DNA from: Malus domestica
Lineage: Eukaryota > Streptophyta > Magnoliopsida > Rosales > Rosaceae
Assembly (NCBI RefSeq): GCF_042453785.1
Contig: NC_091664.1
Span: 29,312,501-29,376,500 of the forward strand
Reading direction: 5' to 3'
DNA: 64,000 nt
The translations under genes were made by a program, and so were the position numbers. The first letter of the stretch is position 1; each line of letters opens with the position of its first letter. The notes under the pieces were generated by a model. It searched no databases. It was given only the letters and a program-made list of their open reading frames with translations, and was not told the DNA's origin. Positions 1-64,000 of this stretch are shown here, piece by piece.

Positions 1-797
1 TCAACGCAGTAGCGGCAAACAGGGCAGCTATCTTTTCTCTCTCTCAGCCATGCTCCTATGCATTTGCCATGAAACACATGCGAGCAAGGCAGGTATTTCA
101 CATCTTTTGATCCAGCAGCAAACTCTTCCGTGCAAACGCAACAAACCTCGCCTTCATGCACTATGCGTCTTTTTTTTCTTTCTCTAACTTCATCACCATC
201 CTCGTCCTCGTCCTCGTCCTCCTCATTGTCATGGTCATCAGCCACCACTCTAGCCCTCTTTAGCGTCTTCTGAAGCTGTGCGTCCCTTGCAATGACTCGT
301 TCATCCGAACACATTTCGCACATGTCCCAGATATGGTCTCTTTTCATGTCGACCCTCAACCGCAGTTTTTTGGGACCCTTGTTTGAATCCGACTTGCCAA
401 TCCTACGACCCTGGTTCAGAATCCTTTCCACCACTAGATTGCGCAGGGACTCACCCTTGATTATTTCATGTTCTTTAAGCATGCCGGATATACCATCCTT
501 ATTTTCTTTGTAGGCATTATGATCGTCTAAGTACCGCACGTCATGAACTGTGATCCTTAGGCTTTTAGAAGGTAATTCTTTCAGTTCTTTGTCTTGGACT
601 ATTGGAATACTTTCAGCTTCGTCGTCTTCGGATTCTTCAGAGATATTGACGTAGTACTTCTTGTTTACGAAGAGTGATAAGTCGATCTCAAGACTAACCC
701 TAGGGTTTTCAGGGCGATCGGAGCTGTCCTGAACTTGTGTGGCAAGGGGCTTGGCATCGTAAGTGAAGCTCTGACATGTCTCGTGATACACTTCCAT
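1..797 (-). CDS. RING-H2 finger protein, probable E3 ubiquitin ligase (3' end cut by window)
   Basis: One uninterrupted frame of 265 codons runs from the ATG at 797-795 off the left edge, so the C-terminus is missing. Near the visible end is a complete RING-H2 finger: Cys219, Cys222, Cys238, His240, His243, Cys246, Cys258 and Cys261 (C-x2-C-x15-C-x-H-x2-H-x2-C-x11-C-x2-C), with the usual Trp after the sixth ligand (GAWL) and Pro after the seventh (CPVC). RING-H2 proteins recruit E2 enzymes and pass ubiquitin to substrates. Upstream is a poorly conserved region of about 190 residues with no domain I recognise, then an acidic Asp/Glu run (about 188-203) followed by a basic RERKKRR stretch that could be a nuclear signal. 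It resembles the large plant family of intronless RING-H2 genes with variable N-termini. The biochemical class is sure; substrate and subfamily are unknown. Confidence 0.85.
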   Translation of the reverse strand, partial: MEVYHETCQSFTYDAKPLATQVQDSSDRPENPRVSLEIDLSLFVNKKYYVNISEESEDDEAESIPIVQDKELKELPSKSLRITVHDVRYLDDHNAYKENKDGISGMLKEHEIIKGESLRNLVVERILNQGRRIGKSDSNKGPKKLRLRVDMKRDHIWDMCEMCSDERVIARDAQLQKTLKRARVVADDHDNEEDEDEDEDGDEVRERKKRRIVHEGEVCCVCTEEFAAGSKDVKYLPCSHVFHGKCIGAWLRERKDSCPVCRYCV

Positions 798-853
798 TCG
801 ATCGGAAGTAGTGCGTACTGAACAATATTAGACCCAGCCAATTAACCTAAAGG

Positions 854-868
854 GTATATATATATATA
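854..868 (-). promoter_or_regulatory. TATA-like AT run upstream of the RING-H2 gene
   Basis: A palindromic TATATATATATA run lies about 57-70 bp upstream of the RING-H2 start codon, which fits a TATA box with a short leader. Position and composition are the only evidence. Confidence 0.35.
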
Positions 869-937
869 CCATGTGGAGTCGTGGATGAGGAAAAGTTGGA
901 AACCGACTGTGATTCTTTCTTTGGACGCGGCTAGGAA

Positions 938-1057
938 GTTTTATTGGGATCTAGATTTTCCTCTCTTAGCTAGGATTACGATTCTGATTTTTTAATTGTT
1001 TTATTGGGATCTAGATTTTCCTCTCTTAGCTAGGATTAGGTTCTGATTTTATTTTTA
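938..1057. repeat. 60-bp tandem duplication (two units)
   Basis: Two adjacent 60-bp units (938-997 and 998-1057) are nearly identical; both begin GTTTTATTGGGATCTAGA and differ at a few bases. It lies between the divergent RING-H2 and SOD genes. No coding potential is seen. The rest of 1060-1820 is AT-rich and holds nothing I can name. Confidence 0.8.
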
Positions 1058-1821
1058 TTTTTAAATTTGTTTTTATCTTTACAAGAGGAGTAAAACTCTG
1101 ATTTCTGATTCAAAAGTAGCTATAAATCTTCTTTTTTCAGGTAGTAGTTTTTCCAGTTTTGGTGAATGCGTATTGATATATATTTTCAAAACTAAGCATG
1201 TATAGTCTGAAAGATGCTTTTTTTGTACAACATAGCATTAGTGGATTAGATAGTTTAGCTGTTAAAGAAAAAGAAAATGAGTAGGATCGAACCCACACAA
1301 GGATTCATAGATATGATCGCTAGTTATATATTTTCGAGTTTGTTTGTGATTTATTTTTGTAGCAAGCACTCCTACTAGAACTATTTTTGTTATAAACATT
1401 TTGAAATATTTTAAAGTGCTTTAAGATTCCTAAAAACAACCTAGCATGTGTACTTTTTGAGAAAGTACTTCTACAATGAGAAACACATTTAAGTTTTTTT
1501 CTAAACATACTTAAATACACCTTTGGTTGTCCAGAAATTCTACCCGAGCACGGATTGTGTGTCCATGACCGGGGTCAATTTAGTGAAGCCACAACAACAA
1601 GCCATAACAACAACAATTTTATGCCATAATGATACTGTAACAACAACAATAAAATCGGTTCATGTACAATATATGACGGTGTTGTTACCATGACGTTAGA
1701 TTTTTATAATTTAAAATTATAACAATTTTTGCATTGAATCCACAAATGCCTGTGTTTTTCAGCTTTCATTTATTATTATAATTTATACCAAAATCATTAT
1801 CATCTGAGCTAGTTTTTACAT

Positions 1822-2288
1822 TGGAGTAAATTGTAGCAATGATTTCTCAATTTTAACTCAATTGGAGCAATGGTCCCACAACTCATCAAAACGTACAGCT
1901 ATAATGCTTCAACTAAAAATTCATTACCATTGGTCTCTCAACTTTAATCGAACTAGAGAAATGGTTAATCAACTTTAACCTAATTGGAGCAATTATCCCT
2001 CAATTTTAACCTAATTGTAGCAATGGTCATTCCAACATAACCCATTTTGACAAAATTCTGATGAAGTTGAAGAAAATGACCATAACTCCATGTTGATGAG
2101 TTGAGGAACCACAATTGTAGCAACGGTCTTTCCAACCTAACTCATTTTGACAAAATTATGACGAAGTTGACGAAAATGACCATAGCTCCACATTTTGATG
2201 AGTTGAGGGATCAATGATAATAGAATTTTAGTTGAGAGATCATTGCTCAAATTTAATTAAATTTAAAAAACTATTGCTACGATTACTC
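1822..2288. mobile_element. Non-autonomous TIR DNA transposon (Mutator-like MITE)
   Basis: The ends are inverted copies of each other: the left GAGTAAATTGTAGCAAT pairs with the reverse complement of the right end, and similarity continues for about 55 bp. The element is flanked by the direct repeat TTTTACAT (1814-1821 and 2289-2296), a target-site duplication of about 8-9 bp. Inside are several degenerate repeats of a motif like CAATTGGAGCAATGGTC. There is no transposase frame, so it would have moved in trans. Assignment to Mutator rather than hAT rests on duplication length and is tentative. Confidence 0.65.
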
Positions 2289-2682
2289 TTTTACATAGGA
2301 ACTGAATCATCAGATTGAGCCGGATCATCCGAAACTTATGCGCACACGACTCGTGCACGGGATTGAACATCTGTTTGGTTGTCATACTTCAAGCCTGTAT
2401 GAAACTCGGCCCACTTCAAAGTTCAAACTAATCCTAGCCCACCATATCACTGTGAAATCCCCATCTTGCCACAGATTGGGTAGGTGGTGTCATGGTGATA
2501 GAACACTCTAGAATCCAACTGTGAGAGAGAGAGTGTTCACTTGTTAGTCGCACACCGGTTGTTTTAAAACTGAAAGTCAGCCTACTCGCATTTGCACGGA
2601 GCATCTGAACCGGATTGTTCGATCCATCAAACGCCGTCGTGTTCCTCGCTCTCTCTTTCTTCTCTCTAAGGGGTGTTCTGAG

Positions 2683-3480
2683 GTAAAAGCTCGAATCTTT
2701 TATATCCAACAGCTTAAATTTATCAGCTTTTTTATAATTCTTGATCGAAAGATTAGATTTTGTGGTATGGGTTTTGATTCTTTTATCTGAAGTGTTTGTT
2801 GTTGTAATTATAATTGAATTTGATCATGATCCCGAAGATCTGCCTTTGTTATTCACAATTTAGCAGCTGTTTTTTTTTTCCAATTTAATGTTTTTTTTCT
2901 TTTTCTGAATTTGATTTGTGTGACTGAACTTAATTTTTTGATTATTTACTTAAATTTAGTGTTTTCAAATGTTTTTATTTGTATCGTGAGCTCCATGACT
3001 GATCATAGAACTGATCAGTTCTCACCAGTTGCTTGCCCTATTTTAACGATAAGAACAAAATAAATGTTAAAATGAATAGTACCAGGATTGACTTTTTAGT
3101 GTAAAAATGTGGTTTTTCGTTAAAGTAAATGGTACGGAAGCTTTTCGTTAAAGTTCCCAACAAAATTTTGGTGCCTTATTATGATTTCATTGTTGCATCC
3201 ATTCCATTCGCTTTATATAATCGTGTTCCGTTCGTACTGTATGGAGTGTGTGTAGCAAAATTGGGGTAGGTAGAGAAATCCATGACTCAGAAGAGCAAGC
3301 CATAACTCATCTTAATTTCAATTATAATTGAAGACAGAACACGTTAGGAGTGATTTGTTGCTTTTTGTTGGTAGAATCGAGCATGTCAATTTGTTTACTT
3401 GAGCTGCTTTCCCATTTTTGTGATCCATTTGTTTTAATCAGGCCGCTGTTGTTCTTTATCTAATGGATAATGTTGTTCAG
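2683..3480 (+). other. 5'-UTR intron of the Cu/Zn SOD gene
   Basis: A donor CTGAG|GTAAAAG at 2682/2683 and an acceptor TTGTTCAG|ATCAC at 3480/3481 bracket a T-rich stretch of about 800 bp just before the SOD start codon at 3494. The leader exon upstream is CT-rich. Leader introns of this size are common in plant SOD genes and often raise expression. The intron holds a reversed MITE copy (3043-3158). Transcript evidence is lacking. Confidence 0.6.
3043..3158 (-). mobile_element. Truncated MITE copy (family 'gggaactttaacgaaaa'), reversed
   Basis: It matches, in reverse, the MITEs at 8213-8365 and 10913-11065: it ends in TTCGTTAAAGTTCCC and carries the shared internal ACTTTTTAGTGTAAAAATG. It lacks the far terminus, so it is a truncated or decayed copy. 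It lies inside the SOD leader intron. Confidence 0.75.
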
Positions 3481-3493
3481 ATCACTTTGAACC

Positions 3494-5470
3494 ATGGTTA
3501 AGGGTGTTGCTGTTCTCGGCTCCAGTGAGGGCGTTAAGGGAACCATCAGCTTCGTCCAGGAGGGAGATGGTATGTACAATGCTAAGTGATTAGTTGGGAC
3601 GTATATTGCTATAGTATCTGTCATTTCTGTAGAAGGGATACCAATCGTTTAAATTGATTATTGTTTTATTTAATTGCAGGCCCAACTACTGTGACTGGAA
3701 GTGTCTCTGGCCTCAAGCCTGGACTTCATGGTTTCCATGTCCATGCTCTTGGAGACACAACAAACGGTTGCATGTCAACTGGTAAGGATCGTTGACCAGT
3801 AGTTGTTTCCCGTTATGTTCTGATGGATTAAATTTCTACTCTATCCATACATTTTCTGTGTGTTGTATCTAATGATCATTATCAATTTGCAGGGCCACAC
3901 TTCAATCCTGCTGGAAAAGAGCATGGTGCCCCTGAAGATGGGGTTCGCCATGCTGGCGATCTTGGAAACATCACTGCTGGGGACGATGGTAGAATTTTTA
4001 TCTGTTTCTTTATCTGCCTGAACACCACTTTTGTTGTTTATTGACAACTTTGTGGTCATTGAGTTCACTTATTCTTTTTTGTTGTGGGTTTTGTCTACAC
4101 TTCTACATTTTCTCTTTCTGTTGTTGCATAAGAGGCATCTTTTCTTGTTAGTACATATATCGCGACAGTTTGATACTCTCAGGATGTGATGATTTGATAC
4201 TCTCTCAGTAAAGCCAGCTTAATGTGTTTTTGTTGTTCCTGCTTCAGGAACTGCAACCTTCACGATTGTTGACAAGCAGGTTTGTGGTTGACCTCCCTGA
4301 TTATTTTTAGTTTATGCTATTCATAAAACTTTTGCACTTGACCGCTCTTGAGTTTTATCTCCTCTTTTATAAGGATACATTATTGTTTGCAGATTCCTCT
4401 CGCTGGACCAGACTCTATCATTGGTAGGGCGGTTGTTGTCCATGCAGACCCTGATGACCTTGGCAAGGGTAAGCTACTCTCACTCTCTCACTCTCTCACT
4501 CTGAAGTGGTTCCGACATATAGTAATTAGAAGAATTACCTAGTCAGTGAGATAGGTCGAGCCTTGACATTTTTCAGTGGGTCACCCCCCACTCCACCTGT
4601 CTGGAGTAGGCACTCTTGTAGTGTACGGTTAGGTTTAGCGTGCTTCTAACTGCTATTGGTTTAAAATAGCTTCTGTGCAGGTGCAAACCATTTGGGGCTT
4701 GGGATTTGTGCTTTTATCATTGGATTTCCTTGTGCTTTTTGTCCTTTAAATGAGCTATAGACTCGTGCGTGACTCTGAATTTATAGATTGTTGGAGCTCT
4801 TTCCTATTTCCATGTAGTTTTTTATTACCATCTAGGTTTAAGCATGAAAATGTTTATGTTTATGTTATTTCTGTGCTGCATTGAATTGGTTTCGAATCCC
4901 ATATTCTGTCTAATCCAATACTCATGTTTCTGTACACAGGTGGACATGAGCTTAGCAAATCCACAGGAAATGCTGGTGGCAGGGTGGCTTGCGGTAAGCT
5001 AATTAGCTTGATCTCATCAAACAAAATACTTATAGGGGTGTGCTATCCACACACCCCTTTTTACTTCTCACACACCCTTTGTTAATTTATATCCGTTGAT
5101 CTTCTTCAATTCATCCAATCCGACGGCCGAAAATTAGAAGGGTGTGTGAAAAGTAAAAATGGGTGGGTGGATATCACACCCCTACTTATATTGTACACTA
5201 ATTGTCATAATTTTGGACTATTCTTGTTGGATGATCATATACTGAGGTGCTTTCAACATCACTAGAAAACAGAATGTCTTCCTCAAAATAACATATGGTT
5301 TTCAAAATCTCGGTTAGTCTCTGTTTCCGTTCCAGATGAGGATGGGAACGTAAACCAAGTTGTAGTTTATATTGTATTGCGTAGTTACATTGTTTCGTGT
5401 CCATCTACATGCTTGTGTAACTGTGTTCTGTTACTATTTTTGTGCAGGTATTATTGGTCTGCAAGGATGA
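3494..5470 (+). CDS. SODCC: Cytosolic copper/zinc superoxide dismutase
   Basis: Seven exons (3494-3569, 3680-3781, 3893-3988, 4248-4279, 4393-4468, 4940-4993, 5448-5470), all with GT-AG introns, add to 459 nt and a 152-aa protein, the usual length of plant cytosolic Cu/Zn SOD. The enzyme converts superoxide to hydrogen peroxide and oxygen. Visible signatures are the metal-binding [14 protein letters not shown] and [16 protein letters not shown], the bridging-His segment VRHAGDLGN, the electrostatic/Arg region near the end ([14 protein letters not shown]), and both disulfide cysteines. No transit peptide precedes MVKGVAVLG, which separates it from the chloroplast form. The Kozak context AACCATGG is good. 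A leader intron lies upstream, and intron 6 carries a 148-bp hAT-like MITE. I see no defect. Confidence 0.97.
5035..5182. mobile_element. hAT-like MITE in intron 6 of SOD
   Basis: The ends GGGGTGTGCTATCCACACA and GGATATCACACCCC are inverted repeats, and the flanks carry a perfect 8-bp duplication TACTTATA (5027-5034, 5183-5190), the hAT signature. Relatives lie at 48733-48880 and, more diverged, 24836-24964. No coding capacity. Confidence 0.8.
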
Positions 5471-5739
5471 ACTCGAGCACTACGCAATGGACATGGAGTT
5501 TCAGTTAAGTGTTTTAAGTTCCTGTAAGTTTGAGGGAAACCGAGCATCGAACTGGTTTGAATAAGAAAAGGCATTGTCCTGTTTGGGTTTAGCTGACAAT
5601 GTTTGACTGGGGATCTTGGATCTATAAAGTGCTTTTGAGTTTGATCATCTGTGTTTCATTCTTTCTCTCATTTGTTGATTGTTCCGAGCAATGACGGAGA
5701 TATGTTTCGTTCTTACTCTTGAGGCATAAGACTGCTTCT

Positions 5740-6245
5740 AGGAGAGCTAAAAACACTTTCAAACAACGAAAAATGAGTGCCATGAAAGCGGATGAAACCG
5801 CAAATGGATCAAGGCCTAAAAATACTTTCGGAAGAGCAAAAAATGCTTACCAAAAGTGATTGCAAGTCATAGAAGTACTTGTGAAAACGCTTATAAGCAT
5901 AAGGGCGTCTTACATGGGCAAATTGCAAATGGATTTTAAGGTCTGGAACTACTACTGAAGGTGATAAAAACGCTTCTTGTAAAAGCGTTGTCTGTCTTGC
6001 AGAAGCAAATTTCAAATGGATGAGTCCTGAAAACAACTCACGGAAGAGCAAAAACGCTTTTTACGACAATGAAAAGTGATTGCAAATGGGTCAGTGCCTG
6101 AAATTGCTTCTTGAAGAGATAAAACGTTATGACAACCGAAAGCGATTGTGAATCATAAAAGTGCTTCTTGTAAAAGTACTTACGAGCATAAAAGAGTATT
6201 ACATAAGAAAATCTCAAACAGACACGGGCCAATTTGAGTACTGAT
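5740..6245. repeat. Degenerate tandem repeat rich in 'aagtgcttctt' palindromes
   Basis: Several diverged units of about 120-190 bp repeat the order GAAGAGCAAAAA / AAAGTGATTGCAAAT / CATAAAAGTGCTTCTTGTAAAAG / GCATAAG. The unit contains a short palindrome (AGTACTT / AAGTGCTT). It sits between the 3' end of SOD and the FRIGIDA-like gene. It may be an old MITE cluster. The remainder to 6840 is AT-rich with nothing identifiable. Confidence 0.5.
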
Positions 6246-6868
6246 TCGAGTTTTATACAGATTTGGCCGAACAATCAGTTTTATGCAGACTCTGGGCCAA
6301 GATTTGCTTAAAGAGAAAAAGCCCAGTGAAACAAAGAGCAAAACTTGCTGTTAAAACTCACGCGCGCTAAGAGGAAAGTAAATGGATCTGTTTGACGCCA
6401 CTCCTCCTCCTGAATTCGGATCCTATCTCGGAAATTCATTAATCTTGTCGGTTCTTATCATACATGGTATAAAATGTAAAATATTATATTAATTCATTAT
6501 ATATATATAATTATGATGTATTTAAATTTTTTAATTAATTACTACATATTTTTTACACTTATAATATTTACTAGCTCGTATATAATTAACTTAAATGAGT
6601 TAAATTCATCATACAATACATTTCCTTCCAATTTTTTATGATAAACTAATAGATAATTAACTAAATGAACATTCTGCAAAGTTTCAATAAAAATTTCTAA
6701 GTTTTTTTATAATTTTCGTAGTTTTTACTTAATTTTTTATCGATATTGATCCATCGAAATTTTCGTATTTTTGAACTATTGATATTTCCGATATCATCGT
6801 GTTTAAGAGCTTTGATTGAACAGAGAATCCCCATCCTCGCGGCGCGGCGGATCCTTTTGGCCTCCTCC

Positions 6869-6932
6869 TCCCCCCCCCCCCCCCACCAAAATCCAAAATC
6901 CACACCCCCCCCCACCAAAATCCAAAATCCAC
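6869..6932 (+). repeat. Poly-C tracts with a short direct duplication in the leader of the FRIGIDA-like gene
   Basis: Two C-runs (about 15 and 9 bases) are each followed by the same CACCAAAATCCAAAATCCAC block, making a direct duplication of about 27 bp in the probable 5' UTR, roughly 90-150 bp before the ATG. The lengths of such homopolymers are prone to sequencing error. Confidence 0.6.
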
Positions 6933-7019
6933 AGTTTCTGGGGAATGAATTTGTTTATCAATTTACCAAATTACAATCGTCTCCGCTCCCCAAATTCTAA
7001 TTTATAATCTCGCCAAGCG

Positions 7020-10000
7020 ATGTCGACTACCGTCGACAAAATGTCCGGCGACCTCCACATGACGCCGGAGCTCCGCAAATCGTTCAACCTCCTCAAGACC
7101 CACGCCTCCAAAGTTGCCAACTTTACCCTCCAATGGCAGGACCTCGAGGATCACTTCCGCTCCATCGACGATTCCATCCAGTCCGAGCTCGATCAACTGC
7201 AAAAACAACAATCGGAAGAGACCCATCTCACTCCGGCTCCGCAATCGCAACCCAAAGAACCCGAATTGAATTTCAAACCCAATTCTGAAGGACCCCAATT
7301 GAGTTCCGGTGGCGCCCAATTGAGTTTGAAAGAATCCCAACTCACCGCCACCCTCCAATCATTGAAAACCCAATTCGATTCCGTCGAAACCCAAGTCAAA
7401 ACCGAAGAGCCTTCGCCGGAAATGTCGACCTGCAATGGCGTCCCGATAAATGACGGCAAGGCGTTGCTGTTGTATGTGAATGAGCATTTGAAAGAGAGGG
7501 ATTCGGTGCGTGACGGTGTTTCGGATGCGCTTAAGGTTTCTGTGGATGCTGGGAAGCTGGTGCTTGAGGCATTGAGATGGTTTTATCCATCGGAGTTGAA
7601 TAAGGGAGGTAAGGAGCTTGATGTCACTGTTACTAGGAAAAGTTGTGTGGTTTTGTTACAAGAGCTGGTGAATGTGAAACCAGTGATTAAACACGATGTC
7701 AGCAGAGAGGCAATGAAGCTGGCATTGGCTTGGAAGGTGAAGGTGATGACTCAAATGTCGAACTCTTTGGAGGTTTGGGCTTTTTTGCAGCTTTTGGATA
7801 CTTTTCAGTTGGGTGGTGAGTTTGACAGTGATGAGATTTTGATGTTTGTTAGTTGCGTAGCGGAGCGGAATTATGCACCACAGTTGTTTAGGTCTCTTGG
7901 TTTCACCGATAAGGCCTCTGGTGAGTTTTTGGATTGCCTTCCTTATTGTTGTTCCTATCTTTTTATTAGACATTTAATTTATCGATTGCTTTCAGTGTTG
8001 TGTATACATCGTTTTACTCTTATGAATTCAGTTATGGGTTTGGTACGGTGGAGGTTGTGTGGCATTTTCTAAACCAAAGCATATGTAGTTTCATGGAAGC
8101 CTAATCAGTTTGAGTGCACCTTTCCGGAAAAAGATATACAAGTATCTGTTGGTAGTTGATACATCAATGTCACCTTGTGAGGTGATATTGTTTATTTGCA
8201 AAGAACTTATTTGGGAACTTTAACGAAAAGCTTTTGGTACCGTTCACTTTAACGAAAATCCACATTTTTACACTAAAAAGTCAATTCTGGTACTATTCAC
8301 TTTGTCCTTTATTTTGTCCTTATTGTTAAAACTCAAAGGTTTCAAACCCTTTTCATTAGTTTTCCTTTATTTTTAAGAGGAAAGTTCCTTATTTGATCAC
8401 CACACAACCGAGTATGGCCTCGCTATCAAACATACTTTTATCATTTTGTGCTTGAGAGTTGTTCCAACTTGCAGTTAGAGTTTTTGTTGCCAAAACTGTG
8501 TTTTTACCTTATTCATGATTACAGTGTGCTGCGAGTCACGAGTCTTGTGATTTAATGAATGTAATTGTCCTTTCTACTTTTCTTTCTTTTTGCTTCTAAG
8601 TTTGAATCGTAAAGAATTATTACACGATGTGTGGAAATTTTGAAGAGTGCCATGATCAACTGAAGAGATATATCGATAGTGTAATGAGAAACTGTTCACA
8701 TGAAACTGTTCACTTAAGATAAATAAGAAGACTTTTACTAATTTACTATTCCCTTCTTAAAATTATCGCTGATAATCTGTCCTCTAAGAGTATCTAATGA
8801 AATTTGCTCCAATAGCTCTTGGCTGTCACTTGCTGTATTTTCTCGACAGTTTTGATAAGGTGTAAAGTTTATTTCACTCGAATAAGTCCTCATATAATCT
8901 TGGCATGGTACTTGGAATCACATAAATTAGAGTTGCAACCGGCAACCCCAATTGTAGCATAAAAGGTTCGGTTTTCTGAAAGATAACTGAGTTTGTCAAT
9001 TTCAATCTCATCATATTTATATGGAAACATATCTTAGAAGTCTTTAAGATGTGACACTATTCATTTTTTGGAGTTTCCAGACTAGTCTTCTAGAAGTATC
9101 AGCTACATGGCTAAAGGTTGCCTTTATGGTTTTAGAAGAAATCATGGGAAGAAAGTTTGCAGTACCTATGCTCTTGTTGTCTTAGATGTCTTCTGTCACT
9201 TTCTGCTAGAATCTCTCCTGAAATATTGTCTTGAACTAAGAAAGTCTTTAGTTTTTTGTTTTTGCTACCTCCTTTTTTTGTAGTCGGTTAACCCTGAATT
9301 TATTTATTTAAACTTTTTTGTGACTCAGATCTCATCCAAAAGCTTGTGTCAGAGAATAAGCGCCTTGAGGCTGTTAGATTCAGTCATGCATTTGGACAGT
9401 TTGACAAGTTCCCCCCCGTACCCTTGCTTAAAGCACATTTAAAGTTCGTCACCAAAGATGCAAGGACAAGTTCCAAGAGGGGCCAAGATCGTCTTAAAGC
9501 ACAGGTATATGCGTTGTTTCTTTTGCCTCATTAACTGTCCTTAGACTTGGATCAAACAGCCGTGTTTATATAGTTTATCTAATTAAATCCCCTGCAGGAT
9601 GAGGCTAGAGACAATGAAATAGTTGCTCTAAGAGGTATAATACGATGCATTGAGGCCTACAAGCTTGTTGTTGAACCACAATATTATCCTGAGACCCTCA
9701 GAAAACGCATCAAGCAGCTGAGACGGCAGAGAAAAGAGAGGAAAGCAACTCTAACAGCTCCTGGCCCTGAGGCTCAACCGCAATCCCTGAGTGGAAAGAA
9801 ACGTACTGCCCCGGCTCAGTCAAATAAGCAGAACAGAAATAAGCATCCTCGAACAGCTCCAGCTTTAGCTGCTCAAACTGTTTCTTTCAGAGGACCAGCC
9901 ACAGTACGCTCTGTACAACCATCTTACATTCGGCAAGTAAGCTTGTATGACAGTCGAAGGGCAGAATACTTGTTATCATCCGCAGGAATGTCGGGACAAG

Positions 10001-10554
10001 CATCCACTCCTCCTAATACTTCTTATGGCACCATTACCACCTTGAACCCACTGCGTACATCTCATCATCAGCAAGGAGGCTCGTTCATGGGTCAAGGTGC
10101 AGAATACTCTGCTCGATACTACGATTCAGCACACTACGCTCCTGACACTAATAATGACTTATCTGCTCGATCATATGACTTGGTGGGTTCCTCTCCTGGT
10201 ACCCGTACCCAGCACTTGAACTTGACAGCTCGAGACTATGGATTGACGGCTCCGTCTCATGTACATACGAACTCAGCAATTGCATCTTATGGACTCGGCG
10301 GCAGTAGTCATGTAACTTCAGATATAATCCCATTAGTCGCACGATACGGGGCAAGTATAGCTGCAAATGGAAGGACTGGACAGTTTGGATCTGCAGGAAG
10401 CCGTACACCTGTGCGCAATGCAAGCCCGAATAGTTACATCCCTTATGCGTATAGGGATCCGGTGAGGGCGCCTAACCACAACGACCGGTCAGTGCCTTCC
10501 AGCAGTGGCCATGGCGCGCCGTCTCAGCACCCCCTAGCCATTTATCACCTTTAG
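7020..10554 (+). CDS. FRIGIDA-like protein
   Basis: Three exons (7020-7920, 9329-9504, 9598-10554; phases close to 2034 nt) encode 677 aa. The N-terminal third has a coiled-coil-prone segment (about 18-62, LLKTHASKVANFTLQWQDLE) and a low-complexity Gln/Pro/Glu stretch (61-135). The conserved FRIGIDA domain follows: LLLYVNEHLKERD, VLEALRWFYPSEL, SCVVLLQELVNVKPVI, REAMKLALAWKVKV, EVWAFLQLL and FVSCVAERNYAPQLFRSLGF. It continues in exons 2-3 (LRGIIRCIEAYKLV, PETLRKRIKQLRRQRKERK, the last a basic cluster). The C-terminal 250 residues are low complexity with recurring SYGL/ARDYGL motifs. FRIGIDA relatives are nuclear scaffold proteins; FRI itself promotes FLC-type repressor expression, while FRL3/FRL4-type relatives are less well characterised. 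Similarity is nearer the FRL3/FRL4 group, but I cannot assign an orthologue. Intron 1 (1.4 kb) carries a MITE. Confidence 0.92.
8213..8365 (+). mobile_element. MITE in intron 1 of the FRIGIDA-like gene
   Basis: It starts GGGAACTTTAACGAAAAG and ends CTTTTCATTAGTTTTCC, giving imperfect terminal inverted repeats. It is 153 bp, the same length as the better-preserved copy at 10913-11065 and close to it in sequence. The flanking duplication is weak (about TTATTT). Confidence 0.75.
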
Positions 10555-10912
10555 CTCAATCATACAGTTAGTAATTTATATTCACAACCAATGACTTATG
10601 AGAGTGTTGGAAACTTTTGGTTTGTTATGTTTATGGATGATATATCTGATTGCCTTTTGCCCTTTTGCCCTTCTAATCGGTTATATAACATATAAATAAA
10701 CGTTTATTTATACTTAAAAATAATACATAATTGTTTGCGAATAGAATGAGTGTTCTTTCAAGTATTCAACAAGTTTATTATAATTATTGAAAAAATAAAA
10801 TGCAAAATAGTTATCAATTTTCTATTTAAGTGAGAGTCGCAACCTAGGCGGATCTAGGTGGACTAAACGGGATAGGCAAGCACCTAGGCAAGTTCGGTGG
10901 GCTTTCTTAATT

Positions 10913-11065
10913 GGGAACTTTAACGAAAAGCACCCGGTACTGTTCACTTTAACGAAAAACCACATTTTTACACTAAAAAGTCAATCCTGGTACTATTCAC
11001 TTTACCCTTTATTTTGTTCTTATCATTAAAACTCAAAGTTTTCAAGCCCTTTTCATTAGTTTTCC
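10913..11065 (+). mobile_element. MITE (Mutator-like) with clear target-site duplication
   Basis: This is the best-preserved copy of the 153-bp family. The direct repeat TTTCTTAATT flanks it exactly (10903-10912 and 11066-11075), a 9-10 bp duplication as expected for Mutator-type insertion. Termini are GGGAACTTTAACGAAAAG and its imperfect inverse. No ORF. Confidence 0.82.
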
Positions 11066-11299
11066 TTTCTTAATTTTCGAACTCCTAAGAATTAATTAGG
11101 ATGGTAACCAGCAACAAGTGCCTAAGTGGCACTAAGCGAGAATTTTTGAAACAATGAATAAAGGTCAGAGCAAGAAGGTCACAGACAATGTCAAACACAA
11201 GCTAGTTTTTGAAAGATTGGTTTCAGCTGAGTCAATATATTTATCAGGCACATACTGTAAGTGCGGCAAATAACATTCCATATTAAACAAACATAATAT

Positions 11300-11420
11300 G
11301 TAGATGTAGAGGAAAGTCAAATGAATCATGTTTGCCAATATGTCTGAATTAGAGGAACATCAAAATGTCAAATGAATCGTGTTTGTTAATGTGTCTGAAT
11401 TAGACAATAATTAAACGAAT
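11300..11420. repeat. Short direct repeats upstream of the cystatin gene
   Basis: The block AATCATGTTTGCCAATATGT followed by CTGAATTAGA recurs about 50 bp later with small changes, and the phrase AATCATGTTT appears a third time. The function is unknown. The surrounding 11080-11620 is AT-rich and shows no gene. Confidence 0.4.
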
Positions 11421-11721
11421 CATGTTTTTTAAACGTTAAGATACACCATATCCATCGTTTTGATTCATCATCTAATGGCTTAGTTAATATAAATATTTTT
11501 ATTTTGATACACTTTAATTACTTACGTAAAATGAATATTTACATTTGTTATATATTTTAATGACGTAATTAATATGAATATTTTTATTTTGATAGACGTT
11601 CCCCGACCCTTCTGGTCACCCTTTTAAGTTATATATAGTTCATACGCCAATAACAATTTTCTTCACAACCAGAATTTGAATTTCCCAAACTAATAAACTT
11701 GAATAAAATTATTTGGTCACG

Positions 11722-12075
11722 ATGCGTCCTCACTACCTTCTCGCATTGTTTGCTCTACTCGTTCCTCTTGTCAGCGCTGCGAAAGGCTCTTGGAAACCCG
11801 TAAACATCAGCGACCCGTCGGTGGTAGAACTCGGAAAGTGGAGTGTTTCTGAGTTCAACAAGGATGTCACACTCACAAAACAGTTGGTTTTTGAGAAATT
11901 GGTTTCGGGTGGCTCCGCCGTATTCAAAGCAGGCAAATTGTATGCGCTTCTTTTTGCGGCTAGGAATGAATCGTTGGCTGATTCCGGCGACAACTACTTG
12001 GCCGGTGCCTGGGTGCAATGGTCGGGAAAAAAGAGATTGATTGCCTTATACGAGCATAAAGGCCGTAAAAACTAA
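11722..12075 (+). CDS. Secreted phytocystatin-like cysteine protease inhibitor with atypical inhibitory loop
   Basis: A single exon encodes 117 aa; the ATG at 11722 is the first ATG in frame. Residues 1-19 (MRPHYLLALFALLVPLVSA) are a typical signal peptide. The mature part begins AAKGSWKPVNISDPSVVELGK and contains the plant cystatin alpha-helix signature in the form LGKWSVSEFNK (consensus L-A-R-F-A-V-x-E-H-N). Cystatins block papain-like proteases with an N-terminal Gly, a QxVxG hairpin and a Trp loop. Here the hairpin reads GGSAVFKAGKLY: the Gln is absent and one residue appears to be added, so QxVxG is not intact. The last segment has WVQW rather than the usual PW. A TATATATAG box lies near 11632, and an AATAAAG polyA-like signal near 12149. 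It is either a diverged inhibitor or one that has lost protease binding. Confidence 0.85.
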   Translation: MRPHYLLALFALLVPLVSAAKGSWKPVNISDPSVVELGKWSVSEFNKDVTLTKQLVFEKLVSGGSAVFKAGKLYALLFAARNESLADSGDNYLAGAWVQWSGKKRLIALYEHKGRKN

Positions 12076-12453
12076 TGTTTACTGATTTCATACTTGTTGA
12101 GTCTGTAAGTTTGTTGCTTTTCTTGTCTCATACGTTTGTCAAGACTCAAAATAAAGAAATCAATGAACAATATAATATGAATAAAGGGTTATCTGCTATT
12201 TTGCTTTTCTTTTATTTGGTTTATGGATTCTTCTCATGGAATAGTTGATAAAGACAATTATATTTCGGCTTTTTAGCTAAAATGGTCTTGAGATTGGCAT
12301 AACGTGTTAACTTGGTTCCTGATATTTGAAATTAATAAAAGTTGTTGATGAGTTTGTCCATCATCGATCATTTTGGTAATTTCGTGAAAAATTATATTAA
12401 ATAAAGACCAAAATAACAAAAATACCCTCAATTTAATAAACAAACGAATCATG

Positions 12454-12516
12454 TTTAGGGTTTAGGGTTTAGGGTTTAGGGGGTTTAGGGTTTAGAGTTT
12501 TTAGGGTTTAGGGTTT
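12454..12516 (+). repeat. Interstitial telomere-type repeat (TTTAGGG)n
   Basis: About nine copies of TTTAGGG, the plant telomere unit, stand in a row with a few imperfections. The site is between two gene-bearing segments, far from any chromosome end visible here. It could come from double-strand break repair with telomerase or from a captured telomere-like array. Confidence 0.85.
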
Positions 12517-13016
12517 CGGTTCGGATCAGGGTTCGAACCAAAAATATTCATGAATAAACAACGAGAAGGGCAAGACTTCAATATTCTATTCATCATTTTT
12601 ATCAATTTTCTCGGTAACCAAACAGATGAGAAGGTATTCATAAGGATGAAGCAAAGTACCTGAAACGCCGTGATTGGTTACTGGGAAACAGCAGGAAGAA
12701 CTGAGAAACTACTTTAAAAACACAGCATTCTTGATGCTTTCAACCATGGATATTCAATGCTCCTGCTCTGCAGGCTGCAGCAACTACGGTGTGTGAAGCT
12801 TCCAGGCAAGCTTTTCTAGTCTGTGGCTAAACCTAACACTTAATGGTTACCCACAATGCCGACTGCCGAGTATCCTACCCCACTTGGTTTGGATATTGAG
12901 GCATTTCAGCAAGGGAAAATAGTATTTGAGTACCTATATATAGTACTTGATACATTGTCAATGGATGTTTTCGATACTACATTCATCGTAATGTAGTCTT
13001 CAATCGGTATATGCAG

Positions 13017-13154
13017 TCACACAGATGGTTTCAACTGAATACGAAAATCAGATATCAAATCTGCAACTCTGTCGATGCTGCTTTGCATCCGTTTAAGTAC
13101 AACTCTAGTGGCTAGTTCAACCGACGCTTTTTTTGCTTCAAGATTCTTGAACAT
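13017..13154 (-). pseudogene. Coding-like fragment of an unrecognised gene (45 codons)
   Basis: On the minus strand an open frame starts at ATG 13154, and reads MFKNLEAKKASVELATRVV, then LKRMQSSIDRVADLISDFR, then IQLKPSV before the stop. The heptad-like spacing and composition look like real protein (an amphipathic helix), and an acceptor-like TTCAAG precedes AATCTT, so it may be a last exon or a leftover of a lost gene. I find no upstream exons within 13.2-13.9 kb and cannot name the family. 12520-13000 also contains higher-complexity sequence of unknown origin. Confidence 0.3.
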
Positions 13155-13506
13155 TAGAAGACAATGGGAGTAAGAATTACATTGAGTATGACTTATGAAG
13201 CCAGAGCGTCAAAAAGGAGAGGGAGAAGCACTTAAATTTGCAAAAGATAAAAATTTCTTATCTAATATGACGGTTTGTAGCTTTAGCGGCGAAGCTTGAA
13301 ATCAGTTCAGTGATGGTTCATATGATGAATGCTACTATTTAGGTTCGATTACAATGAAATTGAATTTAAGAGGAACCAGAATCAAATTCGTATGCTTTTT
13401 GTTTATTAAACTGTTTGGAATCAGAGTATGAATGTTTTCATCATCTGACAAATAATACATGTACTATTTTCATCTTGTATTTTACTAACTATGGTGTATC
13501 GATGCT

Positions 13507-13901
13507 CAGTGTTTGAAATTTCTTCGATACGGTCGATATTTTAAAAAATATCAAAAAAATAAAAGAAAAAAATACGGTCTATATCAAAGAAACTCTTAAA
13601 TATCCAATAAAGTCCACATATTTTATCGATATATTTTGACACATCAGTTAAATATAAAAAAAAACTCTTATTTCGTCTAAATCAGTGTTTGATACTCTCT
13701 ACAATTTCATTTTAAATTTTCATATTTTTTAGTAAATTTCCACCGAAAACAACCAATATCAATATCTGTCGATATTTCTGATATTTACATATCAATATTA
13801 TCAATATCCGTCAATATTTCTGACATTTACATATCAATATTATCGTTGATCTAACATTTACATATCAATATTTTTAACGATAACCGACATTTTAAACACT
13901 G
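13507..13901. mobile_element. AT-rich TIR element with internal 'TATCGATATTT' repeats
   Basis: The ends match as inverted repeats (CAGTGTTTGAAAT at the left, the inverse of ATTTTAAACACTG at the right). The interior is dominated by repeated ATATCAATATT / CGATATTT motifs. It is about 395 bp with no ORF. I could not see a convincing target duplication, so the boundaries are approximate. Confidence 0.5.
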
Positions 13902-14208
13902 AATATGAATATTAATTTTCAAGGCACTTAACAATAAAATGGATTCAACGCATGTTAATTTGCAGAAACAAAAAGCAAACATTACAATTATTGTCGGAAA
14001 CAAAACATTATTACATTACATTGAGCTCTCTGATTCAACCGATGTGTTTGTGACAAGAGACAACCCCAATCCGGTGATTAGAGCAAATAAAAGAACAGGC
14101 TATACAAAATACACAGTAGATCGAAACAAAATACACATAGATTATGGTACACTTCTACCTTTCACAAGCTATAACATATATCACATGCTCAGTGGGTTCG
14201 AGTAGAGA

Positions 14209-14347
14209 GATTTTTCATTATAACAGGAACACAAGTGGTACACCGCATGTTTTAACAGAAGTAGTGGGAAATTTTATTGTTTAAGTTATTAACTTTTTAG
14301 CACACATATCCCACCATTTATATAGTGACACATGGTGTACCACCCTC
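14209..14347 (-). mobile_element. MITE abutting the NHX stop codon
   Basis: The reverse complement matches the MITEs near 56366-56535 and 57515-57682: GTGGTACACCATGTGTCACTA, then ATATGTGTGCTAAAAAGTTAATAACTTAAA, given here as separate blocks, ending GAAAAATCTCTC. It starts within a few bases of the NHX stop codon (14348-14350), so the first part of the NHX 3' UTR is probably MITE sequence. Confidence 0.7.
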
Positions 14348-17300
14348 TCATTGCCACTGAACGTTGTTGTCCCGTTCAGTTGGTGACCCGGGAACAAAGG
14401 GAACAAAACCCCGGCCTCCAAACACTGGACGCATGAATGCGTTGTCAAACTTACGCCAATAGCGATGGACTGTGTGCGTTGGAGTTGTCAGAAGATCGCG
14501 TAAGCTGGCCGGCCGTCGAAAATCTTGGCCAACAAGATCATCTACAGAATCCTGCCCTAGAAGTGGAACAATGACTGATTTTGGAGAGGTTGGTTCTGAC
14601 GACAACATGCTGGTTGTTTGTTTTGGTGAATGAGGCAGCAAGAACCTTATAAGAGGTTTCGTCATCAATCCGAAAACCTGAACAAAGTCCAATGACACGT
14701 TGGAACCACCGCAAATATGATAAAAGATTAAGCATGATAGAACTACTAAACTTCTGCTAGACCACAAAAACCCAGTCAGCCAATTCTCCGAGAAACGAAT
14801 AAATCTTTAGCAGACTACGTGCACAATTATTCGTACGAAAACAGGATCAATGAGGAAATAAAAACGTGCACAAGTTCCATGATTAACCAAGGATGGTTTA
14901 AGACAATGCTAGAATACACAGAATCCAGAGTAGATGTCTTACCACTGTGCTGACAAGAACAACAGTTATCGTGCTAGTGATCATGATTGCATTTGCTCGC
15001 AACTGCGTGTGGCCTGACCTTGTAAACTGCATTCAATGAAAAACTGTATTAGATCCTTTCCTTCTCGTAGTATAGGAATCGGTGTATATGTTCCCATGGA
15101 ATGCCAATTTTTACTTTTCTCTATGACCAGCAGGTTGTAAGCAATATATAACTTGCCTGATTGTAAGCAAGTGCCATAGACACAGCACCTCTCATGAGAC
15201 CAGCCCACCATATTATAACCTGCAGGAAGAAAAAAAATTGTTGGTTTAATTTGATCGTTCACTGTATCTGAAGGAAAAGGAAAAGAAAAAAGTAGCGTCG
15301 CTGAAGGAACAGAGTGCTTACTTGCTGCCGGAGGCTAATTTTATCATGTTGGTTTTTCTTTGTTAAGTTCGACAAGAATGATAGGGGGAAAATGAAAGCT
15401 GCTCTTCCAAGCATAATAAGACCTAGCAGTATTGAACTCACTGCCACTGATGTTCCAGGACTGCGAATGCAAAGTCAAGCACCACATGTAAATCCACTGA
15501 AACTGGTATAAGTCGCCGTGTTATGAACATATATGTACAGTGTTCAAACATTATCTGTAACAAGGACATACCTGTCACTTACAAATCTCCACTTTTCAAT
15601 GTCCAAGGCATCCATACCAACATAAAGGAAGATAAATGTTTCGGCAAGAAATGACAAGGTTGCGAAAGCATGCCTGTAAAAACGTGTAGAAAAATTGAGA
15701 TCATTAGTTAAACGACCTATTAAACTGTGTCCTAAACAGGACCGTTACATTCAAATGGCTGGGAGGTAATATCCAAGAAGCCATACTTGGTCGTAACTCT
15801 TGAACTCTCCGTCACATTGTGCCAAGTGTAATGCGACATCACGATCCCACAAAAGAACACAGTGAGAATGCCACTCAAATAGAATAACTGCAACACACAT
15901 CAAATATGTCATTACTATAGTTTTTATACGACCAAAGCAATACAATCTAACTACACACTTGAAGCCGGTAAGAAGGGAAAGCAGAAGAGAAGCTTACTTC
16001 AGCCAGTATATATGACAAGTATGCCATGAGCATCATAAGAGCAACCTCACGATCCGTAGAGTGCCTGAACGATGTTACAAACCAGGTTGTGTCAGTAAAA
16101 ATATCTACTCTACTTGGTTGCTGAGTGCACAACGCATAACTTGAATATATAAATTAATAACCATATACCTTCCAAAATAAAGCTTTTTGATAATGTAAGC
16201 ACTAAGCAGCCCTGCCTACAAGAGACAGAAGTTATACTAAGGTACAAAAAGGAAGGGGGAACAATACAAAAATAGCACACTTGTATATATGGACACGCAG
16301 AAAAGAGAGAGGGACTTACAAACACTCCTAGCATAGTGCTTGCGAAAAACAAATATAAGAAGTTGCCCATAAAGTGCAAAGCAATACTGGAATCAATGTG
16401 GGTGAGATCAAAGCTCTGAATAGCATTGAAAAGGACCACAGATGTCGCATCGTTAACGACACCCTCCCCAAATACAAGACTGTAAAGTAAAGGTGTCTCA
16501 TCCTGATTGAGCACCTGAACAATTGGGTAACAAACTTAGTGTAGACCTATTCGTATTTTACTTGTTTGAAAACGCATGCAACATGGATATATGACACACC
16601 TGCAACGTGCAAACAGAATCCGTTGCAGCAAATATTGCACCGATTGCTACAAATAGGAAATTAAAATAGTTAGAACACAGATAGATCCAAAGACACAAAT
16701 GGAACAAAGAAAGTGATAATACCAAGGAAGTCCCCCAACTCCAGAGTTCCAATGTCCAACTTCTTAAAGAATTGTGTAGCACCTGAATCAAGCAAAGACA
16801 AAGTAAGTTAACTGTTAAAATTTGAGTATAGCTCATAAGTGATAACCTCACTATGCACATCGGGGAAACATCATATGTGGAGTTACGAGCATACCTAATG
16901 ATATGATAGTGCAGGATACTAATGTACCAATAGCACCAAACATTACAATGGTCATGAAGTTAACAAAGAACTGCTTCTTTTTCACCTGAAACCTGATACA
17001 CATAGCAAAGACCAAAACATGAATTCTAAGCTCGGAGAAGAAAAAGGCGATCAATTACCTACCACTATGAGATTAACCAACACAAAATTGGAAACTTCGA
17101 TACAAAAAGAGAATTGGTGTTCTGCTTGCAAGATGGAAATAGGCACCACTGATTTAAGTTTTCAAAGATAGAACGGGATCTTGAGACCTTCATAAACCAT
17201 AATATCTCAATACTCATGCTATCTTGCAGCGTAAGTTATTTTCAGTCTTGTAGTGCTATCATAAGCTACTACTACTCCATTTTTGTGACATATAAAACAA

Positions 17301-17912
17301 AAATCCTAGAAAAAACATCTCGAAGAAAACTATCATCTTTTGATAGAAAAGACGACACAATAAGTAATATGCAACCTATATTATTTTAGCAGAAAACATC
17401 AACCCATAAATAGAAGTAGAAAGAGCAAAACAACCATGAACTATACACCACTGTATAACCATACATGCCAGAAAATATACAAACAGAGAAAAATCTCACC
17501 CAGCATTGAAAATAATAGGCGGCAAGAGGTATATAAAGAAAAGATCTTCACTGAAAACCAAAAGATGCGAGCTTTTTCCTCTACTGATCAGAAGAATAAC
17601 TACCCCGGTGCAAACCCCCTACAAACGAACCACACAAAATCGATCACAATTTGTCAAAACACACCAATGGCATAATTCAAAATTTTTTTTCCTTATGTTC
17701 TGTTTCATTTAAGCAGTAACTAAGCAAACACTCACAATCAAAAGGGCGGTGATCGACTCATTCACCCATCGATTCTCCTCGAGAAGATGACCGATCACAA
17801 TACAAGCTAAAAGGAGCGCCACAAATAGGTTCATCGAAACCACGGAGGAGTGGTCCGAAGTGGATAGATTTTGTAACTTTGAGATCATCATGCTCAAATG
17901 TGCAACAGCCAT
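14348..17912 (-). CDS. NHX1: Vacuolar Na+(K+)/H+ antiporter, NHX class I
   Basis: Fourteen coding exons, 5' to 3' on the minus strand: 17912-17736, 17618-17500, 16992-16895, 16782-16723, 16646-16600, 16514-16320, 16215-16169, 16064-15998, 15887-15787, 15673-15572, 15460-15322, 15219-15157, 15026-14943, 14677-14348. They add to 1629 nt and 542 aa, against 538 for Arabidopsis NHX1. It exchanges cytosolic Na+ or K+ for vacuolar H+ at the tonoplast. The amiloride-binding motif LFFIYLLPPI, the NDATSVVLFNAIQSFDLTH segment with the conserved Asn-Asp pair, FQVKKKQFF, HSTDREVALMMLMAYLSY and the C-terminal FMRPVFGGRGFVPF / VPGSPTE are all present. The intron after exon 12 starts with GC (CAG|GCAAGT). 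The start could also be the second ATG pair, at MMISK. A long intron-containing leader extends to about 18.7 kb. The numbering NHX1 versus NHX2 is a guess. Confidence 0.95.
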
Positions 17913-18758
17913 TGTAGCCACCTCCTCGAATAAGTTACAAAGCCGAAATATATAACAAGCTAATTTAACAATCTTTCAACAGAAAACACAAAAGACTGAG
18001 ATTTCCTTTCAAGCTTCGAATTTGCAGAATCTTGGAATATGCGGAATCTATCTCTCCGAACTGCCCATCTCAATGACCTTCGATATCATAAACCTTATGA
18101 ACTCTGCATTAAAACAAAAAAGCACACAGCTTTTGGAATGCTAAAACTTACAAATGAATTGTTTGGTTGCTGAGAAATTTGAGAAAATGCAGGAAAGCAA
18201 CTACTTTGACAATGTTTTCGAATTCAAACGACACAAAGCAGCTGACTTTCCATCGGTTTCCTCCATTTTCTCGGCATCCAAACACAGAAAATAGAAAATT
18301 CAAAACACCCATCTGTCCAAAATTCCTGACAAAATGCTTACCAGGGAGGTTCGAAGAACATGCATAGTAGGAAAAATTCAAACTCCGCCTGGCGAATTGT
18401 GAAAAACGGTAAATACAGCTCGTGATTCCGGATCAAAGGGTCTAAAGTTCACGCAGAAAGAAAGAGTTCCAACAGAGGAAGCTGGAACTCAATTTCTGCT
18501 CCAAAATTCTCTGCAAAACCCCAAAACGCACCGTACTGCAGCTGCAAATGCGAGGTTTTCCAAGCTCAAAAAATGAAAAGAAGATTGATTTTGCTGAATT
18601 CAAACCAAAACAATCGAAATTTTCCGAGAAAATGGAGGAAAACGAAGGAAAGTGAGAAAATTTTGATAAATAATTGAGAGATATGGAGATTGGAAGCCTC
18701 TGGAAACAGCGAGAAAACGAGAGAGAAACTGTGGACTTATAATAGGAAGAAAAGTTTT

Positions 18759-18802
18759 AGAGAGAGAAAGAGAGGGAAGAGAGAGAGAGAGAGAGAGAGA
18801 GA
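18759..18802 (-). repeat. (GA)n tract in the NHX leader region
   Basis: A GA microsatellite (CT on the sense strand of NHX) lies roughly 850 bp upstream of the NHX start, in what should be the first leader exon or core promoter. Pyrimidine-rich leaders are typical of plant genes. Confidence 0.6.
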
Positions 18803-18899
18803 AGCGTGTGTGCTTTTAACACATGATCAACAGAGAGGAGAGAAAACGAAACAGGGAAGGAGGCGATATCTAATCCGATGAGGCCGGTGTAGCGGAATG

Positions 18900-21800
18900 T
18901 GGCGGGTAGTGTGGATCTGGACCGTTGGTTTTGTGATTTAAAATGAACGGGTGGCTGGGGGTGCTTCAGTGCTTAAATTGCCGTTGAGGAAGCTCACAGA
19001 CGCCGAAATTAGATAAAGACACCAAAAATCAGCCACTCGCGTCGCTGTTTGCCTTGTGAAAAAACTGTATTCTTGGAAAAATAAATATTTCAAAAGTAAA
19101 ATTTAGGACGAGTTTGGTATCTTATTTAAAAAAATTATTTTTTTAACATAATTTTTATGAATATTTTCTGAAAATAATTTTTTTAATACTTAAAATCTTA
19201 TTTGGTATGAGATTTAAAAATATTTTTAAATCTTAAAACTTATACTGGACAAAGATATTCAAACAAAGAGGATCATAGGAGAGGGAGAAAGATGAGAGAT
19301 GGGGAAAGAAAGCAAGAGAGGATCAGACGAGTGAGGAGGAAAGATAAAAAGTCTATATGATTTTTGTTCGAGCAATTACCGAAAGCGAAATGCTAAAATG
19401 AATCTCTCGAGAATTGAACTTTTTATTGACTCTCTGTCATCTCATTAAAATCTTAATATGAACTTTTTATTGACTCTTTATCATCTCATTAAAATCCTAC
19501 TATTGAGACAGAGTATTCTTAACATTTCACTTGTCGTAGCTCAAGCAAATTAATAATTAATAGAAAACGACATATTTGTGTAAACTTTAATGAAAAGGTC
19601 TTAAATCTCCTTGAATTTTGGATTTCATGATCATAAATTACTTGTGGCTTGACAAAAAATGAAAATCATAAATTACCTGTGAAGTCACGAAAGTCCTTTT
19701 TCATGAAAAGTGCGGGATGCATAATGGGCATAAAAAGTGCATCGGATCATGAACTCCTCTACGTTAGAATGAATTAAGATTACATATCAAGTTAGACGTA
19801 TATTTTTTTTTAACAAACGATATTCTTTATATTAAGAGATAGAGAGCGGGCTAAGTCACATAATCAATTAGTAATAATATAGTTCAAATTCGTTTTTAAC
19901 GAGAATAAAAAAAAACAATTAGACGTACATTTTAAGAAAAAAATCATGTTCAAAGAAAAATAACAAATTTAACTAAATATTTTAGGATAGGACACAAATT
20001 TAATTGCATTGTGGATCCATTACTAGATAAAAGATATTGAAGATTACCATGTTGTCCTACGCGTATTTTTTTTTATAGGATTTTAAAATATTTCTTAAAG
20101 TCCGGGGTAGACTCTATGATTTAGGATTTTGAAAGATCTGTCAAGGTTTAGAGTTCATAAATTTTGGTTTAGGGGTTTCTTTTATTTTTTTTTTATTTTT
20201 TTTAGTACATAGATATTTTTGCATTAAGATGAGGGAGAGTTTGGCAAGGCCACATAATGAGTAGTCTAATTTAGTATTAAATTCGTCATTTACGAGATTC
20301 GAATATAAGACCTTTCACTTTCAAGTGAAGATGAATATTACCAGACCGTAATACTGAATGGTTATGAGATGAGCTTTGTGTGTAGGGTGTAGATTGCCCA
20401 AAATCTATGATTTAAATCCTACGGCCTATGGGATTAACGTAATGAATTTTGTCATTTGAAAAATGTTACGTTGCGTGATAATCACAATTCATCAGAGAGC
20501 ATAATGACTTATATGACCTTTATACGTCAAAGTGCTTTTTACCAAAACATTCTCAAAGCATGCTCTAAAAACTTAATCGTGTGGACAAGTAAGAAATCAC
20601 TCAAGTAATCCGTTCGAATTGAGGGTAATTTGATTCATGCCACAAATCATTTTTCCAACTTTTCCTTATCACGTTTAGGACTCTTTGATTAATGCAGTTA
20701 TGTAAGTGTATTTGTATTTAGCAAGAGTCAATATCCATGTTTTATTGTACAAAATGGTTGCACAAAATTAGTAGCCATAAGCGCTTATCAAATAGACATT
20801 TAAAAGTGCTTTTAAAATGATTGAAAGTGATTTTGGTGAAAATATTTTTGAAACTAATCCTCAATTGAAATTCAATTGGATCATAAGAAAACACTTTAAG
20901 TACACATTGCAATAATTTTTTTTAAAAACACTTAAAAAGTGTTTGCGGAACTCAAAATTAATTTCATAAACAATGTTAGTTATTTTAAAAACATTTTCAA
21001 CCGAACCCGTGTTACTAGCCAGAAGGCCTTATGACTATTAATTTTGTTTGGGTATACATAAGGATTTGGAATTCGCAAAAATGATTGCACAAGAAAAGGA
21101 GTAGAGACAAGAGTAGTCGAACGAAATAAGCGATCATCCCAATCCAAATGTAGTAAAAGAAAAGTTTAGTGGATAATTATGTATTTGTATTAACCACGTG
21201 GTGCGGCTGCATTAGTCATATATCTAATCCTTTTTATGAATATCTTAGGGTTAGCCACTGAGAGAAGCACTTTCTTGATGACTAATCAATGTTATTTGCG
21301 TACGTAATCGTAGCCACATTTGTTAGAATAAATGTGTTATTCTTTGCATATGAATTTGGAATCGTTTTTTTTGCAGTGTATAACAGCACATCTGGCTAAG
21401 CTGGCTCTGGCCAAAGTTGGTCCCTGAATCCAACTTCTTCCAACAGTATTCTCTCCGGATTTTTATGGTAAGTATTCCGGTGATCCAAAAATTATGTCCG
21501 TTCATCTTATATCGTGCGGTTAGTTTTTATCATGTATCGTTTATATTTAATTTTAAATAAAAGTATTTAAAATGATTTATGATTGCACAATGTACGATAA
21601 ACGAATATGATTCACGAATCCTTAAAATTCTCACAAAGAGGATCCAAATTCCAACTTCTTAGACGTTGATGTGAATAATCAAGCAACTCTTTTTTTTTTC
21701 TTTTTCGGTATTTGGTTGTGTTTCTCTTTGCCTTTGCTTCTTATTATTTTCGACAACAGATTCTAATTGTGTTTTATTTGAGTTTTTCTTCTATGTACCA

Positions 21801-22200
21801 CCGTATAACATGGATCCAATTTTAAATTGTCCAATGCTTTTACTATGACCGAATAATAAAAGAAAGCCTTCCGTTATTACACCGAATGTCATACAATAGA
21901 GGATGACGGAACTTAATGAAAGGAATAGAGAAGAGAGACTTAAGTGAAAGTGAAGTGGTAGAGCCTATCGACATTTCCAACTACCGATTGATCAGAGGAG
22001 AAACATCGTAATTCAGACATCCAGTTGTTTTTTATTTGAATTATGCATGAAGGTTGTAGTTTTTTGCAAGATAAACAAAAGCACTCTTTCTTAAGAGTGC
22101 TACTAATAATTATCAACAATATTTTGAGGTTGGAGAGATTATTCAGTAGGCTGAAAATTCGACTCTCGGTACACCAAATGTCATAAGACAAGTGACTGAT
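18900..22200. other. Gene-free AT-rich stretch
   Basis: No coding frame with protein-like composition is seen on either strand. It contains poly-A/T runs and one repeat segment (20750-21010) with phrases such as AAAGTGCTTTTAAAATGATT and AACACTTAAAAAGTGTTT, related to 24140-24315 and probably an old MITE. Near 19380-19510 a short phrase (GAACTTTTTATTGACTCT) occurs twice. Confidence 0.5.
20750..21010. repeat. Old dispersed repeat (MITE-like), copy 1
   Basis: It shares with 24140-24315 the order GCTTTTAAAAATGNNTGAAA, TAATCCTNAAT, AATTGNATCATNANAAAACACTT and CAAGTAC. It has inverted AAGTGCTT/AAGCACTT-type motifs and no coding capacity. Family unknown. Confidence 0.4.
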
Positions 22201-22228
22201 TTTTTATTATTTATTCAAGTGTCTAACT

Positions 22229-22543
22229 GATGAATGAAGATACATGGCAGTACTACAATGAATGCTGCCATGTCAGCTTATATGGTTGGGAATGGTTGTA
22301 ATTAGTTAGAATATGTTGGTCAGAATCTGTTAGTGGATAAGGAGGGTTGCTTAGTCACTAAGAAGTAGTTAGCATATAAAAGCTTTACAAAGCTTTTATA
22401 TGCTAACTACTTCTTAGTGACTAAGCAACCCTCCTTATCCACTAACAGATTATAACTAATTACAACCAACCACAACCATTCCCAACCATATAAGCTGACA
22501 TGGTAGCAACCATTGTAGTACTGCCATGTGTCTTCATTCATCA
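22229..22543. repeat. Near-perfect palindrome made of two head-on LTR pieces
   Basis: Arms of about 156 bp (22229-22386 and 22389-22543) are inverted copies of each other around a 2-bp centre (GCTTT-AC-AAAGC). Both arms begin at the outer end with TGATGAATGAAG and contain GGATAAGGAGGGTTGC. They look like the start of the same Copia LTR placed in opposite orientations. A transcript would fold into a long hairpin. Confidence 0.85.
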
Positions 22544-23030
22544 TCCCCCCTCAATCTCGGTTGGGGAACCAAGACAAAGATTGCAACAATGTTTGAAAAA
22601 TACTGGACTATGTAACCCTTTGGTTAGAATATCAGCTTTTTGTTCCTCAGTTGGTACATATTGAACCAATAAATCCTTCTTCTAAACCTTTTCTTGAACA
22701 AAATGAAAGTATGTGTCGAGATGTTTGATTCTAGTGTGAAAGACAGGATTTGAACACAATGCCAGTGCTGACAAGTTATCACAGTGTATTAAAGGAGGTT
22801 CAGGTAAGAATTGATGTAAATCCCTCAACATATTTAAAATCCAAGTAATGTCTGTAGCGCAATAAGCAATGAATTTATACTCAGCTTCAGTTGAACTTCT
22901 TGAAACTGAAGCTTGCTTCTTAGATTGCCACAAGATTGGATTGTGCCCTAGACAGACAATAAATCCAGTGACTGATCTCCTAGTATTGGGATCAGCATCC
23001 CAATCTGAATATGAGAAAGCAATAAGTGAT
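22229..23030 (-). mobile_element. Ty1/Copia retrotransposon fossil (RNase H part, polypurine tract and LTR piece)
   Basis: On the minus strand, about 22682-23030 encodes the C-terminal RNase H region of a Copia polyprotein, recognisable by SRSSTEAEY, CDNLSALALCSNPVFHTR and the upstream DWDADPNTRRSVTGF. Further along is a purine-rich tract (about 22544-22556) and then LTR-like sequence beginning TGATGAATGAAG. The rest of the element is missing. It is a broken fossil, with the 5' bulk absent and the LTR rearranged; the still-recognisable protein suggests moderate age. Confidence 0.8.
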
Positions 23031-24139
23031 TAATCTACACACTGAAAAATTTATCTAGAAGTTGTTTCCTTCCACGTGTTATGTGGGTAGATCTAGATCT
23101 GGGTGGGTGGATATATAAAGGCTAATTAAGGCTGAGTCAAGTTGGCCAACTTTAAAAAATAATAGAAAAGTAGGCCAACTTTTGAAACTAACGTATGCAT
23201 CAGAAAATGCATGCATTATGGCGGGGATCACGTGAAAATGCAACCAGAATAACTATCAATTGTATATTATGTATTTTCTCCTCAATAATGATGTTTTTAC
23301 GAGCACGGAATTCTGCTGATTTATAATCGATGTTTGTAGAAATGAACAGAAACATACTAGATATTGTTTAAGTAGTAGTCAGAATTTCATATTGATCCCA
23401 ATATCAAACTCCTCCTGAAGTACATAGAGTTTCACAAAACCATCGAAAATACAGATTACGATGAAATATAATATTCACTACTAATTTGAGATATCTCATA
23501 ATAATATTTGTATCAAAAACGAAATATCAACTCCAAAAAACTTTATTAAGAACAATATCCGCTAAACCCCCTAAGTTACAATGTTTCGTTCTTACACTTG
23601 ATATTAGAAAAATGTTTCAACATAGCTGAAAATTGTGGCCTATGCATGAATTATCAGTCTAATAGTCGAAACTTAAAACGGTGTTAAAGATAAAGAGATG
23701 TGCGTGGATAGTACCATCCTACTTTTATCTATATTATTACATGACGATGTTAAATTAAACATTTATTATTTTCTTACACATCATATTTGCATGAACAAGA
23801 ACTAGCCAGCAATCTCTGAAAAGTCGTACCAGCAGCATGAGGCGATGCCACGATCGTATTATAATGCAAACAAAGAAGCTTGGAATCTCAGAGGAAATTT
23901 ATATTTTAAAAAAGATTTGTTTAACAAATCTTGTAAGAAGAAAATGTATATAATTAACAAGAGATTTGGATGGGCAACAGAAATTAATTGAGATTAATTA
24001 GCACAAGACAACGATCACCTGAAGGAAAACAAAATTATGGAAGATGGGAAAGCTCAGTATTTTGTAATTAGTACTAATGAAAGATGTTTCCATTTTTCTT
24101 CTTATTTTAATGAATAAATAATTGATGTTTATGGTGATT

Positions 24140-24315
24140 TAGATGGGATGATTATAAGTTCATTTGAAGTTGCTTTTAAAAATGGCTGAAAAAGTTTTTG
24201 ATAAAAAAATTGTTAGATCTAATCCTTAATAAAAATGTAATTGAATCATGAAAAAACACTTCAAGTACTTTTGGAAACGAAAAATATTTTTTCTTAATGT
24301 TTTGAGTCTTTTAAT
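24140..24315. repeat. Old dispersed repeat (MITE-like), copy 2
   Basis: It is related to 20750-21010 as described there. The surrounding region 23040-25640 shows no genes; it contains AT-rich sequence, one more MITE and a (GTTT)n run near 25265. Confidence 0.4.
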
Positions 24316-24835
24316 CGAGCCCAAATTATTGGGTTTGTATCTTGTTGTTCATGCACGCATTGATGCAATGCAAGGTCGTTTTTTTTGGGTCTGCCTTTTA
24401 TGAGAGATGCATTTTTCTTGTATATACTTTTAAAATAGGTTATAATAATTTTCACTATAAAACCGGGTTATAATAATTTTCTTGTCTATATTTTATAATG
24501 GTGTCGAACTCATCATAATTTCAGACACAACTAAAAATTACACGAATACAAAACCTCATGAGTACATGATTGGCATTGACCAAATCATTCACAAAATGTT
24601 TATCATTTGTGTACATATAGATCAATTCATATGTGATACAAACACGACACAAATGTACATAAGTAAAACTAAAACAAGAGTGTGATAAGGTTGTGTGAAA
24701 CCATAATACAAGAGGTTCGATATTTATGTTTGTAGTCACATAGTCAGTGTCATATGATGAGTGGACCTTAGATCAGTTTTAATTTAAAAAGTAATGCAAG
24801 GTATATTAAAGTCTGTGGGGGTGGAGTCAAGAAAT

Positions 24836-24964
24836 GGTGGGCTACCCACACACTTCTTTTTATTTCTTACACGTTTTAATTTTTGACCATTAGATCGAAT
24901 AAATTAAAAAAGATAAAAAAAAATATGTATAAGAAGTAAAAACGGATGTGTGGATAACACCACC
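24836..24964. mobile_element. Diverged MITE of the 'ggggtgtgctatccacac' family
   Basis: The left end GGTGGGCTACCCACACAC and right end GTGTGGATAACACCACC are inverted repeats. The interior shares TTTTTACTTCTTA / GTAAAAACGG and a central ATCGAATAAATT phrase with the copies at 5035 and 48733. Confidence 0.55.
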
Positions 24965-25723
24965 CGTCAACAAAATGTAGAATGTGATTAAAAGTTAAAA
25001 CAAACCCTAACAAAAATAAATAAAAATCATTCAAGATTGATTTTGTTTTTTCTTCATACAATGTGAGCCCGTGCTTGGTCCAGCCTCCATAAGCGGGCCG
25101 ATCCGGCCCGAAAAACGCACCCGATAACCAAAAGCCCAAAGATAGTTTCGACAATTACTTTGTTTTATTTATCACCGTTTGGATGTGCTACTCTATAAAG
25201 TGCTTTTACTCACTAGCACTTTTTATTTATAACACTTTTCAGTAACTCTTCTATGAGGAAGTAGTTTGTTTGTTTGTTTGTTTTTTTTTTTTTTTGGATC
25301 AATGAAGAAGTAGTTTGTTGTTTGGCATGCAACCAACTAAAACGCTTTTGTATTGTATATAAGCGTTTTTTTACAATTTTTGACCGTCAATTTGTTCTTT
25401 TGTCTCTGGATCCTTTCCACCAAATTCAACTAGTCCGGGATTCGGATCGTTGGATTTTGATTTAACGGCTACAAACATGGGCCTCTTTAAAATTATATAA
25501 CTATAGCCGTTGGATCAAAATTCAACGGCTTAGATCTCGGACCGGTGGATTTGGTGGAAACGCCAGTTCGTCAAAGAAGAATAAAACGACGGCCACGTGG
25601 CCTCTTGTTATTGGGTAAAACAATCTCACGGTGAACGCCGTCAGCGCATAGGAACCGCACCCCTCAATCCACAGTCGAATATTGCTTCTCTCACTCTCTC
25701 TGTTTGCACAGTGGGTTTTTTAA

Positions 25724-25732
25724 TTAGGGTTT
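25724..25732 (+). promoter_or_regulatory. Telo-box-like element (TTAGGGTTT) upstream of eIF2B epsilon
   Basis: The motif lies about 75 bp before the start codon, beside a CT-rich tract. Telo boxes (AAACCCTAA) are frequent in promoters or leaders of plant genes for translation proteins. A single short motif is weak evidence. Confidence 0.35.
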
Positions 25733-25805
25733 TTCTAAATTGACAGCTTACAATTCTCTGTTGTTCGATTAATTCATCGGAGTTCATCCGGGGAAGACGA
25801 CGACA

Positions 25806-28800
25806 ATGGGCGCACAGAAAAAAGGTGCATCTAGGGTTTCAGAGGACCCTGAGGAACTGGCACGTGTCCCCTTGCAGGCCATCCTCTTAGCTGATAGTTT
25901 CACCACCAAATTCCGACCCATCACACTCGAACGCCCCAAAGTATATATCTTTCTCTCTCTTTATATCTATAGGCATGCATTATATATATATATGCGTGTG
26001 TGCGTGTGTGCGCCTATATCATTTGATTTATATATATGTATTTATGTGTTTTGTTTGACATTTGTGTGTATATATTTACATGAATGTATATATGTAAATG
26101 CAATTCAAGTAGTTTATAATGCAGTTTTAGTGGAATGGAAACAAGGGCTTTCGGAAAATTTGCGAAGTTTCGATCTTTTTTTTTTGTTAGTTTTCGATGA
26201 TAGTTTTGGAAATTCGCAACTAAACAGATGTTATCATGGCTAATTGGGTTAGTATAATGGTCAATTGGTTTAATTGAGCTTAGGGAATGTTGATCACTGT
26301 TTCTGCTACTAGGCTGCTGGCTTAAAACTTTTAACATGTTTTCGACTGCTCTTGTTGAACGCTAACACTTGACGGTGAAGCTAGAAAACAAAGAAGGTAT
26401 TAGAAGTTTTTTGTTTGAATTTTTTGTGTAGAGATGATCTTATAGGTAGTGACATCTGTATGCGCAACAAAGCTATGAATGCAAGTATTCTATGTGCATT
26501 GTCATGTTTATTGCTCGTTTCTTTTTTATGAAGGTGCTGTTGCCATTGGTAAATGTCCCGATGATCAATTACACCTTAGCATGGCTTGAGTCAGCTGGCG
26601 TTGAGGAGGTTTTTGTTTTTTGTTGTGCTCATTCTAAGCAAGTGATTGATTATTTGGAGAGTTCAGAGTGGTTTGCTCAACCCAACTTCACAGTCACAAC
26701 GATTGAGTCGCATAATTCTGTTAGTGCTGGAGATGCTCTGCGCTTGATATATGAGCGCAACGTGGTATGTTCTTATCTTAACCTTCTTGCATTTCGTTTT
26801 CTCTATGTTTCCAAATATACTTAGACTTATATCTATATTCTTCATTTTGAGATAAGATCAATATAGGCATGATGTTTGTGATTTTGAAAAGTGGGAATCC
26901 CATTTGAACTAGATCGATGGTACACGACGTGATCCAAGACGTATACTCAGGATATTTTATTTCATTACAAATAGAAAACTTTCCCCCTTTATTCCAAATG
27001 ACATTATCGCATCAGGTCACTATAATATGGTTAACTTGTACTAGAGTTACTCCACTTTCTCTGAATTTTTTGGATAATGTAATAAAATCTGAGATTTGTA
27101 GGGTGTTAGTTTCCCCTTTTGCCGCTACTTCTGTAACTATTTATTTTTAGTGAGGTTAATTTAAACGTATCCTGAATCTTTACAGTTGCAACATTTTTTG
27201 TACACTAGAATTTTTATTATTTTCCCTCTTTCCTCTACAGATACATGGAGATTTTGTCCTAATTAGTGGGGACACTGTGAGCAACATGTCGCTTACTCAG
27301 GTGCTTCAAGAACATAAAGAGAGAAGAAAAAAAGATAGTAATGCTGTGATGACAATAGTTATAAAACGGTCAAAGCCTTCTCAGATCACTCATCAATCTC
27401 GACTTGGCACTGATGAGCTGTTTATGGCAACAGATCCTAATACAAAGCAGCTTTTATATTATGAGGACAAGGCAGACGATACAAAAGGATCTATCTATCT
27501 CGATAAGTTGTTGATCGCTGAGAACCCTACAATTACTTTACACAATGATAAACAGGTAACATCTCAGCCCTGCCCTTGAAATTTTGTGGTTGTTTATTAA
27601 TCTCTGTAGAAAGTCTACTTGATCTTTTTGTAGTGATCCTCAATAAATCTTAATTGTTTTACTGTCATCTGGTGAGGTCTTTCATTGTAATGTGCCTGTT
27701 GAAGGATCTTGCGGATGTTCGATTACTCTATCAGGTCTACATTTGTACTTACCCCGTAAAATAAATAACCATAATAAAAAGTTGATCTCTGACATGGAAT
27801 TTGTGTGAATATCAAAACAAAAGAGATTTGAAAAGACTCCTAATTCAGAAATTTAGGACCATTTAGTTTGCAAAATCTCTTTTGCTAATTCTTCCCAAGC
27901 ATTATCAAATGAGATGAAGCAAAGTAGCCTTATCCATGATTCAAGATTGACCCTGATTGCTTCTGTAATTAATGGAACTGAACCTTGAATCACACCTGTA
28001 GGTTTATTTGATTCATCAGTTCACCTGTATTAGGATATTATATTCAGTATAACGCTTATTAGAATCTGTAGTGAGCTGTAGTTTTAGTTTTGGCTCTCAT
28101 GTTTCTCACTACTCTTGAAGTTAAGGGAAAAAAAAAATTCTTTCCTGTTATTTAGGACTTACAGTTGATAGATTTTTTGAATTCTCTTAGGGTAGAAATG
28201 GGTTTAGGGCATGGGTCTCATATTATCAAAAGGCTGTTTTATCTTCTTGGGGCAATGTGGCTGATGATGCCCTTGGTGTGAATCTATTTTGCAGAATCAC
28301 CATTCACATTTTTATTGTGTTTGTATGGTGTGAATCTATTCTAACAACTATTCCACCAACTTTTTATTGTTAAAATCTGCAGGATTGCCATATTGACATA
28401 TGCTCTCCTGAAGTCCTCAGCCTTTTCACAGACAATTTTGATTATCAACATCTACGTCGTCACTTTTTGAAGGGATTGCTTCTTGATGATGTATGTCTTG
28501 TACTGGACATCTCTTTGTTTATTCTGTGTTTATAGTTTACCTTGCAATTCTTCTAAGGGAACCATCTATCCATTCAGATTATGGGTTACAAAATATTCAC
28601 TCATGAAATTCACTCGAGTTATGCGGCTAGAATTGACAACTTCCGAAGCTACGATACAGTTAGTAAAGACATAATTCAGAGATGGACTTACCCATTGGTG
28701 CCAGATGTGAAGTTTTTTGGGAATTCTTCAATAAAACTGGAAAGACGGGGGATGTATCGAGCATCAGGTAATGTTCAGTATATTGATGTGACATATAAAT

Positions 28801-31800
28801 CGCATATAATTATTTATGTTTTTAATTTACTTTCTTTTGGTTTTGTTTTGTTTTTTTTTGGGGGGGGGGGGGGGATTACTTAGGGGCAGGGGGAGGGGTT
28901 GCTATTGACTGTGGACATCTTGATGAATGTTCTTTAGATATTTAGTGTTCCATCCTGTTTTATTTTTTAAATTATTGTATTCTATCACATTTAACCAACA
29001 TTCTACAACCGTGGTTTGGTTCCAACTTCCAAGTGATTTTTCACTGTTATGTTGGCTGTCTTCATAAAGTCATTTGTTGGATAATTGTTCTTTGTGCCAA
29101 TTCTTCAAATTCGCATCATAAATGCTCTGTGTCATCCTTTCCTACCTTTACGATCTGCCCTTCCCTATCGAAAGTAAGATTTGATCACCTAGTATTTGGT
29201 ATAATTATAACGTTAAGAGACTTTACGAAGGCCAATGCTTATAAAATAAGTTGACTTTATTTCCTAAGGTCCTTGCATGCATAGATATATTGTGACTTAA
29301 GTTAAACTAATACTTGACTTCTAATTATAAGCAGTGAACTTAGAAAAAAAAATAAAAATCCCTTACTCAACTGCTGGAATAACTTGGCCTTTATGTACTA
29401 AAGTTAGCATTCACTTGCTGTTTATCCAATAGTTAGTAGCATTTAATAAAATTTTGGAAATTTGTTGGGTGATCTGCTCTGTAAACATAATAATAGCATG
29501 CCTGGTTGCTCCTGAAATGGTTGTCTGCTATTGTAAACTTAACCGGTTTTCTATTTTTTTATCTTATTATGTGTGATTTGATAAACTAGCTTCTCTTCAG
29601 ACATAGGGCTATCACGCTCTGCACAGATTGGGCCTTTTACAGTCATTGGGAGTGGCACCAAGATTGGGAACAACACCAAAATTACAAATTCTGTTATTGG
29701 GGAAGGGTGCTCTATTGGATCAAATGTCTCAATAGAAGGCTCCTATATATGGGATAATGCCACCATTGAAGATGGCTGCAAGCTGAGGCATGCTATTGTA
29801 TGTGATGGAGTGATAATGAAGTCTGGAGCAGTTTTGGAACCTGGTGTAGTTTTGTCTTTCAAGGTACGTGCCTTTAATCCTGTTTTAGCACTATTTCAAA
29901 CTGTCAAATGTTAGTTCTTCTTTCTTGTCTATATAATGCTCAAAAAGAAAAAACTGAAGAAAATTGTACAATACAGATAGTAAGCAGTTTACTGGCCCAT
30001 ATATATAGTTTGAATCTTTTTACAGCGTTATAAATTCATTTGGACTTGTATTCTAGTGCTGATAAGATCTTTAAAATCTGTTGATGTTAAAATTAAGTTC
30101 TGAAATCAAAAGATTTATAACTTATATTCCCTTGATGTTAAAATTGTGCCTTGTTATCGTTTGCAAACTCCATGTTTAAATAGCATTTTCAGTTTGCAGT
30201 GTATTTGTCATTTCGTCCTGAGAAATACCTGTATTTCTCTCTTTTACTGTTCTTTTGATGTCATGCTCGATATTTTCTTAGAAGGAAATGTGAACCTTTG
30301 CCTGCTCAAATTTAGTTTGTCCTTGCAAATTGATCTTTCCTTTTTGTCTGGATTTGTATGAGCCAAATACATACATTTTGCATGTGGTTTTCTGAAGTCT
30401 TATCGATCTTAATGTGCTTTTACACTGTTTACCTTCAGGTTGTTATAGGACAAAAATTTATTGTCCCTTCATACTCAAAGGTATCTCGGCTTCAGCAGCC
30501 AACTAAGCTAGATAGTGACGATGAGCTGGAGTACGCTGACAATAGCAGCGGGATTGCAGAAATGTCATGTAATGTTTTCAAATTTTGTTCCTAAGCTTCA
30601 TGTTTGTTCTTGTTGAGTTCTGTTATGTGCAAAAGAATGGCCTTAGCCATGTGCGATACTTTTAAGGCATCTGCTTTTTATTAGTCATATTGCTGCTCTT
30701 TAGATACTACAGATAATTAGCAGTAAATTTGTTGGAGTAGGATGATTTACTGGATTCTTTGTTTTATTTTGTGGATGACCATGGTTATTGATTTCCATAA
30801 CTTTGTAATAAATGTCTCCTAAGTTTCTGGGACATGTCATCCAGATGCAATGAATTTATACTTGTTAATTGTCTATTTGATGAAATTAGTATTGATTTTA
30901 GCTTTGTTTGTCTGGATGTAGTAGTGGATATAGCAAATTTTGTTAGGGACAGCTGTCCCGTATTTTTAACCTCATTTAATTCCTTTTGTTTATACTTGTT
31001 ATTAATGGTAAGAGATGTAATCTTTCTCATTGATATTTATCCTTATCATGTGGTTACCTGCAGCTATCACACCTACTGTGGATAAACTAAATGAGGAAAC
31101 AACGAACCAACGAATGGAGACACAATGTTGGCCCAAATCTGAGGTTAGCTATGTAGTTTAATTCTGTTCTTGTATTCTCTGTAAATGCAAAAATTGTACA
31201 GTAAGTGCACTCAAGCTTTGGTGAACGGCTAAGCTCGTTAAGAGTAGATACTTAGGTTTTGAAGATTTAAGACAAAAAATTAAAAAAAAAAAATTGCTCA
31301 GACTAGCATTAATATTATGGGTGTTTGATTATTATACTTCACTCAGACATAGCATTGGATGACACAATCCCTTGAAATCCAGACTGAAAGACGACTATGT
31401 GTGGATTTGTGTCTATAAATTAGTTACAATTTAGCTTGCTCACAGCATGGTCCCTCCAATTTATAGGTAAATGTGGGTCAGAAGGGGGAAGGGTGTACAT
31501 TTTTTCCCCTCATTAGTGTTTAAATGACCCTGAGATAGGGATGCTCCCAAGTGTGAGTATGGTTTGAATTCAAACACTAACAGGGGGAGGGGGGAGAATG
31601 AAAATGAATGATCGTTGACTTGAAAGAGCATTTGAAAATAATTCAATGACCACTGTTTGCTTTGACTTTGAACAACACCGATTCCTTTTTTTGCTATGTA
31701 AAGAAACTTGTACATTTCTCTTTATAGTGGTAGTGCTTATGCAATGATGAGCTTCAGCATTGTTTTAGTTCCATATTTCCCTCTTGTAAATAATGAGAAT

Positions 31801-34602
31801 ATTGTGTCTCACTTGCAATCTTTTATATGTCGTGGACTGTACTGCTGCATTTATCTTGACATTCTCTAATAACAGTTGTTATTGTTGATCAGCTTGGTAC
31901 TGGTGGGGCTGGTTATGTTTGGTCAATTTGTGAAGGAGGCCACGATGAGGAGTGGAGGCATTCAGTTGCTCCCATTCCTCCTGACAAACTTTTGGAGGCA
32001 ATACATGCTGCAGATGATGATTTGGAGCATGCTCAAGATGGCAGCTCCCTCCCACCTTCAGGAGAGTTAAAACCTGATTCTAATGATTCTGAAGGTGATG
32101 ATGGAGAGTTTCGAGATGATTCTGCCTACTTTGAGAGAGAGGTGAACATTGTCAATTAGAATGCTGATGGTAAATACACACATACAAAGTTAAAACCAAT
32201 CCTCAACAATTTCATTGTTATCTGCAGGTTGAAGCAACCTTTCTAAGAGCTGTGCATGAAAACATACAAGTAGACCACGTCATATTAGAAGTGAATTCAC
32301 TGAGGTATTCCCTCGGTTTTCCCAATAGAACTCTATCAGTTACTCTTTTCCTTGTTATTGCACCTCCTATTTTTACTTTTCTGAAGGTATGCAAAATGGT
32401 CATTCTCTCTTAATATTTCGAGTTGTAGGCACAAACATGTATCTGATGAAACGATGCTAACTTATATTGAATTTTTTTTATTAAACCACTCATGATTACT
32501 CGCTTTTGTTAATTTCTTCAATTCTTGCATGACCTTTTATCCATATTTTGTAATGCGTTAGTATGTATGCTTTTGTTATTGATGCTTGCCACTTTTTTGT
32601 CCATTGCAGGCTGTCATACAACAAGGTGGCTGCGGACTGTGCTGGAGCTTTATTTTATTCAATGATGAAATTGGCATTAGAAACTCCACATGGTTCACCA
32701 GGTAGCTTTTCCCGAACTTGCTATTATCTTCCCAACTTTTCATTCAAAGAAGCTTCTTTATGATTGGAAACTTGTATTAATATACTTTGAGAAATATGCT
32801 TCTATTTCCTTGTTTAACAATCGGCATTCTCTGGAAAAGTAAAAAGGAATAATTCAATGAGGTGCCAAAGAAAAGGTGGGTGGTTTGGGTTTTGCAAGGG
32901 TTTTTCTCTATTATATGAGTTAAGATCACATTGGGGGTAAGACGTGCATACATGAAGTGGTCAAGGTTTTCTAAGTTTGTTTTACAGCATCCATATCTTA
33001 ATTGAACAATTACATTGTAATTTTTGCTCAGCTGCAGTGTGAGTGCTATTTTCGTATTACTAACGTTGTTTGTCTTGCTTTGACAAAATAAATAAATAAA
33101 TAAAATGTTGTTTGTCTTGCTTGTTGACATATGGTCTTAACTAAATCTTGTTCAATTCCTTTCTTAGGTGAATTGGTTCAAGCTACTGTTAACATATTTA
33201 CAAATTGGAAAAAAATGCTGAAGTCTTACCTAGCAGAAATAGACGAGGAGGTTTGTAGTTGAATCCTTTTCTTTCATGCTTGTATTCGCTTCTTCAACCA
33301 TTAAACTCTACAATGGTCTCTCGCACTAGTGAGATTAGTTACATGTGAAATGTCCCCTCCCTTCCAAGCTTCTGCAGACGTGCTGATTTCATTTTTATAT
33401 CTGCATTATTCATTTACTTTCTTAAGCTTTGACGGTAGCGTGTGTGTTCCCTGTGCAGTCATATTAACCTTTGTTTCCATTTGACTTGAACCCCGAGTAG
33501 GTCAAATATCCTATCCTATATAAGGCATATTAAGTCCAATTAGTAAATTTTATGTTCACTTTTTCAAGTTAACTGCTGGACACCATGATCCCTTCGTTTT
33601 GACGGTTGTTAATGCGATGCTGATTATTCCTGTATAAACTGTGTTGCTAATTTTACCTTTACAGAATTGCGATGCTTATTTTGGTTAGTGTTTTGTACTG
33701 AGTATTTTTCAATTTCCAGATTGAAGTGATACTTAGATTTGAAGAAATGTGTGAGTCCTTTAAGGAATTCTCTCCTGTGTTCGACAAGGTATGTCTTCCT
33801 ACACATGATCATAAACCAAGCATATAGAAATGGTGGATATGTTTCTGCCAAGTGCTTTTGCCAGGCTTTCTTTCTTAAGCAATGAAAAGCTATGGATAAA
33901 GCCATCTCAGAAACATTTTTGAATAAACGCTTTGCCAAAGTTAAATGAGATATTTGTTGTAACTTAGCCCTTTTTATTATCCTTAATTTCGTTTGCAATT
34001 TTGATCAGTTTTAATTTATTTTCTGACTGTTATAATTTTCTTTTCCAGATATTGCATCAACTGTACGAACTAGAAATTATACAAGAAGAAGCTATTATGA
34101 GGTGGGATGCCGAAAAGAAAAATGCAGAGGAAACAGATAGAGTTTATGTCAAGCAATCAGCGGCCTTTATTCAAGTAAGTACTATTATTTGATTTCTGTT
34201 CTATTACCTTACGCGATGATTAATAATCATTATATAACATAACGCACGCATGCTGCCATTGCACTAGGTGCAATTATTTATTCTATCAGTTTTGCAAATT
34301 CACTCCAGTGGCTGAGCTTTTTTAAATGAAATACGTCAAAATTTGACGTAGAAGTCTCTGTTATGTCCATATGCATTCAACATAAGAGAATAGTTCACAA
34401 TTCGGGTTAATTTATTGAATGAAAAAGAAAAGGTTGATTTCTGGCAACCAAAATTTGATGGCATGAACTTAATGGTGCATCTTTTTTAGTTAAATTTCGC
34501 ATGATGTTAGCCTTGCTTCACAGCAGTTTCATCTTTTGTGTCTTGTCTCAGTGGTTGAGAGAAGCCGAAGAAGAAGATGAAGATGAAGAAGATGAAGAAT
34601 AG
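25806..34602 (+). CDS. EIF2B5: Translation initiation factor eIF2B subunit epsilon
   Basis: Fifteen exons: 25806-25940, 26534-26764, 27241-27555, 28383-28490, 28578-28767, 29601-29863, 30439-30568, 31064-31143, 31893-32141, 32228-32304, 32610-32701, 33168-33250, 33720-33788, 34049-34174, 34552-34602. They sum to 2199 nt and 732 aa, the usual plant length. This is the catalytic subunit of the GDP/GTP exchange factor that recycles eIF2. In order: a nucleotidyltransferase-like N-terminal domain ([31 protein letters not shown]), left-handed beta-helix hexapeptide repeats in exon 6 ([19 protein letters not shown], then [15 protein letters not shown]), an acidic linker (exons 7-9), and the C-terminal W2 HEAT domain (exons 10-15) with aromatic/acidic boxes ([35 protein letters not shown]). 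All introns appear GT-AG. No defects seen. A poly-G run (28859-28874) lies in intron 5. Confidence 0.97.
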
Positions 34603-35023
34603 GGAGCAGGTGATGTACGTAGGTCCAATTTCGTGGCGGATGCTTTAAACGAAGGGGGATGCAATGTTGAACAAGTGTTTTCTGATAATGTTGTATGGTA
34701 GAAAGGGAGAGGCTTTGTCTATAGGCCGGAAAATGGGTTTTACAAATTATCATGCACTTTGCATGTGTGTAATTTTTGACAGAAAATTAATAGTAACATT
34801 CTGTGTATTTTTACCGTTCAAGGATATTTCTAAGAGCTGGTTTGGTATTGCTGTGCCTTTGGAAAAAAAACAGCTTCTGTTGTGCTTTGAGAATATGCTC
34901 ATTTTTGCTGCTTCACGTTTTTAGTTTTTTTTTCATCCAAAACTGTGAAAATAAGTTATTTTTAAGTGTTTACCGAATATCTTTTTTAGTTTAGTTTTTT
35001 TTATACCCACTTTTCATAAAAGC

Positions 35024-35732
35024 TTAACCTTTGGAGAGAAGTGTTGGAATCTAAAGGTCTTCGCCTAAGCCGATCAAAGACAGAATATATAAAGTGTAAG
35101 TTCAATGCAAATGGAGGCCAAAACGAGTTAGGGGTGAGGATCGGAGATCAAGAAATACCAAAGAGCGATCGTTTTCGTTACCTAGGATCTATCTTGCAAA
35201 AAAACGAAGAATTAGATGGAGATCTCAACCATATAATACAAGCTGGATGGATGAAGTGGAAGAGTGCATCCGACGTGTTGTGTGACCGCCGTATGCCACT
35301 GAAGCTCAAGGGAAAATTTTATAGGACGGCGATGCTGTATGGCACAGAATGTTGGGCGGTGAAGCATCAACACGTACACAAAATGGGTGTAGCGGAGATA
35401 AGGATGCTTCGTTGGATGTGTGGGCACACGAGAAAGGATAAGATTAGGAATGAGGATATCCGGGGTAAAGTAGGAGTAGCCGAAATTGAAAGAAAGATGA
35501 GAGAAAATCGGTTACGATGGTTTGGACATGTGCAAAGAAGGCCTACTGATGTTCCGATTAGAAGATGCGACTATGGGACAGAGGTTCAGGGCCGAAGGGG
35601 TAGAGGAAGACCTAGGAAAACTTTGGAAGAAACTCTAAGAAAAGACTTAGAGTACTTGAATCTAACGAAGGACATGACACATGACCGAGCACAATGGCGT
35701 TCTAAGATTCATATAGCCGATCCCACTCAGTG
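35024..35732 (+). pseudogene. RTE-type LINE ORF fragment (C-terminal part), upstream piece of composite 1
   Basis: It is open for about 230 codons, beginning around LRLSRSKTEYIKCKFNANGG and including RFRYLGSILQ, LKGKFYRTAMLYGTECWAVK, MLRWMCGHTRKDKIRNEDIR, RLRWFGHVQRRP and GRGRPRKTLEETLRKDL. This is the post-reverse-transcriptase part of plant RTE/LINE ORF2. The catalytic RT motifs and endonuclease are absent, so it cannot work alone. Compared with the other copies, four residues (IRPA/IRPS before MLYG) are missing in frame. It passes into cargo sequence just after the ADPT end. Confidence 0.85.
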
Positions 35733-35979
35733 ACTTGGATTTTCCAAGTCTCCAACCGAGAAGTTTTCCTCACTCAGGAAATTAAGGGAACATTACCTCA
35801 ACCTACATGCTCCACTCACAAAGCTTCAACAAAAGAAAATTCAAAGAACTTAGCGAAGAAGGCTTTGGTGTATTTAACACAATACGTTGAAATGAAGGAA
35901 AGCTTATTTATTGATATCCCCGATAAGCTACAAATTTGTACATATACATAAGTCAAAATCAACAAACAAGAGGGAGCTT

Positions 35980-36654
35980 TCACAAAGGTTGCTTAGGAGA
36001 AGTCTCAGCAGTCAGTAGAGCCCCAGAAAGAGAAGGCACCAGAGGGGGATCATTCGGAGCCTCAGTACTGGACAGAACCCTAGAAGGAGGAGACATCAGA
36101 GGTTGGTCATTTGGAGCTTCATTACGCGGTACAACCTCAGAAGACGAAGGCAATAAATGCCTTTGGAACAGACCCACAAATCTCTGATGATCAAGTAAAA
36201 CCTGACCATCAAATTCCTTCATCTGGTCAAGCTTCCTCTTCATGTTTGTAGCATAGTCATGTGCGAGCCGGTGCAACTGTTTATTCTCATGCTTGAGCCC
36301 TCTAATCTCCTGTTTGAGACTCATCACTTCAGCCGCCAATGATTCAACTTGGCGGGTTCGAGCAAATAGGCGTTGGACCATATTAGACACAGAACCTGCA
36401 CACTGAACACTGAGAGCCAGAGAATCCTTAACAGCTAACTCATCAGACCGTTTGGAAAGGAGTCTGTTATCTTTGGGAGTGAGAATGTTCCTGACCACTA
36501 CCGCAGCGGTTATATCATTCTTCATCACGGAATCCCCAACGGTAAGAGGACCAGTAGGGGAGACGAAGGATGGGCGCCATATGTTGTCTGGAGAAGGCGG
36601 GGCTGCCTCTTCAACAAGGTTTAAGTCAAAACGACGGTTGGAGGGGCCATACAT
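35980..36654 (-). CDS. Open frame in retroposon cargo: 224-aa coiled-coil protein, function unknown
   Basis: It runs from the ATG at 36654 antisense to the flanking LINE pieces. The N-terminal part is MYGPSNRRFDLNLVEEAAPP followed by WRPSFVSPTGPLTVGDS. The middle (about 85-160) is a strong coiled coil (QVESLAAEVMSLKQEIRG, LKHENKQLHRLAHDYATNMK). The C-terminus has four imperfect repeats of the type SSTEAPNDPPLVPSLSGAL. No enzyme motif is visible. A 224-codon frame in the same place occurs in composite 2 with only scattered substitutions. I do not recognise the family. It is either an element-encoded protein or a captured host fragment; antisense frames of this sort are known in some plant LTR elements. 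Confidence 0.55.
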   Translation of the reverse strand: MYGPSNRRFDLNLVEEAAPPSPDNIWRPSFVSPTGPLTVGDSVMKNDITAAVVVRNILTPKDNRLLSKRSDELAVKDSLALSVQCAGSVSNMVQRLFARTRQVESLAAEVMSLKQEIRGLKHENKQLHRLAHDYATNMKRKLDQMKEFDGQVLLDHQRFVGLFQRHLLPSSSEVVPRNEAPNDQPLMSPPSRVLSSTEAPNDPPLVPSLSGALLTAETSPKQPL

Positions 36655-36785
36655 TTTCAAAGGTGTTGAAGAGAGAAGAGGTCGGACAAATCAAGATCTT
36701 AGAAGTGCAAGAATGGAGCTTCTACTGGTGGAGATTCAAGTGTGCTTTGGAACTTAATGCCAGCCCCTATAAAAATCTGCACTCG

Positions 36786-37012
36786 ACGGAGCTTCAGAAA
36801 TCGAAGAGGCATTTGCTTTCTCAAAAGCTGGGCTGCTCAGAGACCACGAGGGTCGATCTCAGAAATCGAAGAGGCGTTTGCTTTCTCAAAAGCTGGGCTG
36901 CTCAAAGACCATGAAGGCCGATCTCAGAAATCGAAGAGACGCTTGCTTTCTCAAAAGTTGGGCTGCTCAGAGACCACGATGGATGATCTTAGAAATCGAA
37001 GAGGCACCTACT
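36786..37012 (+). repeat. Tandem ~64-bp repeats in cargo of composite 1
   Basis: Four units each carry AGAAATCGAAGAGGC, TTTGCTTTCTCAAAAG(C/T)TGG and GCTGCTCAGAGACCACGA. The same unit appears in composite 2 (about 44930-45170 and 45600-45690). A related unit built on CAAAATCGAAGAGGCACCG and AATCTCGAGAGCCAGAC continues further along. Confidence 0.85.
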
Positions 37013-39164
37013 TTTCCAGCCTTGTCAGCACCTGTCACACGCACACTCAGCTTTGCGGAAATTATGAGCATTCTGTCGAAGACTTCTGGTGAAGAAGAAA
37101 GCACATGAGTCTTACTGTTCAATCACCCACTTCCCACACGCAATAGTAGCTCATGGGTACCATAGATAACTTTGCTAAAGTTCTCTGCCAAAGTTCGTGA
37201 AGCTTGCAGCTCCCACTACATCGCTCTGACCAAGAAGGGTAAAAGAATAGCAAAGAAACAGCACTCACAAAGTTTAGACACATAAATTTTGAAGGTATAG
37301 CTACCATATTATTACCCACAAGGGTAAAGGAACAGTACCACTGCTGGATAATTGGAAAGTCCCTGTGTGTCAACCTCTGTGCTTTGTGGCAAGGTAGACT
37401 AGCAAACATGCCCAACCTTTACTCACATTCGAGAAAACACTCCCAACAAGATTGCTTGCTCCAAAATCGAAGAGGCACCGTCCTCCGAATCTCGAGAGCC
37501 AGACTCCCAACATGACTACTTTCTCAAAAATCGAAGAGAGGGTAAAAGAACAGTACCATTGCTGGATAATTGGAAAGTCCCTGTGTGTCAACCTCTGTGC
37601 TTCGTGGCAAGGTAGACTAGCAAACATGCCCAACCTTTACTCACATTCGAGAAAACACTCCCAACAAGATTGCTTGCTCACAAATCGAAGAGGCACCGCT
37701 TTTCGAATCTCGAGAGCCGAATCTCCTTGGATAAAGCTGTCTGTAATATTCACACGCAACATCAGCTTTCCAGATACCACAGATCACTTTTTTCAAAGTG
37801 CTCTGACAGAGTTAAAACATGTGAAGCTGGCAGCTCTCACTACCGTGCTATGACCAAGTAGGGTAAAGGAATATCATTACTACTTGTTGTTAAGGAGACT
37901 CCTATATATGTCGACCTTCATCCCCAACGGACAGGCATACCTGCAAAAATGCTCAACCCTTCCTCATATCTGAGAGGGCACTCCCAACGAAGCATTTCGA
38001 AATATTCAGCTTTCTTTCCCCCCGATAATACCTTTGCAAACAAGCTATACTAGAGCAAGAATATCTCATATCATCAGGGTTAAAAGCAAGAGTATCCCAT
38101 ATCATGCTTTTTCCCTGTCTTTTCCTTTGGCATTGTTCTTACCTGCAAGACAAGGAGAAAGAGAGCAATCAGTCATCACTTGGAATCAAGCTTCCAGCCA
38201 GGAACTGACTGCCTGGAACCCCTTACCTGATTACTTACCTGACATTACTCTCGAGTACTCATCTTCAACATCTTATGCTTTCAGGGAAGATACTGCATCT
38301 GCCTGAGGAACAGATAGGGCAAGGGAGAAGGATACAAGGAAGCATGTAGAGACAAGCGTAACAGCACACGTGCCGATACATCCATTACTTTGTCAAAGTA
38401 AAAGTATCCCATATCAGTAGGGTCGAACGTACTCTAGATTTGATGGACTTGTTTTGACCCTCAAATTCTTCAATCGACCTTATACTCTGGAGGAAACCAG
38501 AAAACCCTCCAGCACAGTTCAAGAATAAGCCTGTGAAAAGTTACTTTTTCAAAAGCAAAAGTATCACATATCATCTCTTCTCATTTTCTTCTCTTTATCC
38601 TTCATGCTGCCTGCAAGATAGGGAGAATGTGAACAATCAGCCGGAGCTCTGATTGCTTACCTTGTCTGTCACCTCTTTCAGCAGATCCCCTAGCTCGGCA
38701 ACTTGGGGAACTCCTACTACATGGTTTGTATCGCGCTTGACCAAGCCTGAAACTACGAGTAAGCTTCAAGTGAAATTGATACATTACCTTGTGCATCTCC
38801 ACCAGTTAAAGATACCCCTGGATGGAGGAAGAGTAATTCCAGAGAAGATGCCACATGTACCTATGAGACAGATAAGGCAAGTCAAGACGATACCACACTC
38901 CGATACTTAGAAGTTTCGTGATTACGAGATCATTCTCCCACAATATTTCCTAATGTCATTTGTACTAAATCATTCACTTGTACTCACTAAAGGAGAGCTT
39001 GAACCTATGTACTTGTGTAAACCCTTCACAATTAATGAGAACTCCTCTATTCCGTGGACGTAGCCAATCTGGGTGAACCACGTACATCTTGTGTTTGTTT
39101 TCCTATCTTTATCCATTTATATACTTATCCACACTAATGACCGGAGCAATCTAGCGAAAATCAC

Positions 39165-39774
39165 AAAAAGCGACCGTTTTCGCTACCTAGGATCTATCGT
39201 GCAAGAGAACGGAGAATTAGATAGAGATCTCAACCATAGAATACAAGCTGGATGGATGAAGTGTAAGAGTGCATCCGGCGTGTTGTGTGACCGTCGTAGA
39301 CCATTGAAGCTCAAGGGAAAATTTTATAGGACGGCAATAAGGCCATCGATGTTGTATGGCACAGAATGTTGGGCGGTGAAACATCAACACGTACACAAAA
39401 TGGGTGTGGCGGAGATGAGGATGCTTCGTGGGATGTGTGGGCACATGAGAAAGGATAAGATTGAGAATGAGGATATCCGAGGTAAAGTAGGAGTAGCCGA
39501 AATTGAAGGAAAGATGAGAGAAAATCAGTTCCGGTGATTTGGACATGTGCAAAGAAGGCCTACTGACGCTCCGGTTCGAAGATGTGACTACGGGACAGAG
39601 GTTCAGGGCCGAAGGGGTAGATGAAGACCTAGGAAAACTTTGGAAGAGACTCTAAGAAAAGACTTAGAGTACTTGGATCTAATGGAGGACATGACACAAA
39701 ACCGAGCGCAATGGCGTTCTAGGATTCATATAGCCGACCCCACTTAGTGGGAAAAGGCTTTGTTGTTGTTGTTG
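39165..39774 (+). pseudogene. RTE-type LINE 3' tail of composite 1
   Basis: It encodes SDRFRYLGSIVQENGELD, FYRTAIRPSMLYGTECWAVK, MLRGMCGHMRKDKIENEDIR and related sequence, with a stop codon in frame after KMRENQFR. It runs to the LINE 3' end CACTTAGTGGGAAAAGGC(TTG)n. It overlaps in content with the fragment at 35024-35732, so the composite carries two partial copies of the same LINE region in direct orientation. It supplies the 3' end that RTE machinery would recognise. Confidence 0.85.
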
Positions 39775-40670
39775 TTTTCATAAAAGCACTTCAGTACCAA
39801 ATCAGTACTAAGAGACATGATATTGTTAAGCTAACAGTGAGAAATGTCAAATGACTCTTCATTAATATTGTGCTTAAGGGTAAATTTATGTCGTTTTTAA
39901 TGTAATTTAATCCACTCTAATACAAACTTTAGTCGTAAAAACAAACTCATCGGAAAAAAGTACAAGTATGAAGTTGCAAGAACATTATTTAAGGCGTTGT
40001 CTAGTTATTACGTTAAATATGGCGCTAGCCACTTATCTCGACCCGACATTGTCACCAAATTAAGATCACCTCAAAAGATTAACCAAATTGGATCTGCTAT
40101 TGTGAAAACTTTCATTGTTCATGGGAAATCTTGTGTTCATCTATTTGTTTTAGTATAGTTAATACTGATTTGATACTAAGGTGCTTTTATAAAAAGTGAG
40201 CATAAAAAAAAACTGAGCTTAAAAATATGTTTGGTAAACATTTAAAAAAAACTTATTTTCACAGTTTTAGGTAAAAAAAAAGCTGAAAATATGAAGCAGC
40301 AAAAATGAACTTACTATCACTGCACAGCACAAGCAAATTTTTCCAAAGCACAACAATACCAAAACCAACCCTAATAGAAGGTCGAAATGATGCTGCAGCA
40401 GCAGCACAAGAGCAATTATCTCTGCCCAAAAGTGTAAGAAACATGAAGGAAATTTGCAAATTGATGAAATTAAACACAAAAATTGACTACAATTCAAAGG
40501 GAGAATACCGAGTACTGAGGAGCAAGTTGCAACACACACAGCATTTGCAACATCTCTCTCTCACTTGTTTATTACATAACATTTATTCAAACTCAACAGA
40601 GAAAAATTACAGATAAAAGCTACAAGAACATCTTGATCGACAAGCCTGGAACGTAGCGAGTGGATAATGT

Positions 40671-41029
40671 TCACCAACGAGGGGGGCCACCGCCAGGGCC
40701 ACCTGGTCCGCCAGGGCCGCCGCCGAACACTGGTCCACAGCAGCTCTCAAACAAGCAGCAGCAGCACAAGATATAAGCACTGCAGTAGTAATACACGCCA
40801 AGATGATATTAGTTAGAAAAAACTTAAAAAACAATAATATAAACAGCTATATTACGGATAATACTTAGGTCCTGAGCAGTCAGACATACTGTAGTCGTAA
40901 ATGAACAATTTCTGCATTTTGCTAAACTCACCAAGATGAGATAAAGCTGCATATACCGCTGCAGAGGTCACCTAAGCAACCAAACCCTCCCGGACCTCCT
41001 CCTCCCGGCGGTCCCCATGGTGGTGGCAT
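40671..41029 (-). CDS. Small Gly/Pro-rich, Cys-core protein (paralogue A), 68 aa
   Basis: Two exons (41029-40932, 40779-40671) with a 152-bp GT-AG intron (TTG|GTGAGT ... CTGCAG|TGC) give 207 nt. The protein reads MPPPWGPPGGGGPGGFG, then GCLGDLCSGICSFISSC, then AYILCCCCLFESCCGPV, then FGGGPGGPGGPGGGPPRW. So it has a Gly/Pro head, a Cys-rich hydrophobic core with ten or more Cys, and a Gly/Pro tail. The phase-2 intron splits a Cys codon, exactly as in paralogues B and C. There is no signal peptide and no catalytic motif. The core could anchor at a membrane or bind metal, but that is inference. It is close to, but does not fit, the CYSTM type, whose Cys cluster is at the C-terminus. The gene lies between two mobile elements. 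Confidence 0.72.
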
Positions 41030-41151
41030 TCCTCTCTGATGGAGATGATGATCTGATCTCTCTCTCTCTCTCTTGATCAAAAAAGACCTATGGATATTTC
41101 TTCAGCTTCCTTCCTTGCTGAAATTGCAACGTAGCTATTGAAGTTGATCAG

Positions 41152-41162
41152 CTATATATACA
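41152..41162 (-). promoter_or_regulatory. TATA box of paralogue A
   Basis: TATATATAGC on the minus strand, about 125 bp upstream of the ATG at 41029, followed by CT-rich leader sequence. Position is the only support. Confidence 0.5.
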
Positions 41163-41501
41163 TAAAACTCTTGTATATCTAGATGTTTGTTGTTAATTAA
41201 GTGACACTTTTACAGAGAGAGAGAGAGAGAGAGAGAGCTTAGCGGCCAAGTATGGCATTCAATATCCTTTTCTATCTCGCTTTCTTCTTTAATTTGGTGG
41301 TTCCTGTTGTTTCATCTACTTCACGGGGAAGTAACAAACCTAACGTTCATGCATAAACCTAACATTCAAACCTTCCCTTTTGTGACCGACAAGATAAACA
41401 GAAGGTTTATCGTGGCATCATAGCTAGCTATTTCAATATTCAAAAAGTTCACACAACAATTTTTTTTTTTTTTCGTTTATGTATATATTTTTCAACTTCT
41501 T

Positions 41502-42493
41502 AGAGCACTTCCACAGTGGGAAACTCTCTTCAGGCTATTCGCTATTTAATCCACCTAATAAACAGTAATTTTTTTTTGTATCTCTACCGTTGCACTTAAA
41601 TAGCCCTAATAATAGACAATAAAATATTATTATTTTTTAAATAATTCAAAATAATTTTATTTGTAATTTCAGATAAGATTTTTAATCGGTTTCTTTGTAT
41701 CACTTTCTATTAAAAATTTTATTTTTATTATTTTTAATTTTTTCTTTTCACATGGTGCAAAATTTTTGTTATTTTCACATGGTGCCGATGCACCATTCCA
41801 AAATTTTTTTTATTATTATTATTTTTCTTCTTCTTTTCACATGGTGCCAACTCACCAAGCTGTGTTTTTTTTTTCTTTCTTTTTCAAACTCAACAGCTTT
41901 CTTTTTCAACCAGCACCCAGACTTTTAACCCGTGTCCCCCTCCCCCTCCCCCCAACGCACCCAAACCCTCCTCGCCTCATCGCACCCACCTCAGCCTCCA
42001 TCAATGGTCCCGATCATCCCCGCTCCCTAACCAAACTCTCTCTCTCTCTCCTCTTTCCCCCAAAAACAAATCCCAAATCGTGCGATCTTGGCGCGCCAAT
42101 GGAAGGAGGAAGATCGCGAGTGCGTGGGGGCGAAGGCGGTGTGGAGTGCGGCGGCAGCTGCGGCGGAGGAAGGACTAGATCTCTGCCATTTGTCTGTGGG
42201 TGTTCATCAACCTCGGCGACAAACTCCAGCGAGAGCCATTGGGTTCGAAGCCTGGGTTTTACAATTTTTTTTAATTTTTTTAATTTTACTTTTTTTATTA
42301 ATATTTTATATTTTTATTAATTAAATATTGTGGCTGACGTCAGCCCACGTCAAGTTGCCTTCGGGCTGGCAACGCTTGCTGGGCCTCTCCCTCGGGCTCC
42401 ATCGCCAGCACAAGTTAGGCTTGGTTGCTCGGGCTCTCTACCACTGTTCGCGGGCCTGTCCCTCGGGGGAAAGCACACGCTGCAAGTGCTCTT
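41502..42493. mobile_element. TIR element with GC-rich interior
   Basis: The left end TAGAGCACTTCCACAGTGGG and the right end GCAAGTGCTCTTA are inverted (consensus TAAGAGCACTT). The outer parts are AT-rich, but about 41930-42240 is unusually GC-rich, with long pyrimidine runs and GGCGGCAGCTGCGGCGGAGG-type sequence that looks unlike its neighbours. That may be a captured host-gene fragment (Pack-TIR type). No clean target duplication was seen. Confidence 0.5.
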
Positions 42494-42544
42494 AACACAG
42501 ATGTCTTGTACGTGGACAGACCATTTATTTTTTTTATATTATTG

Positions 42545-42600
42545 TAGTTTTTGAGAAAAAGTAACACTAGGAAAAAAGCTAGTTGGTAAGTTTTTTTTAT
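42545..42600 (+). repeat. ~50-bp block repeated at 48538-48590
   Basis: GTAACACTAGGAAAAAAGCT and its flanks (TAGTTTTTGAGAAAAA before, AGTTGGTAAGTTTTTT after) recur at 48538-48590 on the far side of the 42613-43670 element and composite 2. The two blocks look like a local tandem duplication whose second unit was split by both insertions. Confidence 0.6.
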
Positions 42601-42612
42601 ATATTGTGGTAG

Positions 42613-43670
42613 TTTTTATCACAAATGATTATTGAAATTGACCCATCCTATCAAGGTGGTCCTTGAAATTGAAAATTAATCAATGTAGTCTCTGAAAATG
42701 AGTGTGGCAAATTAATGTGGTCATTTCGTCATATTTCGGTTAAAAATTATGTTAAGTGCTGACATGACATTTAAATGGGTCTCACAAATTTATTAAAATA
42801 TTATTTTATGAAATAAAAAGATTTAAATATTAAAAAACAATTTTTAGTTTTTATAATTAAAAACTTGAAACATAAAAAATAAGAATAAGGAGATGATTGA
42901 ACACTGTTCATCATCTTCTTCCCCTCCCAACCTCCCACTACAGCCCCCACCCTACACCCCCATTCCCACTCTCTGGGTAGAGTGCCTCCGTCAGAACTGT
43001 GGTCGGGTTCCCGGGTCAGTTGAAAGATCTTTGGCGCACACATGGTGGCCATTGGATTTTCCCACCCTGTTCCTCCACCTTCGTGTGGCGAACCTTCGAC
43101 GGCCTCCTAGTCGGTTTCGTCATCATAGAAACGGGGACCGGAACAATCTCATGGACAAAGTTCAAGAATCTCAGGAAATTTTCAAGAACCTAGAAATCTA
43201 ACCCATTTTCTTCACAAAAAATCTAACTCAAAAATCTGCCGGAACGGAACCAATAATCTCATAAAATGTTAAGAACCCAGATGAAAAACACTAAATCAAG
43301 CTAAAAACAAGGAAATTTCAAGAAATTAACAACAAGAAATGTCAAGAATTTAAAACATAAAAACTTTAAAAAAATTTATCCTCACGGGAAGAAGATGATG
43401 AACAGTGTTCAATTATCTTCTTTTTTTATTATTATTTAAATATATATTTTTTATATTTAAATATTTTTAATTAACAAAATAATATTTTATTAAATTTGTG
43501 AGACCCATTTAAGTGCCACGTCGGCACTTAACATAATTTTTAACAGAATTGTGAAGAAATGATCACATTGATTTGCGACACTCATTTTCAGGAATTACAT
43601 TGATTGATTTTCAATTTCAGAGACTACTTTGATGAGATGAGTCAATTTCAGGAACCATTTGTGACAAAAA
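42613..43670. mobile_element. Long-TIR (≈310 bp) non-autonomous transposon, MULE-like
   Basis: The termini TTTTTATCACAAATG and its inverse CATTTGTGACAAAAA begin inverted repeats that can be followed for about 310 bp on each side (to about 42926 and from about 43386), through GAAATTGACCCATC, AACACTGTTCATCATCTTC and others. The 460-bp core contains a stretch of higher complexity (42960-43200) that could be a captured gene fragment. No transposase. Long TIRs suggest a Mutator-like or foldback element. Confidence 0.75.
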
Positions 43671-44116
43671 CTTTTTATTTTTATTTTTATATATTGTTGT
43701 AGTTAGGTTCAGGGCCGAAGGGGTAGAGGAAGACCTAGGAAAACTTTGGAAGAGACTCTAAGAAAAGACTTAGAGTACTTGGATCTAACGAAGGACATGA
43801 CACAGGATCGAGCACAATGGCGTTCTAAGATTCATATAGCCGATCCCACTCAGTGACTTGGATTTTCCAAGTCTCCAACCGAGAAGTTTTCCTCACTCGG
43901 GAAATTAAGGGAACACTACCCCAACCTACATGCTCCACTCAGAAAGCTTCAACTTACAAGCTTCAACAAAAGAAAATTCAAAGAACTTAGCGAAGAAGGC
44001 TTTGGTGTATTTAACACAATACGTTGAAATGAAGGAAAGCTTATTTATTGATATCCCCGATAAGCTACAAATATCTACATATACATGAGTCAAAATAAAC
44101 ACACAAGAGGGAGCCT

Positions 44117-44791
44117 TCACAAAGGTTGCTTAGGAGAAGTCTCAGCAGTCGGTAGAGCCCCAGAAAGAGAAGGCACCGGAGGGGGATCATTTGGAGCCTC
44201 AGTACTGGACAGAACCCTAGAAGGAGGAGGCATCAGAGGTTGATCATTTGGAGCTTCATTACGCGGTACAGCCCCAGAAGACGAAGGCAATAAATGCCTT
44301 TGGAACAAACCCACAAATCTCTGATGATCAAGTAAAACCTGACCATCAGTTTCCTTCATCTGGTCAAGCTTCCTCTTCATGTTTGTAGCATAGTCATGTG
44401 CGAGCCGGTGCAACTGTTTATTCTCATGCTTGAGCCCCCTAATCTCCTGTTTGAGACTCATCACTTCAGCCGCCAATGATTCAACTTGGCGGGTTCGAGC
44501 AAATAGGCGTTGGGCCATATTAGACACAGAACCTGCACACTGAACACTGAGAGCCAGCGAATCCTTAACAGCTAACTCATCAGACCGTTTGGAAAATAGT
44601 CTGTTATCTTTGGGAGTGAGAAGGTTCCTGGCCACCACCGCAGCGGTCATATCATTCTTCATCATGGAATCCCCAACGGTAAGAGGACCAGTAGGGGAGA
44701 CGAAGGATGGGCGCCATATGTTGTCTGGAGAAGGCGGGGCTGCCTCTTCAACAAGGTTCAAGTCAAAACGACGGTCGGAGGGGCCAGACAT
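44117..44791 (-). CDS. Open frame in retroposon cargo, copy 2: 224-aa coiled-coil protein
   Basis: It is co-linear with the frame at 35980-36654, the same length, beginning MSGPSDRRFDLNLVEEAAPP, with the same coiled coil and the same four C-terminal Glu-Ala-Pro-Asn-Asp repeats. Differences from copy 1 are scattered substitutions, for example KETDGQVLL against KEFDGQVLL. No function is recognised. Retention of two full-length frames is a hint of either recent copying or coding constraint; distinguishing these needs a substitution-pattern test. Confidence 0.55.
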   Translation of the reverse strand: MSGPSDRRFDLNLVEEAAPPSPDNIWRPSFVSPTGPLTVGDSMMKNDMTAAVVARNLLTPKDNRLFSKRSDELAVKDSLALSVQCAGSVSNMAQRLFARTRQVESLAAEVMSLKQEIRGLKHENKQLHRLAHDYATNMKRKLDQMKETDGQVLLDHQRFVGLFQRHLLPSSSGAVPRNEAPNDQPLMPPPSRVLSSTEAPNDPPPVPSLSGALPTAETSPKQPL

Positions 44792-44929
44792 TTTCAAAGG
44801 TGTTGAAGAGAGAAGAGGTCGGACAAATCAAGATCTTAGAAGTGCAAGAATGAAGCTTCTACTGGTGGAGATTCAAGTGTGCTTTGGAACTTAATGCCAG
44901 CCCCTATAAAAATCTGCACTCGACGGAGC

Positions 44930-46530
44930 TTCAGAAATCGAAGAGGCGCCTGCTCAGAAATCGAAGAGGCGTTTGCTTTCTCAAAAGCTGGGCTGCTTAG
45001 AGATCACGAGGGTTGATCTCAGAAATCGAAGAGGCGTTTGCTTTCTCAAAAGTTGGGCTGCTCAAAGACCACGAAGGCCGATCTCAGAAATCGAAGAGGC
45101 GCTCGCTTTCTCAAAAGCTGGGCTCCCCAGAGACCACGAGGGCCGATCTCAGAAATCGAAGAGGCACCTACTTTTTCAGCCTTGTCAGCACCTGTCACAC
45201 GCACACTCAGCTTTGCGGAAATTATGGGCATTCTGTCAAAGACTTCTGGGGAAGTAGAAAACACATGAATCTTACTGTTCAATCACCCACTTCCCACACG
45301 CAACAATAGCTCATGGGTACCACAGATAACTTTGCCAAAGTTCTCTGCCAAAGTTGAGCACGTGAAGCTTGCAGCTCCCACTACATCGCTCTGACCAAGA
45401 AGGGTAAAAGAATAGCAATTTTAACACTCCCAACAAGATTGCTTGCTCCAAAATCGAAGAGGCACCGCCTTCCGAATCTCGAGAGCCAGACTCCCAACAT
45501 GATTACTTTCTCAAAAATCGAAGAGACACTGCTCCTCGAATCTCGAGAGCCAGACCCCCAGCATGATTACTTTCTCAAAAATCGATGAGGCATCGTTCTC
45601 CGAATCAATCGAAGAGGCGCTCGCTTTCTCAAAAGCTGGGCTGCTCAGAGACCACGAGGGCCGATCTCAGAAATCGAAGAGGCACCTACTTTTCTAGCCT
45701 TGTCAGCACCTGTCACACGCACACTCAGCTTTGCAGAAATTATGGGCATTCTGTCAAAGACTTCTGGTGAAGTAGAAAGCACATGAATCTTACTGTTCAA
45801 TCACCCACTTCCCACACGCAACAATAGCTCATGGGTACCACAGATAACTTTGCCAAAGTTCTCTGCCAAAGTTGAGCACGTGAAGCTTGCAGCTCCCACT
45901 ACATTGCTCTGACCAAGAAAGGTAAAAGAATAGCAAAGAAACAACACTAACAAAGTTTAGACACATAAATTTTGAAGGTCTAGCTACCATATTATTACCC
46001 ACAAGGGTAAAGGAACAGTACCACTGCTGGATAATTGAAAAGTCCCTGTGTGTCAACCTCTGTGCTTCGTGGCAAGGTAGACTAGCAAACATGCCCAACC
46101 TTTACTCACATTCGAGAAAACACTCCCAACAAGATTGCTTGCTCCAAAATCGAAGAGGCACCGTCCTCCGAATCTCGAGAGCCAGACTCCCAACATGACT
46201 ACTTTCTCAAAATCGAAGAGAGGGTAAAGGAACAGTACCATTGCTGGATAATTGGAAAGTCCCTGTGTGTCAACCTTTGTGCTTCGTGGCAAGGTAGACT
46301 AGCAAACATGCCCAACCTTTACTCACATTCGAGACAACACTCCCAACAAGATTGCTTGCTCCAAAATCGAAGAGGCACCGCCCCCCGAATCTCGAGAGCC
46401 AGACTCCCAACATGATTACTTCCTAAAAAATCGAAGAGACACTGCTCTCCGAATCTCGAGAGTCAGACCCCCAGCATGATTGCTTTCTCAAAAATCGAAG
46501 AGGCATCGTTCTCCGAATCTCGAGAGCCAG
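44930..46530 (+). repeat. Expanded tandem repeat arrays in cargo of composite 2
   Basis: Units of about 64 bp with AGAAATCGAAGAGGC and CTCAAAAGCTGGGCTGC alternate with units carrying AAAATCGAAGAGGCACCG and CCGAATCTCGAGAGCCAGAC. Two larger blocks containing CTTGTCAGCACCTGTCACAC also repeat (about 45180 and 45700), as do two with CTGGATAATTG (about 46025 and 46240). This accounts for most of the extra length over copy 1. Confidence 0.8.
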
Positions 46531-47930
46531 ATACCACAGACCACTTTTTCAAAGTGCTCTGACAGAGTTAAAACATGTGAAACTGGCAGCTCCCACTACC
46601 GTGCTATGACCAAGCAGGGTAAAGGAATAACATTACTACTTGTTGTTAGGGAGACTCCTATATATGTCGACCTCCATCCCCAACGGACAGGCAGACCTGC
46701 AAAAATGCTCAACCCTTCATCATATCTGAGAGGGCACTCCCAACGAAGCCTTTCGAAATATTCAGCTTTCTTTCCCCCCGATAATACCTCTGCAAACAAG
46801 CTATACTAGAGCAAGAATATCTCATATCATCAGGGTTAAAAGCAAGAGTATCCCATATCATGCTTTTTCCCTGTCTTTTCTTTTGGCCTTGTTTTTACCT
46901 GCAAGACAAGGAGAAAGAGAGCAATCAGTCAGCACTTGGAATCAAGCTTCCAGCCAGGAACTGACTGCCTGGAACCCCTTACCTGATTACTTACCTGGCA
47001 TTGCTCTCGAGTACTCATCTTCAACATCTTATGTTTCCAGGGAAGATTCCGCATCTGCTTGAGGAACAGATAGGGCAAGTGCGAAGGATACAAGGAAGCA
47101 TGTGGAGACAAGCGTAACAGCACACGTGCCGATACATCCATTACTCTGTCAAAAGCAAAAGTATCCCATATCAGCAGGGTGGAACGTACTCTAGATTTGA
47201 TGGACTTGTTTTGACCCTCAAATTCTTCAGTCGGCCTTATACTCTGGAGGAAACCAGAAAACCCTCCAGCTCAGTTCAAGAATAAGCCTGTGGAAAGTTA
47301 CTTCTTCAAAAGCAAAAGTATCTCATATCATCTCTTCTCATTTTTCTTCTCTTTATCCTTCATGCTGCTGCAAGATGGGGAGAAGGTGAACAATCAGTCG
47401 GAGCTCTGATTGCTTACCTTGTGTGTCACCTCTTTCAGCAGACCCCCTAGCTCGGCGACTTGGGGGACTCCTACTACATGGTTTGTATCGCGCTTGACCA
47501 AGCCTGAAACTACAAGTAAGCTTCAAGTGAAATTGATACATTACCTTGTGCATCTCCACCAGTTAAAGATACCACCCCTGGATGGAGGAAGAGTACTTCC
47601 AGAGAAGATGCCACATCTACCTATGAGACGGATAAGGCAAGTCAAGACGACACCACACTCCGATACTTAGAAGTTTCATGATTACGAGATCATTCTCCCA
47701 CAATATTTCCTAATGTCATTTGTACTAAATCATTCACTTGTACTCACTAAAGGAGAGCTTGAACCTATGTACTTGTGTAAACCCTTCACAATTAATGAGA
47801 ACTCTTCTATTCCGTGGACGTAGCCAATCTGGGTGAACCACGTACATCTTGTGTTTGCTTTCCTATCTCTATCCATTTATATACTTATCCACACTAATGA
47901 TCGGAGCAATCTAGCGAAGATCACAAAAAG

Positions 47931-48536
47931 CGACCGTTTTCGCTACCTAGGATCTATCTTGCAAGAGAACAAAGAATTAGATGGAGATCTCAACCATAGA
48001 ATACGAGCTGGATGGAAAGAGTGCATCCGGCGTGTTGTGTGACCGTCGTAGGCCACTGAAGCTCAAGGGAAAATTTTATAGGACGGCAATAAGGCCAGCG
48101 ATGTTGTATGGCACAGAATGTTGGGTGGTGAAGCATCAACACGTACACAAAATGGGTGTAGCGGAGATGAGGATGCTTCGTGGGATGTGTGGGCACACGA
48201 GAAAGGATAAGATTGGGAATGAGGATATCCGAGGTAAAGTAGGAGTAGCCGAAATTGTAGGAAAGATGAGAGAAAATCGGCTCCGGTGATTTGGACATGT
48301 GCAAAGAAGGCCGACTGACGCTCCGGTTCGAAGATGTGACTACGGGACAGAGGTTCAGGGCCGAAGGGGTAGAGGAAGACCTAGGAAAACTTTGGAAGAG
48401 ACTCTAAGAAAAGACTTAGAGTACTTGGATCTAACGGAGGACATGACACAAAACCGAGCGCAATGGCGTTCTAGGATTCATATAGCCGACCCCACTTAGT
48501 GGGAAAAGGCTTTGTTGTTGTTGTTGTTGTTGTTGT
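47931..48536 (+). pseudogene. RTE-type LINE 3' tail of composite 2
   Basis: It contains SDRFRYLGSILQENKELDGD, FYRTAIRPAMLYGTECW, GRGRPRKTLEETLRKDL and the 3' terminal CACTTAGTGGGAAAAGGC(TTG)n. Relative to the copy-1 tail it has a small frame-changing deletion near 48016 and the same stop after KMRENRLR. It is non-functional on its own. Confidence 0.85.
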
Positions 48537-48732
48537 TGTAGTTTTTAAGAAAAAGTAACACTAGGTAAAAAGCTAGTTGGTAAGTTTTTTCAGTTGGTGG
48601 TGTTACGATACGCACACCGTCGTTAATTAAGCATGACACATATTTGAAAGAAAACAAAAGATCAATAGGGTACGCGATTTAGACTTAATAAATAGTATTA
48701 ATCTATGTACATAGCGTATGCATTATATTTTA

Positions 48733-48880
48733 GGGGTGTGCTATCCATACATCCCAAATTACTTCTTACATACTCTTTGTTAATTTATGTCCGTTGATCT
48801 TCTTCCATTCATCCGATCCGACGGTCGAAAATTAAAAAAATATGTGAGAAGTAAAATGAGTTGTGTGGATATCACGCCCC
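48733..48880. mobile_element. hAT-like MITE, relative of the SOD-intron copy
   Basis: The ends GGGGTGTGCTATCCATACA and GTGGATATCACGCCCC and the interior CCGTTGATCTTCTTC / ATCCGATCCGACGG match 5035-5182. The flanks share TATATTT. The following 48881-49720 shows no gene or repeat I can support. Confidence 0.7.
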
Positions 48881-50089
48881 TATATTTCACTGTTTGAGGT
48901 GGATTGAATATTATTCTGCTGTCATAATGTCTATATGTTCTGTTATGTAGAACTCATCTTTATGCTTTTACATTGATGGCATTCTCTAGGATTTACACTG
49001 TTTTGCTGCTTTTGTGGATCTATAAGGATCGAGATCGAATCATTTTAATTCCTAGCGTTCAAATAGTAGTTTAAAATATGTAATATAACATGATTAACAT
49101 CTGTTTGGATAAGGCTTTCCTTCTTTTCAGGTTGAAAAATATGCTTAATTCAAAAGGGAAGAAACATGGTGAATCTGACGTGAAAATAAGGAAACAAAAC
49201 AAACAATCGTGGTTGGATAAGTGTGATGTAAATTTGATGACGGAGTGGATCGAAAATCAAACATGAAAGGCAAAAATCTAGTAGCAAAATCTAAGCATGC
49301 AAATTTGAGCTCCGATGTCCAATTTGGGCGCATGACTCGTTGTTTTGAAGAGAATGGTGTCGTGAGTTCAACCTATTGCGTTGTTGTGAATATGGGCTTT
49401 TTTGGTCAAATTCTTTCGATTACTATGTTTTATTAGCACTTGAAAATTTTATGATATTTTGTTATTTTCATACCTCGTTTCATATTTGTATTCCTCAAAA
49501 CTCTGGTGTAAATGGTATTATAAGTATCCTAGGGAGCTGAGGTTTGATATATTCATATTATTCATTAGACTTTGACGTTTTTTCGTATTCTCTATGTGGC
49601 TTTCATTTCTTATGTATTAAGATTATCGTTTGATATATTTTCTTTGTCACGTTTGAGTCTTAGTGCTACGTTTTCAAACACTTACACATTTTATATGTAC
49701 GAGTTTATTTCATGCAAAAATGAAACAAAAGTAAATAGCAAATTATAAATTTAAATAAATTTAAAACTCAGTACTGTCTCAGGATTACAACTCAGTAATG
49801 ACTGGAATTACACAGACTTGTTCTTCTTGACCCCAGAAAAAAGGTGGTCGCCTATGGTTCGATCTCAATTTAACGGTAGCTGATCATTTAATTTTTTTTA
49901 CTGTACTTTCTTCTTCAATATTAAATTAAACTCAAACAGTAAATGATCATCAATTATTTGGACTCGGAATTTAGTCGGAATTACAACTCTATTTCTAATT
50001 CAAAGATATTGTACACGTTCCTGCTACTACTGTATATGCTGCGTATGCAACACAACAGATTTCTGGAAACTCAAGCCTGCTTGATGATC

Positions 50090-50532
50090 TCATGGAGGTG
50101 GTGGTCCAGGCGGGCCAGCTGGACCGGGGGGGCCAGGTGGGCCAAAGGGAGCAGGAGGCCCTGGTGCAGGTGGGCCAAAGGGTGCGGGAGGCCCTGGTGC
50201 AGGTGGGCCAAAGGGTGCGGGAGGCCCTGGTGCAGGTGGCCCAAAGGGTGCTGGAGGCCCTAGTGGTGGCCCACCAAAGCAGTCTTGCAATAACCAGCAG
50301 CAACACAGAAAACTCACACTGCCAAACTCCCATAAACAAAATGGTCATTTAGAGAGAGGGAATGAGACGAGTTAAGATGTAGATTTACATACATATATAC
50401 GTACCATGCACCAATGAAATCACAAAAGCCACCGAAGAGAGGATGCGGACCAGGCGGTCCGGGAGGTCCTCCGAAACCAGGCGGTCCGGGAGGCGGTCCA
50501 GGAGGTCCTCCGGGACCTCCACCAGGTCTCAT
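50090..50532 (-). CDS. Small Gly/Pro-rich, Cys-core protein (paralogue B), 118 aa, expanded tail
   Basis: Two exons (50532-50405, 50318-50090) with an 86-bp intron (CATG|GTACGT ... GGCAG|TGTG) total 357 nt. The head is MRPGGGPGGPPGPPPGPPGF followed by GGPPGPPGPHPLFGG. The core is FCDFIGAC / VSFLCCCWLLQDCFGG. The tail is a long Pro-rich run of 11-residue repeats of the form APFGPPAPGPP, ending GPPGPPPP. The phase-2 intron again splits a core Cys codon. The upstream leader and promoter match paralogue C almost base for base, so B and C arose by a recent segmental duplication. A TATA-like run sits about 195 bp upstream of the ATG (50725-50734). The function is unknown. Confidence 0.75.
50136..50267 (-). 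repeat. Coding minisatellite, four 33-bp units in paralogue B
   Basis: Units start at 50136, 50169, 50202 and 50235 (GGTGGGCCAAAGGGTGCGGG and variants), each encoding 11 residues of the Pro/Gly tail. Paralogue C lacks the array and A has only a short Gly/Pro tail. The period is a multiple of three, so copy-number change keeps the frame. Confidence 0.9.
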
Positions 50533-51246
50533 TGGTAGCTAAGCTACGTACTCACTAGGCCTATACGTACGACCACCTTCTTCAACAAAACGAAGCCTGC
50601 AGAGAATAAGGTTTTATGCATGGCAGTGCAGTGCAGGGAACAACTTGTACAAGTTCTTAAGGTTGATGATAGCTAGGGTTTATAGGAAGATAGAATTAAC
50701 TAGACTATACGAGAAGCAACTACTGTATATATTGCGTTTGACCATATCCTCCAGTCCAGTTTTAAACTTTTTCTTTTTTCATCCAACATTTTTCTCCTGC
50801 CATTCTTCCCACCTACCATTCACAACTAAAACTGCAGGTTCATGTATCAAATGACACGATTTCCATTCATACTTTTGTATTTTCCTATTGAGATCGGATT
50901 TTTTTTGGTATTTACCAGTGTATAGTAGATCCGGCAGTTTCTAACACGATACGAAAATAACAAGTTTAAGATCAACACGATAACTAATCGGGTCATTATC
51001 GGGTGATCCGTTATGAACCCTTTAATAACGGGTTCTTAACATGTATACACGTGGGTAATCCGTTTCGACCTATTAAGAAAAAAATTATTTTGATAATTTT
51101 AAAGTTTAATTACTAAAAGGTTTATTATAAAATTGTTGACCCTAAAAACTATTAAGCCTAGTAGCACGCAGACCGAGTAATTAGTAAGCTAACTACGTCC
51201 TTTGGTTGTATGCGGGCATGCCAATTCGTCGACCTAGCTCGGCTGA

Positions 51247-52251
51247 GGAGTAAAATATGTTGATGTTGCGTTGGGTGCGTTGCTAACTTCTGAATCTCGT
51301 GACTGCGGCCGAGGAAGGTATACGTCTCGGCCTTCAGGTTCTAGAACCTGAAGACAAGGTTGCTAATTTTGCTAAGTTCAATATCAAATTCAGCTTTCAA
51401 TGTGCCAAATGTAGTAACTTGTAACACCTCACTTTGCCGAGTAGGCTAATGAGATGACATCTGCCAATGAGGATTCGAGAATCCTTCTCGACTGAAACTT
51501 GGATAGATAACCAATCGGCCCTGTTGCAGTGCTATTTATCCAAACTGAAGGTGCCTCACGGTCGGCTGATTCTACGGCAACAATGCTATTTATCCAAACT
51601 GAAGATGTTCGCTGGTTGCCTTCATAGTGCTGTTTATCCAAACTGAAGATGTGTTGGCGAAAAAGGAAAAATAAAAATCTCAAGATTGTTGAGAGGGTTT
51701 GCGCAAGACAGTTTGTGTGTTGAGTTGAAGGTTCTCTCTGATAGTTGCCGCTGCCTCTATTTATAGATTTTGTAATGCTCAGCCAGTATTCCAGTTTCAT
51801 TCTAACTCTCAGCGTTAGGATATTGTAATAAAGAACCTTCTTGATAATATCCCTCAAAGTCAAGATGCCTTGGGTCAATGCCGTGCTCCTTTCATCTTTG
51901 CAGAACACCAATCTAACCCACAGATTGGTTATAATATTTAAATGTCGTGGATCACTGTCATCCAAATTCCCATGCACCATTATCTGCTCCAATTTGCATC
52001 ATTATCTTGACTTCAACTTTATCCTAAAACCATGCATCCTGACTATTCAAACCTCATCCTAATGCACCATGCTGCTTAATCTGATAATATGAGTCCTAAG
52101 TCCATTTGAATTGTACTGCTCGCTCGGAAATATGCTTTGCATCTTCTTTCAATAATAACAAAATTATCTTCATTTTTCATCCGATGACTGGGAGTTATGC
52201 TCATTCAACGGCCTCGATCGCACGAGCCGATGATGTAAATTTAGGTCCAAA
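51247..52251. mobile_element. Possible LTR remnant inside the hAT element
   Basis: The stretch is compositionally different from the AT-rich hAT interior, begins TGTTGATGTTGCG and ends GGTCCAAACA. It includes three ~60-bp units with TATTTATCCAAACTGAAG. A partial repeat of its end (GCCGATATTGTAAAATTAGG) lies at about 52350. I could not confirm target duplications, so the call is weak. A 187-codon minus frame across it (51429-51992) has no recognisable domain. Confidence 0.3.
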
Positions 52252-52755
52252 CAATTTCATAAGATAATTACTTCGAAAATTCAATAGTAATATCTAGAAA
52301 AATATGAAATCCAACAGTTTAGAAACCACTTATTTAATGGTCTTGATTGCCCGGGCCGATATTGTAAAATTAGGTCCAAACAAAAGTACAATAGCCATAT
52401 TAATGTATACAATATATTATATATTAAATATATAATTTTGTATTATTATTCTATATAAGTTAAAAAAAAAGTTTTAATCATTATTTATTTTTATTATGAG
52501 AGTTTCTTATTATCATTACTAGGATAAATTTTACTTAACATATTGTTGTCCAAAATTAAAATAAACTAGTATAGTATTTGTATAGGCAAGAACTAAGAAG
52601 ACATACATACAAGTATGAAAAATATGAAAGAATATATAAACACTCGTCATTCATTAGTATTCCTTTACGAGTAGATAATGGTTACACTTACATTATCGTT
52701 TAGATTTTTAAAATCCTCCAAACCCTCATGAATAATATTTTTTATTTGAGGGCAA

Positions 52756-53373
52756 AATTAATTATTGTAGAACTGTAATAATTGTAAAAAAAAAAAAAAT
52801 ACAATCACTCATAGTGATAAGCCTTACAACTTTCATGAAGGGGTCAGCTTCGAAATCCAACACTATAATCCATAAACCTTAATTTTATATTTAAACGTCG
52901 ATTGTCATTTACGTTTTAGTCTTCTTACTAAATTTCATTTTAAAAATTTTCTTTTTTGAAAACATCATCATCTGGCGGATGTAAGAAGATGAACAGTTCA
53001 GATCCTTGATATCAAATTTCGATATTTATGATTAAATGAAATGTGAGTCGATGTCATATAGTTTGTAGAAACTTTATAAACATCAAGCAATATTTTCACT
53101 AACCATAAAACTTTGAATATAATATCAATGATCCAAACCATTCATCTTCTTGCATCCTCTAATAGATCATGTTTTCAAAAAATAAAATCTGAAAAGAAAA
53201 AAAAAATTTGATGAGAACAATGAAGCGTAAATGTAAACAACAATCAACGGTTAAATTTTGATGTATGATTTATATGATTATAGTGGCGAATTTCGAAGTT
53301 AAGCTCGTCGTGAAAGTTATAAAGCTTGTCATTACGAGTGTTTATATATATATTTTTTACAATTCTACATTAA
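52756..53373. mobile_element. Foldback MITE with ~290-bp inverted arms
   Basis: The left arm (TTGTAGAACTGTAATAATTG, AAGCCTTACAACTTTCATGA, GATGTAAGAAGATGAACAG) and the right arm are inverted copies with moderate divergence over nearly the full length, so the element is almost one long hairpin. It lies within the hAT-type element, making it a nested, later insertion. Confidence 0.7.
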
Positions 53374-53711
53374 TTTAAAAACTATTAAAGACTTTACTCA
53401 AATACGTTTTTATTTTTTGGATGTGACAATATGGTATGTATATACTTATTTAGTATTATGTTTTTCATTTGATTATTTATTGGTTTAAAATATATTTTCC
53501 TTAATGGGTAACATGTCGGGTCATATTACCTGTTAATATTATCGGGTCAATTCGGGTAGGATCATTTTATCCGTTTATTTTAACAGGTGTTACACGACAC
53601 GACCCGTTAAGATATCGGGTATGACACGAGAACGACACAAACACGAAAAATACGACACGAATGCCAGGTCTAGTGTATAGTATAGTATATACAATTAAAA
53701 GTGTACGTTTG

Positions 53712-53713
<2 letters not shown>

Positions 53714-53784
<71 letters not shown>
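53714..53784. repeat. (AT)n microsatellite, ~71 bp
   Basis: Uninterrupted AT dinucleotides immediately follow the right target duplication of the hAT element. A second, shorter AT run is at about 53906-53926. Confidence 0.95.
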
Positions 53785-53786
<2 letters not shown>

Positions 53787-54058
53787 ATTCATGATATGAT
53801 TTCCATTCAAACTTTTGCATTTTTTTGTTGAGATTGAACAACTGAGATTTTTCAATATGCACTGGTATATAATATTATACATAGAATTTTGGTTGTTAAC
53901 TCTTGAATATATATATATATATATATCAATTCATGATATGATTTCCATTCAAACTTTTGCATTTTCTTGTTGAGATTGAACAACTGAGATTTTTCAGTAT
54001 GCACTGGTGTATAATATTATACATAAAATTTTGATTGTTAACCCTTGAATTAATTATT
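53784..54058. repeat. 142-bp tandem duplication
   Basis: Units starting at 53784 and 53926 share TCAATTCATGATATGATTTC, ACTTTTGCATTTT, GAACAACTGAGATTTTTCA and TATAATATTATACATA. Diverged relatives occur downstream of paralogue C's promoter region (about 55860-56110). Confidence 0.85.
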
Positions 54059-54112
54059 GTATCATTGGTCCCATCCCATCAAACGCTTTATTCATTTGTT
54101 GTATACCATACA

Positions 54113-54232
54113 CGAAAGCATAGTAAAAGTTTGGACGAGGGATATGAATTAGTGTAACTTTATCACAATGGTGAAAAGCATAGTAAAAGTTTGGACGAGG
54201 GATATGAATTAGTGTAACTTTATCACAATGGT
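54113..54232. repeat. Exact 60-bp tandem duplication
   Basis: 54113-54172 and 54173-54232 are identical: each begins AAAGCATAGTAAAAGTTTGG and ends TTTATCACAATGGTG. Identity implies a very recent duplication or an assembly artefact. Confidence 0.9.
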
Positions 54233-54714
54233 GAAGGACCACCAGCGTGCGCAGTGCATGTTTAGGATTTTCAAAAAGCTACTTTTATCACATTTTTCAT
54301 ACGTATCACATTTCTAACAAAGATAAAACTTATATGTATTGGTGGTCCAAATCACATTTCTAACAAAGATAAGACTCATATGTATTGGTGGCCCCGCATG
54401 CAACTTTTTATAAAGAGTCGTTGGCAGGACACTGTTTTACGTATAACGGTGTAATGTTACACAAACAACATATGTCGGTACCAAATGACAGTAATGACTC
54501 GCAAACAAGGAGAAAGAAATAAAATAAGATTTAGAAGAGTAGAGAAGAATTGAGATTAATTTCTCTGGCTTTTACCCCATTTATACCAAAACGTTTTTCT
54601 TGAATTGTAAGACCTTTACAGCACTGTGAAAATGACACGAAAATATAACTCACAACTGTTTAGATGGATCGAGTATTTTGATTCGATAGTTTAAATTTTA
54701 TATTCGATTTGATT

Positions 54715-55860
54715 TCTTGCTAAAATGAAACAAAAATAAATAGATAATTATAATTCAGTGATGACTGGAATTACAGACTTATTCTAGACCCGAGGATCCA
54801 AAGAAATGGTGGTCACTTACCATTCGATCTCAATCAAATGGTACGTGGTCATTTAATCCTCCAACATTAAATTAAACCGAACAATGAATGATCACAACTT
54901 ATATGGACTATGGAGTTTAGCACAACAGGACTCGTAATTACAAGTCTCTTTCTAATCCAAATTTATTGTACATAAATTGCTACAAATATATGCGATACAA
55001 CTGATTTCTGGAAACTCAAGCCTGCTTGATGATCTCATGGAGGTGGCGGCGGTCCAGGAGGCCCTGGTGGCCCACCAAAGCAGTCTTGCAATAACCAGCA
55101 GCAGCACAGAAAACTCAAACTGCAAAACTCCCATAAACAAAATGGTCATTTCTTCAACATTTTAGAACATTTTATTTCACATTTTCGTATATGGCATGCG
55201 CATGGCTTGAGTGAGAGGGAGAGAAACGAGTTAAGATGTAGATTTACGTACAAAAATAATATCACAAAATTTACAAATTGGTAACAAAAACAAATCAAAA
55301 GATGTAGATTTACATACATATATACGTACCATGAACCAATACAATCACAAAGGCCACAGCAGATAGGAGGCGGACCAGGAGGGCCGCCGAAACCTGGCGG
55401 TCCGGGAGGTCCGGGAGGTCCTGGAGGAGGTGGAGGTCCCCCGGGTCCCATTGGTAGCTAAGCTACGTACTCACTCTTAGCCTATACGTACGACCACCAC
55501 CTTCAACAAAACGAAGCCTGCAGAGAATAAGGTTTAGGGAATGGCAGTGCAGTGCAGGGAACAACTTGTACAAGTTTTAAAGGTTGATGATACCTGGGTT
55601 TATAGGAAGATAGAATTAACTAGACTAAACCAGAAGCAACCGCTTAACTGTATATATATCCAGTTTTAAACTTTGTACTTAATTCTTTTTTCTTCCAACA
55701 CTTTTCACCTGCCATTCTTCCCACCTACCATTCACAACTAAAACTGCACGTTCATATATCAAATGACACAAATTCCCATTCTTTTCATCCAACACCTTTC
55801 ACCTGCCATTCTTCCCACCTACCAACTAAAACTGCAGGTTCATATATCAAATGACACGAT
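54715..55860. repeat. Segmental duplicate of 49725-50870 (carries paralogue C)
   Basis: The downstream flank (ATGACTGGAATTACA, GGTGGTC), the gene body, the leader (CCTATACGTACGACCACC, AACGAAGCCTGCAGAGAATA) and the promoter/upstream block (CTGCCATTCTTCCCACCTAC) are collinear in both copies. The hAT element sits between the two copies. Confidence 0.8.
55035..55451 (-). CDS. Small Gly/Pro-rich, Cys-core protein (paralogue C), 68 aa
   Basis: Two exons (55451-55330, 55119-55035) with a 210-bp intron (CATG|GTACGT ... TTGCAG|TTTG) total 207 nt. The head is MGPGGPPPPPGPPGPPGPPG, the core ICCGLCDCIGSC / LSFLCCCWLLQDCFGG, the tail PPGPPGPPPPP. The core is nearly the same as B (SFLCCCWLLQDCFGG is identical), and the intron is at the same codon and phase. 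The tail has no 11-residue array. A TATATATAT box lies about 200 bp upstream (55650-55659). No family recognised. An open frame conserved in three copies with fixed exon structure argues for a real gene. Confidence 0.75.
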
Positions 55861-56353
55861 TCCCATTCATACTTCTGTATTTTCCTGTTGAGATCGAAGA
55901 ACGGAGATTTTTTAATATGTACTATTGTAAATTACAATATAACATACACAACTAAGTTGTACGTTCATATGTCAAATGATGATATGATTCCCATTCAAAC
56001 TTTTCAATTTTCCTGTTGAGAGATTGAATAACATAGATTTTTCAGTATACACTGGTGTTTAGTATAATATATATAGAATTTTGGTCATAATTCTTAAATT
56101 ATTGTATCATTAGTTGCACATTCAACACTTTATTCATTCGTTATATGTCACACACAAGAGCATAATATAATTTCTGAAACGAGGGCTAGGAATTAGTGTA
56201 ACTTTATCACAATGGTGAAGGACGACCGACTGGATGGTGCAAGCTTAGGGTTTAGGGTTAGGGCTAACGGCCCGAACTAACGAACGCGTGCCACCTTTGT
56301 CAAAGAGTCGTTGGCATGACATTGTGTTAGGTCTAACGGTGGAATTTTACACA

Positions 56354-58565
56354 ATATACAAACTATATTTTTCAGTGTGATCGGTACATAGAATAGTATA
56401 CTATGTGTTACTATACAAATGATGAGATATGTGTGCTAAAAAGTTAATAACTTAAAAAATAAAATTTTCCATCATTTCTATTAAAATATGTGGTGTACCA
56501 CTTATGTTTCCGTTACAATTAGAAATTTCTCCATATATACGTAGCTACCAAATGACAGTGATGACTTGCAAACAAGGAGAAACAAACAAAATAAGGAATA
56601 GAAGAGAAGGGAAGAGAATGGAAGAGAGAAGAAGTATATAATATATAATGAAGATTATCTCTGTCTTTTTTCTTTTTCTTTTTTTGGAAACTAGATTATC
56701 TCTGTCTTTTACCCTATCAGACCAAACACGTTTTTACTTGAATTATAAGAAATTTGCAACACTCTATAAAATGACACGAAAATATACCTCACAACTGTTT
56801 TGACTTTTTTTATTTATATTTAAAAAAAAAAAATTAATCTCAATCATGTTTAGATATTCTATTATCAATGATCAATCTTAATCATTTATTTAGATCTTTT
56901 TTTTAATCCAATTATTTATTTTCGTACCATTCAATTCTACATGGTATTGAAGAAATTTTTCACAATTTCTATCAGTTTTGCAAATGTTTAAAAAACTATC
57001 ATATAACCCATCTCTTTGTCGTTTTTTTTTTTTCCAATTTCCCCCCTTAAATATTTAATTATAAAAAGAAAAAAAAATACTTCTACATATCAATAAAATG
57101 CAAAACTGCTTTCAAAATAGTTTTTAACATATTTCTTAATGCCTACAGAAAAAATTTCGCGAAATCACAAAAATCGCACTTTTCCGCAATAAAAATGTGG
57201 ACTAACATTCGTGGTTTTCAATCACAAAATTATTGTTGTGACATTTTCGCATGTGAACAATGATTGGCAGGGGTTTCAAGGTAGGAAACAACATTGATGA
57301 TATGCACATGAAAGTTTTGGTTTGAGCTCCAAACAAGCCAATGTTAAACGGCAACTGCCAAGTGTGGTTTATGTTCTAATCTGCCGAACCTTTTTTCTCT
57401 TTCCGTTTTCTGATTAGTGCTATACAATGAAATTTCAGTTTTGAAATCCTAATTTCCATGGCAATACAATACAACATAACAACGACGTATATACAAACTA
57501 CATACATACTGAGAGATTTTTCAGTGTGACCAGTACACGGAGTGGTACAACACGTGTTACTATACAAATGATGAGATATGTGTGCTAAAAAGTTAATAAC
57601 TTAAAAAATAAAATCTCACCACTTCTATTAAAACACGTGATGTACCACTTATATTCCCGTCCCAATTAAAATTTTCTTCATATATACGTCCCTACCAAAT
57701 GACAGTGATGACTTGCAAACAAGCAAAAACAAATAAAATAAGGCATAGAAGAGAATGGAATAGAAGAGAATGGAAGAGAGTAGAAGTATATAATATATAA
57801 TGAAGATTATCTCTGTCTTATACCCCCATTATACCAAACACGTTTTTACTTGAATTATAAGAAATTTGCAACACTCTGAAAATGACACGAAAATATACCT
57901 CACAACTGTTTAGACTTTTTTTATTTATGTTTTTTTAAAATTTTTTTTAATCTCAGTCATCTGTTTAGATATTCTATTATCAATCTCAATCATTTATTTA
58001 TTTATTTTTAATCCAATTATTTATTTTCGTATCATTCAATTCTACGTAGTATTGAAGAAATTTTTCACAATTTCTATCAGTTTTGCAAATGTTTAAAAAA
58101 GTCGTTTTTTTTTATTTTACAATTTCCAAATATTTAATTATAAAAAGAAAAAAAAATATACTTCTACATATCAATAAAATGCAAAACTGCTTTCAAAATA
58201 GTTTTTAACATATTTCTTAATGCCTACAGAAAAAATTTCGCGAAATCACAAAAATCGCACTTTTCCGCAATAAAAATGTGGACCAACATTCGTGGTTTTT
58301 AATCACAAAATTATTTTTGTGCATTTTCGCATGTGAACAATGATTGGTAGGGTTTTCAAGGTAGGAAACAACATTGATGATATGCACATGAAAGTTTTGG
58401 TTTGAGCTCCAAACAAGCCAATGTTAAATGGCAACTGCCGAGTGTGGTTTAAGTTCCAACCTGCCGAACCTTTTTTCTCTTTCCGTTTTCTGATTAGTGC
58501 TATACAATGAAGTTTCAGTTTTGAACTCCTAATTTCCATGGCAATACAATACAACATAACAGTGT
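56354..58565. repeat. ~1.1-kb tandem duplication in the 3' flank of HASTY
   Basis: Unit 1 (about 56354-57487) and unit 2 (about 57488-58565) align over most of their length: GCAAAACTGCTTTCAAAATA, CGCGAAATCACAAAAATCGC, GCACATGAAAGTTTTGG and CATGGCAATACAATACAACA occur in both. Each unit begins with the same ~165-bp MITE (near 56366 and 57515). The second unit ends about 175 bp beyond the HASTY stop codon, so it may include HASTY 3'-UTR sequence. Confidence 0.85.
57515..57682 (+). mobile_element. MITE, relative of the copy at the NHX stop codon
   Basis: GTGGTACAACACGTGTT at the left and AACACGTGATGTACCAC at the right are inverted repeats, with ATGTGTGCTAAAAAGTTAAT inside. A second copy is at about 56366-56535 through the tandem duplication, and a reversed one at 14209-14347. 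Confidence 0.7.
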
Positions 58566-58738
58566 CATGGAACACTTCTAAACGATCAATCTCGTATTCG
58601 AGGTAGCTTCCGGGAGCGGACAAAGTTCCGTAGACCTCTGGCTGAAAAAAAAGAAACAGCTCTCGTACCTCGTCATGCTCCAAACACCGCGTTTTCCTTC
58701 GAGTTGATTTGATTTCTGTACCACACATCACACATGCA

Positions 58739-61700
58739 TCACAATATGGCTGCCAGCCCAACAGTCTCTCCATCGTCCACTCTGGTTTCTTTGGTGTTGG
58801 CCGTGCTGCGAGGCCTCGCTGAAATTATGATTGCAGCAGGTTGGTAAAAATATACCCGGTTGACTAGCTATTGCATAATTATAAAGTTTTTTGAATGAAA
58901 ATTTATCTTCGAATAGGAAAGCAAAAGATCAAGTTGAACCTCAACCTAAATATGAAATGCAGAAAATCTGGGAAAAGAAACAGAATGCATGAGATGATGG
59001 TGAAGTCAGTTAAGCGGGCTTACTTGATACATTCGTTATGACATTGACGCTTTTCTGAACAGCAAGCGCCTTTAACTTGTTTCCAGTAGCTAAGACAAGC
59101 AAGCTTTTCATATGTTGCTTTTGTTCTTTGGGACTGGATGTCTTCGTCAAAGCTTCTTCAAACGCAAGCAAATCATGTTGTTTGATACATGGGAGCGAGA
59201 GCAGAATCTGGGAAACCCAATAAGAACGACAATTAAGTTTCTTATGGTAATCAGTAATTAGAGTATAATCACTACCAGCATAACCCAAAATATTAGATAG
59301 CACAAGGTATCGTAACTAACCTGCCTAGGAGTTGGATCTCTATCGCAAAGATGTATGTATATATCACGACAGTGACCAATCAAATCGGCACTGATGAAAG
59401 CATTTGACTCAAGGGCTAAACCTTGGATAATTGCAGAAAATAGATCCTTAGAAACAAATTGTAGGAGCTCCACACTATTTGTCGATACCGCTAAACCAAT
59501 CAAAGAAGAACAGAAGGAAGAAACTTTTGTCATGGCTTCACCATCTGTCCATGTAAAAGCTTCTAAACATATCTGCAGCGCTGGAAGGGCAAGGCCTTTG
59601 TGCTTCAAAAGGAAACTGTAAACGAAGAACACTATGAGACCAGAGAACTTAGGGAAAAAATAAAATTCACAAAGTTATACAACTACTACAGTACAGATTA
59701 ACAGAAAAGAACTTAAGAAACCTAGATAAGAAACTATGTCAATCAAACATACCCAACCATGGAGCTTGATGCGAATGCATCCAATTCTTTGAGGGAAGAT
59801 ACGTCAACACGATGAACATGCCCAGAGTGCTCCAAGGAAGGAAGCCCAGTATTTAGCTGCGGCGAAGCTATAACAGAGAGGAGTGAACAAATCTCCCGTG
59901 TTAGATCCCTAAGTAGCTTTTCTTCCATTACTTCCACTTTTAAGTCCGACCCAGCTATTATGGCATGGGCATCTGGGACCTTTGCTCTCCCTTCATGTAG
60001 AAGACCGGACCATGAGCAACTGAGAGCCTGTTGGGAGTGTTGAAATAATGGGAGCAAGAGCTTTTCCAACCATGCCTCCCACAAATCCACAGGACAAAAT
60101 TTAACCAAAGGAATCAAAACTGAATGAACAAGCAGCCGGATATGCCTGAATTCCATTGAATGTATATTCTCCACTAGAGCTAGAGCAACAGATTGACTAT
60201 CCAGACATTTGTAAAATGAGTCCCCAATAGTGGTTGCCAGGCCCAATACATTGTACCTACAAATATAAAAAATATCTTAATCATTAAACGAAAGAAACCT
60301 ACAAAAAAGATGCATTTCAAAGAAAAAGTTTCAAACCAACTCAAATATAGGAATACATACCCACTGTCTCTGATACCTTTCAACCAATTTCGTATGTCTG
60401 ATTCATTTGACTCCACATATCCTTCCTTACTTGTGCTGATATGGGATCCATTGGCAAAGGCTATGGTACCCTTTAGCAATTTAGGGTTTCCTTCACCAAG
60501 AAGACTGAATTTCTCAACATCACTCATGGTCATTGCAGCTTTAATCTCTCCAGGTAATATTTGGAATACAGACGGAGACCAAAGGGAATGTAAGACACGA
60601 AACAGCTGCAGATCAACAATATGCACCAATTATTACCTTGTTGTAGTGAATAAGTTTCACAAGAAAATGGTCGAGTACGTACAACATTTAAAATAAGTGT
60701 GAATTGGGATTTAGGAATTTTAACACAACTAGTTTTCAGGAGCAGCATGCTTACTTTTGGAAGAGGTGGCAGCATCCATGATAGATGAGAAGCCATTGGG
60801 TGCAAGGGCATAGAACTTTCTGTTGAATTGTGTTGTAGATTTGACTGGGCTTTTCTGGTTCCACTTCTCTTAAGTGCCTTCTCAAAGAATGTGATAGTGT
60901 GGAAAACTGACCACATAACTGGGGTCTCGGAGCACAAGCGAACAAGACCAAGTGGTTCAGATAGATAATTATTTTGCCACTCAATCTGCGTCCATTGCTG
61001 GCTTAAAGGTTCTAGTAACCAGGCCAGAACTTCTTGCTGCTGCTGAATTCTGTACAAAGTTTACAAATGTTCAAGAGTAGAACCATCTGACAATACAAAT
61101 ACATGGTCAATTCATGCAAAAGAAGCATTACCCAGCAGCAGAAGCCATGACAAGAAACGCTTCACCTAAGAGATTGTGTTCACCACGAAGTAAAGAACCT
61201 TCTCTTTTCATATACGCCATGGTGTCGGCTATACCCTACATAAAATACCACATGAAAAAGTCAATAAACAGAATGCTATTTTCGAAATCTAAAAGCATGC
61301 GTTCTCTTCAGTGGGGCATGCACTTGTTGACTAAACTCTTTTGTTTTCCCTCATAGAGAACCTCGTATATTTACAGATCACAACTTTAATTGGGGGAGCA
61401 TTTAAAAATCTCATTTCATTGTTACCAGTAATTTGTCAAATGGCAGAACCCCTATAATTCACAATGATATACATTATTTTTCTAGGAAGCAAGACTACAT
61501 GCCAATGATGTGGATATGACATATATGCAGATCTGTCAATTCTTGCAACAGTTGGGTTGATGTAGCCAACGTATGCTATTCAAAATATTGGAGATTCTAC
61601 GGCTGTAATTGCTAATAAAAATTACTCTTGAGTAATTTAATTTAATTCTACGTCTTTCATACCAGTGGCATATACTATATGCGTGAATGTTGTGTATACA

Positions 61701-63893
61701 CAAGACACACCAGAAAATTCAAGGATGTATCAAAGAAACAAGAGTCACCTTCATGTGAGGCAGAACACTTGTGTCAGCAGTTTTGGCGATACGAATAAAC
61801 GATGTACAGATTTGCAGCCTTGCATACCGTGCACTACTTGTAGATGGATCCTGCTGAATAATAATATGAATTCAAAGATTCTCTAAAATACAATGAATAA
61901 CAAGACGAAATTAAATAATTGAAATCGACCTTAACAACAAAAGGGAGCGAATTTAGGAGCTCAAATAATTTATTAATGACACTGCCCACGGCATCCGGAA
62001 AATACTTCAAAAATGAACCCATTGCATCCAAGTAGTGCCCAAGTACTTCCACAAGAGCTGGCTCAGTCCATTTCAAAGAAAGAAGTTGCTGAAGCAAACC
62101 TTCAAGTCAAGAAACAAGTCATGATAAGAAACTCAGATACAAAAATTCCTAAGCTCATATAAAGAAGTGTTTAAAACAAACCTTCAAATATTCTGCATAG
62201 TCCAAGTTGAACTTCAGAATGACCCCCGGCAATTTCATTTGATCCATCGAAAATAGTGCTTACAACATTTTCTAAAGCCAACTGCATGCTTTCCATCACA
62301 GCTAAGTCCTGAAATTAGACAGAGGATGGAGATTTATAAGAACCATCACCGCAAGGCTTGCAAGCAATACTGGAATGCTAGAAACTCAAAAGATAGCAAA
62401 TTGAATTGTGAAAGTGCTTGTAACCAAACCTGAGCAGGCATTGGAGAAAGCAAGAGGCTTTTGATGATTGTATCAATTCTTTCAGAAACTTTAGAACCGG
62501 CTATAAGAGGCTTGTATAAGGCAACCAACTTGATCAGTTCTAACTGCATTAAGAGCATTCATCAGGGAAAGAAACATTTGAAAAATGCAGGCCAAGGAAA
62601 GTCAGGTGAACTATTTTCAAGAGTTCTTCTAGTGTAAACCAGAACAAAGAGAAATTTCTTATATGATGCAAGACAGCAATAATGGTCAACATGAAATGAA
62701 ATGAGCTAGATTCCAAGGTTACTTTAATGGATCCTCTAATCTGAATGGCAATTACTAACAAAGTCAAGGAATGTACCCATCCATGTATCTGTACATGGAG
62801 TTAATTATTTAACAGAATCCTATTCCAGAGAACCTATACATGTCGTACAAAATTTTATGCTTACTGAACTGAAGAAGCATGAGCCAATATGCAGAAACAA
62901 AAATATCTAAGTTCTATGAACTACTTACCAACTTTGAACGATACTGGCCAAAAGTCCCCTTGTCCTCAACATCATCACTCCATAATTCCAACTGCCCCAA
63001 AGAAAATGTTGTTCCGTGAATTACTTTTTCTCTCTTGAGCATGTGTTGGAAAGATACATCCAGAATTGCACTACATATTTCATCATTCAAAAAACTTAAG
63101 ATTTTTCTCTTTTCAAAATCGACCGGATCAGAACCATCTCCAGCTGAGTGAGCAACAGCCTTTGGCTTTGACATCAAGTCTCTCATTAGCGCCTAAACAC
63201 ACACATAAACATGAAGGACGATTAAACATGGTATGTAGCGTATGACATAGTCTCAGTTACTGGTACATTACAGCAATAATTGGGAGATTATCTTCATACC
63301 AGCCAAAAGTTGAGAGATTGAAAATGAAGAGCTAGCTTAAAATGTTGGAAAAACCCCAGCATCTGATAATAAAAAAGAATAAATTTAGTAATATTCTATT
63401 TCAATAACCAATCACTTGTTGACAGAACCAAATGAACAAGCAGCAAAGAGTTGCATATAGCCCGATGTTCTAGTTACCTGTTGTACATAAAGTGGTAGCA
63501 CAATGCTATCACCAGCAATACATTGCAAGTTTGTGGAACCCAAAGACACCATACTTTCACATATATATTCCACAAACTCAATATTGCTTTCATCAATTAC
63601 CCCAGTACCGGAGCTAGATATGTACAAAAATTCTTTGGAGACATTCATCAATATTTGAAAGATATTACTGATTGCAGAATCAAATTCGGGAGCAGAGGTA
63701 TCATCAATAGGTCTCTTCCTGCATGACATAAATCAGGATAACACAACTGTTACGGAAATGTCTTAAGAAGTGGAAAACACATAATTTATAAACAATTGAC
63801 AATACTATATTTCGTACCTTTGGGAAACAAGTTTGAAAAACTCACAAGCATGAAGACGAAAGTCAGGTGAAGAAAGTAAGAAACCACACCTGT

Positions 63894-63939
<46 letters not shown>

Positions 63940-64000
63940 TAAGAAAGAGACACTTGCCAACAGCTTCAAATCAGAATCCACCAAAACTTCAAAGTAGGAT
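58739..64000 (-). CDS. HST: HASTY, plant exportin-5 homologue (5' end beyond window)
   Basis: Fifteen exons, 5' to 3': 63889-63818, 63718-63478, 63362-63300, 63192-62929, 62543-62430, 62308-62182, 62099-61930, 61850-61749, 61235-61132, 61049-60755, 60605-60361, 60256-59753, 59615-59321, 59207-59024, 58818-58739; phases join throughout, giving about 952 of roughly 1200 residues. HASTY is an importin-beta/exportin-5 family HEAT-repeat receptor required for normal miRNA levels and movement in plants. Family blocks seen in order: FLLSSPDFRLHACEFFKLVS, FFQHFKLALHFQSLNFWL, EICSAILDVSFQHMLKREK, FLKYFPDAVGSVINKLFELL, LQICTSFIRIAKTADTSVLP, QEVLAWLLEPLSQQW, LHSLWSPSVFQILPGEIKAA, SDIRNWLKGIRDSGYNVLGL, EVMEEKLLRDLTREI, QICLEAFTWTDGEAMTKVSS, and a C-terminus DDGETVGLAAIL. 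The RanGTP-binding N-terminus lies outside. No defects seen. An upstream segment at 63940-64000 could be exon or intron. Confidence 0.95.
63901..63936. repeat. (GA)n microsatellite in a HASTY intron
   Basis: About seventeen GA units lie immediately upstream (sense direction) of the acceptor for the exon at 63889. On the coding strand this is a CT run, so it doubles as a polypyrimidine tract. Confidence 0.9.

What the first reader, a model, noticed from the sequence alone, without database searches (positions are those of the whole stretch)
40671..55451. Three-member tandem family of tiny Gly/Pro - Cys-core - Gly/Pro proteins
Seen: three minus-strand genes (40671-41029, 50090-50532, 55035-55451), each with two exons, a phase-2 intron splitting a core Cys codon, a collagen-like Gly/Pro head, a core with an LCCC(C/W)L motif, and a Gly/Pro tail. 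The frames and splice sites are kept in all three, and the intron lies at the same codon, although A is strongly diverged from B and C. Inference: real genes under constraint, possibly membrane-anchored or metal-binding. I know of no named family with this layout.
Basis: partly seen in the sequence, partly recalled or inferred. Interest (0 to 1): 0.78.

Follow-up and report, generated by a model that had tools for sequence, protein, structure and literature searches.

The report
Gly/Pro-flanked divergent CYSTM membrane proteins
Three small plant genes encode what look like offshoots of a known family of cysteine-rich membrane-anchored stress proteins (CYSTM), unusual because the putative membrane anchor sits between two glycine/proline-rich stretches instead of at the end of the protein.

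Summary
The three two-exon gene models stand at the stated coordinates: GT-AG introns, phase 2, each splitting a Cys codon TG|T. They are not an isolated unnamed family. The genome (G000, 651 Mb, 19 contigs) holds at least three more members of the same layout: a counterpart of A on C12 and a pair on C3/C11. The core aligns with the CYSTM module. Four WIND HOSE-like CYSTM genes of this genome have a phase-2 intron in the same Cys codon (MEG-C|LAALCCCCLLDACF). Profile comparison gives E = 1.5e-8, and 0 of 150 column shuffles that keep LCCC reach the score. Membership is not formal: 0 of 6 reach Pfam's CYSTM cut-off, the core is not C-terminal, and the head is Gly/Pro-rich, without GYPPQ repeats. 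In B and C other in-frame splice joins exist, so their junction rests on agreement with the relatives. Constraint is visible between lineages, weak within recent pairs. Function is inferred: a membrane-anchored thiol cluster. No RNA or protein evidence was available. New variant of a known kind.

The parts
40932..41029 (-). gene A exon 1 (Gly/Pro head and start of core)
40780..40931 (-). gene A intron, phase 2, splits Cys codon TG|T
   Evidence: only in-frame join in the scan
40671..40779 (-). gene A exon 2 (AYILCCCCLFESCC core, Gly/Pro tail)
50405..50532 (-). gene B exon 1
50319..50404 (-). gene B intron, phase 2, splits Cys codon TG|T
   Evidence: one of six in-frame joins in the scan
50090..50318 (-). 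gene B exon 2 (VSFLCCCWLLQDCF core and long Gly/Pro/Ala tail)
50101..50265 (-). 33-nt tandem repeats in the tail of B
   Evidence: family D15
55330..55451 (-). gene C exon 1
55120..55329 (-). gene C intron, phase 2, splits Cys codon TG|T
   Evidence: one of six in-frame joins in the scan
55035..55119 (-). gene C exon 2 (LSFLCCCWLLQDCF core and short Gly/Pro tail)

Best explanation
A, B and C are protein-coding genes of a divergent subfamily derived from WIND HOSE-type CYSTM genes. Shown from sequence: same core spacing (C-x3-L-CCC-x-L-[LF]-x2-C in the six), same intron in the same Cys codon and phase, and a core at least as hydrophobic as two canonical CYSTM cores. Inferred: the core inserts as one membrane helix, or is held at the membrane by its Cys cluster, at the plasma membrane; it pairs with itself or partners through the Cys-rich face; the clustered thiols act in membrane redox or metal/stress tolerance. 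Inferred: the nearly uncharged Gly/Pro head and tail are flexible, fast-changing spacers, and the tail makes the protein bitopic rather than strictly tail-anchored.
For: Intron: six of six members and four WIH-type CYSTM genes split this Cys codon in phase 2. The script looked for that form of junction; the freer scan found it the only in-frame join in A, M12, M3, M11, W10 and W5b (6 of 10 genes) and the best-scoring one of two and of five in W5a and W2. Three of the four WIH-type genes (last two coding exons only) exceed Pfam's CYSTM cut-off. Profile: hhalign against the four WIH-type cores E = 1.5e-8, score 35.2; 0 of 150 full shuffles (max 17.6) and 0 of 150 LCCC-keeping shuffles (max 23.7); each lineage alone E 2.1e-8, 8e-8 and 2.6e-6. 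Against five PCM-type sequences read exactly from the genome: E = 8.7e-6, score 30.2, 0 of 150 LCCC-keeping shuffles (max 23.5). Hydropathy: best 19-residue Kyte-Doolittle mean 1.79-2.07 in the six, 1.54-1.61 in two canonical CYSTM ends. Constraint between lineages. In the three close pairs all 19 exon gaps are multiples of three, against 3 of 13 intron gaps (hypergeometric 4e-6 by hand; codon-sized repeats inflate this). Literature: the CYSTM end anchors PCC1 to the plasma membrane and dimerises it (PMC3903633, passages); a run of 3-4 Cys and a following acidic residue mark the family (PMC10217909, passages).
Against: 0 of 6 full proteins reach PF12734's cut-off of 25.2 bits: B 7.7, M11 7.0, none listed for A, C, M12, M3; best core 14.6 bits (B). 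A profile of the five PCM-type genes gives the spliced cores only -10.8 to 7.7 bits for the stated join, against 23.8-35.8 for the WIH-type genes; in B and C that profile prefers other in-frame joins (stated join fifth of six in B, second of six in C). Core not C-terminal; head lacks YPPQ repeats. Weak selection within pairs: A/M12 omega 0.42 (P 0.18), B/C 0.38 (P 0.40), M3/M11 0.30 (P 0.03), from 945, 1461 and 1102 stop-free simulations of 2000. Biopython's YN00 gave dN/dS 1.48 for B/C and 0.92 for M3/M11 and failed for A/M12. Exons are hardly more alike than introns: exon 1/intron/exon 2 are 0.83/0.86/0.87 (A/M12), 0.83/0.94/0.95 (B/C), 0.92/0.88/0.88 (M3/M11). In the three distant pairs, left out of the gap count, nucleotide-aligned exon gaps are often not multiples of three. 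No expression, localisation or functional data.
Confidence: 0.8

Rival explanations
1. An unrelated plant family of Gly/Pro-rich proteins that converged on a Cys-rich membrane segment.
For: 0 of 6 reach Pfam's cut-off; low scores on a PCM-type profile; different head; Gly/Pro tail; Cys-biased cores can match by composition.
Against: Same Cys codon and phase as in four WIH-type CYSTM genes; a random intron in A's 207-nt reading frame would hit that point about once in 200 (inference). Shuffles that keep LCCC never reach the profile score.
Confidence: 0.12
2. Secreted or cell-wall structural Gly/Pro-rich proteins, collagen-like, with the Cys core as a cross-linking knot rather than a membrane anchor.
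For: Gly plus Pro make up 49-70% of the six proteins; weak Collagen match in C (E 0.59).
Against: The heads start directly in Gly/Pro sequence, with no N-terminal hydrophobic stretch visible to the eye; the most hydrophobic segment is the core. No signal-peptide predictor was run.
Confidence: 0.1
3. Decaying pseudogene copies whose frames survive by chance.
For: Weak selection signal in recent pairs; exon and intron identity similar.
Against: Six of six frames and splice sites intact; third-position excess between lineages.
Confidence: 0.05

Closest known systems
WIND HOSE (WIH1/WIH2)-type CYSTM proteins (type named from memory and from mentions in PMC10030403)
   Same: Core spacing and the phase-2 intron in the same Cys codon; low-complexity Pro-rich head; small size
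   Different: Three of four here end at LLDACF, the fourth at MLDCLWGGM, and they carry GYPPQ repeats; the six genes have Gly/Pro heads and 13 or more residues after the core's last Cys
PCM/CYSTM (PCC1-like) proteins
   Same: Cys run with flanking Cys, acidic residue and final Cys-Phe
   Different: Core lies in one open frame in 5 of 5 read; different head; four of five end at ACF, the fifth (L003) reads on for 13 residues without Gly/Pro repeats
CDT1 cadmium-tolerance peptides
   Same: Small Cys-cluster proteins; CDT1 is named as a CYSTM member in PMC3903633 (passages)
   Different: 49-60 residues with Cys near the C-terminus (PMC7283499, passages); sequences not compared here

Membership tests
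CYSTM (PF12734) | Profile score above Pfam's gathering cut-off (25.2 bits) | tested here: not met
   0 of 6 full proteins; 3 of 6 cores match at E 10 or less, best 14.6 bits, E 0.037. One WIH-type gene with a changed end also fails (7.6 bits, and not over its core).
CYSTM (PF12734) | 3-4 consecutive Cys within a hydrophobic helix holding 5-6 Cys | tested here: met
   LCCC in 6 of 6, best hydrophobic segment there in 6 of 6; definition from passages of PMC10217909. Helix itself not predicted; Cys number in the core varies.
CYSTM (PF12734) | Acidic residue after the Cys run | tested here: met
   E or D at the first or second place after the L-[LF] pair in 6 of 6
CYSTM (PF12734) | Module at the extreme C-terminus (tail-anchored) | tested here: not met
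   Core followed by a Gly/Pro tail in 6 of 6
CYSTM (PF12734) | N-terminal cytoplasmic element with predicted beta-strand and variable linker | not tested
   Heads are Gly/Pro-rich; no secondary-structure prediction was run
WIH-type CYSTM genes | Phase-2 intron in the Cys codon five residues before the Cys run (feature seen here, not a published definition) | tested here: met
   6 of 6 members and 4 WIH-type genes; forced in A, M12, M3, M11 but one of six possible in-frame joins in B and in C
WIH-type CYSTM genes | Tyr/Pro/Gln (GYPPQ) repeats in the head | tested here: not met
   Absent in 6 of 6 by reading
CYSTM (PF12734) | Plasma-membrane localisation | not testable with these tools
   needs a localisation experiment

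The most novel reading that the evidence does not exclude
A CYSTM-derived subfamily has moved its membrane module from the very C-terminus to the middle of the protein, so that a nearly uncharged collagen-like Gly/Pro tail is carried across the plasma membrane and shown to the cell wall, turning an inward-facing tail-anchored stress protein into one that links cytosol and wall.
Probability: 0.25. Interest if true: 0.5.

Novelty: new variant of a known kind. Interest (0 to 1): 0.33.

Why it matters
CYSTM proteins matter in plant stress and disease (a two-residue deletion in the membrane segment of pepper Bs5 gives bacterial-spot resistance; PMC10030403, passages). Six genes here escape the Pfam model, so counts of CYSTM genes in plant genomes that rely on it may miss a subfamily; the split-Cys intron offers a marker that does not depend on composition. 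If the tail does cross the membrane, the tail-anchored picture of the family needs an exception.

Tried and rejected
Pfam on six full proteins and NCBIfam on A, B and C: nothing significant. Literature search for five strings of core letters: 0 papers. Searches for CYSTM with plant, intron/gene structure, Malus, glycine-rich/proline-rich/tail-anchored, WINDHOSE, genome-wide identification, and one for CDT1: I saw the listings (2 to 20 rows each) and passages of PMC10030403, PMC8049917, PMC10217909, PMC7283499 and PMC3903633, no whole paper. I saw no description of a CYSTM with a Gly/Pro tail, but the defining paper (Venancio and Aravind 2010) is not held, so this proves no absence. B/C counterpart on C12: in the 39.3 kb held, the B core matched only the M12 core and chance-like pieces; the listing for the C core was cut short. 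Weak PF12734 hits L027 and L028 do not read as family members, and L026 showed no CCC-containing frame ending in a stop. In one search some pS values exceed 1 (21 codons only, an artefact of path counting); I read them only as saturated. The PCM-type rows typed for and used had one wrong letter in the head of L001 and were cut at ACF in L003; there E = 2.7e-6, score 30.6, 0 of 150 in each of three shuffles (maxima 21.9, 30.1, 28.6). One search repeats the comparison with exact rows. No structure prediction was run: the spliced proteins do not occur letter for letter in the DNA. No homologues outside this genome were sought: the collections on hand are prokaryotic, viral or plasmid, and metagenome scans were capped at 0.

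Full report
Observation. The three genes are as described. Splicing gives A (68 aa), B (118 aa) and C (68 aa), each with a GT-AG phase-2 intron that splits a Cys codon TG|T.

Family. Searching the window's own genome (G000, 651,096,769 bases, 19 contigs; window = C4:29312501-29376500) with exon-2 peptides found three more genes: C12:29521130 (here M12, counterpart of A), C3:36178730 (M3) and C11:39713268 (M11). Window 17.5-41.4 kb is largely collinear with C12. All six have intact frames, phase-2 introns and a split Cys (TG|T in A, B, C, M12; TG|C in M3, M11). The pairing C4/C12 and C3/C11 and the size recall apple; that name is recalled, not tested. Searches of this genome score only the best candidates, so six is a lower bound.

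Relation to CYSTM. Pfam's CYSTM model matches only below its cut-off: full proteins B 7.7 and M11 7.0 bits, none listed for the other four; best core 14.6 bits (B). Two kinds of CYSTM gene were found in the same genome. PCM-like genes (5 read, L001-L005) hold the core in one open frame; four end at ACF and one, L003, reads on for 13 residues (a sixth, L006, has a degraded Cys run). WIH-like genes on C5 (two), C10 and C2, found with a generic query, have a phase-2 intron that splits the Cys before LAALCCCC: TG|T, TG|T, TG|C, TG|T for W5a, W10, W5b, W2. This is the same Cys and the same phase as in A, B and C. Three of these four (last two coding exons) exceed the Pfam cut-off; the fourth, which ends LCCCCMLDCLWGGM, does not, so failing the model does not exclude descent.

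Is the junction forced? The script sought the TG|Y form. The freer scan listed every in-frame GT-AG join near the core: the TG|Y join is the only one in A, M12, M3, M11, W10 and W5b, the best-scoring in W5a (of two) and W2 (of five). In B and C six joins each are possible, and a PCM-type profile does not favour the stated one (fifth and second of six). For B and C the junction therefore rests on agreement with the other eight genes.

Profile controls. hhalign of the six cores with the four WIH-type cores gave probability 95.5, E = 1.5e-8, score 35.2, with split Cys aligned to split Cys; 0 of 150 full column shuffles (max 17.6) and 0 of 150 shuffles keeping LCCC (max 23.7) reached it; each lineage alone also matched. 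Against five exact PCM-type rows: E = 8.7e-6, score 30.2, 0 of 150 LCCC-keeping shuffles (max 23.5); an earlier run with hand-typed rows gave 30.6 with shuffle maxima up to 30.1. Single spliced cores score poorly on a PCM-type HMM (-10.8 to 7.7 bits), so the link is seen by profile and intron, not by single-sequence scores.

Selection. Between lineages the 21-codon core shows 9-16 third-, 6-9 first- and 2-6 second-position differences in 12 comparisons, dN 0.22-0.41, dS saturated in 11 and 1.6 in one (no test of significance). Within pairs the signal is weak: omega 0.42, 0.38 and 0.30 with P 0.18, 0.40 and 0.03 against simulated neutral change. Whole-frame NG86 ratios are lower (0.22, 0.14, 0.06 values) but depend on alignment of repeats, and YN00 disagreed. 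Exon gaps in the three close pairs are multiples of three in 19 of 19, intron gaps in 3 of 13; the three distant pairs were left out of this count because their nucleotide alignments are unreliable, and many of their exon gaps are not multiples of three.

Mechanism. The core is the most hydrophobic stretch (best 19-residue mean 1.79-2.07; two canonical CYSTM ends 1.54-1.61) and is flanked by nearly uncharged Gly/Pro sequence. Published work shows the CYSTM end of PCC1 is needed for plasma-membrane anchoring and self-association, and mentions proposed redox and metal roles (PMC3903633, passages). I infer the same for this core. What the Gly/Pro tail does is open; its length differs between copies (repeats in B; A against M12), which argues for a spacer.

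Classification. A variant: related to CYSTM by intron and profile, not a formal member because the Pfam threshold and the C-terminal position are not met.

Noticed in passing
window 35153-39776 and 43705-48528: Two copies of a repetitive element, about 94% alike, with 0.58-kb direct end repeats on the first (35153-35732 / 39158-39749, 90%), on either side of gene A; no match over 150 nt to the held C12 stretch is listed between 35022 and 40147, so the first looks like a retroelement-type insertion.
   Followed up: partly
G000:C5:20816069 (L037/L046): A WIH-type CYSTM gene with a long YPP-repeat head and an altered end (LCCCCMLDCLWGGM) whose core falls below Pfam's cut-off.
   Followed up: partly
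G000:C9:11251995 (L003): A PCM-like CYSTM gene whose frame reads on for 13 residues (no Gly/Pro repeats) past the usual end at ACF.
   Followed up: no
G000:C6:18987476 (L006): A PCM-like CYSTM copy whose Cys run has degraded (ALYCCYGYLLLSS), possibly a decaying gene.
   Followed up: no
window 59746-61057 (-) and 7020-8069 (+): Neighbouring conserved genes: exportin-5 family pieces and a Frigida-like protein.
   Followed up: no
window 42611-42846 / 43437-43672: 236-nt inverted repeat, 85% complementary, 590 nt apart.
   Followed up: no
window 56356-58561: A 1.1-kb tandem duplication, 85% alike overall.
   Followed up: no
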